A DNA stretch of 64,000 nucleotides, taken from NCBI GenBank assembly GCA_945904015.1, contig CAMDPK010000001.1, forward strand, positions 1 through 64,000. Direction: 5' to 3'. Below, in pieces: positions 1 through 64,000 of the stretch; position 1 is the stretch's first letter, and each line of letters starts with the position of its first letter. The stretch is from Candidatus Kuenenia stuttgartensis (GTDB taxonomy: Bacteria; Planctomycetota; Planctomycetia; Planctomycetales; Planctomycetaceae). A program made the position numbers and the translations under genes. A model generated the notes under the pieces. That model was not told the origin of the DNA. It saw only the letters and a list, made by a program, of their open reading frames with translations, and did no database searches.

Positions 1-2501
<2,501 letters not shown>

Positions 2502-2586
2502 AACAGAGTCCTTGGCGGGTCATCCAAACAGACACGAGAGAGTTGTCAATCTAACGCAAGCGACTGAGCACGGGAAACCGGGCCAC

Positions 2587-2700
2587 GAGAGAACACAAAG
2601 ATCGCAAAAGGACCGAGATGATCAGAATCGCTTATTCAATCGGATCACTCGTGATTCCAAAACCTCGCTGCAAAAATCCTTTGTGATCTTTGAGTTCTTT
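2587..2700. repeat. imperfect inverted repeat between PSCyt1 and dus
   Basis: The arms around 2587-2610 and 2678-2700 are imperfect inverted copies built on the phrases ACAAAGATC and GATCTTTG. The arms are AT-richer than the surrounding DNA. The repeat fills most of the gap between the dus 3' end and the start of the cytochrome gene. The boundaries are approximate. Confidence 0.45.
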
Positions 2701-2739
2701 CGCGGCTAGCTCGCCGACTGTTAGCCGGTGCGAGGCACT

Positions 2740-3699
2740 TCACCGGAAATGCTCCGCCACCAAGCGTCGAAAGGCGGCCAGGTCGCGGACCTTGTGAACC
2801 GACTGCTTGAAGGAATCAAAATCGGGAACGAACTTCGCGAAGTAGCAACTCGTCCGCGCAAGCCGCCGCAGCGCGACGGTCGAGCCGTAATAGCGAAACT
2901 CCCCCTCGACCAGTTGCAACAATGCGCGGCCTCGTTCGGTCGACGTTGGATCGCGGCTGGCGACTCCGGTTTGAAACAGCTCGCGTGATTGCTTGAAGAT
3001 CCACGGATTGCCGAGACACCCGCGGCCGACGGCAACTCCGTCGGCACCTGTCTCGCGCAGAAAACGAACGGCATCCGCCGGCGACCGCACGCTGCCGCTG
3101 CCGAGCACCGGAATCGAGACCGCTTGTTTCAACCGCGCGACCGCCGGCCAATCGGCCTCGCCGACGTAGGCTTGTCGCACGCTGCGAGCGTGCAGATCGA
3201 CCGCCGCGGCCCCACCTTGCTCGGCCGCGCGCGCGACTTCCACGCACGTCTCGTTCGATTCATCCGGCCCCGTCCGAATCTTGAGCGTCACGGGAATCGA
3301 GACCGCTTTCACGACTGCCGCGACGATCCGGCCAATCGCCGCTGGATCGCTGAGCAGCGCGCCCCCTTCGCCGCGCTGGATCAGTCGCCGAATCGGACAC
3401 TCGAAGTTCAGATCGACGATCGCGAAGCCGCGCTCTTCGACGACTCGCGCCGCTTCGGCCATCTCGGCGGGATCGACTCCGCTGATCTGCCCCGCACAGG
3501 GCGACTCACCGGGCGACACGTCCAACAACTTCAACGCCCGACGATCTCGCTTCGCGACGTCCGACGAGTCGATCCGCTCGGTGCAGAGCAATCCCGCACC
3601 GAGTTGCCGAGCCAGCAACCGAAACGGAGGGTTCGTGTGCTCCTCCATCGGAGCCAACGCGAACGGATGAGCGATGCGGATGCGACCAAGCTGCATCAT
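2740..3699 (-). CDS. dus: tRNA-dihydrouridine synthase family protein
   Basis: 319-residue protein of the Dus family (COG0042), FMN-dependent enzymes that reduce specific uridines in tRNA to dihydrouridine in the cytoplasm. An (alpha/beta)8 barrel start is seen in APMEEHTNPPFR (residues 17-27). The catalytic cysteine lies in DLNFECP (Cys101; the family usually has N-x-G-C-P, so Glu replaces Gly here). The substrate/FMN lysine region is VTLKIRTG, and the phosphate-binding region is GSGSVRSPAD ... GVAVGRGCLGNPWIF. The start is ATG 3699, overlapping the nadD stop by four bases (ATGA), which indicates translational coupling. The frame stays open upstream, but that extension is the antisense of nadD. 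The substrate position cannot be told from sequence alone. Confidence 0.85.
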   Translation of the reverse strand: MMQLGRIRIAHPFALAPMEEHTNPPFRLLARQLGAGLLCTERIDSSDVAKRDRRALKLLDVSPGESPCAGQISGVDPAEMAEAARVVEERGFAIVDLNFECPIRRLIQRGEGGALLSDPAAIGRIVAAVVKAVSIPVTLKIRTGPDESNETCVEVARAAEQGGAAAVDLHARSVRQAYVGEADWPAVARLKQAVSIPVLGSGSVRSPADAVRFLRETGADGVAVGRGCLGNPWIFKQSRELFQTGVASRDPTSTERGRALLQLVEGEFRYYGSTVALRRLARTSCYFAKFVPDFDSFKQSVHKVRDLAAFRRLVAEHFR

Positions 3700-4325
3700 T
3701 CGTTGTCCCGATACAGCCCGTTCTGCCGAATGTATTCCTCGACCGCGCGAGGCACTCGGAATCGCAAGCTGCCACCGGCGCGTGCGCGCTCGCGGATCTC
3801 GGTGGCCGAGAGGTCGATGGCCGGCATCGTGACCAGCCGCACGCGGTCGCGAACGATTGATCCGAGGCGATCTTCGAGAGCTGCCAAGTCCGGCTGCGGA
3901 AGTTGTCCGCGATTGACGGCCACGATCGTCGCGAGTTCCAGAATCGCCTGCGGCTCGCGCCACAGCGGCAAGTCCGTCAGCGAGTCGGCTCCCATCAGGA
4001 AGAAGAGGTCACTGTCCGGTTGCTCGACGCGCAGTTGCCGCAATGTTTCGACGGTGAACGATGGTCCGTTCCGTTCAAGCTCGATGCGGCAGACTCCGAA
4101 CCGCGGATCGCCCGCGACGGCGAATTCCAGCATCTCGCTGCGCTGCTGGCCGGTCGCGATTGCTCCGCGCGGTTTGTGAGGCGACTGTCTGCACGGCAGG
4201 AACAACACGCGGTCCAGCGAGCACGCTTCGCGACAAGTCTCGGCCAGCAACAGATGTCCGAGATGCACGGGGTCGAACGAGCCGCCGAACAGGCCGAGGC
4301 GGATTGATCGTTGGTCAGTGGTCAT
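3696..4325 (-). CDS. nadD: nicotinate-nucleotide adenylyltransferase
   Basis: 209-residue protein that transfers AMP from ATP to nicotinate mononucleotide, the penultimate step of NAD synthesis. The nucleotidyltransferase signature GGSFDPVHLGH is at residues 14-24, SPHKPR follows, and the C-terminal ISTxxIR-like motif appears as DLSATEIRERA. The length is normal for NadD. The 3' end overlaps dus by four bases. The first codons (MTTDQ) lie in a short tandem repeat at 4311-4340 built on the unit GGTCATT, so the extreme N-terminus may be recent. The only visible ribosome-binding element is an AGGA just upstream. The family assignment is secure. Confidence 0.93.
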   Translation of the reverse strand: MTTDQRSIRLGLFGGSFDPVHLGHLLLAETCREACSLDRVLFLPCRQSPHKPRGAIATGQQRSEMLEFAVAGDPRFGVCRIELERNGPSFTVETLRQLRVEQPDSDLFFLMGADSLTDLPLWREPQAILELATIVAVNRGQLPQPDLAALEDRLGSIVRDRVRLVTMPAIDLSATEIRERARAGGSLRFRVPRAVEEYIRQNGLYRDNE

Positions 4326-4340
4326 TGGTCATTGGTCCTG
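4311..4340. repeat. short tandem repeat GGTCATT / GGTCAGT
   Basis: At least three adjacent copies of a 7-8 base unit occur at the divergent starts of nadD and the PSCyt1 gene. Read forward the repeat would encode a phrase like GHWSLV. Similar wording (CHWSLVI) appears in the signal peptide of the PSCyt1 gene starting at 44187. Confidence 0.6.
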
Positions 4341-4409
4341 CGAGGGCTGGCCGCTCATCTCATCGCCGTTTTACACTCTCGACCCTTGCCAGCACACTCA
4401 GGGGATTGC

Positions 4410-7391
4410 ATGACGTCCATCGTTTGCCGCTGTTTGATCGGAGCCGCGCTGAGCCTCTCGGCTTGCGGCTCGCTTCGTGCGGACGAAATTGACGAAGCCT
4501 TCTTCGAGAAGAAGATCCGTCCGGTGCTCGCCGAGACTTGCTTCCGTTGCCACGGAGGGCAAAAGACGAGCGGCCAGTTGCGAGTCGATTCGGCCGAAGC
4601 GTTGTCCAAAGGAGGCGAAACGGGACCAGCCCTCGTTCCCGGTCAACCCGGCGAGAGCCTGCTGCTCAAAGCGATTCGCCGCGAAGAAGGGGTCTCGGCG
4701 ATGCCGCCCGACAAGCCGCTGCCGCCGACGGTCATCGCGGACTTCGAGACGTGGATCAAAGCCGGTGCGAAGTGGCCGGCGAAAGTTGTCGCATTTCGAT
4801 CCGAACAACATTGGGCGTTCGTTGCGCCAAAGGCCGTCTTGCCTCCTCGAGGATCGGCGGCTACCGCGCATCCGATTGATCGTTTTTTGAATTCCGGCGA
4901 ACGAGGTGCCGACAAGCGGACGTTGATTCGCCGAGTCACGTTTGATCTGCTCGGCTTGCCCCCGTCGCCCGACGAGGTTGCTGAGTTTCTTGCCGACGAA
5001 TCTCCGACTGCGTTCGAGCGCGTCATCGAGCGGCTGCTTGCCTCGCCGCATTACGGCGAGAAGTGGGCGCGGCATTGGCTGGATGTCGTCCGCTACGCCG
5101 ACACCGCTGGCGAGACCGCCGACTTCCCCGCTCCGCACGCTTGGCGGTATCGCAACTACGTCATCAACGCCTTCAACGGCGACAAGCCCTATGACGAGTT
5201 CATTCGCGAACAGATCGCGGGGGACTTAATCGTGGGGCACGTTTCCAACGTGCCCGGCCAGCAAACGACGAACAAAGGCGGGCACGTTGAAAACGTGCCC
5301 CACGAGCGGTACGCCGAACTCATCACCGCGACCGGTTATCTCAGCATCGCGCGGCGTTTCGGGTTCGATCTCGATGCCGACCACTTTCTGACGATCGACG
5401 ACACGGTCGATGTGCTCGGCAAGAGCGTGCTCGGATTGAGCATCGGCTGCGCGAGGTGTCACGATCACAAGTACGACCCGATCTCAGCCGCCGATTACTA
5501 CGCCCTGTACGGCATCTTCGAGAGCACGCGGTATCCGTTCCCCGGCTGTGAGAAGTTCAAAGCTCCGCGCGACATGGTGCCGCTGCTGCCGCCCGCCGAA
5601 ATGGAACGCTCGGTCAAACCGCATCTGCAACGCCTGGCCGAATTCGACGCCGAGTTGAAACGGCTCAACGACGGACTCGCCGCCAATCAGCAGCATTTGA
5701 AAGAGGTCTTCGCGAAGAGCGTCCGCGTGCTGGCCCAAGGAGAATTCGACGACGGCGGCTCGCAAGAGATCGCCGGCAAGCCACTCGAACACATCGAAGT
5801 CAAACGGGGCGAGATGCTGCAACTTCTCATTCTGCCGCGGGCACACCACGGCGCGGATAGCACGTTGGTCGAGTTCGAAATCGCCGACGTTGACGGAGCC
5901 GGTCAACGGTGGAATGTGACGCGTGACGTCGTGGAGGATTTCCTCGCCGGGAATCCGCACGCCGATCGTTACGGCAACAAGGCGACGTGGTTCTTCTTCG
6001 ATGCTCGCAACGGCCCGACGCTGCTGCGCGAATCGGTTCAAGACTTCGAAAAGAATGTCGGCCTGAATTTTTGGCGCGCCGGGGACACGCCGTCGGCTTG
6101 GGTCAACGCGAGCGATGCACCGATCAAAGTTTGGGCGACGATGCCACCGAAGACGTTTTATATGCATCCCTCCCAGGACGGCCCGGTCACTCTCGGCTGG
6201 CTCAGCCCGATCAACGGCGTCGTGCGAATCGGCGGCCGAGCGGCCGATGCACACCAAGCTGGTGGAGACGGCGTCGGGTGGCGAGTCGAACACATCAGCG
6301 GCAACGTCGCGGAATCACTGTCCAAACCGCTCGAAGCCGCGCCGAAACTCGCAGAACTGAATCGGCAGCGAGCCGAGTTGCTGGCCGTCGCACCGAAAGT
6401 GGATGTCGCTTACGCCGTCGCCGAAGGACAGCCACGCGACACGAAGATTCATCTGCGCGGCGATCCGAAATCGCTGGGCGATGCGGTGCCGCGACGCTTC
6501 CTGAGCGTGCTCGGCGGACAAACCGTCCCGCCGGATTCCGGCAGCGGCAGGTTGCAACTCGCCGAGTGGCTGACTTCGCGCGACAACCCACTGACCGCGC
6601 GCGTCATGGTCAATCGAATTTGGAAGCATCACTTCGGCACGGGACTCGTGAAGACCCCGAACGACTTCGGCACGCGCGGCGAACCGCCGACGCATCCCGA
6701 ATTGCTCGACTGGCTGGCCGTGCGATTCATGGAGAGTGGTTGGTCGATGAAGGCAATGCACCGGCTGATCGTGACGAGCGAGGCGTATGTAGCTCGGACG
6801 CCTACGTCCGAGCGCCCGGACGTAGGCGTCCGGGCTACGCAACGCCGACGCCTTTCCGCCGAAGAACTCCGCGACGCGATCCTTGCCGTCAGTGGCGACC
6901 TCGACCGCTCGCCCGGTGGGCCGCATCCGTTCCCGGACGAGAAGACCTGGGGCTTCACGCAGCACAGTCCGTTCGCGGCGGTTTACGAGCACGACCGCCG
7001 GAGCGTGTATCTGATGCTGCAACGAATCAAGCGACATCCGCTGTTTGCTCTGTTCGACGGCCCCGACACCGCGACCAGCACGCCCGACCGTTTCACGACC
7101 ACCGTGCCGACGCAGGCTCTGTTTTTTTTGAACGATCCGTTCGTCCATGCGAAGTCCGAGAGTCTCGCTCGCCGGCTGCAATCGCTGTCCGAAGAGCAAC
7201 GCTTTGACCGAGTCTTCGCGCTGTTCTTCAGCCGACCGGTCACATCGGACGAACGTGACGTCGCCCGGCAATTCTTGTCCGACTATCAGCGCGACTTGGC
7301 CGACCTCCCCGCAGCCGAGCGTCCCGTTCAAGCCTGGGCCGCATGGCTGCGAGTCCTGCTGAGCAGCAACGAATTCTTGTACGTCGATTGA
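4410..7391 (+). CDS. PSCyt1/DUF1549/DUF1553 cytochrome-like protein
   Basis: 993-residue exported protein. The start is ATG 4410, preceded by AGGGGAT and followed by a signal peptide (MTSIVCRCLIGAALSLSACG); an upstream TTG start would add residues derived from the short repeat at 4311. Order of parts: c-haem motif CFRCH near residue 44, a linker, DUF1549 (RRVTFDLLGLPPSP, HYGEKWARHWLDVVRYAD), a second haem motif in CARCHDHKYDPI near residue 349, a beta-sandwich-like middle (TLGWLSPINGVVRIGG), then DUF1553 (RVMVNRIWKHHFGTGLVKTP). The DUF1501 gene follows after about 10 bases, so the two are co-transcribed. Two palindromic elements are read in frame, at residues about 274-299 and 794-810. The enzymatic role is unknown. 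Confidence 0.92.
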   Translation: MTSIVCRCLIGAALSLSACGSLRADEIDEAFFEKKIRPVLAETCFRCHGGQKTSGQLRVDSAEALSKGGETGPALVPGQPGESLLLKAIRREEGVSAMPPDKPLPPTVIADFETWIKAGAKWPAKVVAFRSEQHWAFVAPKAVLPPRGSAATAHPIDRFLNSGERGADKRTLIRRVTFDLLGLPPSPDEVAEFLADESPTAFERVIERLLASPHYGEKWARHWLDVVRYADTAGETADFPAPHAWRYRNYVINAFNGDKPYDEFIREQIAGDLIVGHVSNVPGQQTTNKGGHVENVPHERYAELITATGYLSIARRFGFDLDADHFLTIDDTVDVLGKSVLGLSIGCARCHDHKYDPISAADYYALYGIFESTRYPFPGCEKFKAPRDMVPLLPPAEMERSVKPHLQRLAEFDAELKRLNDGLAANQQHLKEVFAKSVRVLAQGEFDDGGSQEIAGKPLEHIEVKRGEMLQLLILPRAHHGADSTLVEFEIADVDGAGQRWNVTRDVVEDFLAGNPHADRYGNKATWFFFDARNGPTLLRESVQDFEKNVGLNFWRAGDTPSAWVNASDAPIKVWATMPPKTFYMHPSQDGPVTLGWLSPINGVVRIGGRAADAHQAGGDGVGWRVEHISGNVAESLSKPLEAAPKLAELNRQRAELLAVAPKVDVAYAVAEGQPRDTKIHLRGDPKSLGDAVPRRFLSVLGGQTVPPDSGSGRLQLAEWLTSRDNPLTARVMVNRIWKHHFGTGLVKTPNDFGTRGEPPTHPELLDWLAVRFMESGWSMKAMHRLIVTSEAYVARTPTSERPDVGVRATQRRRLSAEELRDAILAVSGDLDRSPGGPHPFPDEKTWGFTQHSPFAAVYEHDRRSVYLMLQRIKRHPLFALFDGPDTATSTPDRFTTTVPTQALFFLNDPFVHAKSESLARRLQSLSEEQRFDRVFALFFSRPVTSDERDVARQFLSDYQRDLADLPAAERPVQAWAAWLRVLLSSNEFLYVD
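5231..5304. repeat. intragenic palindromic element, CGTGGGGCA type
   Basis: Two 25-base arms (5231-5255, 5280-5304) are inverted with one mismatch, around a 24-base spacer. Each arm forms its own hairpin (GGGCACGTT ... AACGTGCCC). It is translated in frame inside DUF1549 as GHVSNVPG ... GGHVENVPHE. The same family occurs at 18836 and 46887. Confidence 0.9.
6789..6838. repeat. intragenic palindromic element, GTAG type
   Basis: GTAGC at the left and GCTAC at the right enclose two inverted copies of CGGACGCCTACGTCCG. It is read in frame in DUF1553 as VARTPTSERPDVGVRAT. A closely related element sits at 19666-19725. Confidence 0.88.
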
Positions 7392-7401
7392 GGTGATCCC
7401 C

Positions 7402-8805
7402 ATGTGCTGTGAACCGGTCCTCTCAACACGTCGCGGCGTGCTGCAATCTGCTGTCGCTGGATCGTTGCTCTGGCCGGGTATCGTGTCGCAGTTGCTCGCC
7501 GACGACTCGGCGGCGGATCCGCTGGCATCGCGGCCCGCCCATCACGCGGCGAAGGCGAAGAACGTGATTTTCCTCTTCATGAGCGGCGGTGTTTCGCACG
7601 TCGATACGTTCGATCCAAAGCCGCGATTGCACGCGGACGTCGGCAAGCAAGTCGTGCTCGATCATCCGGAGACTCGCAATCGACCGGGCTACGAAAAGCT
7701 GTTCCTCAAGCGTCCGCAATGGGAGTTTCGTCCGCACGGCGAATGCGGCACCGAGGTCAGCACGCTGTTCCCGCACGTCGCAGAGTGCGTGGACGACATC
7801 GCGCTGATTCGGTCGCTGCACTGCGATCACTCGAACCACTACAACGCGACGCTGGGGATGCACACGGGTTCGTTCAATCAAGCGCGGCCGAGCATCGGGT
7901 CGTGGGTCAGCTACGGACTCGGCAGCCCGAACAACAATCTGCCGTCGTTCATGGTCATCGCGCCGCACTCGCCGTATGCCGGCGGGCAAGTCTGGGCCAG
8001 CGATTTTTTGCCGGGCAGTCATCAGGGAACGCTGGTCGTTCCCGGTGCGGAGCCGATGCGAAACATCAAGCCGCGCGTCTCTTCGCCTCGGCAACAGCGC
8101 GAACTCGCCGCACTGGCCGATATGAATCGGCGGCATTTGGCCGAGCGGGGCAACGATCCCGCGCTGGCCGCTCGCATCCGTTCGTTCGAGACGGCGTTCG
8201 GAATGCAGATCGCCGCACCCGAAGCGTTCGATCTGTCAAAGGAAACCGACGAGACGCTCGCCCTGTACGGCCTGCCGCGCGGCAGCACGAGCGGATTCGC
8301 GTGGCAGTGTCTCGCGGCGCGGCGGTTGATCGAACGCGGAGTCCGGTTTGTCGAGTTGATCGACACCGGATCATCCGGAAATTGGGATTCGCACGGCGAC
8401 ATGCTGGATCACGTCCGGTTGGCCAAGAACGTCGATCAACCGATCGCGGGTTTGATCAATGACCTCAAGCGGCGCGGACTGCTCGACGACACGCTGATCG
8501 TCTGGACGACCGAGTTCGGCCGCACGCCGTTCAACAACCTCGCCGACGCGAAGGGCCGCGAGCATCACTCCTGGGCCTTCTCGTCCTGGCTGGCCGGCGG
8601 CGGCACGAAAGGCGGAATGGTCCACGGATCAACCGACGAGCACGGCATCCGCGTTGCTGAAAATGGCGTCCACGTCAATGACTTTCATGCGACGATTTTG
8701 CATCTGCTGGGACTCGATCACACGCGGCTGACCTACCGCTACGCCGGACGCGACTACCGGCTGACCGACGTTGCCGGCCGAGTCGTTACCGAAGTGCTGG
8801 CCTGA
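7402..8805 (+). CDS. DUF1501 family protein, Tat-exported
   Basis: 467-residue member of DUF1501 (alkaline-phosphatase/sulfatase-like fold, function not established). ATG 7402 is preceded by GAGGTG with six-base spacing; a GTG at 7393 would place the ribosome-binding site inside the gene. The N-terminus has a twin-arginine type signal (STRRGVLQSAVAGSLL). Family phrases follow: NVIFLFMSGGVSHVDTFDPKP, HGECGTEVS and TEFGRTPF. The C-terminal DFHATILHLLGLDHTRLTYRY is typical of the family. The gene is immediately downstream of the PSCyt1 gene and forms the common planctomycete pair with it. Confidence 0.92.
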   Translation: MCCEPVLSTRRGVLQSAVAGSLLWPGIVSQLLADDSAADPLASRPAHHAAKAKNVIFLFMSGGVSHVDTFDPKPRLHADVGKQVVLDHPETRNRPGYEKLFLKRPQWEFRPHGECGTEVSTLFPHVAECVDDIALIRSLHCDHSNHYNATLGMHTGSFNQARPSIGSWVSYGLGSPNNNLPSFMVIAPHSPYAGGQVWASDFLPGSHQGTLVVPGAEPMRNIKPRVSSPRQQRELAALADMNRRHLAERGNDPALAARIRSFETAFGMQIAAPEAFDLSKETDETLALYGLPRGSTSGFAWQCLAARRLIERGVRFVELIDTGSSGNWDSHGDMLDHVRLAKNVDQPIAGLINDLKRRGLLDDTLIVWTTEFGRTPFNNLADAKGREHHSWAFSSWLAGGGTKGGMVHGSTDEHGIRVAENGVHVNDFHATILHLLGLDHTRLTYRYAGRDYRLTDVAGRVVTEVLA

Positions 8806-8881
8806 TGCAGATCTTTCCAAGCTGTCAGACAAAAACGCCGGTCTCAACGATCAATCCACGTGCAGCCCATCGTTCTGCCCC

Positions 8882-8914
8882 CATCGTTCTGCCAACTCTC
8901 TTGGCAGAACGATG
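8882..8914. repeat. perfect hairpin before the 8925 gene
   Basis: A 14-base stem (8882-8895 with 8901-8914) closes a five-base loop CTCTC. The left arm phrase CATCGTTCTGCC also occurs just upstream as a direct copy (about 8867-8878). It could be a terminator for the DUF1501 gene or a short member of the palindrome family; no clear T-run follows. Confidence 0.6.
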
Positions 8915-8924
8915 AGACATTCCA

Positions 8925-10553
8925 ATGCGGTTATTTCTCACAGGACGCTCAATCATGTGCATCACAGCGGCACGACATTCGATCGGATTCGCGGCGATCA
9001 TCGGGATCGTCATTTCAAGCTGGTGTCTGGCTCAAGGGGACAAAGCCGAGAAGGCGAAGCCGAAGGTTGCTCCCCCGAAGATCACCGTCTCAAAAGAAAC
9101 GACGTGGGCCACAGAGCCTCTGCGAGCGGACGGAACAGTCGATTATTTGGAGGCGGTCAACCGCCGCTTCAGCAAAGACGTCACGCCGGAGAACAACGCG
9201 TGCATCGTGCTGTATCAGGCGATGGGGCCAAGCCCCGAAGGAAAGCGGCAGCCGGACAGTTTCTTCCGCAAAATGGGGGTCGAGCCGCTGCCGGACGAGG
9301 GGACGTATTATCGCGATCTGGGCAAATGGGTTCGGGATCGGCCGGATGCTCCCAAGGACGTCAACCTGGTGTTTGACATGCAGTCGAAGTCCGGCGAGCG
9401 GCCTTGGACGAAAGCGGAATTCCCGTTGATCGCCGGGTGGCTCAAGGACAACGAAGTCCCTTTGCGGACAGTGACCTTGGCCATGGAACGGACGAAGTAT
9501 TTCTCGCCACTGGTTGGCTCGGACGCGGAGCCGGACGCTGCATTGATCGCGGTCTTGTTGCCAGGCGTGCAGAAATCGCGTGAGTTCGCCCGCGCTTTGT
9601 CCTCGCGAGCGATGTGGGAATTGGCCGAAGGGAGCCAGGTCGATGCGTGGCGCGACTTGATGACGACGCATCGGCTCGGCCGGCTGGTCGGGCAAGGACC
9701 GACGCTGATCGAGTTCCTCGTCGGTGTCGCGATTGAATCCATCGCCATCCGGGGTGAGCTGCAATTTCTCTCCGAAACGAAACCGTCGGCGAAGATGCTG
9801 GCGCTGTACCGCAAACAACTCGACCGCCTGCCGCCGCGAGCGTCCGTGGCGGACAAGCTCGACTCCTGTGAGCGAGCCATGTTCCTCGACTGTGCTCACC
9901 GCATGGCTCGCGGTCAGTTGAGATTACAAGATCTCGCTGATGGAGGCGGCGACGTTTCGTTCCTCGAAAAGCTGGCCGAGGGAGCGATCATGCAGTCAGT
10001 TGATTGGGACGTGGCGCTCAAGTCGGCCAACAAGTGGTACGACCGGCTGGCGGTGACACTTCGCAAGCCCGACTACCGCGAACGTACCGCCGAGTTGAAA
10101 CAGTTCAACGAAGATCTCAAAAAACTGGTCGAGGAAAACCGAGGCCCGGGAGTGTTGCTGGCGCTGCTCGGAGGAAAACCAGCGATCACGCAGACGATGT
10201 CCGACGTGTTGATCTCGCTGTTGCTTCCCGCCGTACAGCAAGTGGGAGTTGCCGAGGGCCGTGCGATCCAAAAAATGCGGAATCTGGAACTCGCATTCGC
10301 ACTCGAAGCGTACCGAACCGATCACGGCTCGTACCCCGATTCATTACAGCCGCTCGCTCCGAAATTTATTGCCGAGATCCCGAACGACCTCTTCAACGGC
10401 CAACCGCTGAAGTACGCCAAGACAGCCGAGGGCTATCGCTTCTACAGCGTCGGCGACAACGAGCAGGACGAAGAAGGCCGCAGCTTCGACGACAACCCGC
10501 GCGGCGATGATCTGGTGGTACGGATGCCGATGCCGAGGAAGGAAGCCAAGTGA
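8925..10553 (+). CDS. exported protein of unknown function
   Basis: 542 residues from ATG 8925; an alternative ATG at 8955 gives a more compact signal peptide (MCITAARHSIGFAAIIGIVISS). I do not recognise a named domain in the N-terminal part. The last 120 residues (KMRNLELAFALEAYRTDHGSYPDSL ... LFNGQPLKYAKTAEGYRFYSVG) look like the C-terminal segment often found in planctomycete proteins related to type II secretion pseudopilin-like tails. The protein is rich in charged residues and has no further membrane segment. A palindromic element begins one base after the stop codon. Confidence 0.75.
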   Translation: MRLFLTGRSIMCITAARHSIGFAAIIGIVISSWCLAQGDKAEKAKPKVAPPKITVSKETTWATEPLRADGTVDYLEAVNRRFSKDVTPENNACIVLYQAMGPSPEGKRQPDSFFRKMGVEPLPDEGTYYRDLGKWVRDRPDAPKDVNLVFDMQSKSGERPWTKAEFPLIAGWLKDNEVPLRTVTLAMERTKYFSPLVGSDAEPDAALIAVLLPGVQKSREFARALSSRAMWELAEGSQVDAWRDLMTTHRLGRLVGQGPTLIEFLVGVAIESIAIRGELQFLSETKPSAKMLALYRKQLDRLPPRASVADKLDSCERAMFLDCAHRMARGQLRLQDLADGGGDVSFLEKLAEGAIMQSVDWDVALKSANKWYDRLAVTLRKPDYRERTAELKQFNEDLKKLVEENRGPGVLLALLGGKPAITQTMSDVLISLLLPAVQQVGVAEGRAIQKMRNLELAFALEAYRTDHGSYPDSLQPLAPKFIAEIPNDLFNGQPLKYAKTAEGYRFYSVGDNEQDEEGRSFDDNPRGDDLVVRMPMPRKEAK

Positions 10554-10554
10554 A

Positions 10555-10670
10555 TTTGGACTGCGGTGACCTGAGTCACCGCTTTTCAAAACGCTGGGAT
10601 GACAACTGCCACGTCGATCTTGTTGATCGCGCGTTTTGGAAAGCGACGGCTTGGGCCGTCGCAGTCCAAA
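10555..10670. repeat. long palindromic element, TTTGGACTGCG type
   Basis: Outer arms TTTGGACTGCG (10555-10565) and CGCAGTCCAAA (10660-10670) are perfect inverted copies. Inside are smaller hairpins (GGTGAC..GTCACC and GCGACGG..CCGTCGC) and a paired CTTTTCAAAACGC / GCGTTTTGGAAAG. It fills the gap between two convergent genes, so it could act as a bidirectional terminator. Confidence 0.8.
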
Positions 10671-10674
10671 AAAG

Positions 10675-12189
10675 CTACGCCAGCATTTCGGTGACGACGT
10701 GGCTGCCTTCCGGGAGCATCGGCTGCGGGCGGCCGACTCGGTCGGGCAACGCGGCGTGCGGGTCGATGCCCAGCAGGTGGTACATCGTCGCCAGCATGTC
10801 CTTCGGCGAAAGCGGATGGTCGGTGACTTCGGCGGCGTGAGCGTCGGTCGAACCGATGACTCGGCCCCTCGCAATGCCGCCGCCGGCAAATTGAGCCGAG
10901 TACGCCTGCGACCAGTGATCGCGTCCGCCGTCTTGAGCTTTGTTGATCTTCGGAGTTCGGCCATGTTCGCTGATGCAGACGACGAGCGTGTCGTCGAGCA
11001 TCCCGCGTCGTTCGAGATCGAGAATCAAACCGGCATACGCCTTGTCCAAGCCGGGGAGCAGTTGATCGACCATGCGCGGGAAGTGTTCGTAGTGCGTGTC
11101 CCACGCATCGCCCGCGAGTCCGTATTCGTCCCAGAAGACCGAGACCAACCGCGTGCCCGCTTCGAGCATTCGTCGCGCGGCGAGACACGACTGACCGAAG
11201 AGCGTCATGCCGTATGACTCGCGCGTCTCCGGCGATTCCTTGCGCACGTCGAGCGCGTCGGCAACCTTCGTCGAACTGATCAGCGAGAATGCCATCTCCT
11301 GCATCTTGCTGTGCGACGTTCCGGCCAGCGAGCGTTCAAGGTCGCGGCGCTGATCCTCGAACTGTTGCAGCAGCGAACGACGACGGCTCATGCGATCGAC
11401 CGTCATGTCTTTCGGTGCGTCTGTCGCGGCCATGCGGAAGTGCGAATCGGGCGTGCAGCCGAGATACGGTTCGAGACCCGTCCACGAGAAACCGGGGCGA
11501 GCCTTTGTGATCTCTTTGGTCCCTTGGCCAATGAACTCGGTCCAGGTCGGGTTGTAGGCACCGCCGAGAAACGCGGCGTACGGGCCGGCTCGGAATGGTT
11601 GATCGACTCGCTGCGTGCTGAAGGGGAACGGCAGCGCGGCGTTCTGCACGAAGTCGCCGAGCTTGCCGCCGCGGCGTTGTCGATCGAAGTATTCGACCAC
11701 CGAGCCGAAGTACGGATGGTGCCGCGGGTCGTTCGGTTCGAGTTCGGCATTCACATCGAGGGCCGACGCGCCGGTCATGGCATACGCGACGCCGTGAATC
11801 GGATGCGGGTGCGTCAACGACCGCACGACGGTCGTGCGATCCATGATCTTCGCCATGTTCGGCAGATGCTCGCAGACATCGCAGCCGGGGAGCGACGTCG
11901 GGATCGACTGCATGGTGCCGCGAATCTCGACCGGAGCGTTCGGCTTCATGTCGAACGTCTCAAGCTGGCTGGGCGAGCCGTACAAAAACAGAACGATGCA
12001 GCGTTTCGCCTTGCCGAACGAGTTGCTGAGTTCGCCCTGCACTCGCGGGCCGTTCGCCGCGTAGGCCGCCTCGTGCGACAGCAGGTTGTCCAAGCCGAGG
12101 CCCACCATCCCCAAACCGCCGACTTGCAGCAGATCGCGCCGCGTCAGGCCGGTACACAATTGGCGGGGATGACTGAGAACTCGCAGCAT
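10675..12189 (-). CDS. DUF1501 family protein without adjacent PSCyt1 partner
   Basis: 504-residue DUF1501 protein. ATG 12189 is preceded by GGAG with eight-base spacing. A twin-arginine signal (LTRRDLLQVGGLGMVGLGL) is followed by the family core CIVLFLYGSPSQLETFDMKP, then VVRSLTHPHPIHGVAYAM, ISEHGRTPKIN and GGRDHWSQAYSAQFAGGG. The C-terminus has DMLATMYHLLGIDPHAALPD. Unlike the other three DUF1501 genes here it stands alone: upstream is a divergent gene and downstream the convergent gene at 8925. The sequence differs clearly from the other three, so it belongs to another subfamily. Confidence 0.9.
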   Translation of the reverse strand: MLRVLSHPRQLCTGLTRRDLLQVGGLGMVGLGLDNLLSHEAAYAANGPRVQGELSNSFGKAKRCIVLFLYGSPSQLETFDMKPNAPVEIRGTMQSIPTSLPGCDVCEHLPNMAKIMDRTTVVRSLTHPHPIHGVAYAMTGASALDVNAELEPNDPRHHPYFGSVVEYFDRQRRGGKLGDFVQNAALPFPFSTQRVDQPFRAGPYAAFLGGAYNPTWTEFIGQGTKEITKARPGFSWTGLEPYLGCTPDSHFRMAATDAPKDMTVDRMSRRRSLLQQFEDQRRDLERSLAGTSHSKMQEMAFSLISSTKVADALDVRKESPETRESYGMTLFGQSCLAARRMLEAGTRLVSVFWDEYGLAGDAWDTHYEHFPRMVDQLLPGLDKAYAGLILDLERRGMLDDTLVVCISEHGRTPKINKAQDGGRDHWSQAYSAQFAGGGIARGRVIGSTDAHAAEVTDHPLSPKDMLATMYHLLGIDPHAALPDRVGRPQPMLPEGSHVVTEMLA

Positions 12190-12380
12190 GATTCAGACTC
12201 CGTGGTCCCGGAAGTTTACGCCCGGAAGCATCAAGGGGCAGCGATGCTATCGGTAGAAATCGGCACCAGCAAGCCGAGACCTGCGGGAAGAACCGGCTGT
12301 GCCGGTCGAGTTCCGCCAATCTGCCGATACGATCCGCCCGACTCGGTGAATTCACGAAGGATCTTGCGGTTGAGCAGTCT

Positions 12381-13766
12381 ATGCCCGAATTCGTCCAACG
12401 TAGTTTGATGCCCGCCTCGGCCGAGGACTTGTTCGCTTGGCACGCTCGCCCCGGCGCGTTCGAGCGGCTGCTGCCGCCGTGGGAACGGATCGAAATCCGA
12501 CACCCGGCCAAGTCGCTCGCGAATGGCGACCGAGCCGAATTGGTCATCCGGATCGGGCCGCTGCGACAACGCATGGTTGCGGAGCACCACGCTCTGTCCG
12601 ATGGCATCGGCTTTCGCGACGAGCAAATTGTCGGCCCGTTCGCGAAGTGGGAGCACACGCATCGAATGACACCTGCCGAGGCCGACGACTCAGCGAGCTG
12701 TCTGGAGGATCGAATCCACTTCGACGCGCCATTCGGTACGATTGGCCGTGTGCTCCTGGGGCGGACAATTCGACGGTCGATCGAACGGACGTTCGCGTAC
12801 CGGCATCGCATCACTGCCGCCGACTTGGCCGCTCACCAGACCGCACAGGAAAAACAAGGAACCCGCTCGATGAACATTTTGGTGACAGGCTCAACGGGAT
12901 TGGTTGGCTCGGCAGTCGTGTCCTTTCTGACGACTGGCGGACACCGCGTCGTGCGACTTGTTCGCCGGGCCGCGCGTGGTCCGGACGAAGTCGAGTGGAA
13001 TCCACACGCCGGCACAATCGACGCCGCGAAGCTGGAAGGACTCGACGCCGTCGTGCATCTCGCCGGAGAGAACATCGCGACCGGTCGTTGGAACGCCGCG
13101 AAGAAAGCCCGCATCCGCGACAGCCGAGTCAACGGGACGCGCGTGCTGAGCGAAGCACTCGCCAAGCTGTCCCATAAACCGCGCGTGCTGGTCGGTGCGT
13201 CGGCCATCGGCTACTACGGCGAGCGCGGCGAAACCGTGATGACCGAAGCGAGCCCGCCCGGTCTGAATTTTCTCTGCAACGTTTGCCGCGATTGGGAAGC
13301 TGCGACGAATCCCGCTCGCGATGCCGGCATTCGCGTCGTCAATTTGCGAATCGGCGTCGTGCTGACTCCGCGAGGCGGCGCGCTGGAGAAAATGTTGCTG
13401 CCTTTCAAACTCTGCGCGGGTGGAGTCGTCGGCACTGGCCGGCAGTTTTGGAGCTGGATCGCGCTCGACGACGTGGTCGGTGCGATTCATCACGCGATCA
13501 CGCACGACGAACTCTCCGGGCCAGTGAACGCGGTCTCGCCAGAACCAGCCACGAACCGCGATTTCACCAAAACGCTCGGCCGAGTGCTCGGCCGTCCGAC
13601 AATCGCTCCGCTGCCAGCGTTCGTCGTGAAGCTGCTCATGGGCGAGATGGGCGAAGAACTGCTGCTGGCCAGCACACGCGTCGTACCGAACCGGCTACAA
13701 GAAACCGGCTATCAGTTTCGGTGCCCAACGTTGGATGGTGCCTTGCGGCATCTGCTCGGTCGCTGA
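12381..13766 (+). CDS. SRPBCC domain fused to TIGR01777-type SDR epimerase
   Basis: 461 residues in two parts. Residues 1-155 form a polyketide-cyclase/START-like SRPBCC fold (FVQRSLMPASAEDLFAWHARPGAFERL; FAKWEHTHRM). Residues 164-461 form an NAD(P)-binding protein of the YfcH/SDR39U1 type (TIGR01777), with MNILVTGSTGLVGSAVV, HLAGENIATGRW, GASAIGYYG and the C-terminal RVVPNRLQETGYQFRCP. The fusion is known in bacteria; the substrate is unknown. An internal ATG at 12870 with an AAGGA nearby could start a separate SDR polypeptide. The gene is divergent from the DUF1501 gene at 12189. Confidence 0.88.
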   Translation: MPEFVQRSLMPASAEDLFAWHARPGAFERLLPPWERIEIRHPAKSLANGDRAELVIRIGPLRQRMVAEHHALSDGIGFRDEQIVGPFAKWEHTHRMTPAEADDSASCLEDRIHFDAPFGTIGRVLLGRTIRRSIERTFAYRHRITAADLAAHQTAQEKQGTRSMNILVTGSTGLVGSAVVSFLTTGGHRVVRLVRRAARGPDEVEWNPHAGTIDAAKLEGLDAVVHLAGENIATGRWNAAKKARIRDSRVNGTRVLSEALAKLSHKPRVLVGASAIGYYGERGETVMTEASPPGLNFLCNVCRDWEAATNPARDAGIRVVNLRIGVVLTPRGGALEKMLLPFKLCAGGVVGTGRQFWSWIALDDVVGAIHHAITHDELSGPVNAVSPEPATNRDFTKTLGRVLGRPTIAPLPAFVVKLLMGEMGEELLLASTRVVPNRLQETGYQFRCPTLDGALRHLLGR

Positions 13767-13776
13767 TCGCGAATCG

Positions 13777-15249
13777 TTACGCGAGCACCTTCTGAACGAC
13801 GTTGCCGCCGACGTCCGTCAGCCGGTAATCGCGGCCTTGGAAGCGGAACGTCAGCCGTTTGTGGTCCAGGCCGAGCAGATGCAGGATCGTGGCTTGCAGG
13901 TCATGTACGTGGACTTGGTCTTCGGTGATGTAGTAGCCGATGTCGTCGGTCTGGCCGATCGACTGGCCGGGCTTCACTCCGGCACCGGCCATCCACATCG
14001 TGAAGGCTTCGAGATGATGATCGCGGCCGGGGAGTTTGTCGCGTGGTTCACCTTGCGGAGTGCGGCCAAACTCGCCCCCCCAGAGGACCAGTGTGTCGTT
14101 GAGCAAACCGCGCTGCTTGAGATCTTTGACCAGCGCGGCGGCCGCTTGATCGGTTTCCGCACAACGATCATCGAGTGCCTTGCCGAGATCGGTGCCGGGG
14201 TTGCCGTGATGATCCCAGTCGGTGTGATAAAGCTGCACGAAGCGGACACCTCGTTCAATCAGCCGCCGCGCGAGCAAACAGTTTCGCGCGAAGCTCGGTT
14301 TCGAGGGGTCTTTCAGGCCGTACATTTCCAGCGTTTCTTTCGTCTCGCTGCCGAGGTTGATGAGTTCGGGAGCGCTCGTCTGCATCCGATACGCCATCTC
14401 GTAGGCCGCGATGCGCGTCGAGATCTCTGGATCGCCGACGAGCTTCAGTCGCTCGGCGTTGAGGTCTTTCACAGTCGAAACGAAATCACCCTGCCGTTCC
14501 TCGGAGACTCCGGCCGGGTTCGACAGATTCAAAATTGGCTCGGCACCGTTGAGCAACGGCACGCCTTGATAACTGGTCGGCAAGAAGCCGCTGGCCCAGA
14601 GCGGTGTCCCGCCGCGCGGACCGCGCGGGCCGCTGTGCATCACCACGAAGCCGGGCAGGCTGTCCGCTGCGCTGCCGATGCCGTACGTCACCCAGGCTCC
14701 CATCGACGGCCGGCCGCTGAAGCGATCGAAGCCGGTGTTCATGTAGAGCTTCGCCGGGCCGTGATTGAAGACTTCAGTCTTCATGCTCTTGATAAACGTC
14801 ACGTCATCCGCGATCGAACCGAGATGCGGCAATGCCTCACTGATCGTCGCGCCGCACTCGCCCCACTGCCGAAATTTTCGCACCGACCCCAGCAGCTTGG
14901 CGTCTTTCTTGATAAACGCGAACCGCTTGCCGGCGACGAACGATTCCGGAATGACCTGCCCATCCATCTCGATGAGCTTCGGCTTCGGAGTGAACAGCTC
15001 AAGCTGGCTCGGCCCACCAGCCATGAACAAGTGGATGACCTGCTTGGCCTGCGCCGGGAAATGCCCGTCGCGCGGAGCCATCGGATTTGTCACGCGCGCT
15101 GAGTCACCGGAGGAACTCGGCACCGGTGCTGCCAGCAGACTGTCCTTCGCCAGCAGCGACGCCAACCCAACCGAGCCGAGACCGACTCCGGTGTTCGCGA
15201 AGAAATGCCGGCGGGTGATTTCTCGGAGATACTGTTGTTCGATGTCCAT
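13777..15249 (-). CDS. DUF1501 family protein, Tat-exported
   Basis: 490 residues from ATG 15249; a TTG 18 bases upstream is possible but less likely. The start is 23 bases after the stop of the PSCyt1 gene at 15273. A twin-arginine signal ITRRHFFANTGVGLGSVGLA is followed by KQVIHLFMAGGPSQLELFTPKP, WGECGATISE, VTFIKSMKTEVFNH and WGGEFGRTPQGE. The C-terminus has DLQATILHLLGLDHKRLTFRFQG. It is clearly homologous to the DUF1501 genes at 7402 and 39507. Second gene of a two-gene operon. Confidence 0.92.
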   Translation of the reverse strand: MDIEQQYLREITRRHFFANTGVGLGSVGLASLLAKDSLLAAPVPSSSGDSARVTNPMAPRDGHFPAQAKQVIHLFMAGGPSQLELFTPKPKLIEMDGQVIPESFVAGKRFAFIKKDAKLLGSVRKFRQWGECGATISEALPHLGSIADDVTFIKSMKTEVFNHGPAKLYMNTGFDRFSGRPSMGAWVTYGIGSAADSLPGFVVMHSGPRGPRGGTPLWASGFLPTSYQGVPLLNGAEPILNLSNPAGVSEERQGDFVSTVKDLNAERLKLVGDPEISTRIAAYEMAYRMQTSAPELINLGSETKETLEMYGLKDPSKPSFARNCLLARRLIERGVRFVQLYHTDWDHHGNPGTDLGKALDDRCAETDQAAAALVKDLKQRGLLNDTLVLWGGEFGRTPQGEPRDKLPGRDHHLEAFTMWMAGAGVKPGQSIGQTDDIGYYITEDQVHVHDLQATILHLLGLDHKRLTFRFQGRDYRLTDVGGNVVQKVLA

Positions 15250-15272
15250 TGGGCAGGTCTCGTTCAAGGAGA

Positions 15273-18200
15273 TTATTCGCGGGTTATGAACTCATCCAAG
15301 TTCAGCAGCACGCGGGCAACAGCGATCCAGGCAGACTTGGCTGGGTCTTTGTCTTTTGGATCGGCGGCGAAGGCGGTGCGCTGAGCGTTCAGGAACTCTC
15401 GCAGTTTTCGCAGTTCCAGATCGGTTGGCGCGCGCGAGTAGCAGAGTTCAACAGCTTGCCATAGTCGCGCGTCGTCGCTGTCAGCGACCGACGGCGGCGG
15501 TGACGGCGGCAGCGGGCCGAACGACATGATTCGATCGGCGAGTCCGACGGCGAACTCGTGGAAGGAACGGTCGTTGGCGAGCGTCAGCGCTTGCAGCGGC
15601 GTGTTTGAACGATTGCGGCGCGTGCAGGTGCCGTTCGCATCGGGAGCATCGAACGTCGGCAGCATCGGGTACGGGCTGCTCCGCCAAAAATACGTGTACA
15701 TGCCGCGGCGATAACGATCGAGCCCGGTGCTCTCGGCCCACGGCTTCTTCTGCTGCGTGACGATGTAGATGCCTTCTGGCTGCGGCGGATTGACTCCCGG
15801 CCCGCCGAGATGCCGAGTCAGCAAGCCGCTGGCCGACAGGCACACGTCGCGAACGAGTTCGGCTTCCAACCGCAGTCGCGATTGCCGAGCCAACAACTTG
15901 TTCGCCGGATCGCGTTCGCGCAGTTCCGGTCGCATGTGCGATGCCTGGCAGTACGTGGCTGACGTGACGATCAGGCGATGCAGACGTTTGAGGGACCAAG
16001 CAGTGGCCGGATTGTTGTGCTGACGGCTGTCGCTCTGCATGAATTCGCCAGCCAGCCAATCCAGCAACTCCGGGTGTGTGGGCGGATCGCCTTGCGTGCC
16101 AAAGTCGTTTTCGGTCGGGACGAGTCCCGCTCCGAAGAACGCTTGCCAGGCGCGGTTGACGGTGACGCGCGCGGTCAACGGGTTGTCGGGTGAGCAGAGC
16201 CACTTCGCGAATTCGAGCCTCGCGGACGCGGCGCGTTTCTTGGCGTCGACGTCTTGCGACAGATGAATCGCCGGCAACACGTCCGGGACGCCCGGTTCGA
16301 CGGCGGCTCCTTTTCGCAGGAAGTCACCGCGGATCATGATGTGTGTCGAGCGCGGCTCTGCCTTCGCCTTCATGACGAGCGTTGTCGGAATCGCCTTGTT
16401 CAGTGCGTCGAGTTGCTTCTTCAAGCCATCCAATTTCTCGGCGAGCGGCTTGCGGCGCGGGTCGGTGTTTTTGAATGCGGTTTGCAGTTGCTCAACCTGC
16501 TGCTTCGAGCGTTTGTCGGTCGGCGTCGCAACGATTTTCTTGATGCTCGCGGGGACCGACAGCACGTCGGCGGATGCTCCGCTGACCGAAATGCGGAAGC
16601 AGCCGACGAGGTAGTTGGGCACCGAATGCAAATGGTGCATCTTCACGATCAGCTTCGTTCCTGACTTTGCGACGATCGGTTCTTTCGGGAAGAAGACCGC
16701 CTCGCGCGGAACGTTCAACATCTCGCCGGAGTTCGGTTTCACGTTGATCGCCCAGCCAGTATTCGGCTTGCCATCAATCGCGTCCGAGACCGGATAGCCA
16801 TCCTGCGAGTGATCGGCGATGGCTTTGACGAGGGGTGAGGGGCGAGGGGCGAGGGGCGAGGACTTGTCACCGTCTTCAACGAGCACTTCAAACTCGCTGA
16901 GTACGAAGTTTCCTTCGGCGCGACCCGGGCCCATCATCGGCAGGCTGGCATGATTCAGCGTTTCGAGACGGATCGCCGTGATCGGAGTGTCGGCCGGCGG
17001 ATCGAACGTGATCGTGTAAACGTCGTTGGCCGGCGTGCTGAAATCGACGAGCAGCGTTGTGCCGTCGATCTTCGTCAGCGTCGCCCCTTTGTCTGTTTTC
17101 CAAACGGTCGGGTCGAGGACCGTCCAGCCCCCTTCAGACTGTGACGCGACCGAGCGTTCCCAATCGGGCAGTCCTTTGAGCAACTCGGCATCGAGTTCTT
17201 TCAGCGGCTTCTCGGCCATCGCGACTTCGGCGTCGAGCCGCTTTTGTTCGGCGAGTTGATCGGCGGACGGAACCGGCAAGCTCGGTTCGTCGCAGTGATT
17301 GAAGACGGCGAAGACCTTGTAGAAGTCGCGCTGCGAAATCGGGTCGAACTTGTGCGAGTGACATTGAGCACAGCCGATCGTCAGTCCCAGCCATGCTGCG
17401 CCGGTCGTGCTGACTCGATCGACGACCGCTTCGACGCGGAACTGTTCTTGATCGGTGCCACCCTCCTCGTTGACCAGTGTGTTGCGATGAAAGCCGGTCG
17501 CGACGAGTTGCTCGGTCGTCGCGTTCGGCAGCAAGTCGCCGGCGAGTTGCTCGACGGTGAATTGATCGAACGGCATGTCGGCGTTGATCGCGTTGATGAC
17601 CCACTCGCGATACTTCCAAACCTGCCGAGCCGAATCAATCGTGAAGCCGTTCGAGTCGGCGTACCGCGCGATGTCGAGCCAATGCCGCCCGTGCCGTTCA
17701 CCATAGGCCGGAGACGCGAGCAGTCGATCGACCAACCGCTCGTAAGCGTCCGGTTCTTGATCGGCGACGAAGTCACGCACCGCATCGGGCGACGGCAGCA
17801 CTCCCAACAAATCCAGACTGAGCCGCCGAATCAGCGTGGAGCGATCCGCTTCTGGCGACGGTGCAAGTCCTTCGCGTTCGAGACGTGCTCGCACGAAGGT
17901 GTCGATGGGATTGAAGAGTGGGGAGTGGCGAGTGGCGAGTGGCGAGTTAGGAACAGTCGGCCGTCGAATTGGCTGGAACGACCAGTGATTGCTTTTGACA
18001 ACCTCGCTCGCCGTGTCGGAGGCCGGCAACTTCGCGCCGCCGTCGATCCACTTCTTGATGAGTTCAATGTCGGCGACCGAGAGTCGTGGCTTCTCATACG
18101 GCATCGCAGTGACGTCGCCTTTGCCGATCAACGCCTGAAACAGAATGCTCTCGTCGCTCTTGCCCGGAACGATCGCCGCGCCGCGATCTCCCCCTTTGAT

Positions 18201-18455
18201 GGCTAGATGACCCAGGTCCAACCGAAAGCCCGACTCGTCTTTGTCCGCCTTGTGACAATCGACGCAGTGCTTGGCGAAGAGCGGTTTGATCTGTTTCTCA
18301 AAGTCGATTGCGCCAGCGTCCGTTGCCGGTTGGTCGGCGGCATCGGCGGTCGGCAGGCCGAGATCGAACGTCGGCGAAAGCGCGCTCATCCCGCAGCAAG
18401 TCAACCACCAGGCCAGCGGCAACAGCACGAGCAACTTGAGCCAACAGGATTTCAT
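15273..18455 (-). CDS. PSCyt1/DUF1549/DUF1553 cytochrome-like protein
   Basis: 1060 residues from ATG 18455, with GGGAG seven bases before. The signal peptide (MKSCWLKLLVLLPLAWWLTCCG) ends in a possible lipobox LTCC. The first haem motif is CVDCH (residues 64-68). DUF1549 contains PIDTFVRARLEREGL and GRHWLDIARYADSNG. The second haem motif is in CAQCHSHKFDPIS near residue 362. A discoidin-like middle part (AIRLETLNHASLPMMGPG) is followed by a charged helical segment and DUF1553 (RVTVNRAWQAFFGAGLVPTENDFG). Two low-complexity repeats are translated in frame in linkers (VPNSPLATRHSPLF and SSPLAPRPSPLVK). It is co-transcribed with the DUF1501 gene downstream. Confidence 0.92.
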   Translation of the reverse strand: MKSCWLKLLVLLPLAWWLTCCGMSALSPTFDLGLPTADAADQPATDAGAIDFEKQIKPLFAKHCVDCHKADKDESGFRLDLGHLAIKGGDRGAAIVPGKSDESILFQALIGKGDVTAMPYEKPRLSVADIELIKKWIDGGAKLPASDTASEVVKSNHWSFQPIRRPTVPNSPLATRHSPLFNPIDTFVRARLEREGLAPSPEADRSTLIRRLSLDLLGVLPSPDAVRDFVADQEPDAYERLVDRLLASPAYGERHGRHWLDIARYADSNGFTIDSARQVWKYREWVINAINADMPFDQFTVEQLAGDLLPNATTEQLVATGFHRNTLVNEEGGTDQEQFRVEAVVDRVSTTGAAWLGLTIGCAQCHSHKFDPISQRDFYKVFAVFNHCDEPSLPVPSADQLAEQKRLDAEVAMAEKPLKELDAELLKGLPDWERSVASQSEGGWTVLDPTVWKTDKGATLTKIDGTTLLVDFSTPANDVYTITFDPPADTPITAIRLETLNHASLPMMGPGRAEGNFVLSEFEVLVEDGDKSSPLAPRPSPLVKAIADHSQDGYPVSDAIDGKPNTGWAINVKPNSGEMLNVPREAVFFPKEPIVAKSGTKLIVKMHHLHSVPNYLVGCFRISVSGASADVLSVPASIKKIVATPTDKRSKQQVEQLQTAFKNTDPRRKPLAEKLDGLKKQLDALNKAIPTTLVMKAKAEPRSTHIMIRGDFLRKGAAVEPGVPDVLPAIHLSQDVDAKKRAASARLEFAKWLCSPDNPLTARVTVNRAWQAFFGAGLVPTENDFGTQGDPPTHPELLDWLAGEFMQSDSRQHNNPATAWSLKRLHRLIVTSATYCQASHMRPELRERDPANKLLARQSRLRLEAELVRDVCLSASGLLTRHLGGPGVNPPQPEGIYIVTQQKKPWAESTGLDRYRRGMYTYFWRSSPYPMLPTFDAPDANGTCTRRNRSNTPLQALTLANDRSFHEFAVGLADRIMSFGPLPPSPPPSVADSDDARLWQAVELCYSRAPTDLELRKLREFLNAQRTAFAADPKDKDPAKSAWIAVARVLLNLDEFITRE
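16829..16862. repeat. short tandem repeat GAGGGGC in PSCyt1 linker
   Basis: About four copies of a 7-8 base unit GAGGGGCG/GAGGGGTG, translated on the minus strand as SPLAPRPSPLV. It lies between the discoidin-like subdomains. Confidence 0.7.
17915..17950. repeat. short tandem repeat GAGTGGC in PSCyt1 linker
   Basis: About four copies of a 7-base unit GAGTGGC, translated on the minus strand as NSPLATRHSPLF. It sits immediately before PIDTF, the start of DUF1549. The unit is close to the one at 16829. Confidence 0.75.
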
Positions 18456-18599
18456 GGACAACTCCCGAAGAAGCGAATCGCGGCGGGACGTTAGGCGGGA
18501 TCAAAACCGATGGTCGCGGAAGGGCCGCATGCTACCATCGGGCCGAAAAGCCTCGCAACGACCGAGTTTCCGCCAAGCCAAGTTATGAAGGGCTGATGT

Positions 18600-19712
18600 G
18601 TGTCCGCAATCCCGCTCGAAACTGCACTGAAGGAGAAATCCCGCGAGCTGGGTTTCGACCTGTGCGGCGTCGCTGCCGCAGTGCGGCCAGACGGATTCGA
18701 CTCGCTGCGCCGCTGGCTGGACCGCGGATTCGCGGGCGAGATGGACTACATCCCGCGCCGCGAGGCGGCTTACGAGCATCCCTCGGGAGTGCTGCCGCCG
18801 GTTCGCAGCGTCGTCATGTTGGCGATGAATTATTTCGTGGGGCAGGTTTCCAACCTGCCCGGCTCATCGCGATCGGACGGGCAGGTTGGAAACCTGCCCC
18901 ACGGTCGGGTCGCCAGCTACGCGCGCGGTTCGCGCGACTATCACGATTTGCTGCGCGAGCGGTTGAAATCGCTCGCCGACTTCTTGCACGAGCAGCGGCC
19001 GGGATGTCGGACTCGCGGTTGCGTGGATACCGCTCCGCTGCTCGAACGTGACTTCGCCAAGCTCGCCGGACTCGGTTGGTTCGGCAAGAACACGATGCTG
19101 ATCAACAAGCGGCTCGGCAGCTTCTTCTTTCTCGCCGCACTGCTGACCGACATTGAATTGTCCCCGGATGAGCCGCATCACACCTCGCACTGCGGCACTT
19201 GCACGCGCTGTCTGGATGCGTGCCCAACCGACGCCTTCGTCGAGCCGTATGTGCTCGATGCGCGAAAGTGCATTTCGTATCTGACCATCGAACTGCGCGA
19301 TCAGCCGATCCCCACCGAGCTGCGATCGCAGATGGGCGATTGGGTCTTCGGCTGCGATGTCTGTCAGGACGTCTGCCCGTGGAATCGCAAAGCTCCGGTG
19401 TCGCGCGAACCAGCGTTCGCGCCGCGCGGGCAGCTTGATCCTGTTGATTTGGAGTGGCTCTTGTCGCTGGATCAAAACGGATTCGAGGACGCCTTCGCGG
19501 GGACTCCGCTACACCGCACCGGCCGTGCGGCTTTGTTGCGCAACGCCGCGATCGCACTGGGGAGTTCGCATGACTTGCACGCTCTACCGGTGCTTGAGCG
19601 TGCATTGCACGATGACGAACCGTTCGTGCGCGAGGCTGCGGAATGGGCGCTGGAGCATGTCGCTCGTAGACCGGACGCCTACGTCCGGTCACTTCCGACC
19701 GACCGGACGTAG
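18600..19712 (+). CDS. queG: epoxyqueuosine reductase
   Basis: 370-residue cobalamin- and iron-sulfur-dependent enzyme that reduces epoxyqueuosine to queuosine in tRNA. The start is GTG 18600, after GAAGGG. Typical parts: LKEKSRELGFDLCGVA, MDYIPRR, the region around Asp142 (CVDTAPLLERDFAKLAGLGWFGKNT), a ferredoxin-like cluster CGTCTRCLDACP (about 199-210), a second cluster CDVCQDVCPWN (about 251-261) and a C-terminal HEAT-like segment. Residues 79-102 (VGQVSNLPG ... VGNLPHG) are not part of the family and come from the palindromic element at 18836. The last 15 residues and the stop come from another element at 19666. Both lie in surface-type positions. Confidence 0.93.
   Translation: MSAIPLETALKEKSRELGFDLCGVAAAVRPDGFDSLRRWLDRGFAGEMDYIPRREAAYEHPSGVLPPVRSVVMLAMNYFVGQVSNLPGSSRSDGQVGNLPHGRVASYARGSRDYHDLLRERLKSLADFLHEQRPGCRTRGCVDTAPLLERDFAKLAGLGWFGKNTMLINKRLGSFFFLAALLTDIELSPDEPHHTSHCGTCTRCLDACPTDAFVEPYVLDARKCISYLTIELRDQPIPTELRSQMGDWVFGCDVCQDVCPWNRKAPVSREPAFAPRGQLDPVDLEWLLSLDQNGFEDAFAGTPLHRTGRAALLRNAAIALGSSHDLHALPVLERALHDDEPFVREAAEWALEHVARRPDAYVRSLPTDRT
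18836..18903. repeat. intragenic palindromic element, CGTGGGGCA type, inside queG
   Basis: Two perfectly inverted 25-base arms (18836-18860, 18879-18903) with an 18-base spacer. Each arm forms a hairpin (GGGCAGGTT ... AACCTGCCC). It is translated in frame as GQVSNLPG ... GQVGNLPH, close to the product of the element at 5231. Confidence 0.93.
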
Positions 19713-19725
19713 GCGTCCGGTCTAC
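19666..19725. repeat. palindromic element at queG 3' end supplying the stop codon
   Basis: Perfect 25-base inverted arms (19666-19690, 19701-19725) with a 10-base spacer; the core is CGGACGCCTACGTCCG. The queG frame enters the first arm and ends at TAG 19710-19712 in the second arm, so the final residues RRPDAYVRSLPTDRT are element-encoded. Confidence 0.92.
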
Positions 19726-19915
19726 TCCCTGCCCTCCATCTTTGCCCGACCGGAACGACCGTTCTTTCCGCTTCGTGTGGAGCAACCGGCATAACCGGAC
19801 CGATAAATCCGAGGAGAGAGTCCTCGCGTCGCGCTGAGGGTCGGGTTTTGTCCCGGCTCCGGGCCAATTCAGGCGAAATCGGCCGGACGAGATGCGAGCA
19901 GTCAGGGGGGGAATC

Positions 19916-21247
19916 ATGCGTCTGCGATCATCGCGGTGGGCCGCGAGCGTGTTAGCTTTGGGGATGTCGGCGGCAGCGGCGATCGCTCAACCACCGGCCG
20001 CGCCGGCAACGGATGCGGCGTATCCGTCCGAGGCTCTGAATTACACGTTCGACGACGGGGGCAACTTCTACGACGAGTTGGACCTCAGCTCGCAATTCCG
20101 CTTTCAGGCGGACTGGGTCTCCTACACGCGAGACAACCAAGCGAAGAACATCCCGCTCTTCACTGGCTCGGAATCGGTCAGTCAACGCGATGCGGACTTC
20201 AGCTACCAATCGGGCTACCGCTTGAACCTGGGATTCATGAATGAAGACTACGAGTTGGAAGGCTCGTTCCTGAAACTCGACGGCTTAAACAGTTCACTGA
20301 ACGGCACTCTGACAAACGCCGTCGTGTTCGACGGCGAGGCGGTGTTCTTCGGTGGCGGTATCAGTAACCCGGCGCGGGACGCGGCGGGCGGAGCCTCTGC
20401 AAATTTCCTCGAATCGACAACTCTCTTTTCCGCGATCAACGCGGCAGCCAATCACGTCGCAGGCGCGCTCGACAACGAAACGAATGAATTGGAGTACTTC
20501 GATCCCGCCAGCGTGACGTACCAGGTCCACTACACGTCCAACTTGCAGGACTTCGACGTCAATCTGAAAGGCCGCCGTCAATCGGGACGACTGCTGCGAT
20601 TCGGGTTCGGCTATCGCAACATCCAGCTCAACGAAGGTGGACTCGCGGCGCTGCGCGGCGAATTCAACACGATCGATGTGGACGGCAACGAGGCGGGTGG
20701 CAACGACGGCCTGAGCAACGCGGCGTTCGTTGCGGCGGGATTGAATGTCGTCACTGCCGGCGGTTTCTCGCAGAACACGCTGACGCCGCCTCCCGATCAA
20801 CTGCTCTTCAGGTCATCCACAAATGCCACGAACCAATTGAACGGCGCGCAAGCGACGCTCGATGCGACGTTCCTGGAGTCCGAATACTTTTCGATCGGCG
20901 GCTACGCCAAGGCTGGCATCTATCACAATCGGGCTCGCGGCTCGATCACTGAGTCGTATCAAGTCCTCGAAAACAACCCGCCGAGTTACACCCGCAGCTT
21001 CAGCGACGGCAAGGACCGCGTCGCGTTCGCCGGCAACCTGGGAGTCACCGGCACGGTATTTCTCCGCGACAATCTGCGGCTCTTCGGCGGGTACGAGTTG
21101 ATGTACCTGTCCGGCGTCGCGCTGGCTCCAGATCAATCCGGCGGCGTTCAGACGGACATCGCCATTGTGACTTCGCTCAACCTGCAAACACACGGCCAAG
21201 TGTTGTTCCACGGCGGCCGAGTCGGCATCGAGATTCTGTTCCCGTAA
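19916..21247 (+). CDS. BBP7-like outer-membrane beta-barrel protein, copy 1
   Basis: 443 residues from ATG 19916, directly after GGGGGGAATC; an ATG 24 bases upstream lacks a ribosome-binding site. The signal peptide is MRLRSSRWAASVLALGMSAAAAIAQ. The start of the mature chain (FRFQADWVSYTRDN) resembles the opening strand of the planctomycete BBP7 (DUF1551) barrels. The rest alternates aromatic/aliphatic and polar residues as expected of beta strands. It ends in a terminal strand HGGRVGIEILFP with C-terminal Phe-Pro. It is a paralogue of the next gene (shared FGYRNIQLNE, NATNQLNGAQ, YLSGVALAPDQ). It probably forms an outer-membrane porin or surface barrel; the substrate is unknown. Confidence 0.75.
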   Translation: MRLRSSRWAASVLALGMSAAAAIAQPPAAPATDAAYPSEALNYTFDDGGNFYDELDLSSQFRFQADWVSYTRDNQAKNIPLFTGSESVSQRDADFSYQSGYRLNLGFMNEDYELEGSFLKLDGLNSSLNGTLTNAVVFDGEAVFFGGGISNPARDAAGGASANFLESTTLFSAINAAANHVAGALDNETNELEYFDPASVTYQVHYTSNLQDFDVNLKGRRQSGRLLRFGFGYRNIQLNEGGLAALRGEFNTIDVDGNEAGGNDGLSNAAFVAAGLNVVTAGGFSQNTLTPPPDQLLFRSSTNATNQLNGAQATLDATFLESEYFSIGGYAKAGIYHNRARGSITESYQVLENNPPSYTRSFSDGKDRVAFAGNLGVTGTVFLRDNLRLFGGYELMYLSGVALAPDQSGGVQTDIAIVTSLNLQTHGQVLFHGGRVGIEILFP

Positions 21248-21265
21248 TGAGACTTTTAGCCCATC

Positions 21266-21331
21266 AGCCGGAACGCGCCAGCGTCCGGTTTCCCAATTTT
21301 TGCGAGAACCGGACGCTAGCGCGTTCCGGCT
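21266..21331. repeat. palindromic element, AGCCGGAACGCG type
   Basis: 25-base arms (21266-21290, 21307-21331) are inverted with one mismatch around a 16-base spacer. It lies between the two barrel genes. The same family occurs at 45124-45194. Confidence 0.92.
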
Positions 21332-21383
21332 AATTTGTTTCAAACTCACGCTTCGGGTGAGTTGGAATCGTCAGGAGTGCATC

Positions 21384-22778
21384 ATGCGAATCCGTCGAAC
21401 GAGTCTCGCGGCCAGCTTGCTGAGCCTGGCGTTGTCGGTGACAGCACTGGCTCAAGACCCGGTGTATGGTCCCTTCACACAACCCGGAAGCGTCGCGGCC
21501 GAGAACTCTTCGTTGCTCAACGGTACGACACCTGACGTCTGGAATATGGATTGGCAATGGCGTTTCCAAGCCGACGCGCTGTACATGAAACGCAACAACG
21601 ATTGGAACGACATCCCCGTCATCTCCGGGCCGGAGATGTTTCGACCCTCGGATTTGCAGTTCGATTACAAAGCCGGCTCGCGTCTGACGCTGGGGATCAT
21701 GCAAGACGACTTCGAGATGGACTTCGTCTTCACGACGATCAACGATTGGAACGCCTCGCAGAGCGGCGTGTTGGGGAAAGCCGTCGTGTTCGACGGCTCC
21801 GTCGTGTACGACAATGTCCCCACCACAGATCAGGCGGCGCGAGATGCCATCGACAACCCCGACAATTCCCCGAATTTTTTGAGCTCCAGCACGTTCTTTG
21901 CGCCGATCAATACTGCCGCGTTGACTGGTGTCGAAGCGAACGAACTCGAATTCCTGAAATCCGGAGCCAGGTTCTCACAGCAATACAGCTCCAACTTTCA
22001 AGACTTTGAAGTCAACTACAAGCGTCGTCAGCAGTCGGGACGCTTCGCTCGGTTTGGATTCGGCTATCGCAATGTGCAGTTCAACGAACGAGGACTCACG
22101 TCATTGTCGGGTACCTTTGACACCGTCGACAGCGCAACGGGTTTGGACGCGGGGTTGTTCAACAACGGTCTGACGAACGGCTCACTGGTGAGTGGTGGTT
22201 TAACCGCGCCGACGGTCGCCTCCCCCGGAATCCCAACTGGCTTCACAGAAAACGGAACCTTTGGAGCAGACGAATTGCTCTTCACGACGAACATTCACGC
22301 GACCAACCAACTGAACGGTGCCCAGTTGACCGGCGATTTTGTGTTGTTGGAATCCGATCACTTTGAATTGGGAGCCTTCGGAAAGGCGGGTGTGTTCCAC
22401 AACGCCGCCAGTGGCAACATCACCGAGAACTACACCGAATCACTGAATCACCCCATCACAAGCACCACTTCGGGTTCGGGCTCGAGCGCGATCACGAGCA
22501 CGACCAAGCCCTACACCTATTCGCGAAACATCAGCGATTCCAAACAAGTCGCCTCGTTCCTGGGCCAAGCTGGTCTGACCGGACGAATCTTCGTCCGTCA
22601 GAACGTCCGCTTGTTCGGTTCCTACGAAGTGCTCTACCTGTCGGGACTCGCGTTGGCTCCCGATCAAATGCAGGGAATCACCACCGCCGTCACCGCCGCA
22701 GCATCGCTCGACCTGCGCACACAAAGTTCCGTCTTCATGCACGGCGGCCGCGTCGGCATCGAGTTTTTGTGGCCGTAA
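21384..22778 (+). CDS. BBP7-like outer-membrane beta-barrel protein, copy 2
   Basis: 464 residues from ATG 21384, preceded by CAGGAG; longer upstream starts run into the palindromic element. The signal peptide is MRIRRTSLAASLLSLALSVTALAQ. The mature part starts WQWRFQADALYMKRNNDWN and follows the same order of blocks as the gene upstream: SRLTLGIMQDDFEMDF, VVFDGSVVYDN, a shared KRRQQSGRFARFGFGYRNVQF, YLSGLALAPDQ and the final HGGRVGIEFLWP. The similarity runs the whole length, so the pair arose by tandem duplication and has diverged well. The family link to BBP7 is inferred from pattern only. Confidence 0.75.
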   Translation: MRIRRTSLAASLLSLALSVTALAQDPVYGPFTQPGSVAAENSSLLNGTTPDVWNMDWQWRFQADALYMKRNNDWNDIPVISGPEMFRPSDLQFDYKAGSRLTLGIMQDDFEMDFVFTTINDWNASQSGVLGKAVVFDGSVVYDNVPTTDQAARDAIDNPDNSPNFLSSSTFFAPINTAALTGVEANELEFLKSGARFSQQYSSNFQDFEVNYKRRQQSGRFARFGFGYRNVQFNERGLTSLSGTFDTVDSATGLDAGLFNNGLTNGSLVSGGLTAPTVASPGIPTGFTENGTFGADELLFTTNIHATNQLNGAQLTGDFVLLESDHFELGAFGKAGVFHNAASGNITENYTESLNHPITSTTSGSGSSAITSTTKPYTYSRNISDSKQVASFLGQAGLTGRIFVRQNVRLFGSYEVLYLSGLALAPDQMQGITTAVTAAASLDLRTQSSVFMHGGRVGIEFLWP

Positions 22779-22816
22779 ACCGCCGAGTGCGGAAGACGAA
22801 GGCGTGGATCACTTGT

Positions 22817-23049
22817 GGTTGATCCCGAAGGGATCGCAGCCATTAGCCGGTGGTTGAATCCGCCGCAGCGGACGACACCACCGGAAGACATCATTCTTCA
22901 CGTTGCATCCCGGTAGGGATGCCAGCCGCTGGGCGTGATCGCGCTGCGACCCCTGCCGGGGTCGAATCATTTGTCACCGAACTTTCCGGGGGTGTCGTCG
23001 CTTCGCTCCTCAACCCCCGGCTAATGGCTGCAATCCCTCCGGGATCAAC
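22817..23049. repeat. composite inverted repeat, CATTAGCCGG type
   Basis: Outer arms 22817-22853 and 23013-23049 are inverted copies with a few mismatches and share GCCATTAGCCGG. Between them lie smaller palindromes (GCATCCCGGTAGGGATGC, GACCCCTGCCGGGGTC, and a GGGGGTGTCGTCG block). The element at 27811-27975 is a second, cleaner member. Confidence 0.85.
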
Positions 23050-23137
23050 TCACTGCAAATGGCAATTACTCGGTGAACCAAGCGTCTCCGAAAATATCGG
23101 CTGGACCGGGTTCGTTGGAGTCGCCAACGATCCTCGA

Positions 23138-23287
23138 TCACTCGAACGCGAACACCTTCTTAAACGCATCGCTGATGACCTCCGCATTTCCGATTGTGCC
23201 GGTCGTTCGGGATGCGGCGATCGCACCTTTCCGCCTCTCACGGGCCACTTTGGAAATGCAGGTTTCTGAGGGTCCACGTGCTCGATA
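23138..23287 (-). pseudogene. remnant of a surface-protein C-terminus (tentative)
   Basis: The minus-strand frame ending at TGA 23138 reads ...GNAEVISDAFKKVFAFE. This matches in style and length the C-terminus of the large protein at 28010 (NANIINEAFATIFAFE). No start codon or upstream domain is present, so it may be the leftover 3' end of a deleted gene. It could also be chance; the match is only about 14 residues. Confidence 0.35.
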
Positions 23288-23352
23288 GCATCGTTCGGCC
23301 GGTGCGATTTCGGTCAATCGGCCTTTCTGACTGATGCGTCGAGGAGTGCGGC

Positions 23353-26300
23353 ATGGCTTTCCGGTCGTGGTTGGAATCGTTGCGCGGACAGTGCCCTAGT
23401 CCTTCGGCACATGACGGTCGGCGATTCCGCGAGAGGCATCTTCTGCCGGTGGAGTTGCTGGAATCGCGAACCGTCTTGTCGGTCACGGCGGTATTCAGCG
23501 CAGGCACCCTGACCATCACGTCCGATGCCGCTGACACGATCATTGTCCAAGCCAACGACGGTGAGCAGGTCGAGGTGCGGGATCAATTCGACACCGAGGC
23601 ATTGACTGCGGTTGTGAATGCATCCGTGGTGCAATCGCTGATCGTGAACGGCAGCGCCAGCGACAACCCCATCAACCTAAGCGGCGTGATAGGGACGAAG
23701 TTCACGTCATTGAACAGCATTGTAGTCAACGGAGGCGATGGAGCCGACACGATCACAGGTTCGCCTGACGTCGCGGCACTGATTTTTGGCGACAAAGGCA
23801 ACGACACCATCAAGGGGATTGGCGGAAAGGATACGATCGATAGCGGCGACGGTGATGATCTGGTCGATTGCGGCGATGCGGTTGCGTTGAAGAGTGGCCC
23901 GAACGTGAACGTCAGCAATCGAGTATTCAACCAATCCGAAGTCACGATTGCCGTCAATCCGACCAACCCACAGAACCTCATAGCGGCAGCAAATAACCTC
24001 GATTCGAGTTCGACGACTGACCTGACATGGTTTTCACGGGATGGAGGAAGTAGTTGGACTCCAGTATCGATTCCCAACACGACGGGCTCAACGAGCGGGG
24101 GTGGCGATCCGACGGTCGTATTTGACCGATTCGGAGTTGCCTATTACGGCCATCTCAGCGTCAAGTCGAGCACGACGCGAGCTGTTTCTGTCACGAAATC
24201 GCTCGATGGCGGGCAAACATGGAGCGCGCCTGTCGACATCCCAACAACTGGTAGCGCCGATAAAGAATTCTTGGCTGTTGGCCCCGACCGAAATGACTTG
24301 ACCAAAGACCGTCTTTACGTCGCCTACCACGTTGGCAATGTCCAGTTCATCAATAGTTCGTCCGATGGCGTTTCGTGGTCACAGCCGGTCAAGGTGCAAG
24401 ACTCCGGAAGCGGGATCAACGCACAGACATCTGTCGGTCCGAATGGAGAAGTTTACGTTGCGTGGCAAGAGATCAACTCGGCGACTCCTGGTGTCAGCCG
24501 AATGTTTTTCGACGTTTCGTTGAATGCCGGTCTGACTTGGGGAACGGACCACGTTGCTTACACGACAACGGTCGCGGCATTCAACGATCCACTCTCAATC
24601 CTGACCAACAAACAATATGTTGTCGCTGCGGCACCGGATCGGGGAATTGGCGCTTTTCTCGCACTGGACGTTGATCGCAGTGCGGGTGCGCCTGGCACGA
24701 TTTATATGGTCGTGCTGGATCAAGCCGATCTGGACGCCAATCCGTTAACGGGTCACGACGACACAGACGTGTTTGTAATCCGGTCTTCCGACGGTGGCGT
24801 AAGCTGGTCGTCACGAGTCCGTGTGAACGACGACTTGGGTGGCACCAATAGCCAGTTTATTCCGTGGCTCGATGTCGATCAGGCGACAGGCAATGTCGCC
24901 GTTGGATGGTACGATGCTCGCAACGATTTGGGTGACGGGAATCCTGGTGACAGGGACGGAACTCCGAACAACGAGGTTCAATTCTTTGTCGCAGTCAGCA
25001 CGAATGGTGGTCAATCGTTTTTGCAAAATTCGCAAGTCAGTAGCGGTACATCAAATTCAAAATCGTCGACTTTTGACTACGGCGAATACGCCGGAGTCGC
25101 CTTTCAAGATGGGATCGTTCATGCCGTCTGGGCAGACAACTCCACAAGCGTCGATGGAAACCAGGATGTCTTCTACGGGTCGGTTAAGCTCGCAGAAGGC
25201 AAAACGCTGATCGGTGGCGATGGCAAAGACACTCTGACGGGTTCACCCGGCAACGACCGGATCTTCGGAAACGATGGTTCCGATTCCATTGCCGGGGGAG
25301 ACGGAAACGACACCGTGCTCGCCGGAGGTGGAGCGGACAGTGTTGAGGGCGGTGCCGGCAATGACAGGCTCGAATCCGACGCTGGCAACGACACTGTGAA
25401 GGGTGATGCCGGGAACGATTCGATTCTCGGCGGTGCCGATGACGATTCGTTGTTCGGGGGCGTCGGGAATGACACGTTAATTGCCGGCAATGGCAATGAC
25501 ACGATCACGGGAGAAGCGGGCACGGACTTGCTCAACGGTGGCGACGGCACAGACCTCGTCACCGAGTCGGGTGACTTCAACTACACGCTTTCCACATCGC
25601 TACTCTCTGGTAATGGAACCGACACGTTGACTTCAGGAAGTATCGAGGCCGCCAAGATCGTCGGCGGACCAAGCAACAACGCGCTCACGGTGACAACTTT
25701 TAGCGGACCAGTGACTCTGAATGGTGCAGGAGGAAACGACACCTTGGTTGGCGGTTCGGGCAACGACTCACTGCTCGGCGACGATGGAAATGACGTCCTC
25801 ACGGGAAACGGTGGTGACGACATGCTCGACGGTGGTAACAACACCGACACGATCATCGAATCTGGGGCATCAACCTACATTCTGACGGACGCAACATTGG
25901 AGGCCGTCGGCAGCGGTACTGGATCGGATGCGCTGCTAAGCATCGAGCAGGCAAAGCTCACCACAGCGAACACCGCATCGACAGTCGATGCCAGTGGTTT
26001 CACTGGCAAGACGACGCTAACGGGAGGCAACGGCGACGACACCCTCATGGGTGGCTCCGGCATGGATTCGATTCTCGGTGGTAGCGGCAACGACTCACTG
26101 ACGGGCAATGGCGGCAACGACACGCTTTCCGGCCAAGCCGGGACCGACTCCCTCGACGGTGGCGACGGCACGGACCTCGTCACCGACTCTGGCAACTTCA
26201 ACTACACGCTCTCCGCAACTCAACTGACTGGCAACGGAACAGACACGTTCGCCAACATGGAAGAGGCAAACATCGTCGGTGGATCGGGCAACAACGTGCT

Positions 26301-27629
26301 GGCCGCCACCAATTTCACTGGCCCGGTGACGCTGCAAGGTAGCGCGGGTAACGACTTATTAGTGGGTGGCACTGGAAACGACCTGCTGCAAGGCGGCGAT
26401 GGAAACGACAATCTCAATGGCGGGACGGGCGATGACACACTCATTGGAGGCGCAGGCTCCGACTCGCTGGATGGTGGCGTTGGCTCGGACCTCATCACGG
26501 AGTCTGGTAACCTCAACTACACGCTGGCCGCGACGTATCTGTCCGGTAACGGATCGGACACGTTCGTAAGAATCGAGGCCGGCCTGATCACTGGCGGATC
26601 GGGTAACAACCTGCTGACCGTCACGAACTTCGTTGGCTCAGTGACACTGCAAGGTGGCGCGGGCAATGACACGCTCGTGGGTGGCACTGGCAAAGACTCG
26701 CTCCAAGGTGACAGCGGCAACGATGTCCTCACGGGCAAAGGAAACGACGACACACTCGACGGTGGCAGTGGGTCGGACACGATCATCGAATTGGGATCGA
26801 GCACCTACACCGTCACCGGCAGTGTCGCTAACGGGACGCTGACTGGTGCCGGCTCGGATGTGCTGACAAGCATTGAGGGAGTCAAACTCACGACGGCGAA
26901 CACCAACTCGTCGATCAACGCCAGTGACTTCTCCGGCAGTGCAACGCTGATTGGCGGCAATGGCAAAGACACGCTCACGGGAGGTTCCGGCAACGATTCC
27001 ATCAGCAGCGGTAGCGGCGATGATTCACTCAAGGGCAACGCTGGCAACGACACGATCTTTGGGCTGGCGGGCAAAGACACGATTGATGGCGGCGCGGGAA
27101 ATGACTCGATCTTCGCGGGCGATGGGAACGATAATGTCGAGGGTGGCACCGACAACGACACGCTCGATGGCGGTTCGGGGGCCGACACGATCAACGGAGA
27201 TGACGGTGCGGACAAGATTTTCGGCCAAGCGGACAACGACAACTTGAAAGGTGGCCTCGGCAACGACACCATCGACGGGGGGCCGGTAACGACACGATCA
27301 TCGGCGGCGACGACGACGATTCGATCACGGGCGGAGCCGGCAACGACGCCATCAACGGCAGCAATGGCCACGATCTGATCAATGGCGGCGATGGAAATGA
27401 CACGCTGGTCGGTGGCGCTGGCAACGACACACTCCTCGGTGGCAACGGCAATGATACGCTGCTCGGTGGCGAAGGGGACGACACGGTCAACGGTCAAGCT
27501 GGAGCCGATCGCGTCGCCGGCAATCCGGGATCCTACGACGAGGTGACGGTGAAAGTGAAAGACAAGGATGTTCTCGACGAAGACTTCATTCTCTCGGCGT
27601 TACTGAAAGATGTCTTGGATGTGGTTTGA
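23353..27629 (+). CDS. sialidase-like / RTX-repeat surface protein, frameshifted near 3' end
   Basis: About 1425 residues if the frameshift near 27277 is bridged; the unbridged frame stops at 27378. The N-terminus has a planctomycete surface-protein motif, [11 protein letters not shown], like the LEDR motif of the gene at 28010. A short RTX block (GDGADTITG ... [10 protein letters not shown]) follows. Next comes a region of about 450 residues with BNR/sialidase-type Asp boxes ([51 protein letters not shown]). The remaining 750 residues are RTX nonapeptide repeats (GGxGNDTL), interrupted three or four times by a non-RTX unit ([13 protein letters not shown]...). RTX repeats bind calcium and fold outside the cell, often on type I secretion substrates; no secretion genes are nearby. 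After the G-run the frame continues as RTX to TGA 27627. Confidence 0.82.
27277..27282 (+). other. G6 run at the frameshift point of the RTX gene
   Basis: Before the run the frame reads DTIDGG. Reading one base back (or adding one G) gives [11 protein letters not shown] and a further 115 codons of perfect RTX up to TGA 27627. The uncorrected frame gives a non-RTX tail and stops at 27378. This may be a sequencing error, a recent mutation or a slippage site. Confidence 0.8.
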
Positions 27630-28009
27630 TGGTCCGTGGGATGTCATCGCCCAGTGAACAGTCACACCGCAGTGGCGAAAGATTCCGCACAACTGCCAGA
27701 GTCGATGGTGCCTCGTGAGAGGGACATCAATTGGGAATTGCGCCGTCTTCGCCGTCAGGATTTTTCGAGGCGTGCGATGACGTGTTGATCTCGACCGCAA
27801 AGCGGTCACAGCCATTAGCCGGTGGTCGCCGCAGGCGCACCACCGGAAGGTCGCCAACAAATCACATTGCATCCCGGAGGGATGCCAGATGGTGAGGTGC
27901 TGGCATCCCTCTGGGATGCGAAAATTCCACGGCATCAAACCGGTGGTGCGCCTGCGGCGACCACCGGCTAATGGCTTTGATCCCTACGGGATCTTTCGAT
28001 TCCTCGCGA
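27630..28009. other. 380-base intergenic region between convergent surface-protein genes
   Basis: No gene was found. Its centre is the composite inverted repeat at 27811-27975; the flanks show nothing I can name. Confidence 0.6.
27811..27975. repeat. composite inverted repeat, CATTAGCCGG type, perfect outer arms
   Basis: Outer arms of 36 bases (27811-27846, 27940-27975) are perfect inverted copies containing GCCATTAGCCGGTGGT. An inner pair (GCATCCCGGAGGGATGCC and TGGCATCCCTCTGGGATGC) makes a second level of symmetry. It is related to 22817-23049. Confidence 0.93.
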
Positions 28010-31000
28010 CTATTCGAACGCGAAGATCGTGGCGAAGGCTTCGTTGATGATGTTGGCGTTGATCAAATCCGGAACCAGCTCGTCACCGACATCGGCCAGG
28101 CCATTACCTCCGCGGGCCGGGCCGCCTTTGCCGCCGAGAATCGTGTCGGTGCCACCTTCGCCATCGAGTGAATCGACTCCGCCGCCGCCGATCAGCAGGT
28201 CGTTGCCGAGGCCACCTTTGAGCGTGTCGTTGCCGAGTCCGCCGATCAGCGTGTCCTTGCCGTCGCCGCCCACGAGACTGTCGTCGCCGCTGCCGCCGAG
28301 CAGCGTGTCGTTGCCGGCTCCGCCAGAGAGCGTCACTTTGCCGGTGAAAGCGGACGCATCCAGCTTGTTGGCTCCGGCTCCGCCCGTCAGCTCGGCTTCC
28401 TCGAAGTTGGCGAGCTTGTCGGTGCCGACGCCGGTCAGCTTCGCGTTGGTGAGTTTGAACGAGACATTCGCGGACTCGACCAGGCGATCAATTCCGTCGC
28501 CGCCGTTCAGCGAGTCGTTGCCGGTGCCGCCGGTGATCGCGTCATCCAACTCCGAGCCGAAGATCGTGTCGTTGCCGGCTCCGCCGTCCAGCACCACGCT
28601 GGCCGGGACGAGAAACAACGAATCGGGGAGGTCCGTCAGGTTGATGAGATCATTCCCGTCTCCGCCGTTGATCGTCAGGCTACCGAGCAGCGGGAACGCA
28701 TCAGTCCCGATCGCGTTGAAGGTGATGGCGTCTTTGCCTCCACCGCCGTTGATGACGATGGTTTCCAGATTCGGATACAGCGTCGGCGACAGGCCGGAGA
28801 GATTGATGAGATCGTCTTTCGTGCCGCCGTTGATGATCAGCTTCTCGAAGTACGCCGGCAGATAGCCGGGCAAGGTGGCTCCGTTGGACTGGACCAACAA
28901 CGCTCCATTGACGACCACGACCTTCAGTTTCGTTCCGGTACCAGCGGTGTAGGTTACGTCGCGCAGCATCATGGTGATCGTGAAGGTCTGAGCGTCGCTG
29001 GTCAGGTCGTCGCTAACGTCCGCCGGCGTGCCGCCGTCGTCGTGAATCTTGACCGTGACGGTCGCAACACCGCCGAATCCTTTCGCCGGAGTGAACGTTA
29101 ACGTGCCGGTGGGCGAGACGGCTGGAAGCACTCGGAACAAACCAGGGTTGTCCGTCGTGACGATGAAGTTCAGCGCTTGCCCCAATTCGCCCGAACCTCC
29201 CGCGCTGATGTTGTCCACGAAGTTCAGAAACGGCTGCGGGACACTGCCGAGTTCCACATCCAAGTCGGCAAACGTCGCTCCTGGATCGAAGCTGGGTGTG
29301 TCATTCACCCCGGTGATCGTGATGTCCACGTCGGCATTCGCCGTCAGCAAGCCGCCCGATCCAGAGTTGCCGTTGTCGTCGATGGTGATGTCCAAAGTAT
29401 CGCTGCCCGTCACGTCGAGATCGGGCAGATACGTCAGCCCCGCCGCATCGGCCAAGGTGGTGTTCAGTTCCGAAAGAGACGCCGTGATGGTGACGGTATC
29501 GGTTCCATTCCCGGCCACTTGAGCCGCACTCACACCATTCGTCACGCTGGTGCTGATCGTCAGCGTCCCTTGAGTCGCGGTGAGCGTCACCGTCACATCA
29601 CCTGCTCCCGCGTCGGGATCAGCGAACGACAGCCCGCTGATCACCAGCGGCGTGTCTTCCAATGTAGTCTGGTCGCCGGGAGCCGTGATCGTGGGCGGAT
29701 TGTTGACGCCATTCACGGTGATCGTGAACGACAGCGGCGCGCTGGTGTCGTCGCCTCCATTCAAAACGTCACCGTCATCGGTCAAAGTCACGTCAAACGT
29801 GGCGGTTCCACTGGAACCAGCCGTGGCTTCGTAGGTCAAGTCTCCGCTGACGGGATCGATGCTGGGAGCCGTCAAAAATGTCAGCCCGCCGGTACTGCCG
29901 GTCTGCGTCACCGTGAACGACGTGAGTGTCTGGCCGGACTCGCTCAGAGGGCCGACGCTTCGGTTCTGCGCGAAGTTCGAGACGGTCTGTGGCCCGTCGC
30001 TCTCTGGGACACTCGGAGGATTTCCCGCCAGCGTGAAGCTGGGCGGATCGTTGACCTCGTTGACGGTAATCGTGAAGGACTGGATGGCACTGGTGTTGTT
30101 GCCGCCACCGTCGTCGGACAGTGTCACGCTGAACGTAGCGGTGCCGCTCGAGTCGTCGTCCGCTTGATAGGTCAGCGTGCCGGTCGTGGGATCGATGCTC
30201 GGTGGCGTGGCGAACGTCAAACCACCGGGTGGGCTTGTCTGTGTCAGGAGGAACGTCAGCGTCTGTCCAACTTCGTTGGCCGAGCCAGGACTCATGCTGG
30301 TTGTGAAGTTCGCGACCGTTTGCGGTCCAACATCCTCGTTGACCGTCGGCGGGTCGCCGGCCATCGTGAAGGTCGGAGCGTCATTCACTCCTCCGACCGT
30401 GATGACGAAGGTCTGTGCGGCGCTCGTATCGCGGCCGCTGTTCGTGGTTCCGCCATCGTCGGTTGCAGTCACGCTAAACGTCGCCGTGCCGTTGGAATTC
30501 GCGTCGGCTTGATACGTCAGCAGTCTCGTCACGGGGTCGATGCTGGGAGCGGTCAGGAACGTCAATCCACCGGTCGTCGCCACCGGCGTGACCGTGTACT
30601 TCGTGATGGTCTGTGTGGATTCGTTGGCGGCACCGAAGTTCGTCACCGTCACGAACGCTGCGGCAGTTGTTGTCAATCCCGCATCTTCCGCGACGGTCAA
30701 TTCCGCAGCCGCCACGTTGAGTGTGATGTTCGGCGCATCGTTGACCGCCGTGACTGTGATGGGAACCGTCGCAGACTGAGTTGGATTCACACCGTCATTG
30801 ATGGAAGTCACAAGAGAATCGCTGCCATTGAAGTCCGGGCTGGGCAAATACGTCAGCCCCAAAGCGTTGGTCAGCGTGGCGTTCAACGCCGCTAAAGGAG
30901 CGATGATCGTCACCGACGACGTTCCATTGTAACTCACCTGAGCGGCCGTCAGCCCGCTGGCGACGTTCGTGCTCACCGTCACTGTGCCGTTAGCGACGGT

Positions 31001-32170
31001 CAGCGTCACGGTCAGATCGCTTGATCCCACATCCACGTCTCCGAACGACAGCCCACTAATCACTTTCGACGTGTCTTCCAACGTCGTTTGCGCAGCCGGT
31101 GCGGAGATCGTCGGAGCGTCATTCACTGCCGTGACTGAGATGTTGAACGTTTGCGGATCGCTGGTGTCCACGCCGCCGCCGACATTGCCGCCGTTGTCGT
31201 GCAATTTGACCGACACGATCGCTGTGCCATTCGCATTCGCAGCCAGCGTGTAGGTCAACGTGCCATCGGGCGAAACGGCTGGCAACACGCTGAACAGCGC
31301 GTTGTTGTTCGTCGTGACGATGAAGTTCAATTCTTGCCCAGATTCTGTCGGCGGTCCGGCCAAGATGCCCGTTGCCCATGCGACCGACTGTGCGGGGGCG
31401 TCTTCACTGGGCGTTAGATTGGAGCCGGCAGCGAACTGTGGCGTATGATTGAGCGGCACGTTGATCGTGAAGATCTGAATGGCGGCTTCACCCGTGGGAG
31501 ATGTCGCAGTCAGTTTGACATTCGTGGCACCGATGTCGGCATCGAGCGGAGTTCCGGTGAACGTTCCGGTCGGAATGATTGCTGGGACACCTGGCGTGAA
31601 GGTCAGCCAAGCGGGCAGCGCACTGCCGTTGGTCAACGTCGCTGAGAGCGTCAGCAGGTCGGTACCCGTCTGTGTGAAGGCATTGGCCGGCACCAACAGC
31701 GGCGTCAGCGACGTATGGATTCCGGTCACTTCATTGGCAATTTGAGTGCCGGCTGACAGCGTCCCGTCAAAGGCGACAATCGTGAATGTGTCGGTGCCCG
31801 TCGCGTCGGTGGAGTCCGTGGCTGTCACCAAGACATCAACAGAACCGACTGCACCAGTACCAACGCTGGTGAAGGAGCCAGTCCCTGAGCCGGGTGCTCC
31901 GGGCGTGAAGGTGAGCCACGACGGCAAGACCCCACCACCAACCAATGCGGCCGAAAGGTTGATCGGATCCGTGCCAGCGGGGACGTTGTCGGCATCCGAC
32001 GCGGCGACACTCAAGGATAATGTTGTCGAGTTGACCGCGACGAGCTGATCGGGAATAGGATCGACCACCGGAGCCGCCAGCAACGTCCGGTCTTCCAGTC
32101 GTTCCAACACCGCCTGCCACGGCGATCGTCGTTCGTTTCGTCGAGTCTTGCGTCGCGTCCAAAGTTTCAT
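28010..32170 (-). CDS. giant LEDR-motif surface protein with Ig-like repeats and RTX C-terminus
   Basis: 1386 residues from ATG 32170 (AGGGAG eight bases before); the frame extends 45 codons further, but without a usable start site. The N-terminus is Arg-rich and then has LERLEDRTLLA, the planctomycete surface-protein motif. A putative Ig region follows (PIPDQLVAVNSTTLSLSV ...). Then come several copies of a block of about 110 residues built around NDAPTF, EVGQTLTF, LTFLTAPSIDP, GTATFSVTLTDDGG and TFTITVNGVND, which is cadherin/Ig-like. The last 300 residues contain RTX units ([34 protein letters not shown]). It ends in NANIINEAFATIFAFE. It is probably a calcium-stabilised adhesin or cell-surface protein. 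Confidence 0.88.
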   Translation of the reverse strand: MKLWTRRKTRRNERRSPWQAVLERLEDRTLLAAPVVDPIPDQLVAVNSTTLSLSVAASDADNVPAGTDPINLSAALVGGGVLPSWLTFTPGAPGSGTGSFTSVGTGAVGSVDVLVTATDSTDATGTDTFTIVAFDGTLSAGTQIANEVTGIHTSLTPLLVPANAFTQTGTDLLTLSATLTNGSALPAWLTFTPGVPAIIPTGTFTGTPLDADIGATNVKLTATSPTGEAAIQIFTINVPLNHTPQFAAGSNLTPSEDAPAQSVAWATGILAGPPTESGQELNFIVTTNNNALFSVLPAVSPDGTLTYTLAANANGTAIVSVKLHDNGGNVGGGVDTSDPQTFNISVTAVNDAPTISAPAAQTTLEDTSKVISGLSFGDVDVGSSDLTVTLTVANGTVTVSTNVASGLTAAQVSYNGTSSVTIIAPLAALNATLTNALGLTYLPSPDFNGSDSLVTSINDGVNPTQSATVPITVTAVNDAPNITLNVAAAELTVAEDAGLTTTAAAFVTVTNFGAANESTQTITKYTVTPVATTGGLTFLTAPSIDPVTRLLTYQADANSNGTATFSVTATDDGGTTNSGRDTSAAQTFVITVGGVNDAPTFTMAGDPPTVNEDVGPQTVANFTTSMSPGSANEVGQTLTFLLTQTSPPGGLTFATPPSIDPTTGTLTYQADDDSSGTATFSVTLSDDGGGNNTSAIQSFTITVNEVNDPPSFTLAGNPPSVPESDGPQTVSNFAQNRSVGPLSESGQTLTSFTVTQTGSTGGLTFLTAPSIDPVSGDLTYEATAGSSGTATFDVTLTDDGDVLNGGDDTSAPLSFTITVNGVNNPPTITAPGDQTTLEDTPLVISGLSFADPDAGAGDVTVTLTATQGTLTISTSVTNGVSAAQVAGNGTDTVTITASLSELNTTLADAAGLTYLPDLDVTGSDTLDITIDDNGNSGSGGLLTANADVDITITGVNDTPSFDPGATFADLDVELGSVPQPFLNFVDNISAGGSGELGQALNFIVTTDNPGLFRVLPAVSPTGTLTFTPAKGFGGVATVTVKIHDDGGTPADVSDDLTSDAQTFTITMMLRDVTYTAGTGTKLKVVVVNGALLVQSNGATLPGYLPAYFEKLIINGGTKDDLINLSGLSPTLYPNLETIVINGGGGKDAITFNAIGTDAFPLLGSLTINGGDGNDLINLTDLPDSLFLVPASVVLDGGAGNDTIFGSELDDAITGGTGNDSLNGGDGIDRLVESANVSFKLTNAKLTGVGTDKLANFEEAELTGGAGANKLDASAFTGKVTLSGGAGNDTLLGGSGDDSLVGGDGKDTLIGGLGNDTLKGGLGNDLLIGGGGVDSLDGEGGTDTILGGKGGPARGGNGLADVGDELVPDLINANIINEAFATIFAFE

Positions 32171-32492
32171 CGCGGGAACTCCCTGCCGCGCGGTTCGCGG
32201 CGGTCGTGTCATTTCGGGAACGGGGACTGATCGGAACCTCGCACTCCGGCCGTAATTGCCGGAATGTTCGCGCACGAAATCGCGAACCGAGGCGTCTCGT
32301 CCCAAGAATCGTCAACTGTGAGGCACCGACACGATGGCCGCTCGGACGGATGCCCGACCTCTTTGTGCGTTGTCCGCGCAGAAACCAGAGAGCTTGCGCC
32401 GCCGTCACAACCGTCACAACCGGGGAGGTTCTGACGACAACTCGTGGCGGACGCTGCCAGCGTCCGAGCCGACGCAAGCTGCGTCGGCCACT
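32171..32492. other. 322-base region between comF and the surface-protein start
   Basis: It holds the upstream region of the gene at 32170 (both genes point the same way) and a palindromic element at its left end, 32444-32491. No gene was recognised. Confidence 0.5.
32444..32491. repeat. three-way-junction palindromic element after comF
   Basis: GTGGC and GCCAC close a structure that holds two hairpins, GGACGCTGCCAGCGTCC and GCCGACGCAAGCTGCGTCGGC. It begins two bases past the comF stop and could end transcription of the comF operon. Confidence 0.75.
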
Positions 32493-33293
32493 TCACCGCG
32501 AGTTCGGCGGCACGACAGCGATTACAGCCACGATCACCTTCGCGACCCCCGCGTGGAGCAACGCTCGCGTGCATTCATTGGCGGTAGTCCCGGTCGTCAG
32601 GATGTCATCGACCAGCAGCACCGTCTTGCCGACGAGCGACCGAGGGCGCGGCCGAACAGCAAAGGCGTCCTTCAAGTTGAGCTTACGATTCGCCGCCGTC
32701 AAATCGGATTGGTCCGGTGTCCATTTGATTTTGCGGAGCAGCCCACGGCCGTGCGGTTTCCCCAACCGCTTAGCCAGTACTCGCGAGATCGTCTCTGCGG
32801 CGTGATGCGGTTTCGCCAGTTGCCGCGTCCAATGCCGAGGCACCGGGACGACCAGATCAATCTGCTCCGCGTCCAATTCATCCCGTTCGTGCAGCCACAC
32901 GAGATTCGCGAGAGCCGCAGCCAGCGGGAACTGAGTCGGCGATTTCGCTCGAATGCACGCCGTCCTCAGCGAGTCGTCGTACAGGCCCACTCGGATGACT
33001 CGGCGGAAGCGAAACTTCAGCGACCGGCAATGCGGGCAGCCGTCATTCAGAGCGAGAGGGCCGACCGGCAACCCGCAACGTAGGCAATGGCGGTTCGACG
33101 GCGGCAGCATGTCGGTCGAGCAGCGGTCACACAGCAGCGGAGCGATCAACCGGCCGCGGTCATCCCGTTCGTCGAGCTCGACATCCCGATGACACATCGG
33201 GCACGACGGCGGAAAAACAAAACGAAAGGCCGCTCGACCCAAGTGGTGGAGCGGCCGTGTCACTGACGCCGTGATCCGCTGAAGGTCGCTCAT
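32493..33293 (-). CDS. comF: ComF family phosphoribosyltransferase-like protein
   Basis: 266 residues. The N-terminal zinc-ribbon cysteines are CPMCH, CDRC, CLRCG and CPHC (residues about 31-90). The phosphoribosyltransferase core (DLVVPVPRHWTRQLAKPHHAAE) has the PRPP loop VLLVDDILTTGTT. ComF homologues support DNA uptake or primosome function in some bacteria, but the role is not settled. The start overlaps the stop of the SMP-30 gene by four bases, so the two are translationally coupled, an unusual pairing. A palindromic element follows the stop. Confidence 0.88.
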   Translation of the reverse strand: MSDLQRITASVTRPLHHLGRAAFRFVFPPSCPMCHRDVELDERDDRGRLIAPLLCDRCSTDMLPPSNRHCLRCGLPVGPLALNDGCPHCRSLKFRFRRVIRVGLYDDSLRTACIRAKSPTQFPLAAALANLVWLHERDELDAEQIDLVVPVPRHWTRQLAKPHHAAETISRVLAKRLGKPHGRGLLRKIKWTPDQSDLTAANRKLNLKDAFAVRPRPRSLVGKTVLLVDDILTTGTTANECTRALLHAGVAKVIVAVIAVVPPNSR

Positions 33294-34348
33294 TTCTTCG
33301 CGAACTGCACATGAAAGCCTTTGACCTTCAGCGCGATGCGGAACAGGCTCTTGTCGATCGTCACATACAAGACGTTCGCTTCGTCGCCGATCCCGAACTC
33401 GACGTTGCTGGGCTTGCCAACCGCCGAGTCGTCCGGCTGGTTCGGAGCACCGGTCGGGATGAACGCGACCTCTTTGCCGCTGGGATCAATGACCAACACG
33501 CCCGGCCGCTTCTGACCACGAGACGTCAAATAGACATTTCCCTTTTCATCGACCGTCATGCCGTCGCAGCCCGCTTGATCACCGAAGTCGTAGATCGTCT
33601 TGCGAGTGCCGCCAACTTTGCCGTCGGCATCCAGCGGGAAGGCATAAATCTTCATCGCCCCCGGCTTCGGCTTTTCATCCGAGCCGATGCGATCCGTCCC
33701 GTTGTCGTGATCGGCCAGATACATCGTCTTGCCATCGGGACTCAGCGCGATCCCGTTCGGCTTGCCGACATCATGTGTGATTTCCAGAACCGTGCCGTCG
33801 CGATCGATGCGGTACACGGAGCGATGTTCGAGTTCGCGCGGCTCGGCCCCGACGTACTTCGGATCGGTGAAATAAATTCGCCCCAGCCGATCGACACAAA
33901 TGTCATTCGGGGCATTGAATTGTTTGCCTTGAAAGCGATCCACCAACACTGTTCGCTTGCCAGTCTTCAAATCCCAGCGAGACACGCCGCGGCCTCCGAA
34001 GTCAGAACCTTCCGCCGCCAGCAATCGTCCTTCCGAATCGCAAATCAACCCGTTGGATTTGTGGCTGTCCTCGGCAAACACTGTCGTCTTCTTCGTCTTC
34101 GGATCGAACCGCAGGATCATCCCGTTGTCCTTGCCCATCGGAATGTCCGAGAAATAGATCGACCCATCCGGAGCAACGGCCGGTCCCTCGGTCAGTCCCC
34201 CTTCGATCTTCGCAGTCCGAGTGAAAAGGTGTTCGAGCTTCGCGTCGGGCGAAACAATCGCTTCGCCAGTCGGCTTTGGCAGATCTGCCGCGCGGACAAC
34301 GGCCAATTGGATCGAACACAGACAGATCGCCCACAGCCAACGATTCAT
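33290..34348 (-). CDS. SMP-30/gluconolactonase-like exported protein
   Basis: 352 residues. ATG 34348 follows GGGAGACAACC. The signal peptide is MNRWLWAICLCSIQLAVVRA. The chain has the six-bladed propeller pattern of the SMP-30/gluconolaconase/LRE family: LTEGPAVAPDGSIYFSD (metal-binding Glu), HKSNGLICDSEGRLLAAE, FNAPNDICVDRLGRIYFTDP, GKPNGIALSPDGKTMYLAD and GCDGMTVDEKGNVYLTS. Members hydrolyse sugar lactones or similar esters with a bound divalent metal. With a signal peptide it probably acts in the periplasm. The substrate is unknown. Confidence 0.87.
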   Translation of the reverse strand: MNRWLWAICLCSIQLAVVRAADLPKPTGEAIVSPDAKLEHLFTRTAKIEGGLTEGPAVAPDGSIYFSDIPMGKDNGMILRFDPKTKKTTVFAEDSHKSNGLICDSEGRLLAAEGSDFGGRGVSRWDLKTGKRTVLVDRFQGKQFNAPNDICVDRLGRIYFTDPKYVGAEPRELEHRSVYRIDRDGTVLEITHDVGKPNGIALSPDGKTMYLADHDNGTDRIGSDEKPKPGAMKIYAFPLDADGKVGGTRKTIYDFGDQAGCDGMTVDEKGNVYLTSRGQKRPGVLVIDPSGKEVAFIPTGAPNQPDDSAVGKPSNVEFGIGDEANVLYVTIDKSLFRIALKVKGFHVQFAKK

Positions 34349-34409
34349 GGTTGTCTCCCAAAGTCATGCGGAAGTCGGACACAAACTCGACCAGCAAGCT
34401 ATCGCCGGT

Positions 34410-35651
34410 TCAACGCTCCGACAATGAACCGCCAGCCACGTCCAACAGCCGGATCAGTCGATCCGAAACGCCCCTCTGGTTGGCCAGGTGATGCAGCCAC
34501 ACCACGAATCCGGTTTGCGGATGAAAATGCAGCTCGTGCAGGGCGCGTTGCGTGCGATTGCCGATCTTCATCGCGTAGTGCTCGGCGGGAAGCTGGAAGA
34601 ACGTGTGCAATTGAAAACTCGTCGCACCGCGCAGGAGGTATTCGACCGCCATGCGTCCGGTCGTGATGTTGCCCGTCGCCGACCACGGCAGCGGCGAACT
34701 CGTCCGCCATTGATCGAGCACTCGAAGATTGCGATCGCTCAAGTCCGGCCCGCCGAACGCGACGCCGCGCTGGCCATCGAACTCGCGGTTCGGATCGAAC
34801 AGCCGATTCGCGTAGATAAAAAAATCCGGCCGGTTGGTCGCCGGGCCGTGAATCGCGTCGAGCATCTCCAACTGAAAGCCGTCGTCGAACAAAGCGTTGA
34901 ACAGCTTCATGCCAATGCGAACTTGACCGAGACCACTCCGCGCCGACGAGTTACGCACGAGCTTCGGGACGACTCGCAGCCATTCGAGAATCTTCGCCTG
35001 CGTCGCCGCTCGGTCGCTGCCCGCCAGTGTCGGGCTGAAATCCTTTTCGAGCGGCATTGGACTCGCGCCCGGCTGCCACGCTTCCAACATCTTTGCTGTC
35101 GTGAAGTCATATTCGCCGACTCGCCACTCAGCTTCGTTGGGCGACGGCAAATGATATTTGCATGACGGGACGATCAGTGTGCCGGTATCATCGGCGATTC
35201 GTCGTGCATCACGAATCAATTGCAGATAGGCCTCGAACTGCTGCCACCAGCCGCGCCCTTTCCATGTAATCGTCCAGCCGGCTTCGCCCGATTGTCCGAC
35301 GATCGGCTCCGCAACCATGCGAGCTTCGGGAATCGCCCAGGCTGCCATCGACTGACCGCCCTGCTCGTCCTGCGCGATCACCGTCTTGAGCACGACGAAT
35401 CCGAGTCCGGCGGCAACGTCCTCTTCGACTTGCCGAGCCGTCATCGACAACTGACCGGACGCCTTGCCCCACGGGTTCTTGATCGACAACCCGGCGTACT
35501 CCGCCGTCACATCGAGGTCGTATTCGTCGAGCAAGTATTGTTCGAGTGACGTCGGCAGCCCGGACTTCGCGAATCGTTCGTAATCGCGCTGCACTCGTTG
35601 CCGCACTAAGTCGGGCGCGGCGAGCGGTTCCGTGACGTCCAGACGCGACAT
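34410..35651 (-). CDS. dihydroorotate dehydrogenase-like flavoprotein
   Basis: 413 residues, probably a FMN TIM-barrel of the DHODH/dihydropyrimidine dehydrogenase superfamily. Supporting phrases are AGLSIKNPWGKASGQLS (flavin-binding Asn-Pro and Ala-Ser-Gly), GFVVLKTVIAQD, and the C-terminal phosphate-binding pattern SATGNITTGRMAVEYLLRGATSFQLHTFF. The family normally places a catalytic Cys or Ser in an NxxxPN-type loop; here the mid region (IVPSCKYHLPSPNEAEW) has a Cys, but I cannot confirm its role. It is longer than PyrD and divergent, so pyrD is not assigned. The neighbours give no pathway clue. It ends 61 bases before the SMP-30 gene. Confidence 0.65.
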   Translation of the reverse strand: MSRLDVTEPLAAPDLVRQRVQRDYERFAKSGLPTSLEQYLLDEYDLDVTAEYAGLSIKNPWGKASGQLSMTARQVEEDVAAGLGFVVLKTVIAQDEQGGQSMAAWAIPEARMVAEPIVGQSGEAGWTITWKGRGWWQQFEAYLQLIRDARRIADDTGTLIVPSCKYHLPSPNEAEWRVGEYDFTTAKMLEAWQPGASPMPLEKDFSPTLAGSDRAATQAKILEWLRVVPKLVRNSSARSGLGQVRIGMKLFNALFDDGFQLEMLDAIHGPATNRPDFFIYANRLFDPNREFDGQRGVAFGGPDLSDRNLRVLDQWRTSSPLPWSATGNITTGRMAVEYLLRGATSFQLHTFFQLPAEHYAMKIGNRTQRALHELHFHPQTGFVVWLHHLANQRGVSDRLIRLLDVAGGSLSER

Positions 35652-35717
35652 GATTGGCCGCCGTGTTCGGAGAAAGTGAGATAACGGCTCTCGGCCATCG
35701 GCATTCGGCCGGACAGG

Positions 35718-36194
35718 TCAGACCAAATCCAACTTGCGATGGCGGCGATTCGGCGGAGCATTGCATTTGGCACAGGTGCCGTAGACCTCCAGCCGGTGGC
35801 CGCTTTTGATGAAGTTGTGCTGGTTGCAGATTTTCTCCACGAGTGCGGAAATCGCTTCGTTGGTGAACTCGATCAGCGCGCCGCACTTCGCGCAGATCAG
35901 ATGGTCGTGCTGAGGGTATCCGTAATCGTGCTCGTAGACTTCGCTGCCGTTGGGCCGCGCAACTTTACGGAGCAGACCGGCCTCTTCCAGCAGTTTGAGC
36001 GCGCGGTACACGGTCGCTCGGCTAACACGGCGGCCGGACTTGTCGCGTGCGACCTTTGCGATCAGATCATCCGCGTCGAAGTGTTCGTGTTGGGCAAACA
36101 CCTCTTCGACGATGATCGCTCGCTCGCGAGTCAGCCGCTCGCCCTTTGTCAGCAGGAACTCGCGAAACTTTTCGAGGGGAGTCAATTCACCCAC
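35718..36194 (-). CDS. Fur-family metalloregulator
   Basis: 158 residues from GTG 36194, with GAGGTG seven bases before. The longer frame from 36299 would add residues that are just the translated palindromic element, so I reject it. The winged-helix part is EKFREFLLTKGERLTRERAIIVEEVF ... SRATVYRALKLLEEAGLLRKV. The dimerisation part has the metal ligands HDHLICAKCG and CAKC near the C-terminus. The Cys-x-x-Cys pairs are typical structural zinc sites. Whether it senses iron, zinc or peroxide cannot be told. The 36211-36355 element sits in its promoter region. Confidence 0.88.
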   Translation of the reverse strand: MGELTPLEKFREFLLTKGERLTRERAIIVEEVFAQHEHFDADDLIAKVARDKSGRRVSRATVYRALKLLEEAGLLRKVARPNGSEVYEHDYGYPQHDHLICAKCGALIEFTNEAISALVEKICNQHNFIKSGHRLEVYGTCAKCNAPPNRRHRKLDLV

Positions 36195-36210
36195 AAGACA
36201 CCTCAGAGTA

Positions 36211-36355
36211 GTAGCAGGCACACTCCGTGTGCCGTCGGATCGCCTCAAAAGATAGCGGGCTGCGGAACGGGACAACATCGAACGCAGATGTTTCCCCATT
36301 CCACAGCCTGCAAATTCGTTCTTGCGGCGGACGGCACACGGAGTGTGCCTGCTAC
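36211..36355. repeat. palindromic element, GTAGCAGG type, long spacer
   Basis: Perfect 26-base arms (36211-36236, 36330-36355) with a 93-base spacer; the arm contains GCACACTCCGTGTGCC. It lies between fur and flgM, one base before the flgM stop region, and its left arm abuts the fur start. Confidence 0.9.
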
Positions 36356-36357
36356 GA

Positions 36358-36660
36358 TTACGCTTCCAAGTCGATGCCGTTGCTGTCGAACATTTTCAGC
36401 AGCGCGGCTTCGAGCTTGGCGTCGGTGTCGTAGGAACCGGCGTCGATCTCGGCCTTGATGCGGGCCAGGCGTTCGGCGCGTTGAGCCGCTTCGGTTCCCT
36501 CGGTCAGCTTGCCCATCAATTGGCCGGCGGCGGAGAGTTCGACTTCGTCTTGCGGCACTTCCAATGGCGGCTTGCTGGCGGCGGCCGTCGGACCAGTTGC
36601 CGGACGGGCTCCTTGAATGGGAGTTGCATTGGTGACGAATCCAGGGCCTCGGACTTCCAT
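36358..36660 (-). CDS. flgM: FlgM-like anti-sigma-28 factor
   Basis: 100 residues. ATG 36660 follows a near-perfect AAGGAGGATCGAC; the frame extends 67 codons upstream but without a better start. The C-terminal half has the FlgM pattern VELSAAGQLMGKL ... RAERLARIKAEIDAGSYDTDAKLEAALLKMF, which would bind FliA (sigma-28) to hold flagellar late genes off. The N-terminal MEVRGPGFVTNA is typical of planctomycete versions. No flagellar gene is near. Confidence 0.8.
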   Translation of the reverse strand: MEVRGPGFVTNATPIQGARPATGPTAAASKPPLEVPQDEVELSAAGQLMGKLTEGTEAAQRAERLARIKAEIDAGSYDTDAKLEAALLKMFDSNGIDLEA

Positions 36661-37287
36661 GTCGATCCTCCTTGCCGGACTGGCATCTGGAGATTGATTG
36701 CGGCGGCGACGTCGAGAACGGGCATCATCCTTCTCAGGCTGATCCGTCCGCAGGGTGTCGTCACCGTGGGGAGAATGGGCGGCATGGTATCGCAGATTGG
36801 AAAAACGGTTCAACGGGGCTTCTGGGTTCCCCGGCTCAATTGGCTCCGACTCGAATGACATGTTGAATCCTCAAAGTTTGCGGAGACCAACGAGCGGGAC
36901 CGGTCTCGGTCGCAACGTTCCTTGCGAATCGTTCCGTATCCGACGGACGTGGCCCGGTCGCGGCCTCACCGAGGAGATATCGTCTGCGGCAAAATCCGCC
37001 GATGAGCCGGCTACGACCGATCCTGTCAAACTTTGAGGGCGCGCGGTTCGTCACGCAGTTTCTGCCGATTACGCCGCAACTGGCCACTCGCCCGTGATTT
37101 GCCGCATCCAGCGAACGATTGGACCTCAAGAGCCGCTGGGCACGACCGTTAGGTTTCGAGGACACGCCCCTGGCAAACCAGCCAAAGTTTGCGGATTGCG
37201 TCGCCGATACCACTTGTAAGGGTCGTAGCGCCGGTCTGCGCCGGCGTTGTCCCAGCAGCGAGATCGTTCCCGAACAAGGTGGCCGGC
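36661..37287. other. 627-base divergent intergenic region
   Basis: It separates flgM (minus) from the TolC-like gene (plus), so it should hold both promoters. No gene or clear repeat was seen. Confidence 0.5.
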
Positions 37288-39375
37288 ATGTCATTCTCCA
37301 AATTCCAGGCGGCACGTCTTCGCCGGCTCAGCAGTGCGAGCCGGCGACTCCTGCAACGCCTCGCCGTTGGCTCTGTGCTGGGAACATCGCTGTTGGGCTG
37401 CGCGACCGATCCGGAATTGAAATACCTCGGCAACGACAAAGAGCTGAACTACTACAAGACCACCGCCACCTCGATCGACTATCCGGCCGTGGACACGCAG
37501 ACCTCTCCCGAAGCCGCCTACGCCAAGCGACCGCGCACCGTGTTCGATCGCGAGAAGGAAGAGGTTTGGGAAATCTCGCTCAGCCAAGCCATTCAAACCG
37601 CCATCCAAAACAACAGCATCATCCGCTCGCGAACAACTGTCGGTGCGCCATCGACGATTCTCAGCAGTGCTGATCGAGCACCCTCGTCGTACGATCCCGC
37701 AATTCAAGAGACCGGCGTGCTGTTCGGCGGCCGAGGTATCTCCGGTGCTTTGGCCGCCTTCGATGCTCAGTTTGAGACGTCAATGAAGTTCGGAAAGTCA
37801 GTTTCGCTGCAGAACACGGCGGTTGGCCAGTTCGGTCAAAACAGCGACAAGGCCGCCGTGGACTCGCGGCTCTCGAAGACTTTTGCACATGGCGGTTCTT
37901 TAGCACTCAGCCATGACATGAGTTATCTGAATCTGGATTCGGCAGCGGGATTGGCATTTCCATCGTCCTATGCCGGGAGTGTCGCGGCGTCGTATCGACA
38001 GCCGCTGTGGGCCGGAGCAGGCACAGAGTTCACACGCATTGCCGGACCAATCTCCCAGAGCTTCGGCGGATTGAGCGGCGTCAACCAGGGTGTCGTGATT
38101 GCAAGAATCAACCAGGACATCACCCTGGCGGACTTTGAGGCGAATGTCCTGCAGATGCTCAAGGATGTCGAAGATTTGTACTGGGACCTGTATCTTCGGT
38201 ATCGCGAATACGACACAGCAGTGACGAATCGGAACAGTGCTCTGCAGTCGTGGCGTGAGGCTCATCGCATTCTCGACGCGGGGGGCAAACCGGGCTTCAA
38301 GCCTTCTGACGAGGCCCAGGCTCGAGACTTTTATTTCCAGAGCCGTTCCCTTGCTGAGACGGCGTTATCAAACATTTACTCCGCAGAGATCGCTTTACGA
38401 CGAATCGTCGGTCTGTCGGTCAATGACGGGCGCATGATGCGTCCCAGCGATGAGCCGACAACTGCCGCGTTTCATCCAAGTTGGGAGACGTCACTCACCG
38501 AGGCTCTGACTCAACGTGTTGAACTGCGACGCCAAAAGTGGAACATCAAAAGCCTCGAATTGCAGTTGTGCGCAGCCGAGAGCCTCACTAATCCACGACT
38601 TGATTTGGTCACGGATTACCAAGTGGCGGGGCTTGGCGACGACCTCTTGGGCAACGGTTCGTCAGCCGTACCCCAAGCATTTCGCACGGCATACGGATCG
38701 ATCGCCACTGGAAACTTCACTGGCTGGAATGTGGGGTTAGCCTTTCAAATGCCTCTGGGCTTCCGAGCCGCGCACGCCCAGGTCCGTAACATCGAGTTGC
38801 GACTCGCGAAGGCTCGCGACACGTTGCAGGCGCAAGAGATCGACATCAGCCATGAAGTCGCTCAGGACTTCCAGAACATCGCGGTGCAGTACGCGACCGC
38901 GCAATCGAACTTCAATCGCTTCCGCGCCGCTCGAGAGCGCGTACAACTCTTCCGTGCGGAAGTCGAAGCTGGTACGAAAACCTTCGACGTCCTGCTGCGA
39001 GCACTCGGCAGCCAGGCCGAAGCCGAAGTCGCTTACTTCCGCAGCTTGACCGAATACAACAAAGCCATCGTCGCGTTGCACTACCACAAGGGGACATTGC
39101 TGCCTTACGACGATGTCTGGCTGGGCGAAAGCGATTGGACTCCGGAGGCGTATCGCGACTCGCTGCGTCATGCGTGGGCGAGAACTCACGGCCACGACGC
39201 TCTACATCTCGACACCGAACCGGCCGAGTTCGTCGCTCAACCCGGCTGGCACGCTCAGGAGTACGCCGCTCCGAACAGCACGCCACCGGAACCTGCCGCC
39301 CCCTACGAAACCGAAGTCGAGTTGCCGCCGCGACCGGTCCCGGCCACCGAAGAAGCCAAGCCGAACAAGCCGTGA
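37288..39375 (+). CDS. TolC-like outer-membrane lipoprotein
   Basis: 695 residues from ATG 37288, preceded by AAGGTGG; a start at 37189 would place the signal peptide too deep. A positively charged N-terminus leads to a lipobox (TSLLGC, Cys38), so it is a lipoprotein. The rest is helical with the outer-membrane efflux protein pattern: LSQAIQTAIQNNSIIRS, ADFEANVLQMLKDVEDLYWDLYLRYREYDTAVTNR, AEIALRRIVGLS and VQYATAQSNFNRFRAARERVQLFRAEVEAG. The C-terminal 80 residues are Pro/Glu-rich. It would form the outer-membrane channel of a type I or RND exporter, but no partner genes are adjacent. Its end is followed by a palindromic element. Confidence 0.85.
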   Translation: MSFSKFQAARLRRLSSASRRLLQRLAVGSVLGTSLLGCATDPELKYLGNDKELNYYKTTATSIDYPAVDTQTSPEAAYAKRPRTVFDREKEEVWEISLSQAIQTAIQNNSIIRSRTTVGAPSTILSSADRAPSSYDPAIQETGVLFGGRGISGALAAFDAQFETSMKFGKSVSLQNTAVGQFGQNSDKAAVDSRLSKTFAHGGSLALSHDMSYLNLDSAAGLAFPSSYAGSVAASYRQPLWAGAGTEFTRIAGPISQSFGGLSGVNQGVVIARINQDITLADFEANVLQMLKDVEDLYWDLYLRYREYDTAVTNRNSALQSWREAHRILDAGGKPGFKPSDEAQARDFYFQSRSLAETALSNIYSAEIALRRIVGLSVNDGRMMRPSDEPTTAAFHPSWETSLTEALTQRVELRRQKWNIKSLELQLCAAESLTNPRLDLVTDYQVAGLGDDLLGNGSSAVPQAFRTAYGSIATGNFTGWNVGLAFQMPLGFRAAHAQVRNIELRLAKARDTLQAQEIDISHEVAQDFQNIAVQYATAQSNFNRFRAARERVQLFRAEVEAGTKTFDVLLRALGSQAEAEVAYFRSLTEYNKAIVALHYHKGTLLPYDDVWLGESDWTPEAYRDSLRHAWARTHGHDALHLDTEPAEFVAQPGWHAQEYAAPNSTPPEPAAPYETEVELPPRPVPATEEAKPNKP

Positions 39376-39503
39376 ACGTAGCCGCCTCGCTCCCGCGAGG
39401 CGGAGCCAATGCCAGAAGCTCAGCCATTCACGGCACAGCCCAATTGACTTGATTGGGTGCCAACTCGACGTTGCTCTGCCTCGCAGGAGCGAGGCAGCTA
39501 CGT
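39376..39503. repeat. palindromic element, CGTAGCCGCCTCGC type
   Basis: The arms 39376-39401 and 39478-39503 are inverted with a few mismatches and share GTAGC, GCCTCGC and GCGAGGC. A smaller hairpin (CCCAATT..GATTGGG) lies between. It separates the convergent TolC-like and DUF1501 genes. Confidence 0.85.
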
Positions 39504-39506
39504 TGA

Positions 39507-40958
39507 TCACGCCAGAATTTCGCGGACCACTCGGCACTCCCGTTTGGCGGTCAGAGTTTGTTCTTGCCCATTGTGGATGTAGGCCAGCTTGGAATGATCC
39601 AGGCCGAACTGATGCAGCAGCGTGGCTTGGAAATCGTTGGCCGTGACGATGTCTTTGACCGCGCGGTGGCCGAACTCGTCGGTCTCGCCGAAGGTCATTC
39701 CGGACTTGATGCCTCCGCCGGCGAGCCACGTCGAAAAGCCTTGGCCGTTGTGGTCTCGACCGCAGGTCGCGGGATCGCCTTCGGTCACTGGTAGCCGCCC
39801 GATCTCGCCGCCCCAATGCACGATCGTACTGTCGAGCAGCCCACGCCGTTTGAGGTCCGTGACCAGCGCGGCAGCCGGCTGATCGGTCCTTTTACAGATC
39901 GCGGGAAGCGCGGTTCGAATGCCGGTGTGAGTGTCCCACGGCTGACCACCCAAGAAGAGCTGCACGAAGCGAACGCCACGCTCCACCAATCGCCGAGCGA
40001 TCAAGCAGCGTGCGCCGTACTCGCGTGTTTCGTCTTTGTCTAATCCGTAGAGCTTTTGCGTTTCTTCAGTCTCTTGCGACAGGTCGAGAGCTTCTTTCGC
40101 CGCCGTCTGCATGCGCGCGGCCAACTCATACGATTGGATGCGAGCTTCGAGGTCCGCCTCGCCCGGATGCAATTCGAGATGCCGGCGATTCAAGGCTCGC
40201 AGCAAGTCGAGATTCTGAGCCTGCAACGTCCCCTTGAGATGCGGCGGCGGATCGAGGTTGAGAATCCGCGGCTCCTGAGCACGCAGCACCGTCCCTTGAA
40301 ACAGCGGCGGCATGAACCCGTTCGACCAATTCAGCACGCCGTCCACCGGATGCCCACCGGGATCGCTGAGCACCATGTACGCCGGCAGGCTTTGGCTTTC
40401 GCTGCCGAGCGCGTACGTCAGCCACGCTCCGAGAGTCGGCCGTCCGGTCACGGCCGGGATGCCCGCTTGCCAGTAGCGGATCGAAACCTCGTGTCCGTTG
40501 TGCCCGGAGTGCATCGAGCGAATCACGCACAAGTCATCGACGACCCGCGCGGTGTGAGGCAGCAGTTCTGAGACTTCGGTCCCGCAGTCGCCGTGCTTCG
40601 CGAAACTCCACGGTGAGCCGAACAACTTTTTGCTGGCTCGATTCACGAAACTGTAAATGACCTCGCCGGGGTAATCGGTCCCGTTGAACTTGGTTAGCTC
40701 CGGTTTCGGATCGAGCAAATCCATGTGCGCCGGCCCGCCGTGCATGAACAGCGAGATCATCGCCCGCGCCTTCGCTTCGCCCGCCGGCTGTTTCGGTTTC
40801 AAGTCGAAGGACTGCGGCTTGAGCTTCACCGTCGGCGGGACGGCCAGCAGATTCTCTTGGTTCAGCAACCATGCCAGCGCAACCCCGCCGATGCCAAGCG
40901 TTCCCTTTGCGAGCAGTTCGCGTCGTGTGGGTCGAAGACTGTCGAAGTTGTCGGGCAT
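39507..40958 (-). CDS. DUF1501 family protein, Tat-exported
   Basis: 483 residues from ATG 40958, with GAGGA six bases before; the start at 40979 would overlap the cytochrome stop by 11 bases. Twin-arginine signal PTRRELLAKGTLGIGGVALAW. Family phrases are AMISLFMHGGPAHMDLLDPKP, HGDCGTEVSELLPHTA, WGGEIGRLPVTEG and GRDHNGQGFSTWLAGGG. The C-terminus has DFQATLLHQFGLDHSKLAYIHNG. It is closest in layout to the gene at 13777. It is the second gene of a PSCyt1/DUF1501 operon. Confidence 0.92.
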   Translation of the reverse strand: MPDNFDSLRPTRRELLAKGTLGIGGVALAWLLNQENLLAVPPTVKLKPQSFDLKPKQPAGEAKARAMISLFMHGGPAHMDLLDPKPELTKFNGTDYPGEVIYSFVNRASKKLFGSPWSFAKHGDCGTEVSELLPHTARVVDDLCVIRSMHSGHNGHEVSIRYWQAGIPAVTGRPTLGAWLTYALGSESQSLPAYMVLSDPGGHPVDGVLNWSNGFMPPLFQGTVLRAQEPRILNLDPPPHLKGTLQAQNLDLLRALNRRHLELHPGEADLEARIQSYELAARMQTAAKEALDLSQETEETQKLYGLDKDETREYGARCLIARRLVERGVRFVQLFLGGQPWDTHTGIRTALPAICKRTDQPAAALVTDLKRRGLLDSTIVHWGGEIGRLPVTEGDPATCGRDHNGQGFSTWLAGGGIKSGMTFGETDEFGHRAVKDIVTANDFQATLLHQFGLDHSKLAYIHNGQEQTLTAKRECRVVREILA

Positions 40959-40968
40959 CGTTGATTCC

Positions 40969-43900
40969 TCAATCGACATACAAGAATTCATTCGAGGTGA
41001 GCAGAGCTTGGCAGAGATCAGTCAGTGCCTGTAATTCAGGATCGGCATTGGCTGGTGTTTCGGTCAGCGTCGCGAACTGTTGCCGGAAGAATCCGCACAC
41101 GGCGGCGAACTCGGTGGACGTGATCGGGCGGTGATACGCGATCTGCCACACAGCGGCGATTTGATTCACCAGCGCTGGCGGAGTCGGGCCGGGGAAGCTT
41201 TTATCAGCGGCCCACGCGATTTCTTTGCCGTCGGCGGCTTTCAGTTTGATCGTGATCGACCACGCGAAGGAATCAGACGTGACCGACTCGCGGCAATCGG
41301 TGATGAAATCGAGCGTGTCGCCCGGTTGCACTTCGATCGCGGCGATGTTGGCATCGACGGCTTTGTGCTCGGCGATCCACTCGCCCGCGAGGCCGCTGCG
41401 GCTGGAGACGACTCGGCTGCGAACGCCATCGCCGTTTTCGCTCGGATGATGCACACTGCCGGAGATTGAGACCGTTCCAGCCAGCGGTGAGGTCCAGCGG
41501 CGAATCGTGGCGTGTTGTTGATCGTTGCCAGTGTGGCCTCCGGCCGCATTCAAGAACGAAAAGCCAATCGCAGGATCGGGAACGACCGGGCCACCTTGCC
41601 ATTGCGAGCCGGTCCAGTGTGCGAACTTGGTGAACGACTTCGTCCGTTTCGTCGAGTCATCGAATTCACCGTAGCCGATCCGCCAGAGATCGCCGGGACG
41701 GATCGGCAGCAAGCTGGGATCAGGCTCAAACGACAGCGGCTTCGAGGTCATCGTCGCCGCTTCCAGACGAACTCGCGCGGCCAGCGAACCGGCTTGCTTC
41801 AAAGCGAACTCGCTGTTCATCAGCATCAGCGACTGCGTGGCGACGGTCGATGCCGGGCGCTTGTCGCAGTTACATTCCATGACCGGAGCGTCGAACGCGC
41901 GCATCAGAGTTTCCGGTTTGCTGCGTTTCTGTTGGACGTAGACACTGCGACGTGACATATCGTTGACGATGACCTGACCGACGAAGTCTTCAACGACCGC
42001 GACCGGCTTGCCGAACATCGCGTTCGACAACGCCCCGCTGGCCGCGAGCACTCGATCGCGCATGACCTCGGCCTCCAACCGCCGCACGCTCATGCGGCCG
42101 AGTAGCAGGTTGCTCGGATCGACCGCGTCGAGTTCCGGCCGCCGAGCCGCCGATTGCCGGTAAACGGCCGAGGTCATCAGCAGGCGATGCAGGGTTTTGA
42201 AGGTTGAGAGTTGAAGGTTGAGGGTTGAGGGCAAAGCAACTTGCAGTTCACCCTCAACCCTCAACCCTCGACCCTCAACCAACTCCGCCGCCAGCCAGTC
42301 CAGCAATTCCACATGCGTCGGTCGTTCGCCGAGTTGACCAAAGTCGCCGGGCGTGCCGACCAGGCCGCGGCCGAAGTGGTGCATCCAGAGCCGATTTGCC
42401 AGCGCTCGTGGCAACAGCGGATCGCGGCCGCTGACGAGATGTTTCGCGAACGCCAAGCGACGGCCCGTCGAATTGATCGACCCGTCGTTGACCGGAAACT
42501 CGATGAGCTGACCGGGCGGAGTGGCAATCTCCAACATCGCGGCCTTGATGACCTCCTTCGGCTGGCGATGATCGCCGCGATGAAAGAGGTGCGTCGGCGG
42601 CGGCTCGCCATCTTCTTCCGCGAGACAGAACAAAAATTCTTCGACCAGCTTCTTCGACCGCATCTCGCCCATGCGTGTGTCGAAGCCTTTCAATTCGTCG
42701 GCCTCTTTCGGCAAGTACTGGTACAGCACGCCAGGCGAGATGTTGACGCTGGGTCGCTCCTTCAAAAGCTGCTGCTGCTCCGGCGAGCGTTTGTCACCGG
42801 GCGTGTTGTAGGCGTCACGCAACTTGCCGCGCAGTTCTTCGGGATGCTTGGCAAGTTCCAATTCGAGAGCCTTCGCCATGTACTCGGTTTGCTTCGAGTT
42901 CTTCTCGGCCGCGACTTTCGCAACCTCGGCTTCAATCGCGGCTGATGCCGTGCGATCGGCGTCGGTGTAGAGCGTCTTCAACCGGCCCTGCCAGCGTTTC
43001 CAATTCAACGACGGCTCGAAGATCGCCCGTAACCGGTAGTAGTCGACCTGCGAGATCGGGTCGTAGCGATGATCGTGACACTGAGCACATCCGACCGTCA
43101 GGCTCAACAGGGATGAACTGACCATCTTCAGCGTTTCAGCCATCACCGCGTTCTTCGCCAAGTCTTGATCGACGGAGCCGTCGCCAGTGCCGTCGGACAC
43201 CATGCGGAGGAATCCAGTGGCCGTCAGCCGGTCGATGTCGGTCGGCGACAGATTCGCGAACTTGCCGTTGAGGAATTCGTCGCCGGCCAATTGCTCGACG
43301 ATGAACTCGTCGATCGGTTTGTCGTCGTTGAGTGCGCGAATCACCCAGTCGCGATACTTGTACGCCCACGGCCGATCAACGTCCGCGTTCGAGTAGCCGT
43401 CCGAGTCGGCGTACCCTGCTGCGTCCAACCAGTGCCGTCCCCAACGCTCGCCGTAATGCGGCGACGCCAGCAAGCGGTCGATCACGCGCTCGTAGGCGTC
43501 GGGTTCGTTGTCGTTGACGAAGTCTGCCACTTCGTCGCGCGACGGCGGCAGACCGAGCAGATCGAAGTACGCTCGCTTGATCAACGTCGTCTTGTCCGCT
43601 TCGGGGCCGAACGAGAGGCCGCGTTCCTGGAGCTTCGCGAGGATGAAGCGGTCGATGGGTGTGCGAATTTCAAATTTCAGATTTGAGATTTCAGATTTGA
43701 GGTCTGAGTTCTGAGATTTCAAATCTGGGATCGGCAGCGCTGGTCGAGCGAGTGGTCGAAATGCCCAGAACGAGCGTTCTTCGTCGGTGATTCCCAGCCC
43801 CTTGCCGATCTCGGCTGGTTCGGCGCGAGCGGTCTTCGCGCCGGCTGCAATCCACTTTTCGAGCACCTCGATCTCGCGCGCCGAGACCTTTTCCTGCCCC

Positions 43901-44187
43901 GGCGGCATCTCGCCCGCCTTGATGCGTCGCAAAAACAAACTCGCGTCCGGCTTGCCCGCTTCGATCGCGGTGCCCGACTCACCCCCTTTGACCATCAGCC
44001 GCACCAGACGCAGGTCGAGCTTGCCCTTCAGCTCCTCTTCCGCGCCGTGACAGTCAAAACAGTGCGCCTTCAAGATCGGCCGCACATGAGTTTCAAACGT
44101 CAGTTCCTGGCCGCGACTCGACTGGCCCGCGAGCAACATCGCGGCGATCACGAGACTCCAGTGACACACGGAGCGCAAAGCACGCAT
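40969..44187 (-). CDS. PSCyt1/DUF1549/DUF1553 cytochrome-like protein
   Basis: 1072 residues from ATG 44187 (GAGG eight bases before). The signal peptide (MRALRSVCHWSLVIAAMLLAG) contains the phrase HWSLVI that also arises from the short repeat at 4311. The haem motif is CFDCH (43-47). A linker rich in DLKSQNSDLKSEISNLKFEI (43665-43727) leads to DUF1549 (PIDRFILAKLQERGLSFG; HYGERWGRHWLDAAGYADSDG). The second haem motif lies in CAQCHDHRYDPIS near residue 366. DUF1553 (RALANRLWMHHFGRGLVGTPGDFG) is interrupted by an in-frame repeat at 42202. An extra beta-sandwich domain (SPLAGTVSISGSVHHPSENGDG ...) sits before the C-terminus. It is co-transcribed with the DUF1501 gene. Confidence 0.92.
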   Translation of the reverse strand: MRALRSVCHWSLVIAAMLLAGQSSRGQELTFETHVRPILKAHCFDCHGAEEELKGKLDLRLVRLMVKGGESGTAIEAGKPDASLFLRRIKAGEMPPGQEKVSAREIEVLEKWIAAGAKTARAEPAEIGKGLGITDEERSFWAFRPLARPALPIPDLKSQNSDLKSEISNLKFEIRTPIDRFILAKLQERGLSFGPEADKTTLIKRAYFDLLGLPPSRDEVADFVNDNEPDAYERVIDRLLASPHYGERWGRHWLDAAGYADSDGYSNADVDRPWAYKYRDWVIRALNDDKPIDEFIVEQLAGDEFLNGKFANLSPTDIDRLTATGFLRMVSDGTGDGSVDQDLAKNAVMAETLKMVSSSLLSLTVGCAQCHDHRYDPISQVDYYRLRAIFEPSLNWKRWQGRLKTLYTDADRTASAAIEAEVAKVAAEKNSKQTEYMAKALELELAKHPEELRGKLRDAYNTPGDKRSPEQQQLLKERPSVNISPGVLYQYLPKEADELKGFDTRMGEMRSKKLVEEFLFCLAEEDGEPPPTHLFHRGDHRQPKEVIKAAMLEIATPPGQLIEFPVNDGSINSTGRRLAFAKHLVSGRDPLLPRALANRLWMHHFGRGLVGTPGDFGQLGERPTHVELLDWLAAELVEGRGLRVEGELQVALPSTLNLQLSTFKTLHRLLMTSAVYRQSAARRPELDAVDPSNLLLGRMSVRRLEAEVMRDRVLAASGALSNAMFGKPVAVVEDFVGQVIVNDMSRRSVYVQQKRSKPETLMRAFDAPVMECNCDKRPASTVATQSLMLMNSEFALKQAGSLAARVRLEAATMTSKPLSFEPDPSLLPIRPGDLWRIGYGEFDDSTKRTKSFTKFAHWTGSQWQGGPVVPDPAIGFSFLNAAGGHTGNDQQHATIRRWTSPLAGTVSISGSVHHPSENGDGVRSRVVSSRSGLAGEWIAEHKAVDANIAAIEVQPGDTLDFITDCRESVTSDSFAWSITIKLKAADGKEIAWAADKSFPGPTPPALVNQIAAVWQIAYHRPITSTEFAAVCGFFRQQFATLTETPANADPELQALTDLCQALLTSNEFLYVD
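42202..42280. repeat. tandem and inverted repeat in the PSCyt1 gene (GGGTTGA units)
   Basis: Left block 42202-42231 has about four copies of GGTTGAG(GG), and right block 42249-42280 has four copies of CCTCAACC, inverted. It is translated in frame (VEGELQVALPSTLNLQLSTF) within the DUF1553 domain. Confidence 0.8.
43665..43727. repeat. AT-rich tandem repeat in PSCyt1 linker (TTTGAGATTTCAGA units)
   Basis: Several 7-8 base units (ATTTCAA, ATTTGAG, ATTTCAG) occur in both orientations. It is translated in frame as a heptad-like SQNSDLKSEISNLKFEI linker just before the PIDRF start of DUF1549. The composition is far more AT-rich than its surroundings. Confidence 0.8.
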
Positions 44188-44313
44188 GAGGGCAACCTCG
44201 AACAGCGTTTCGGTGGGAGCCGGAATGTCGGCCAGTGGGCGGGAGACATCCTGCGACGTCGCGAGCATTCTGCACGAGTCAGCGTCCCAACTCAACCGCG
44301 AACTGCCAAACCA

Positions 44314-45102
44314 TCAGCTTGGAATCGGCCACGCCATTCCCGCCGAGAAGCCGCCATCGACGCGCACAACTTGGCCAGTCATGAAGGCGGACGCCTCGGA
44401 GGCCAGAAAGATTGCGGCTCCAACCATGTCTTCGACCTCGCCCAGCCGGCCGAGCGGTGCGTTGGCTTGGCCCCACGCGAGCATCGTCGGATCGGACCAC
44501 AGCTTGCGAGTCAGATCGGTCAGGATGAATCCCGGCGCGAGTGCGTTGACTCGCACGCCACGCGGCCCCCATTCGGTCGCGAGGCCGCGCGACATCGCCG
44601 AGATACCGAACTTCGTCATCGCGTACGGCGTCACGTTCTTCAGCGGCGAGAAAGTGTTGAGCGAGTCGATGTGAATCTGCGAGCCGGATTTTTGAGCGAG
44701 CATCACCTTGCCGACCTCAACTGCCATCCAGAACGCACCACGCAAGTTGACATCGATGATGAAGTCGAACTCTTCTTCCGTGTAGGTCTCAGCCGGCTTG
44801 CGCTTGTTGACTCCGGCGACATTCAGCAGCACGTCGATGCGGCCGAACTGATCGGTGACTTGCTTCACGCAGCGCTCGATGTCCGCTTTCTTGGCGGCAT
44901 CGCAAACGACCGGCAAGACTGGATTCGACGGCGAACCGATCTCGGCGGCGGTTGCTTCCAGCGTGCTGACTTCGCGACCGGTGATGATGACTTTGGCTCC
45001 GCGCGCGGCAAAGCCGGCGGCCAAAGCTTTGCCGATTCCGCGACTGCCTCCGGAAACGAGCGTGACTTTGTCTGCGACGGAAAACAACGAGTCGGCGGTC
45101 AT
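44314..45102 (-). CDS. short-chain dehydrogenase/reductase
   Basis: 262 residues from ATG 45102, after AAGGA. Classical SDR: Gly-rich nucleotide loop VSGGSRGIGKA (residues about 17-27), NVAGVNKRKP for NAAG, catalytic Ser in HIDSLNTF, YAMTK for YxxxK, and NALAPGFILTDL. The pattern (VDGGFSAGMAWP end) resembles gluconate 5-dehydrogenase and 2-deoxygluconate 3-dehydrogenase types, but the substrate cannot be assigned. It is flanked by PSCyt1 (downstream) and MscS (upstream), with no operon evident. Confidence 0.85.
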   Translation of the reverse strand: MTADSLFSVADKVTLVSGGSRGIGKALAAGFAARGAKVIITGREVSTLEATAAEIGSPSNPVLPVVCDAAKKADIERCVKQVTDQFGRIDVLLNVAGVNKRKPAETYTEEEFDFIIDVNLRGAFWMAVEVGKVMLAQKSGSQIHIDSLNTFSPLKNVTPYAMTKFGISAMSRGLATEWGPRGVRVNALAPGFILTDLTRKLWSDPTMLAWGQANAPLGRLGEVEDMVGAAIFLASEASAFMTGQVVRVDGGFSAGMAWPIPS

Positions 45103-45123
45103 GGGGTGTTCCTTGAGATCATC

Positions 45124-45194
45124 AGCCGGCACGCGCTAGCGTCCGGTTAACGAGAACGAGATCGTCGATAACCGGACGCTAGCGCGTTCCGGCT
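45124..45194. repeat. palindromic element, AGCCGGAACGCG type
   Basis: 26-base arms (45124-45149, 45169-45194) are inverted with one mismatch around a 19-base spacer. The arm sequence is nearly the same as in 21266-21331, 24 kb away. It lies between mscS and the SDR gene. Confidence 0.92.
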
Positions 45195-45205
45195 CATGGA
45201 GGGAT

Positions 45206-46867
45206 TCATTTCGGCGGTGTTGGGATCGCTCGGATCGTGTGGTAGGCGAAGTCGATGTTTTCGGACTTCTGGATCGCTCGCAGAATCTGGGTGTTGATTC
45301 GGTCTTGGATCGTCGGCCGCTGACGCGGGTGAACCAAAAAACGCAGCGTCAGGTCGATGCCGTTGGAGGCCGCCCAAGTGCGGACGACAGGATCGGTCGA
45401 GTCGGCATGAATCGACAACTCCGACGACATTCGCTGGATTTGAGCGAACGCGAGTGCGGCAGTCTGTTTGATCTCTGGCTCGTCGAGCGCGATGTTCTGC
45501 AACAGATCGCGAGCTTTCTCCCAGTCGCTTTCGTAGGTCACGGTGTAGACCATCGAGCACCAGATGTACGGAAACCCGCGCGTGTAGTTGACCAGCGGTT
45601 GCTTGAAGACTTGATTGTTCATCAGCACGACGAGTCCGCCGGTCAAGCTGCCGCTGATCGTTGCGGAATCTGCCAGCGGAGCACACTGCAGCAACGTCGT
45701 GTGTGTGAACGTGATGTCCACGACCTCGCCCTGCTGCTCGCCGATCGTGACCCAGTCGCCGTTGCGATAGCCGCGTGCTCCCTTGATGAAGAACCACGCG
45801 GCAAAGCTGGCGACCAGTTCTTGCAGAGCGATCGCCAGTCCAGCGACCGACAGGCCGAGCAGAGTCAGCAGGTTCTGGTACTGGTCAGCGAAGACGAAGA
45901 CCAAGCCGACGACGGTGGCGAGCGCCGTCAGCAACGACAGCACTTTGTTGAGGTAGTATCGTCGCTGCGGATCGCTGACTCGGCGATTGACGGCGATTCG
46001 CAGCACCAGCATCGCCAGCAGGACAGCCGCAAAGGTGATCACCAGCCGCAACACATGCTGCCACCAGCGGCCAAGTTCGCGCTCTTCGTTCAGAGCCTGC
46101 GATTCCTTGGCCTTGGCGGTTGCCTCGGCCATCAGCATGGCTTCGCGCCGTGCCAGAATCTGATCGGAAAGCTCGCGGCTTTCATCCGTGAGTTGTTGAC
46201 GCTCGGACCACAGGTTCTTTTTCAAATCCTCCGACAAGCCGCCCTGCATCGACAGCTTCTTCTGAACCAAATCGCTTTCCTTGCGGACGACGTTGAGCCG
46301 AGCTTGCAGCAACCCGACTTCCTTGCGCAACGATACGGCGATCTGTTTGGCGAGGTCCGCTTCCTCGCGAGCGTTTTTGGCTTGCTCGAGTTTCTTGAAG
46401 ACCGCGTCGAAAGGAAGCGACGCATCTTTGTCCGAAGTCTCGGCGGCATCACGTTGTCGAAGTTCATCCTCGCGCTGAGTGAGTTCCAGCGCCTCTTGAG
46501 CCTGATCGGCAAGTTGTTTGGCCGATTCCAACTCAGCTTGGGCTTCCTGATGCTCCTCGATCGCAGTTTTGACTTCGGCTTCGGCTTTCTCTTTGGCGGC
46601 CGCGTCATCGCCGGCATTCGCCTCGATGAGCCGGCCCTTGGCTTCTTCAACGGCTTTCGCGGCGGCGACGACGGCTTCTTCGGCTTGATCTCGTTCGAGC
46701 AGTCGGCGAGCCAACTCACGTTCGGCTTTGACGAGCGACGGCTCGGCCTTCTCTGGCGTGGATTCCGCCTTCAGGGATGTCGGCTCCGCTGGCTCACGCT
46801 CCTGTGCGGCAAACGACGATGCGGCGATCAACCACAAACAGAGACCAACCAATTCTCGTCGCCACAT
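45206..46867 (-). CDS. MscS-family mechanosensitive channel with coiled-coil domain
   Basis: 553 residues. ATG 46867 follows GGAGG; a TTG three bases upstream is also possible. The signal peptide (MWRRELVGLCLWLIAASSFA) is followed by about 230 residues of highly charged coiled coil (ELARRLLERDQAEEAVVAAAKAVEEAKGRL ...), which would lie in the periplasm. The membrane part has helices near HVLRLVITFAAVLLAMLVLRIAV, VLSLLTALATVVGLVFVFA and the pore-lining LLTLLGLSVAGLAIALQELVASFAAW. The MscS beta domain is GDWVTIGEQQGEVVDITFTHTTL. It would act in osmotic shock release or related sensing. The long coiled coil puts it with large MscS members rather than plain MscS. Confidence 0.87.
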   Translation of the reverse strand: MWRRELVGLCLWLIAASSFAAQEREPAEPTSLKAESTPEKAEPSLVKAERELARRLLERDQAEEAVVAAAKAVEEAKGRLIEANAGDDAAAKEKAEAEVKTAIEEHQEAQAELESAKQLADQAQEALELTQREDELRQRDAAETSDKDASLPFDAVFKKLEQAKNAREEADLAKQIAVSLRKEVGLLQARLNVVRKESDLVQKKLSMQGGLSEDLKKNLWSERQQLTDESRELSDQILARREAMLMAEATAKAKESQALNEERELGRWWQHVLRLVITFAAVLLAMLVLRIAVNRRVSDPQRRYYLNKVLSLLTALATVVGLVFVFADQYQNLLTLLGLSVAGLAIALQELVASFAAWFFIKGARGYRNGDWVTIGEQQGEVVDITFTHTTLLQCAPLADSATISGSLTGGLVVLMNNQVFKQPLVNYTRGFPYIWCSMVYTVTYESDWEKARDLLQNIALDEPEIKQTAALAFAQIQRMSSELSIHADSTDPVVRTWAASNGIDLTLRFLVHPRQRPTIQDRINTQILRAIQKSENIDFAYHTIRAIPTPPK

Positions 46868-46886
46868 CAAGACCTCCGTGTTCTGA

Positions 46887-46944
46887 CGTGGGGCAGGTTG
46901 TCAACCTGCCCGCCCTGAAGGGCAGGTTGACAACCTGCCCCACG
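46887..46944. repeat. palindromic element, CGTGGGGCA type, intergenic
   Basis: Perfect 25-base arms (46887-46911, 46920-46944) with an 8-base spacer. The arm matches those at 5231 and 18836 apart from the hairpin loop. It lies between gltA and mscS, ending one base before the gltA stop codon. Confidence 0.93.
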
Positions 46945-46945
46945 C

Positions 46946-48220
46946 CTAGCCGCGTTTTTCCAACGGCGCGAAGGCTCGCAGTGTCGCGCCGGTGTAGATT
47001 TGCCGGGGACGATTGATGCGGCTGGTCGTGTCGGCGTTTTGCTCACGCCAGTGAGCGATCCAGCCGGGCAGTCGGCCGATCGCGAACATGACCGTGAACA
47101 TGTTCGTCGGGATGCCCATCGCGCGGTAAATGATGCCGCTGTAGAAATCGACGTTCGGGTACAGCTTGCGTTCGATGAAGAATTCATCGTGCAGAGCGAC
47201 CTCTTCGAGCTTCTTGGCGATGTCCAACAGCGGATCGTTGATGCCAAGCTGGCCGAGCACCTCGTCGCAGGTCTTTTTGAGGATGATGGCCCGCGGGTCG
47301 AAGTTCTTGTAAACGCGATGACCGAAGCCCATCAGCTTGAAGCCGCTGTTTTTGTTCTTGGCCATGTCCACATACTTCTTGTAGTCGGATCCGTCGTTGC
47401 GAATCTGCTCCAGCATTTCGAGCACGCTTTGATTGGCTCCACCGTGCAGCGGTCCCCACAGTGCGCAGATGCCGGCCGAGATCGAGGCGTACAAATTCGC
47501 CTGGCTGCTGCCGACGATTCGCACGGTCGAGGTGCTGCAATTTTGCTCGTGATCGGCGTGCAGGATCAGCAGCTTGTTGAGCGCTCGGACCCAGACGTCG
47601 TTGACTTTGTACTCCTCGCACGGGATCGCGAACATCATGCGCAGAAAGTTCGCGCAGTACGACAGCTCGTTTTGCGGATAGATCGTCGGCTGTCCGGCCG
47701 ACTTCTTGTAGGCGTAGGCCGCGATCGTCTTGGTCTTGGCGAGCAGCCGGATAATGTCCTGATCGGGATCGTCGGGATCGACGTTCGGGTAAAAGGTCGA
47801 GAGCGAAGCCACCATCGACGACAGCACCGCCATCGGGTGCGCGGTTGGCGGAAAGCCTTCGTAGAACTTCTTCATGTCCTCGTGCAACATGCTGTGGCGC
47901 GTCAGCTTCTCTCGGAAGACGCCGAGCTGGTGCGGATTCGGCAGCTCGCCGTAGATCAGCAGGTGCGCGACTTCGACGAACGAAGCGTTGTCAGCCAGAT
48001 CGGCGATGTCGTAACCGCGATACCGCAGGATGCCCTCTTCGCCGTCGATGAAGCAGATCGAACTCTTGCACGCCCCGGTGTTGCCGTAACCGGAATCGAG
48101 CGTGATCGCGCCGCTCTTGGCTCGCAGAGTCGTAATGTCGATGCCGACCTCGCCCTCGCTGCCGACGACGACGGGCAGGTCGTATTCTTTCCCGTTCAAA
48201 ATCAACTTCGCGTTGTCCAT
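46946..48220 (-). CDS. gltA: citrate synthase (type II)
   Basis: 424 residues. It condenses oxaloacetate and acetyl-CoA to citrate, the entry step of the TCA cycle. The catalytic residues are in GPLHGGANQ (His, about residue 252), MGFGHRVYKNFDPRA (His, about 301) and NVDFYSG (Asp, about 360). The N-terminal beta part (SGYGNTGACKSSICFIDGEEGILRYRGYDI) and the length match the hexameric Gram-negative type. ATG 48220 follows GGAAG. It is divergent from the ABC-F gene. Confidence 0.95.
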   Translation of the reverse strand: MDNAKLILNGKEYDLPVVVGSEGEVGIDITTLRAKSGAITLDSGYGNTGACKSSICFIDGEEGILRYRGYDIADLADNASFVEVAHLLIYGELPNPHQLGVFREKLTRHSMLHEDMKKFYEGFPPTAHPMAVLSSMVASLSTFYPNVDPDDPDQDIIRLLAKTKTIAAYAYKKSAGQPTIYPQNELSYCANFLRMMFAIPCEEYKVNDVWVRALNKLLILHADHEQNCSTSTVRIVGSSQANLYASISAGICALWGPLHGGANQSVLEMLEQIRNDGSDYKKYVDMAKNKNSGFKLMGFGHRVYKNFDPRAIILKKTCDEVLGQLGINDPLLDIAKKLEEVALHDEFFIERKLYPNVDFYSGIIYRAMGIPTNMFTVMFAIGRLPGWIAHWREQNADTTSRINRPRQIYTGATLRAFAPLEKRG

Positions 48221-48444
48221 GAGTCTTCCGGATTCTTTCTCGTGGGGCTAATCAGGCGAGCGCAGCGTGTGAGCGGAACGGTTCCAATCGGCGGCATTGT
48301 TGTGCCCCGGACTCGATTTTCCAACCCGCGCCACGGAGGAATTCGCCGACAGATTGCGGGGGCACGGACTCCGAATCCACAACGGCTCGACGCTCCGCTA
48401 CAGTCCCGCCCTTTCCGATCATTTCTGGCGAGGGTTCGTGGCCG

Positions 48445-50229
48445 ATGGCTGTGTTGATGCAGATTCTGAAGGCGTGCAAGAGTTACGGCGAACAAGTGCT
48501 GCTGGACGGGGCCGAGGCGACGTTGTCCGACGACGTGAAGGTCGGCTTCATCGGCCGCAACGGAGCGGGAAAGAGCACGCTGCTCCGAGTCCTGCTGGGG
48601 GAAGAGGAACTCGACAGCGGCGAGGTGACTCGGCATCCGAATCTGAAGATCGGCTACCTGCGGCAACACGATCCGTTTCTGCCGGGCGAGTCCGCTCACG
48701 ACTTCCTGATCCGCGACAGTGGGCAACCGGAGTGGAAGTGCGGCGAGGTCGCTGGTCAATTCGAGTTGAAGGGTGACTACCTCGAAGGTCCGGTCTCTCG
48801 ACTGTCGGGCGGTTGGCAGACGCGCGTCAAACTGGCGGCGCTGCTGCTGCACGAACCGAACCTGCTGCTGCTCGATGAGCCGACGAACTTCCTGGACTTG
48901 CGCACGCAGATTCTGCTCGAACACTTCCTGCGAAACTTCAAGGAGGCCTGTCTGATCGTCTCGCACGACCGAGCGTTTCTCGCCGCGACGTGCGACCACA
49001 CGCTCGACCTGTCGCGCGGCAAGCTGACGATGTATCCCGGCAAGATCGACGCCTTCCTGAACTATCAGCGCGACCAGAACGAGCACCTCGCTCGCTCGAA
49101 CGTGGCGATCCAAGCCAAGCGGCGTGACCTCGAAGTCTTCATCGCGAAAAACAAAGCGCGAGCCAGCACTGCGACGCAAGCTCGGTCCAAGTCCAAGCAA
49201 CTCGAACGGCTGGAACTGGCGGACATCGCCAGCGACGAACCAACGGCGTGCATTCGCGCACCGCTCGTCGAGCCGCGACAAGGCCCGGCTGTGCGGTGCA
49301 AGGATCTGACGATCGGATATCCCGAACGCCAGGTCGCCAGCAGGATCGACGTGGAAATCGATCACGGTGAGCGAGCGGTCATCGTCGGCGACAATGGCCA
49401 AGGCAAGACAACGTTCCTGCGAACCGTTGTTGATTCGCTCAAACCGCTCGCCGGTGATGTGAAATGGGGCTTCGGTTGTCAGGTCGGCGTCTATGCCCAG
49501 CACGTCTACACCAGCTTGCCGGAGAAGTACACGGTGCAGGAGTACCTCCAGTCCAACGCCGCGTTCGGGACAACGACACAGAAGATTCTGAGCATTGCCG
49601 GAGCGATGCTCTTCCGTGGCGATGCCGTTCAGAAGCGTGTCTCGGTCCTCTCGGGAGGCGAACGTGCGCGCGTTTGTCTCGCGGGGTTGTTGCTCTCTCC
49701 CTACAACGTGCTGGTTCTCGACGAACCGGGCAATCATCTCGACGTCGACACGGTCGAGGCACTCGCTCAAGCGATGATCGACTACAAGGGCACCGTCATC
49801 TTCACGACACACGACCGGCACTTCATGAAGCGTGTCGCCACCTGCGTTATCGAAGTCCGCGACGGCCACGTCACCAACTACGGCGGCGGCTACGACGCCT
49901 ATCTCTACGCGGTCAACAAAGAGATTGAGGACGGGGAACGCGAACTCGCCACGCGCCTCAGCAAAGCCCCGCCCACCGTTCGCAACCTGACTGCCGTTCG
50001 CGCGCCGCGCCGTGACGATCGTGCGATTCGCAAGGAAATCGCGACCATCGAGAAGACTATCTCCCGTCTCGACGACCAAAAAAAGAAAGCCAGCGGCCAA
50101 CTCTTGGAAACGTGCGACGCGGCCGAATCCCTGCGCCTGCACAACGAAGTGACCGCCCTCACCTCGCAACTCGAAGAGGCCGAGGAACGCTGGTGCCAGT
50201 TGCAGGCCGAGTTGGAAGAGTCCGAGTGA
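48445..50229 (+). CDS. ABC-F family ATPase, second site with variant Walker B-adjacent residue
   Basis: 594 residues, two ABC domains without membrane helices, so an ABC-F protein acting on ribosomes. Domain 1: Walker A GRNGAGKST (37-45), signature RLSGGWQ, Walker B LLLLDEPTNFLDL. Domain 2: GDNGQGKTT (about 317-325), signature VLSGGERARV, Walker B VLVLDEPGNHLDV, with Gly where the family has Thr. The interdomain linker (RSNVAIQAKRRDLEVFIAKNKARASTATQARSKSKQLERLE) is of the ABC-F type. The C-terminus carries a coiled coil (DDRAIRKEIATIEKTISRLDDQKKK). Closest by pattern to the Uup or EttA type, but the subtype is not assigned. Confidence 0.9.
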   Translation: MAVLMQILKACKSYGEQVLLDGAEATLSDDVKVGFIGRNGAGKSTLLRVLLGEEELDSGEVTRHPNLKIGYLRQHDPFLPGESAHDFLIRDSGQPEWKCGEVAGQFELKGDYLEGPVSRLSGGWQTRVKLAALLLHEPNLLLLDEPTNFLDLRTQILLEHFLRNFKEACLIVSHDRAFLAATCDHTLDLSRGKLTMYPGKIDAFLNYQRDQNEHLARSNVAIQAKRRDLEVFIAKNKARASTATQARSKSKQLERLELADIASDEPTACIRAPLVEPRQGPAVRCKDLTIGYPERQVASRIDVEIDHGERAVIVGDNGQGKTTFLRTVVDSLKPLAGDVKWGFGCQVGVYAQHVYTSLPEKYTVQEYLQSNAAFGTTTQKILSIAGAMLFRGDAVQKRVSVLSGGERARVCLAGLLLSPYNVLVLDEPGNHLDVDTVEALAQAMIDYKGTVIFTTHDRHFMKRVATCVIEVRDGHVTNYGGGYDAYLYAVNKEIEDGERELATRLSKAPPTVRNLTAVRAPRRDDRAIRKEIATIEKTISRLDDQKKKASGQLLETCDAAESLRLHNEVTALTSQLEEAEERWCQLQAELEESE

Positions 50230-50355
50230 CCGACCGGATCCGTTTTCCGCTGCGAATGCGGTCGCCGAGATCGCGCACGCCAATGTTCTGTCTCAATTCG
50301 CTGGCACGAGGATGCCACGCTGCGACAAGTCTGTCTCGCTGCGTGCCAGTCATCC

Positions 50356-50835
50356 TCAAGAGCCACTCTCCGGCTTCGCGAGCGATTCGGTCCCACGGAT
50401 GGTGAGGACCGGACATTTGGCGCTGCGAACGACGTTCTCCGCGACGCTGCCCATCAAAAGATGCTTCAACCCGGTACGACCATGGGTCGCCAAGACGATC
50501 AAGTCGATCTTTTCGTGCGCGGCATAGTCGAGGATTTCGTGGATCGCAGGGCCTTCGCGATCCGCTCGGACGATGAAGGGGCAACGCGCGGCGAGTTCCG
50601 GATTGGGCAGTGCGGCGAGCTTCTCGTGACACAAGAGCCGCAGCTTGGGCAACCACTCTGGCATCGGAGACATGGCCAGTTCCGGATTCAACGAGATGGT
50701 GTCATAGCCCTCGAAGACATGCAGCAGATGCAACTCCGCCTGGAACGCGGATGCCAACTCAACCCCAAACTGCAAAGCATTGAGGCTGAGGTCGCTGAAA
50801 TCGACCGGGCACAAAATCTTTCGGAGCGTGAGCAC
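50356..50835 (-). CDS. universal stress protein A family, copy 1
   Basis: 159 residues from GTG 50835, after AAGGA; the frame is open 62 codons further, but that part has no USP sequence. LRKILCPVDFSDLSLNALQFGVELA opens the fold. The ATP-binding pattern GRTGLKHLLMGSVAENVVRSAKCPVLTIR closes it. Such proteins bind ATP and dimerise; targets are unknown. It is paired with the plus-strand copy at 51312, with which it shares the ATP motif. It is the only gene on the minus strand here before the membrane protein. Confidence 0.87.
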   Translation of the reverse strand: MLTLRKILCPVDFSDLSLNALQFGVELASAFQAELHLLHVFEGYDTISLNPELAMSPMPEWLPKLRLLCHEKLAALPNPELAARCPFIVRADREGPAIHEILDYAAHEKIDLIVLATHGRTGLKHLLMGSVAENVVRSAKCPVLTIRGTESLAKPESGS

Positions 50836-51052
50836 GAGTTGCCGTCCTTTCAAGAGCGAAGCGAGAAGTCTGGCCAATGACCTTGCAAGCGCGATGCCAA
50901 AGTCATGATGCCCGCGAGTCGCACGCCATGGTTGCAGCATCGCGGGCGTTTTGGGCGGATTCGCACGCACGGTTCGTGACAACTCCGCACATCGACCCAC
51001 TTGACCGCACACATGCCGCAAGCGTGTGACTTCTCACACCAACCCGAAGAGA

Positions 51053-51143
51053 CTGTGATTTTTTGACGTGGGATAGGCTTCCAGCCTGTCAAACTCGCGG
51101 AAAAACTCGACAGGCTGGAAGCCTATCCCACAAAAAATCACAG
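51053..51143. repeat. palindromic element, GTGGGATAGGCTTCC type with extended arms
   Basis: The arms 51053-51090 and 51109-51143 pair over more than 30 bases, including a T6 run matching an A6 run and the core GATAGGCTTCCAGCCTGTC. Each arm core is self-complementary. The T/A tails give it the look of a bidirectional terminator, but it sits upstream of both genes. Confidence 0.88.
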
Positions 51144-51146
51144 CCT

Positions 51147-51226
51147 CGAAGCGTCAGCGAGGGCGAACGCACCGAAAGAAGGCGAACTCCTCGCTCGATG
51201 AAGTGATCGCCCTCGCTGACGCTTTG
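51147..51226. repeat. palindromic element, GAAGCGTCAGCGAGG type
   Basis: The arms 51147-51166 and 51207-51226 are inverted copies with one or two mismatches around a 40-base spacer. The same arm phrase (GCGTGAGCGAGG) recurs at 60508. Confidence 0.82.
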
Positions 51227-51311
51227 GGTTTGTTCCGTCGGTACGACCTTTGCCTCAGGGCTTTGGTGAACGATCAACTCTTTGCAAGTCTCAATCAAAG
51301 GAGCAGTCATC

Positions 51312-51752
51312 ATGTCCTGGTTCCCCAAGAAATGTTTGGTGGTGCCCATCGACTTCTCGTCCGCATCGGACGTGGCGATTCAGACCGCCTTGGAAATCGC
51401 GAAGCTGCCGAGCGACGTGCATGTGATTCATGTCGCCTTGGTTCCCGATGCGATCCCGTACGCGGGTGAGGTGGTTTGGACGACGGAGCCGGCGCGTTGG
51501 TTGCAGCTCGCCGAACAACATCTGGCCGACTACCTCAAATCGCGTCCGCAGTTCGCGGGAGTGTGCTCGAAAGTCTTGGAGGGCAATGCCGGTTCTCGGA
51601 TCGCTTCGTTCGCGGCCGAGGCTCACGCCGACTTGATCGTCATGCCGTCTCACGGCTACCACGGCGTGAAACGGCTGCTGCTAGGCTCTGTCGCCGAAAT
51701 CGTCCTGAGGCACGCGCCGTGCGAAGTCCTGATACTGCGACGACCAGACTAG
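51312..51752 (+). CDS. universal stress protein A family, copy 2
   Basis: 146 residues from ATG 51312, with AAAGGAG eight bases before. KCLVVPIDFSSASDVAIQTALEIAK opens the fold and SHGYHGVKRLLLGSVAEIVLRHAPCEVLILRR closes it. Similar to copy 1 in the final block (RLLLGSVAE vs HLLMGSVAE) but not close elsewhere. The stop codon TAG (51750-51752) overlaps the start of a half-element like that at 55551. Confidence 0.88.
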   Translation: MSWFPKKCLVVPIDFSSASDVAIQTALEIAKLPSDVHVIHVALVPDAIPYAGEVVWTTEPARWLQLAEQHLADYLKSRPQFAGVCSKVLEGNAGSRIASFAAEAHADLIVMPSHGYHGVKRLLLGSVAEIVLRHAPCEVLILRRPD

Positions 51753-51772
51753 CACGAAGCGCCAGCGAGTGG
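51751..51772. repeat. solo arm of the AGCACGACGCGCC element
   Basis: 22 bases match the left arm at 55551 with one change; no inverted partner is present nearby. It supplies the AG of the usp stop codon TAG. Confidence 0.65.
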
Positions 51773-51844
51773 TTTTTCTCGAACAGGCATCAACTCGATT
51801 GGCGCCGCCGCAGTCCCCTCTCCCGGAAGGAGAGGGATTGGAGA

Positions 51845-52672
51845 TCACGCCTTCGCGCAATTTGCGAAGACCATTTCGCCGCGAGACCAGCGCGACGCGG
51901 CATGAGGCGTGGCGAGTGCGGTCGCGAGAGCGTCATTGAGTTCATAAACGCCGTCGTCCAGGCCGGCTTGATGCAGGCCCTCACTCAGACCGTCCGACAT
52001 TCCTTCGTGGAGTTGCTCGGCGACGCCGACGGCCCAATAGGCCGATGCCTTTTCGGCATCATGGCAACTTCCATTGCCATCACATGGGCATGAAGAACAC
52101 AAACGCCGACAGGTAATCGGGCGGCTCAGGAAGGTCAGACAGTGGCCGTCCTTCGTGCGCAGCGGGCAGTTGATGCCGGTTTGCGGAAACTCTTCGGCCG
52201 CAACAGAGCGGGCACGCCGAGCATTCGACACGGCTATTTCGCGGATCAACTGCAACTCCGATTTCGGATAATTGCGTTCCAACTCGGCGGTGATCGCGAA
52301 GACTTCCGGCGCGGTGACCGTGATTTGCCGAGGCCGTGTGTTCGGACACGTCTTGGCGACGTCCGAGTGCATCCGTCGTGCGGCCTGTTCGAGGACCGCG
52401 TTCGCGCCGGCTTCCAGCTCGGTGGCGATTGCCAGCGGGGTCTCCGCTGACCGAGGCTGACGTGCATGTCGCGCAACAACTCGGCGAGCCACGTTCGCGG
52501 CCCATGTCCGCAAACGCTCACCCGACAGCGCCGGCACTTCCCAACCCGCCGACGCCGGGCGAACAACTCCGCCGCTCCAACCGGCAAACGCGACACTGCA
52601 AAACATCAGCGCGAACGCGGCCACAACAACCAATATCGTCAACGCCAGAAAAATGATCGGTAGCCACAACAT
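51845..52672 (-). CDS. membrane-anchored protein with YkgJ-like Cys cluster
   Basis: 275 residues from ATG 52672, after GGGAG; the frame extends upstream, but without hydrophobic or start support. One N-terminal membrane helix (MLWLPIIFLALTILVVVAAFALMFC). A mostly helical middle is followed by a Cys-rich segment CPLRTKDGHC ... RPITCRRLC (Cys169, 178, 188, 192) and then CPC and C-H. The spacing and the RPxxCR phrase resemble the YkgJ/UPF0153 metal-chelating motif, which I offer as a likely but not certain assignment. Function unknown. It is divergent from the Rieske gene. Confidence 0.7.
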   Translation of the reverse strand: MLWLPIIFLALTILVVVAAFALMFCSVAFAGWSGGVVRPASAGWEVPALSGERLRTWAANVARRVVARHARQPRSAETPLAIATELEAGANAVLEQAARRMHSDVAKTCPNTRPRQITVTAPEVFAITAELERNYPKSELQLIREIAVSNARRARSVAAEEFPQTGINCPLRTKDGHCLTFLSRPITCRRLCSSCPCDGNGSCHDAEKASAYWAVGVAEQLHEGMSDGLSEGLHQAGLDDGVYELNDALATALATPHAASRWSRGEMVFANCAKA

Positions 52673-52970
52673 GGCGAGCACTCCCGCACGGCGTTGAACA
52701 GCTTTTCGTTTTGGTTTGGTTTGCTGTGACGACCCACGCCGGAGAGGTCGTGTCAGGTCGCAGTCCGAGCAAGCTGCGTGCCGCCGCCGGGTTGGCCGAA
52801 GTTCCAACGGATGTGCGCGCGGCATCGCTCACGCAGCGCGCGAGTTGGTGCGAACAGTGAGCGAACTCACGCAATTTCTCGGAGTTACACCATCCGAACG
52901 CCTTCTCTTCGCTTTGGAACGCACCTTGCGACATTGACGGTGGCTGATTGATCGAGGTGGGAGGGGCCTG

Positions 52971-53546
52971 ATGCGACGTCGAACTCTGTTGAAGTGGGTC
53001 AGCGGTTGTCTGGGAGCTTTGTGCGCCTCGGTCGTGGGCATTCCAGGAGTGAGCTTCGTGTTGCAAGCTCTGCGGAAAAGCGGCTCGGACGTTGATCGCG
53101 TGCGGCGAGTCGCTCGACTCAAGGATCTTCCGATCGGCAAACCGGTCGCGGTGCCAATTGTCGGCGCGCGCGAAGATGCGTGGACCGTACACCCGGACGA
53201 AGTGCTCGGCCGCGTGTGGCTCGTGAAGCGACCGTCCGACGCAAAGGACGGTGCGGAGCCGACCGCTCAAGTCGCGGCCTTCAGTGCGACCTGCCCGCAT
53301 CTAGGCTGCGCTGTGCAGCATGATGCCAAGGAGAATCGGTTTCTGTGCCCATGTCATCGCGCCATCTTCGGCCTGGATGGCGAACGAGTCGTCGCGAAGA
53401 AGGGAAGCCAGAAGAACCCGTCACCGCGTGCGATGGACCTGCTGGACTGCCGACTCGTCACGGACAAGACGACTCAGGAGGTCTGGGTCGAAGTCACTTT
53501 CCAAAAGTTCGAGCAAGGGCTGACCAAGAAGGTGCTCAAAGCGTAG
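52971..53546 (+). CDS. Rieske iron-sulfur protein
   Basis: 191 residues. ATG 52971 follows GGGAGGGG. An N-terminal RRRTLLKWVSGCLGALCASVVG segment serves as an anchor with Tat-like arginines. Cluster ligands are CPHLGC (Cys108, His110) and CPCHRAIF (Cys126, His129). Rieske proteins pass electrons from quinol to cytochrome c in bc complexes. The next gene is the cytochrome b partner. The stop codon TAG (53544-53546) lies in the palindromic element that follows. Confidence 0.92.
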   Translation: MRRRTLLKWVSGCLGALCASVVGIPGVSFVLQALRKSGSDVDRVRRVARLKDLPIGKPVAVPIVGAREDAWTVHPDEVLGRVWLVKRPSDAKDGAEPTAQVAAFSATCPHLGCAVQHDAKENRFLCPCHRAIFGLDGERVVAKKGSQKNPSPRAMDLLDCRLVTDKTTQEVWVEVTFQKFEQGLTKKVLKA

Positions 53547-53607
53547 CCACGCTCGCCAGAGCGTGGGTGGTTGAATGCGGAGCCCACGGTCTGGCGACCG
53601 TGGCTAC
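53543..53607. repeat. palindromic element, GTAGCC type, between Rieske and cytochrome b genes
   Basis: 25-base arms (53543-53567, 53583-53607), inverted with a few mismatches: GTAGCCACGCTCGCCAGAGC against GCTCTGGC-type partner. It contains the stop codon of the Rieske gene and fills most of the short gap to the cytochrome b start. Confidence 0.85.
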
Positions 53608-53623
53608 AACTTTGAAATCTCGA

Positions 53624-55552
53624 ATGATGCAATCGTTTCTCAATTGGCTCGATGCTCGCACCGATTACCGGCAACTGCTGGCACCGATCCGCAACCGAGT
53701 GTTGCCGGCCGGGCCGCGTTGGGCGTATTCGACGGCGAGCTGTCTGCTGTGGCTGTTCATCATCCAATTGGTGACCGGGTTGTTGCTGATGCTCAGCTAC
53801 AGCCCGTCGACAACCACCGCGTGGGCCAGCGTGCATTTCATCGAGCAATCGGCGGCCGGGCATTTCCTGCGCGGCGTGCATCACTTCGCCTCCCATGCTT
53901 TGATCATTCTGTGCGGCGTGCATGTCGTGCGCGTGTTGCTGGCGCGGGCGTTTCAGGCTCCACGCGAGTTGCTGTGGGTCACTGGCTTGTTGCTGTTTCC
54001 GTTGATGCTGCTGTGGGCGATCTCAGGCAACCCGTTGTCGGGCGGGCTGAAGGGAGTCTCGCAGATTGAAGTCGAGGGACACATCATCGGCTCGACGCCG
54101 TGGGTGGGACCGATCATTCAACGCATTCTGATCGGCGGCGAAGAGGTTGGGCATCTGACGCTGACGCACCTGTACTTTTTGCACGTTGGCTTGTTGCCGT
54201 TGCTGGTAATTGGCTTGCTGCTGTTCCACATCGGGCAGGTGTATCGCCACGGCTTGTCGGTCGCTGAACTGGGTGGTCCTCATGATGATGTCTCGCACTG
54301 GTCGGCTCCGAACTTGACGAATTTGGCGGCGGCACATCCGTTGGCGATGATGCCGCCGCGGCTGAAGTACTTTCCGCATCAGACGGTGCGGAACATGACC
54401 GTGCTGACCGTGGTGTTCGGGATCGTCGCGGCCATCGCCTGGCAGCACGGAGCGCCGCTGGACGCTCCGGCCGATCCGACGTTGCCGCACACCCCTCGGC
54501 CGGAATGGTACTTCCGCAGTCTGTTCGAGCTGCGGCGCTACTTCACAGGCGATTGGGAATTCGTGGCCACGATCATCATCCCGGCGGCCGTTTTGGGGTT
54601 CTTTGTGCTGTTCCCGATGTTGGATCGCAAATGTTCGCCGCGCGTGAGTGCCGTCCTGCGAGTTCTGGTGGTGCTGTGCGGTGTCGGGACGTGGGGAGGG
54701 CTGACGGGAATGTCGTACCTCCGCGATTGGAAGGATGCTGAGTACATCGCCTCGTCAGTGGAAGTCGATGCACTTTCCGCCCGTGCTCGCGAGTTGGCCG
54801 ACCGTTCGCTGTTGCCGCCCGAAGGGGCGATCACGCTGCTGCGTGATGATCCCAAGACACAAGGTCCGCTGCTGTTCGCTCGGCATTGTGCGAGCTGTCA
54901 CTCGCATGTCGATGCGAGCGGCCGGGGTCTCGTGGCGAGCGAGCCGTCGGCTCCGAACCTGCATGGATTCGGAACCGCCGAATGGATCAGCGGCACGCTC
55001 GATCCGCAGCGAATCGCTTCCGCGCACTACTTCGGCAAAACGAAATTCGCCGAGGGAGACATGGTCTCGAAGGTCAAAGAACTATTCGATGGAATCGAAG
55101 AGGTCGAGGCCGTGAAGATGCGCGACGATCTGAAACTGGTCGCGCAGGCCCTCTCAACCGAGGCGGCCTTGCCTCGCGCAGCCGCGGCTGGCCACGACGC
55201 TCAAGCCCCGATCGTGGCCGGCCGTGAGCTGCTTTCCGGACGACTCTCTTGCACCGATTGCCATCGCTTCCACGACAAGGGCGAGCTTGGTTCTGCTCCC
55301 GATCTGACTGGCTACGGCTCGCGCGAATGGCTGCTGGGAATGATTGGCAATCCGCAGCACGAGCGATTCTACTCCGGTGACCGCAACGACCGGATGCCGG
55401 CGTTCGCCGAAGACACCGAGCATCCCGAACGGAATCTGCTTTCGCGGCGAGAACTCAACCTGCTGGTCGATTGGTTGAGAAGTGATTGGTACGAACCTCC
55501 GATGACCTCCGTGCCGGCCAAGCCTCGAAACCCGATCCTGGCCGGGAACTAG
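53624..55552 (+). CDS. cytochrome b fused to a two-haem c-type domain
   Basis: 642 residues from ATG 53624 (a second ATG follows at once; no strong ribosome-binding site). Residues 1-390 form the cytochrome b core: haem-ligand helices GVHHFASHALIILCGVHVVRV and LTLTHLYFLHVGLLPLLVIGLLLFH, and the Qo motif PRPEWYF (near 292). The C-terminal subunit-IV-type helices follow. Residues 400-642 are exported: c-haem motifs CASCH (422-426) and CTDCH (543-547). Together with the Rieske gene this is a bc-type complex in which cytochrome c1 is replaced by a fused di-haem domain. Stop TAG 55550 is at the edge of the next element. Confidence 0.92.
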   Translation: MMQSFLNWLDARTDYRQLLAPIRNRVLPAGPRWAYSTASCLLWLFIIQLVTGLLLMLSYSPSTTTAWASVHFIEQSAAGHFLRGVHHFASHALIILCGVHVVRVLLARAFQAPRELLWVTGLLLFPLMLLWAISGNPLSGGLKGVSQIEVEGHIIGSTPWVGPIIQRILIGGEEVGHLTLTHLYFLHVGLLPLLVIGLLLFHIGQVYRHGLSVAELGGPHDDVSHWSAPNLTNLAAAHPLAMMPPRLKYFPHQTVRNMTVLTVVFGIVAAIAWQHGAPLDAPADPTLPHTPRPEWYFRSLFELRRYFTGDWEFVATIIIPAAVLGFFVLFPMLDRKCSPRVSAVLRVLVVLCGVGTWGGLTGMSYLRDWKDAEYIASSVEVDALSARARELADRSLLPPEGAITLLRDDPKTQGPLLFARHCASCHSHVDASGRGLVASEPSAPNLHGFGTAEWISGTLDPQRIASAHYFGKTKFAEGDMVSKVKELFDGIEEVEAVKMRDDLKLVAQALSTEAALPRAAAAGHDAQAPIVAGRELLSGRLSCTDCHRFHDKGELGSAPDLTGYGSREWLLGMIGNPQHERFYSGDRNDRMPAFAEDTEHPERNLLSRRELNLLVDWLRSDWYEPPMTSVPAKPRNPILAGN

Positions 55553-55606
55553 CACGACGCGCCAGCGAGTGATGTTGGTTTGGACCACTCGCTGGCGCGT
55601 CGTGCT
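55551..55606. repeat. palindromic element, AGCACGACGCGCC type
   Basis: Perfect 21-base arms (55551-55571, 55586-55606) with a 14-base spacer. The stop of the cytochrome gene (TAG 55550-55552) shares its last two bases with the arm. A single arm recurs at 51751. Confidence 0.92.
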
Positions 55607-55710
55607 GGTGTCCGTCAGTCTCTCTGAAAAACACCGCCCCAAGGCGGAACGACGAGTTCGGGCTTCGTTGTGAAGCCCGGTTTTTCTGGTCCCCGGAAAG
55701 GGAGAGATTC

Positions 55711-56130
55711 ATGAAGAAGTTATTCTGGATTCTGATGGCGTCACTGCTCGTGGGAGGCTTCGCGATCGCGGAGCGAGTGGAGGCGCAAAAGACCAAGGGC
55801 AAGACCCGCGCGGCGTCGACCAAACTGCTGATGAAGGGCTTGATCGCCGCGAACTGCGGCGCTGCGAAGAAAGATCTCGACGCCGCCGAGATCAATTGGG
55901 ACGACGTGACTTTGCACGCCGCCCTGCTGAATGAATCGGGCTACATCCTGATGGATGACGGCCGCTGCCCGGACGGCGAATGGGCTAAGTCCGCGAAGGC
56001 TCTGCAAGCCACGAGCGCGGCGTTACTTGCCGCCGCCGAGAAGAAAGATGCCGCTGCCGCCAAAGCCGCGTTTGCCGATCTGACGGCTCAAAGCTGCAAG
56101 GTCTGCCACGCGGCTCACAAAGGAAAATGA
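55711..56130 (+). CDS. cytochrome c'-like haem protein
   Basis: 139 residues. ATG 55711 follows GGGAGAGATTC. The signal peptide is MKKLFWILMASLLVGGFAIA. The mature part is helical with the haem site at the very C-terminus, CKVCHAAHK (Cys129, Cys132, His133), as in cytochrome c' and c-556. It probably carries electrons or binds NO/O2 in the periplasm. Placed after the cytochrome b gene, it may be the complex's partner. Confidence 0.85.
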   Translation: MKKLFWILMASLLVGGFAIAERVEAQKTKGKTRAASTKLLMKGLIAANCGAAKKDLDAAEINWDDVTLHAALLNESGYILMDDGRCPDGEWAKSAKALQATSAALLAAAEKKDAAAAKAAFADLTAQSCKVCHAAHKGK

Positions 56131-56160
56131 CTTCGGTTCGCAGATGAAGTCCGGTGTTCC

Positions 56161-56221
56161 GGGAGGGCGAGGCTCCCGCCGAGCCAATGCGCGAACGGCT
56201 CGGCGGGAGCCTCGCCCTCCC
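56161..56221. repeat. palindromic element, GGGAGGGCGAGG type
   Basis: Perfect 25-base arms (56161-56185, 56197-56221) with an 11-base spacer; the arms hold GGCGAGGCTCCCGCC hairpin pieces. It lies between the convergent cytochrome c' and potassium channel genes. Confidence 0.92.
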
Positions 56222-56241
56222 TTTTGGATTGGTTCCTTCAA

Positions 56242-57228
56242 TCACACATCTGCCGCGTTGATCATCTCGTTGACGGCAACAGTGCTGCCGAAGACGAACA
56301 GGCAATCTCCAGCGCGGAGTTCGGCGTCGCCCGGCGGTGGGATCAAGCGTTGGCCGTCGGCGCGGCGCACTCCGAGGATCATCACACCCTTTTCTCGCAG
56401 ATCGGTTTCGGAGAGCCGTTTGCCGATGTAGCGGCTGTGTTCGTGCAGTTGCAGGTCCGCGAGTTCGAGGTCGATGCCAGTCTCATCCGTGACTTCCAGG
56501 AAATCTTCGATGCTGGGGTGCAGCATGAAGCGAGCCATTTTGACCGCTCCGGTGCTGAACGGACTGACGACGCGAGTGGCTCCGGCGTGTTGCATCTTTT
56601 GCACGGCTTTGTCGTCGCTGGCGCGGGCGATGATCGGCAGTGCGGACTTCAACATTCGAGCGGTCAGCACGACGTAGATGTTGTCCGCATCCGTGCTGAG
56701 CACCGTGGTCAGCGCGTGAGCACGTTCGATTCCCGCGTGCCGCAGCACGTCGTCGTTCGTGGCGTCGCCGATGACATACAGCCAACCGCGCTGGTCGCAG
56801 AGACTGTGCAGTCGCTCGGCATCGCGGTCGATCACGACGAACGGTTGGCTGCGGTCATGCAAATAGTTGGCGATGGTCGAACCCATCCGGCCCAAGCCGC
56901 AGATGATGTAGTGGTCGTGAAGTTGCCCCAGGTTCTTTTCCATGCGTCGTCCTTCCCAAAACTCGCGCATCTCAGCGCTGATGATCCACTGACCGATCCG
57001 CGTCGCGGCGTAGGTGAAGACCCCCAAGCCGGCGAACAGGTACGCCATCACGAACCAGCGACCGGCCGGGCTGAGCGGCACGATCTCGCCATAACCGACG
57101 GTCGTCAGCGAAATGACCGCCATGAACAAGCAATCGAGCCACGGCGCGTGCTCAATCACGCGCAGGCCCAGAGTGCCGACGACCGTCAGAGCCAACAACA
57201 TTCCCACGCTGGATACCAACGGCCTCAT
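56242..57228 (-). CDS. potassium channel with RCK domains
   Basis: 328 residues. ATG 57228 follows GAGGAG. Two membrane helices flank the selectivity filter TTVGYGE (residues 42-48). The cytoplasmic part has a Rossmann RCK-N (HYIICGLGRMGSTIANYL, VVIDRDAERL) and an RCK-C end (IGKRLSETDLREKGVMILGVRR). It belongs to the MthK/Kch-like class gated by ligand or redox. It is the last gene of a minus-strand run csrA-kinase-regulator-channel. Confidence 0.9.
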   Translation of the reverse strand: MRPLVSSVGMLLALTVVGTLGLRVIEHAPWLDCLFMAVISLTTVGYGEIVPLSPAGRWFVMAYLFAGLGVFTYAATRIGQWIISAEMREFWEGRRMEKNLGQLHDHYIICGLGRMGSTIANYLHDRSQPFVVIDRDAERLHSLCDQRGWLYVIGDATNDDVLRHAGIERAHALTTVLSTDADNIYVVLTARMLKSALPIIARASDDKAVQKMQHAGATRVVSPFSTGAVKMARFMLHPSIEDFLEVTDETGIDLELADLQLHEHSRYIGKRLSETDLREKGVMILGVRRADGQRLIPPPGDAELRAGDCLFVFGSTVAVNEMINAADV

Positions 57229-57285
57229 GCCGCACTCCTCTCGTCCTGCATCACACGCGGCCGAGATTAGAAAGCGTTGGCTATT

Positions 57286-57705
57286 TCACAAAGGCTGATT
57301 GGCGGCAAATTCTGACTGGCGGATGTCGTGTAACCGATCGAAGCGTTGCCGTGCGAGGTCGATCGCCGGTGCCAGATCCGCCAGCTTGATCGGTTTGGTG
57401 AGAAATGCCTGCACACAAGCCGCGTTGGCACACTGGATCATTTCCGGCAAGTGATAGGCCGACACCAAAATCGCCGGCACCAGATACTGCTCACCAATCT
57501 GTTGCGCCGCACTCAGGCCGTCCATTTCCGGCATTCTGAGATCGGTGATGACGAGGTCGGGCAATTGTCGCAGGCACTCGTCCACCAATTCGCGGCCGTT
57601 CGCCGAGCAGGACACGACATCATGTCCGAGGTGCTTCAGCATGCGCTGGTAGTACTCGCGCATGTCGGGTTCGTCGTCGGCCACTGAGATGCGAAGTGCG
57701 GACAT
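57286..57705 (-). CDS. response regulator receiver domain
   Basis: 139 residues, a single CheY-like receiver. The acidic pocket is VADDEPD and the phosphoacceptor Asp55 is in LVITDLRMPEMDG. The Lys of the fold is in LTKPIKL. It has no output domain, so it probably acts by protein contact. The gene follows the globin kinase by 58 bases, which makes it its likely partner. Confidence 0.9.
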   Translation of the reverse strand: MSALRISVADDEPDMREYYQRMLKHLGHDVVSCSANGRELVDECLRQLPDLVITDLRMPEMDGLSAAQQIGEQYLVPAILVSAYHLPEMIQCANAACVQAFLTKPIKLADLAPAIDLARQRFDRLHDIRQSEFAANQPL

Positions 57706-57763
57706 GGCTCATCGTCCCCATTCCACGGCAAGCGACTCACCGCGAAACTTCTTGGCGATGGCT

Positions 57764-58945
57764 TCACGTCTTCTCCGCCATCAACACCACCGTGAAGGTA
57801 CTGCCGTGACCGACTTCGCTGGCGACGTTCAGCGCGCCGCGGTTCTTTTCGAGAATGGCCTGCGAGAGCGCCAATCCCAATCCGATGCCGCGTGCCTTGG
57901 TCGAGCGAAACGGCTCGCGGATGCGAGGCAAATCCTCGGCCGAAATTCCGCAGCCCGTGTCGGTCACAGAGACCTCGATCTGGTCTTGCACGTGCCGTGC
58001 CGACAGCGTCAAACGTCCGCCGCCGAGCATCGACTCGCAGCCGTTGCGGATCAAGTTGCTGAAGACAATGGCCATTTGTTTTTCATCGGCCAGAGCGTGC
58101 GGCAGTTCGGCCGGGATGTCCCAGACCAATTCGACGTGCTCCGGCCACGAGTCGGTCGGCACCGATTTCTGCAAGCATTCGAGAATTGACGTCGGTTGCA
58201 GGTTCGGCGACGGCAGCTTTGCGAACTCGGACAACGCGGAGATGACCGAGTCCGACACGGCGACTTGCCGTTCGATGCGTTGCAGGTGTTCGGCAACTTT
58301 TTCCGGTGCGGCGTTCTTGGCATTCCGCAGGAAGTACACCGAAGTGCGCATCACGTTGAGCGGATTCCGCAACTCGTGAGCGACCCCGCCCGCGACTCGG
58401 CCAATCGCCGCCAGTCGCTCGGCACGCATCAGCCGATCGTTCGAGGCAGTCTCGTAAGCGTCTTGGATGATCGCTAGGTCCAGATCCAACAGCGTGTTGA
58501 TCGACCGCATCGTGGCCGCGAGTCCGTCGATGCCACCGCCGGTTGGCCAATTCAGCCGGAGCACTCGCAACAGACCATTCCGCAGTCTCGACACAGCCGC
58601 TTCGACGTAGATCTGCTTCAGGCCAATCTCGACGTGTCGGTAGCCGACTCGGAAACGCCGCTCGGCATAGGCCAAGTCATACGGACCGGTCAGGAGTTGG
58701 TGCAGCCAGATTTGCAGCGTCCCCTTCAGACGCTGGACCTGCGCGTCGCCGCCGGTGATGACCTTTTGAGTCGCTTCATGCTCGGCGATCTCGCGGTAAA
58801 AGTCGTCCACGAGTTCCGGAAACGATGACTCGACGAGCGGTGCAGCGGCGCGGACCCGCTCCGCGTCGGCCTGCGTCCAGCCGACGTAGCGTTGGATGTC
58901 CTGATACCGCTCAAAGAGCTCATCGACTCGCAGATCGAACGCCAC
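57764..58945 (-). CDS. globin-coupled sensor histidine kinase
   Basis: 393 residues from GTG 58945, with AAGGGG six bases before. ATG starts at 58960 and 59002 are open, but the latter would translate a palindromic element. Residues about 1-155 are a protoglobin sensor (LFERYQDIQRYVGWTQADAE; proximal His about 104 in RVGYRHVEIGLKQIY), binding haem and hence O2, NO or CO. A HisKA domain follows with phosphoacceptor His190 in GVAHELRNPLN. The ATPase domain has N (NLIRNGCESM), G1 (DTGCGIS) and G2 (GIGLGLALS) boxes. A soluble kinase with no membrane helix. Its partner is the receiver at 57286. Confidence 0.88.
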   Translation of the reverse strand: MAFDLRVDELFERYQDIQRYVGWTQADAERVRAAAPLVESSFPELVDDFYREIAEHEATQKVITGGDAQVQRLKGTLQIWLHQLLTGPYDLAYAERRFRVGYRHVEIGLKQIYVEAAVSRLRNGLLRVLRLNWPTGGGIDGLAATMRSINTLLDLDLAIIQDAYETASNDRLMRAERLAAIGRVAGGVAHELRNPLNVMRTSVYFLRNAKNAAPEKVAEHLQRIERQVAVSDSVISALSEFAKLPSPNLQPTSILECLQKSVPTDSWPEHVELVWDIPAELPHALADEKQMAIVFSNLIRNGCESMLGGGRLTLSARHVQDQIEVSVTDTGCGISAEDLPRIREPFRSTKARGIGLGLALSQAILEKNRGALNVASEVGHGSTFTVVLMAEKT

Positions 58946-58972
58946 AGCCGGCCCCTTCATCGGCCAGGAGGA

Positions 58973-59011
58973 TGGGCACTCTTGCCCGTACTGGTCGGGC
59001 AAGAGTGCCCA
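58973..59011. repeat. perfect hairpin element GGGCACTCTTGCCCG
   Basis: 16-base stems (58973-58988, 58996-59011) with a seven-base loop. It lies between csrA and the globin kinase, just upstream of the kinase GTG, and could be a terminator or a CsrA-type or processing site. Confidence 0.85.
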
Positions 59012-59026
59012 ACTTACTTCCCAGAA

Positions 59027-59239
59027 TCAACAGCGAGCACACTTCAGAACTCGCGACTCGGAGCGTGGCTGAAGCGACCCCGACGGAACCTTGGTCAGAA
59101 TCTCTTCGCGCAACACTGGAACTTCGGTCGGAGCCACAATTCCCAATCGGACTTGGTTCCCTTTGATAGCGATCACTCGCACAACGATATTCTCGGCGAT
59201 GCGAATTTCCTGATTCAGTTTTCGTGTTAACACCAACAT
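59027..59239 (-). CDS. csrA: carbon storage regulator CsrA
   Basis: 70 residues from ATG 59239, with AAGGAG seven bases before; the frame remains open 121 codons upstream, but that part is not CsrA. The sequence MLVLTRKLNQEIRI ... VRVIAIKGNQVRLGI is the CsrA signature, an RNA-binding dimer that binds GGA-containing hairpins in mRNA leaders. In this operon it precedes a sensor kinase. The C-terminal extension is short and normal. Confidence 0.93.
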   Translation of the reverse strand: MLVLTRKLNQEIRIAENIVVRVIAIKGNQVRLGIVAPTEVPVLREEILTKVPSGSLQPRSESRVLKCARC

Positions 59240-59759
59240 AGCCGTGCTCCTTCCTGGCGGCGAATCGGCGAAGGCACCGGCTTCTTCCTTGAAAGCCTCG
59301 CACCTTCCAGGGCGGGGAACCGAACCGCTTGTGGCCTGGCAGTATTTGCCGGTCGCGAAGAATGTGCCGAACCTGAAAACTCTGTGAAAAATCTCGCTTC
59401 GATGTCCGATGAGGACCGTTTTTCGAGCCGTTTCGGTTGCCACAGCCGTTTCTGCCGTGGACTTCGTGCGATCGCGGGGCTGGTCGGCCACCAAAGCCTC
59501 TGTGCCAATCACGCTCGGTGCGCGCGGCCATGCACAGGTCTCGCTCAACTTTCGGCGAGGTGCTGGCACGTTCTTCGCAATCTCAAAATCGCCCTCCTGC
59601 AAACTGCCAAATCCGGCCGGCCTGTCTTTCTCCGACTCTCATCCGCATTCGTCGACTTGAGATTCCCACCCAGTTCTCCTCCCGCCTCGCGAGTTGTCGT
59701 CACATCGTTGAGTGTTCAACATGCTCGCCCGATGGCTCGTCCCACGAGATAGTCCTGCC
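59240..59759. other. 520-base divergent intergenic region
   Basis: It separates csrA from the receiver gene and should hold both promoters. No second gene or repeat was recognised. Confidence 0.5.
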
Positions 59760-60515
59760 ATGAACAATACCCCCGCGACGCCTCACCGGCCGACTCGATT
59801 ATTGGTCGTGGATGACGACATCGACACGTGCGCCAATCTGGCGGACATCCTGTCCGACGTCGGCTACGAGGTGCGGACGGCTCTCGATGCCGCGTCCGCG
59901 CTGCGCGCGCTCGACGAGCAGGCCTTCGACATCGTGCTGCTCGATTTGAAGATGCCCGGCATGGACGGTCTGCAACTTTACCGCGAGTTGAAACACCGCT
60001 CGGCGTCCACGGTCGCGATCTTGATCACCGGCTTCGCGGACGCAGAGACGCGCCAGCAAGCGGAACAACTTGGCGTGTGGCGCATCCTGCCCAAACCGGT
60101 CGATGTCCCGGCTCTCTTGCCTCTGATTTCCGAAGCGGCGGAGCAACCGCTGCTCCTAATCGTCGATGACGATCCCGATTTCTGTGCCAGTTTGCACGAC
60201 GTACTACGCGAACAATCCTTCCGCGTCAGCATCGCCGGCTCGGCCCAGGAGGCGGCAGAGCAAATGGCCCGCCAAGAGTTTCCGATCATGCTCGTCGATT
60301 GGCGGCTCCCGGACGCCGACGGCCTGACACTTTTGAAACAAATCCACGAACAACAACCACTGGTGAGAACCGTGCTGTTGTCGGGACATCGCGAAGAACT
60401 GAAACAACGTCTGGAGCAAAACTCACTTCACGGCGTGGATGTCTTTTTCTACAAGCCGCTCGAAATGGACACCTTTCTTGGTACGCTCCAACGCTGGGCG
60501 TCCCCGCAAAAGTAA
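59760..60515 (+). CDS. tandem-receiver response regulator
   Basis: 251 residues from ATG 59760; a start 48 bases upstream is possible, but neither has a strong ribosome-binding site. Two CheY-like receivers in tandem: the first has VVDDDIDTC and phospho-Asp62 in LLDLKMPGMDG, the second has LIVDDDPDFC and Asp179 in LVDWRLPDADG. No output domain follows. It probably acts as a phosphorelay element with the hybrid at 60628. The stop TAA (60513-60515) is inside the element that follows. Confidence 0.88.
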   Translation: MNNTPATPHRPTRLLVVDDDIDTCANLADILSDVGYEVRTALDAASALRALDEQAFDIVLLDLKMPGMDGLQLYRELKHRSASTVAILITGFADAETRQQAEQLGVWRILPKPVDVPALLPLISEAAEQPLLLIVDDDPDFCASLHDVLREQSFRVSIAGSAQEAAEQMARQEFPIMLVDWRLPDADGLTLLKQIHEQQPLVRTVLLSGHREELKQRLEQNSLHGVDVFFYKPLEMDTFLGTLQRWASPQK

Positions 60516-60587
60516 CCCGAAGCGTGAGCGAGGACGTCGGAACATCCAGCGTGAAATTCGCCCTCGCTCACGCTTCGGGTTACTTTT
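60508..60587. repeat. palindromic element, GAAGCGTGAGCGAGG type, with the RR stop inside
   Basis: 26-base arms (60508-60533, 60562-60587), perfectly inverted, around a 28-base spacer. The TAA stop of the receiver gene (60513-60515) and the final Lys codon are in the left arm, so the pairing AAAAGTAA/TTACTTTT includes coding bases. Related to 51147-51226. Confidence 0.9.
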
Positions 60588-60627
60588 GAAACCGTTTCGA
60601 GACAACCCATCACCACGGATTTGTTCC

Positions 60628-61749
60628 ATGCCTCAACACTCGGTCGAGATTCCCGATCGCGACATCTTGGGGCCGTTGTCGCTGCTGGTCGTGGAAGACG
60701 ATCCGGACACACGCAGCAACTTGACCGACATCCTCGAAATGGACGGCTACCGCGTGCAGGCCGCCGAGACCTTCGGCCAAGCGTTGCGTGAGGCGAGGTG
60801 GGACGAGTACTTCGCGATCGTGCTCGACCGCAAACTGCCGGACGGAAACTCCGAAAATTTCCTGCCGCAACTGCGACAGCTCGCGCCGCAGGCCTCCATC
60901 GTGATCGTCACCGGCTACGAAGATTTGACCGGAGCGATCGCTGCGCTGCGCAACGGAGCCTCCGACTATCTCATCAAGCCAGTCGATGCCGACACGCTGC
61001 GCTCTCGGCTGCGGCAACTGGCCGAAAAGCGACAAGCCGAACTGGCGTTGAAGGCCGCGAACGCTCGCATGTTGCAAGCCGAACGGCTCGCCGCCATCGG
61101 CGAAATGATGACCGGGCTGGTCCACGAAAGCCGTAACGCGCTGCAACGCAGCGAAGCCTGCTTGGAAATGCTCGGCCTCAACCTGCAAGGGCAAGCCGAT
61201 TCGCTGGATTTGGTGGCGCGCGTCCAGAAGGCTCAGAAGAAACTGCACGAACTGTTCGAGGAGGTCCGCAACTACGCCGCCCCGATCAAGCTGCAACGCG
61301 CCGATCACGATCTCCGCGACGTGCTCGAAGAAACGTGGGAAAACCTGATCTGGTCGCGCCAAGGTCGCAACGTCGCGTTCCTGCTTCCCAAGTCGGACAC
61401 GTCGCCGCGCTGCTCGGTCGATGCCAGCCGCCTCGAACAGGTCTTTCGCAACATCTTCGAAAACTCACTCGGTGCCTGTACCGATCCCGTCCAAATCGAA
61501 GTCCGTTGGAAACCGACCAAGCTCGACGGCCGTTCGGCCTGGCAGATGTCCATCGCCGACAACGGCCCCGGCATGTCTCCCGAACAACGTCAAAAGATTT
61601 TCGAGCCGTTCTTCACGACGAAACCGACCGGCACCGGCCTCGGCATGGCGATTAGCAAGCGCATCATCGACGAACACGACGGCCTGATCGCCGTGAGCGA
61701 GTCTCGCTCCGAAGGGACGGAAATCGTCATCACGCTGCCGGCAACGTAG
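60628..61749 (+). CDS. receiver-histidine kinase hybrid
   Basis: 373 residues from ATG 60628; the longer frame would overlap the previous gene and the element. Residues 15-130 are a receiver (LLVVEDDPDTR, Asp67 in IVLDRKLPDG, LIKPVD). A short coiled coil leads to HisKA with His165 in GLVHESRNAL. The HATPase boxes are NIFENSLGAC, ADNGPGMS and GTGLGMAISKRI. The order receiver-kinase is typical of hybrid enzymes that are fed by another regulator. It follows the tandem-receiver gene on the same strand. The stop TAG (61747-61749) is part of the element that follows. Confidence 0.9.
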   Translation: MPQHSVEIPDRDILGPLSLLVVEDDPDTRSNLTDILEMDGYRVQAAETFGQALREARWDEYFAIVLDRKLPDGNSENFLPQLRQLAPQASIVIVTGYEDLTGAIAALRNGASDYLIKPVDADTLRSRLRQLAEKRQAELALKAANARMLQAERLAAIGEMMTGLVHESRNALQRSEACLEMLGLNLQGQADSLDLVARVQKAQKKLHELFEEVRNYAAPIKLQRADHDLRDVLEETWENLIWSRQGRNVAFLLPKSDTSPRCSVDASRLEQVFRNIFENSLGACTDPVQIEVRWKPTKLDGRSAWQMSIADNGPGMSPEQRQKIFEPFFTTKPTGTGLGMAISKRIIDEHDGLIAVSESRSEGTEIVITLPAT

Positions 61750-61836
61750 CCGTCTCGCTCCGCGAGACGAGCCGAATTGCCAAATCGCGCCCATGAAGCG
61801 CTCGGCTCGTCACGCGGAGCGATGACGGCTACGTTG
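61742..61836. repeat. palindromic element, CGTAGCCGTCTCGC type, with kinase stop inside
   Basis: Arms of about 34 bases (61742-61775, 61802-61836) are inverted with one indel and a few mismatches; the core is GTAGCCGTCTCGCTCCGCG. The TAG stop of the hybrid kinase (61747-61749) is within the left arm. Confidence 0.85.
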
Positions 61837-61897
61837 GCGGAACGCCTTTTGCCATTCACTCTGCGAAACATCGTCCCGCCATTGAAAGCCGACCGTC

Positions 61898-63184
61898 ATG
61901 TTCCGTTTCGCACTATTTTTCGCGATCGCCGTGGTTCCTTTGTCCGCTTCCGCACAGTTCGACATCGAACGCGAACCGGTCAACTATCTCAAGTCGCCGT
62001 TGGCTGACCCGATCAGCCAGTTGCAGAAGCGACTCAATACCGATGAAGTCCAACTGACGTTCGACGACAAGAGTGGCTACCTCGCGTCGGTGCTCAAAAC
62101 GCTCAACGTTTCCGAGACCTCGCAGATGCTGGTCTTCTCGAAAACGAGTTTCCAGCGCAACCGCATCAACCCGCGTACGCCACGAGCGATCTATTTCAAC
62201 GACGACGTTTACATCGGCTGGTGCGTGAACGGCGATGTCGTCGAAGTCTCCGCCGTCGATCCGCAGCTCGGCGGCGTGTTCTATTCGCTGGACCAAGAAG
62301 AGGTGGACCGCCCGAAGTTCGCGCGGCACACCGACACTTGCACGCTGTGTCACGCCTCGTCGGTCACGCAGGGAGTTCCCGGCCACTTGGTTCGATCCGT
62401 GTTTCCCGATTCCAGCGGCAATCCGATCCTCAGCACCACGACGTATCGGACGACCTCGCAAAGCCCGCTCAAACAGCGTTGGGGCGGCTGGTACGTCAGC
62501 GGCACTCACGGCCAGCAGCGGCACATGGGCAACATGATCGCCAAGAGTTCGCGCGAGCCGGAAGCCTTCGACCCCGACGCCGGAGCGAACGTGACCGACC
62601 TCTCGAAGCTCATCAACGTCGAGCCGTACCTCACGCCGCACAGCGACATCGCCGCGTTTCTCGTCTTCGAGCATCAGGCTCCCGCGCACAACGCGCTGAC
62701 GCTGGCCAACTACCAAGCCAAGCTCGCGCTCCGCGACGAGGAGATTCTGCGGAAAATGGACACAGATCCGAATCTGCCACGCACCGAGAGCATTCAACGG
62801 CGACTCGATCATTCTGCCGACCTCGTCCTGAAACACTTCCTCTTCGTCGAAGAAGCTGCGCTGACCGACCAAGTACAAGGAACGTCCGGATTTGCCGAAC
62901 AATTCGCCGCTCGTGGACCGCGCGACAAGCGTGGCCGCTCGTTGCGCGAATTCAACCTGCGAACGCGCATCTTTGAGTATCCATGCAGTTATCTGATCTA
63001 CTCCGCAGCCTTTGACGGACTGCCTCCGGAGTTGAAGGAGATCGTGTATCGCAAACTGCATGACGTGCTCACGGGCATCGACCAATCGTCAACGTACCAG
63101 CACTTGTCGAACGAGGACCGCCAAGCGATCCTCGGAATCCTGCTCGACACGAAGCCGGATTTGCCACAGTCGTGGTCACGTTGA
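61898..63184 (+). CDS. exported protein with one c-type haem motif
   Basis: 428 residues. The signal peptide is MFRFALFFAIAVVPLSASA. One haem site is CTLCH (about residues 149-153) in a family phrase HTDTCTLCHASS. I do not recognise a named family; the sequence NYLKSPLADPISQLQKRLNTDEVQL looks like planctomycete proteins annotated only as hypothetical. The rest is mixed helical, with no further Cys pair. It is only six bases upstream of the P-type ATPase gene, so the two are probably co-transcribed. Confidence 0.75.
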   Translation: MFRFALFFAIAVVPLSASAQFDIEREPVNYLKSPLADPISQLQKRLNTDEVQLTFDDKSGYLASVLKTLNVSETSQMLVFSKTSFQRNRINPRTPRAIYFNDDVYIGWCVNGDVVEVSAVDPQLGGVFYSLDQEEVDRPKFARHTDTCTLCHASSVTQGVPGHLVRSVFPDSSGNPILSTTTYRTTSQSPLKQRWGGWYVSGTHGQQRHMGNMIAKSSREPEAFDPDAGANVTDLSKLINVEPYLTPHSDIAAFLVFEHQAPAHNALTLANYQAKLALRDEEILRKMDTDPNLPRTESIQRRLDHSADLVLKHFLFVEEAALTDQVQGTSGFAEQFAARGPRDKRGRSLREFNLRTRIFEYPCSYLIYSAAFDGLPPELKEIVYRKLHDVLTGIDQSSTYQHLSNEDRQAILGILLDTKPDLPQSWSR

Positions 63185-63190
63185 GGCGTC

Positions 63191-64000
63191 ATGACCGACC
63201 GTTCCACCGCATCGACCGCAACACCACAGCCGGGCGATGAGCACCGATTCGACAAGTGGATTGCGCTCCTGGCTCTGATCGCCATTGCCGCTCATTTGGT
63301 CGTGAGATTCGGCGGCCTTGGGGCGGGCTTGTTCGGGCCGCTCGCAATCCAAGAATGGCCGCTGGTCGTCGCGCTGGCGTGTGGTGGTCTGCCCTTGGTG
63401 GCCGAACTCTCTTGGAAGCTGGTGCATCGCGAGTTCGGCTCCGACCTGCTGGCCGGTATCTCGATCGTCACGTCGATCGTCTTGGGAGAGTATCTCGCGG
63501 GAACGCTCGTCGTGCTGATGCTCTCTGGCGGCGAGGCACTCGAAGCCTATGCCATGCGGAGCGCGTCGTCGGTCCTCGCAGCGTTGGCCCGGCGCATGCC
63601 GACACAGGCTCATCGCAAATCGAACGAGACGATTCACGACATCCCGGTCGATCAAGTCGCCGTCGGCGACACGCTGCTGATTTTTCCGCACGAAGTCTGT
63701 CCGGTGGACGGCACGGTGCTCGATGGACACGGCACGATGGACGAGTCGTTCCTGACCGGCGAACCGTATTTGATGCCGAAGCTGTCTGGCTCAGCGGTGA
63801 TCTCCGGAGCGTTGAATGGCGAAGCGGCGTTGACGATTCGAGCGGACAAGCTCGCGGTCGATTCGCGGTACGCTCAAATCATGCACGTCATGCGAGCGGC
63901 CGAAGAACGCCGGCCACACCTGCGTCGATTGGGCGATCAGCTCGGAGCGTTCTACACACCACTCGCGGTCGGACTCGCCTTGCTGGCGTGGGGATTGAGC
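63191..64000 (+). CDS. P1B-type heavy-metal ATPase, 3' end outside window
   Basis: About 270 residues are visible and the frame runs off the right edge. Membrane segments occur at [34 protein letters not shown] and [26 protein letters not shown]. The actuator domain shows [24 protein letters not shown] and the TGE loop DESFLTGEP. No N-terminal metal-binding domain is seen, which fits P1B ATPases of the Zn/Co/Cd or Cu classes; the metal is not determinable here. The gene is six bases after the haem protein gene. Confidence 0.9.

Follow-up and report, generated by a model that had tools for sequence, protein, structure and literature searches.

In-frame REPINs in protein-coding genes of a Candidatus Kuenenia stuttgartensis genome, and turnover of unrelated palindromes at the same loops

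Palindromic elements and host genes of the window

The window (the whole stretch of DNA analysed, i.e. the first 64,000 nucleotides of contig CAMDPK010000001.1, assembly GCA_945904015.1) contains four intragenic palindromes, which are strong inverted repeats at positions 814, 5232, 6789 and 18837. The first (814 to 875, minus strand, 62 nt, GTAG type) lies in frame between the PSCyt2 and PSD1 domains of a gene at 3 to 2501 (minus strand), which encodes PSCyt1, PSCyt2 and the start of PSD1 and is truncated by the window edge; an orthologue is found in the related genome G005. A PSCyt1-PSCyt2-PSD1 protein gene (4410 to 7391, plus strand) carries two elements on the same strand: one of 72 nt (5232 to 5303, GTGG-A family), encoding VGHVSNVPGQQTTNKGGHVENVPH in frame within the PSCyt2 Pfam domain, and one of 50 nt (6789 to 6838, GTAG type), encoding VARTPTSERPDVGVRAT in frame within the PSD1 domain. 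The fourth (18837 to 18902, plus strand, 66 nt, GTGG-A family) encodes VGQVSNLPGSSRSDGQVGNLPH in frame, in a loop flanked by two strands of epoxyqueuosine reductase (queG, 18600 to 19712, plus strand; TIGR00276, 360 bits). GTGG-A is used here as a label for the family of the 5232 and 18837 elements; the 50-nt type of 6789 has four more in-frame copies in the genome census described below. Predicted RNA folds of all four were better than those of 200 out of 200 shuffled sequences (z from -7.3 to -9.6).

Three further elements lie at gene ends or junctions. A 60-nt GTAG-type element (19666 to 19725, plus strand) overlaps the end of queG and supplies its last residues and stop codon; a GTGG-A element (46888 to 46943, no strand assigned), automatically called as in frame with a stop, lies between the called genes 45206-46774 and 46946-48223; and a GTAG-type element (53543 to 53607, no strand assigned), scored as shifted, lies at the junction of the called genes 52986-53546 and 53624-55552.

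The original prediction, made from the letters of the window, placed elements at 811, 5231, 6789 and 18836 inside clear genes with stop-free translation, and this was confirmed at the three PSCyt/PSD1 sites and in QueG. It was likewise correct that the two CGTGGGGCA copies, in the PSCyt1 protein and in QueG, share a reading phase (VGHVSNVPG and VGQVSNLPG). The proposal that all four lengths (68, 74, 50 and 68) are 2 modulo 3 holds for the arms as they were then drawn, but those arms end at unequal points; measured from tag to tag (GTRG..CYAC), the lengths of the 814, 5232, 6789 and 18837 elements are 62, 72, 50 and 66, i.e. 2, 0, 2 and 0 modulo 3. Adding the nearly constant flanking C..G to GTGG-A elements turns both classes into 2 modulo 3, which recovers the earlier rule.

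Element identity, genome census and transposase genes

The elements are GTAG/GTGG-tagged head-to-head REP doublets (REPINs). Each arm is a small GTAG- or GTGG-headed hairpin, two of which face each other across a spacer, so that a GTRG tag stands beside a short hairpin and two inverted REPs make one long hairpin. A census of 1.847 Mb of the 7.43 Mb genome counted 227 REPINs where a reversed-sequence control had 19; scaled up to the whole genome, this makes about 900. Of the 227, 46 were called genic and in frame. A pattern search allowing up to 3 mismatches gave 543 matches, against 38 for the reversed pattern.

RAYT genes were searched for with NF047646, which detected a RAYT gene for the GTGG-A family that PF01797 alone had missed; its seven matches (best, 74.7 bits) all lie below the 80-bit cut-off. 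The RAYT homologue with the best score, on contig C229, has GTGGGGCAGGTTTTCAACCTGCC REPINs on both flanks and carries the motifs PSHLHW and YVEANP, which we take to be the HUH and tyrosine motifs; its C-terminus itself reads VGQVFNLPG. A second homologue, on contig C5, is flanked by GTAGCCCTGTCGCTCCGCGACAGG, which is the exact REP at both ends of an element in a ThuA-LamG gene (C15:37277). A RAYT gene thus stands beside a matching REP for GTGG-A (C229) and for GTAGCCCTG (C5), the background of tagged hairpins being 0.67 per 3.3 kb. Among the flanks of Y1/RAYT loci that were fetched, no transposase gene flanked by the families of 814 or 6789 was seen, and tagged hairpins were absent from the fetched flanks of the three IS200-type genes scanned (L009, L010 and L014).

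Reading frame, length and phase within the genome

Coding frames were assessed with a purpose-made codon-usage gene model, in which the called frame came out on top in 98.6% of 1,523 windows taken from genes that the model had itself called. Among 74 REPINs with coding flanks on the same strand, 51 are in frame (46 open and 5 interrupted by a stop), whereas the expectation is one third (p = 5e-10). The other 23 are not in frame, and some of these lie between neighbouring genes. GTAG-headed copies have lengths of 2 modulo 3 in 15 of 20 in-frame cases vs 28 of 87 non-genic ones (p = 7e-4), and GTGG-A copies have lengths of 0 modulo 3 in 18 of 20 vs 16 of 30 (p = 0.012). Outside the in-frame open set, four GTGG-A copies have shifted flanks and two have an in-frame stop.

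Lengths outside genes are mixed, as had been suggested: the three classes hold 31, 28 and 28 non-genic GTAG copies and 16, 7 and 7 GTGG-A copies, sets that include some genic copies since the automatic in-frame call errs both ways (the QueG element was scored as one-sided, because its 240-nt left flank contains a stop, the gene starting 237 nt before the element). The original prediction implied either that in-frame copies are selected or that insertion obeys a frame-compatible rule. Of these, the first is supported and the second is not, because non-genic copies of both families show every length class.

Reading phase was considered separately. The phase giving VGQV.NLP (or VGHV.NVP) is used by 19 of 20 in-frame GTGG-A copies, the consensus arms being stop-free in all three phases as read from the sequence, and VGQVSNLP recurs across many genes. 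Flanks of the 30 non-genic GTGG-A copies favour WC^GW, a preference that alone predicts this phase at 57% of coding positions; the excess beyond this target-site effect has p = 2e-4. Of the GTAG-headed copies, 15 of 20 are in that phase; in one of the two remaining phases their tag would be read as the codon TAG.

Frame conservation between species

For each site, syntenic stretches from up to eight genomes of the same genus were compared. At in-frame sites, 99 of 102 comparisons with a non-zero length difference differ by a multiple of three (3n), the three exceptions all falling at one genic site, C2:69494 (probably projection errors). Sites scored as shifted give 11 of 16 in the same comparison, and sites without a genic call give 71 of 152, the last set including some genic sites and some pairs counted from both partners. 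For the three PSCyt sites together with MnmG and GluRS, 32 of 33 placements succeeded (the unplaced case being MnmG in G006); six are equal in length, and the other 26 all differ by 3n. These comparisons are not independent (few sites, common ancestry, double-counted pairs, no species tree), and p-values are therefore indicative only. The near-uniform 3n differences at in-frame sites (99/102 and 26/26), set against 71/152 at sites without a genic call, therefore point mainly to a survival filter and not to an insertion rule.

Turnover of palindromes at fixed sites

An unrelated palindrome occupies the same spot in at least one relative of the same genus at 8 of 12 genic sites (QueG, 5232, 6789, C2:67915, C2:69494, C2:70280, C15:37277 and MnmG), a non-random set drawn from two 20-kb element-rich stretches, the window's own sites and the hand-picked MnmG and GluRS, with family labels read by eye from arm sequences. 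Sites with an element in relatives only and C15:35895 (scored as shifted) were omitted from the 12; 5232 and 6789 were each compared with four relatives. The chance expectation, taken from the in-frame REPIN density in 257 kb of relatives, is 0.023 per site with seven relatives and is somewhat low because only tagged REPINs were counted. At three sites, the relatives showed neither an unrelated palindrome nor an unrelated repeat: C15:35117 (an ambiguous case), C15:33482 (a same-family element with identical boundaries and diverged arms in several species) and GluRS, where four species have one family at one place. The GluRS element is a 57-nt REPIN, and five species have exactly 18 native nt in its place. 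At the 814 site, three of nine placements in relatives keep the 814 family and six are shorter and non-palindromic, all differences being 3n. Some other species have at this site tandem-like sequence which, judged by eye, is not palindromic.

The contents of the remaining sites are diverse. At 5232, G005 and G009 have a 27-nt single REP, 45 nt shorter and in frame, G006 has another palindrome family, and G003 has neither; at 6789, G006 has a heptamer-type palindrome. At C2:69494 (molybdopterin oxidoreductase), five species have four families between them at a single site, which is empty in three more. The MnmG site is in frame in all eight species: a GTGG-A REPIN in the window's own genome, a 27-nt single REP in G009, GGCCGATGGCC-type repeats in G002, G003 and G004, CCGACAG tandem repeats in G005, a heptamer palindrome in G007 and CAAATCT repeats in G001. 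Alignment of orthologues, which had been proposed as a way to find precise insertion boundaries, revealed forms with and without the element, but the empty sites differ by flanking codons.

Same-genus QueG proteins are 71-92% identical. Their loop carries the GTGG-A element in the window genome and its nearest relative, G005, and a GTAGCTCGGACG REPIN, a GGTTGGGCACTCTTGCCC palindrome or a GGCGAGGCTCCCGCCGAGCC palindrome in other species of the genus; the G005 copy has decayed arm pairing. The insert had been said to be absent from the conserved QueG core, and among the 55 of 81 loci whose linkers could be parsed, its peptide occurs only in the window's own copy and that of the nearest relative. 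Across planctomycetes, these 55 linkers contain eight palindromes scoring at least 13, with eight different arms by eye. Control windows gave 2 of 432 (p = 6e-7), these being taken from bases 5400-5900 of the loci (mostly C-terminal QueG, but other DNA for some of the loci) and fixed at length 100, for linkers that range from 39 to 201.

Protein context and evolution of the element sequence

The insert was also modelled on QueG, as had been suggested, this being the one site modelled. An AlphaFold model built from 48 sequences (mean pLDDT 89.9; TM 0.84 to solved QueG structures) shows the element as a low-confidence loop, with a pLDDT of 59-60 at residues 81-100. Strands 70-77 and 101-104 lie on either side of this loop, which is probably disordered, is filled by the element and belongs to the QueG_DUF1730 region of Pfam.

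In eight comparisons from six genes, with 71 differences inside elements, pN/pS is 0.76 for element codons vs 0.16 for host-gene codons outside them, and synonymous divergence is lower in elements (0.147) than in their hosts (0.394). In orthologous elements of the same length, the divergence is 9% for arms and 29% for spacers, in a comparison that pools genic and non-genic elements and counts several pairs in both directions. The encoded peptides are thus nearly free to change, whereas the arms evolve slowly. Constraint on the hairpin, homogenisation among the many copies or re-insertion after the species had separated could each account for the slow arms. A view of the elements as pure filler does not predict slow arms or low element synonymous divergence.

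Discussion

The explanation that we prefer, with a probability of about 0.85, is that these elements are REPINs of which the frame-keeping, stop-free copies tolerated in loops have survived, followed by recurrent turnover in these loops. RAYT-type Y1/HUH transposases encoded elsewhere in the genome would move REPINs as single strands, and copies would land in many places. A genic copy would survive only if the net change is 3n, if its reading phase is free of stops, and if it falls in a loop tolerating extra or replaced residues. Because tolerant loops would be few, the same ones would be hit repeatedly by unrelated families, whose copies would then be trimmed or overwritten, trimming meaning the reduction of a REPIN to a single REP or the loss of native residues; the encoded peptides would mostly be filler. 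That the host proteins stay active, that RAYTs move these particular copies, and the stepwise chemistry of insertion are inferred parts of this scheme.

A frame-compatible insertion rule, in which a fixed codon phase and a net length of 3n would spare genes mechanically, draws on the phase shared by 19 of 20 in-frame GTGG-A copies and on the WC^GW flanks, which alone predict it in 57% of cases. The phase excess goes beyond this target effect, non-genic lengths fall in all classes, and the GluRS element replaces 18 native nt, so that the net length there differs from that of the element; we regard such a rule as very improbable. Domestication of the peptides, retained by the host for a use such as binding or spacing, would fit the presence of VGQVSNLP in many genes and of VGQVFNLPG at the RAYT C-terminus, but we regard it as very improbable, given a pN/pS of 0.76 inside elements and an unrelated or absent peptide at orthologous sites.

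Selection could instead act on an mRNA or DNA hairpin inside genes, e.g. for translation pausing between segments, and the often palindromic nature of the different families at one site and arms that change three times less than spacers are both in its favour. Several species nevertheless have no hairpin at the same site, pairing has decayed in the G005 QueG copy, single-REP remnants occur, and homogenisation among many copies equally expects low arm divergence, which leaves this reading improbable. We hold it to be about as improbable that site variants are diverged descendants of one old, shared insertion. Such descent agrees with C15:33482 (same family and boundaries in several species, diverged arms) and with the single family at one place in four species at GluRS; elsewhere tags, arms, lengths and repeat type differ wholly although flanks align, and empty forms exist. 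A single ancestral element was rejected as the general cause for most sites on these grounds (unlike families, alignable flanks, empty forms).

The anatomy of the elements is that of GTAG REPs and REPINs as described in PMC3733652 (Di Nocera 2013) and PMC3116915 (Bertels and Rainey 2011): a tag, a short hairpin, head-to-head dimers with a variable spacer, several families per genome, a RAYT gene flanked by a matching REP, and intragenic copies. REPs flanking RAYT genes are also described in PMC6006769. GTAG REPs within ORFs, their head-to-head dimers and their occurrence in Planctomycetes are reported in PMC3733652, which names Opitutus terrae as having most intragenic GTAG REPs, notes GTGG variants in Opitutus, suggests flexible linkers or loops as a REP location and gives one case in which two Xanthomonas species have different REPs at roughly the same position in recB. 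REPINs as defined in P. fluorescens are given as almost wholly extragenic (in SBW25, 14 of 1,067 16-mers overlap genes, PMC3116915), whereas a larger share is in frame here (46/227). A further difference from the GTAG REPs as described is that here, in several genes, unrelated families take each other's place at fixed loops.

The likeness to Rickettsia palindromic elements (RPEs) that had first been proposed holds for behaviour, i.e. in-frame copies in unrelated protein genes, a conserved peptide per element and solvent-exposed positions (PMC3767692; RPE fusions are reviewed in PMC10969869), but tag, architecture and transposase association identify the present elements as REPINs. RPE-4 and RPE-6 are CGTC-tagged, and CGTC repeats apparently have no dedicated transposase in the account of PMC3733652; the elements studied here, compared with RPEs by description, have GTAG/GTGG in place of CGTC tags, consist of two hairpins and occur in a genome that encodes RAYTs. 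Different RPE groups are found near each other in orthologous Rickettsia genes, and PMC3767692 leaves hot spots open. IS200/IS605 Y1 transposases and the miniature elements derived from them likewise rely on transposition as single strands by enzymes of the HUH family (PMC6006769); the elements found here differ from them as gene-free, two-REP units. In-frame REPs are thus known in kind, and the turnover of unrelated REPIN families at fixed in-frame loops is new; no account of it was found in the open-licence literature searched.

It is also conceivable, though rather unlikely, that a limited set of loops serves as reusable docking sites, in which existing hairpin or loop DNA attracts the next element and REPINs and other palindromes supplant each other in place, by RAYT-driven exchange or by recombination. 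In that case, mobile hairpins would continually supply core enzymes such as QueG, MnmG and GluRS with new loop variants.

Since the Rickettsia reports it has been a puzzle whether in-frame palindromes reflect an insertion rule, a useful peptide or survivors. With about 900 elements, RAYTs for two families and several species of the same genus, these three answers become separable here, and the one that the data favour is survival in a small number of reusable loops, which offer a natural map of insertion-tolerant loops in conserved enzymes.

Coding junction behind the ThuA-LamG gene

By ORF reading, the ThuA-LamG ORF on contig C15 of the genome that holds the window ends, on the minus strand at about position 35,950 (about 15,950 in the fetched locus L113), with GCA AAA AAA AAG TAG, and past this end the -1 frame stays coding, leading into a DUF6797-cytochrome c ORF. 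The same A9-GTAG stretch, which is similar to a slippery site of the dnaX type, occurs in all ten same-genus loci inspected, where it is followed directly by palindromes of several families. The two ORFs may be simply two neighbouring genes; a fusion of ThuA-LamG with DUF6797-cytochrome c was not seen in either of the two homologues from outside that were checked.

REPINs and other palindromes at gene ends and inside genes

A GTAG-tagged REPIN (two head-to-head hairpins) at 19666-19725 of the window spans the 3' end of queG, from its final codons to the stop; the tail of QueG in the window's species is thus encoded by a REPIN. Sequence reading of a homologue of the REP-associated transposase type (RAYT) on contig C229 (1396-2139 of locus L287) gave a C-terminus, VGQVFNLPG, that is encoded by its own flanking REPIN, in the phase of the copies lying in frame inside protein genes.

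The palindrome search also returned three longer palindromes with GTRG ends (27822-27964, 36211-36355 and 39378-39501; 124-145 nt), the spacer of the first containing a second, nested palindrome, and a heptamer-repeat palindrome of GGTTGAG type at 42180-42295. Palindromes like the latter occur at in-gene sites in relatives, and are perhaps a second element class colonising REPIN-occupied loops.

Sequence comparison of the GluRS REPIN region (3882-3938 of L086) with that of relatives (L271-L278) showed the window genome's GluRS, beside the REPIN, to be more like that of genomes G002, G004 and G007 than that of G005, otherwise the nearest relative of the window's genome; this sequence likeness suggests gene exchange inside the genus.
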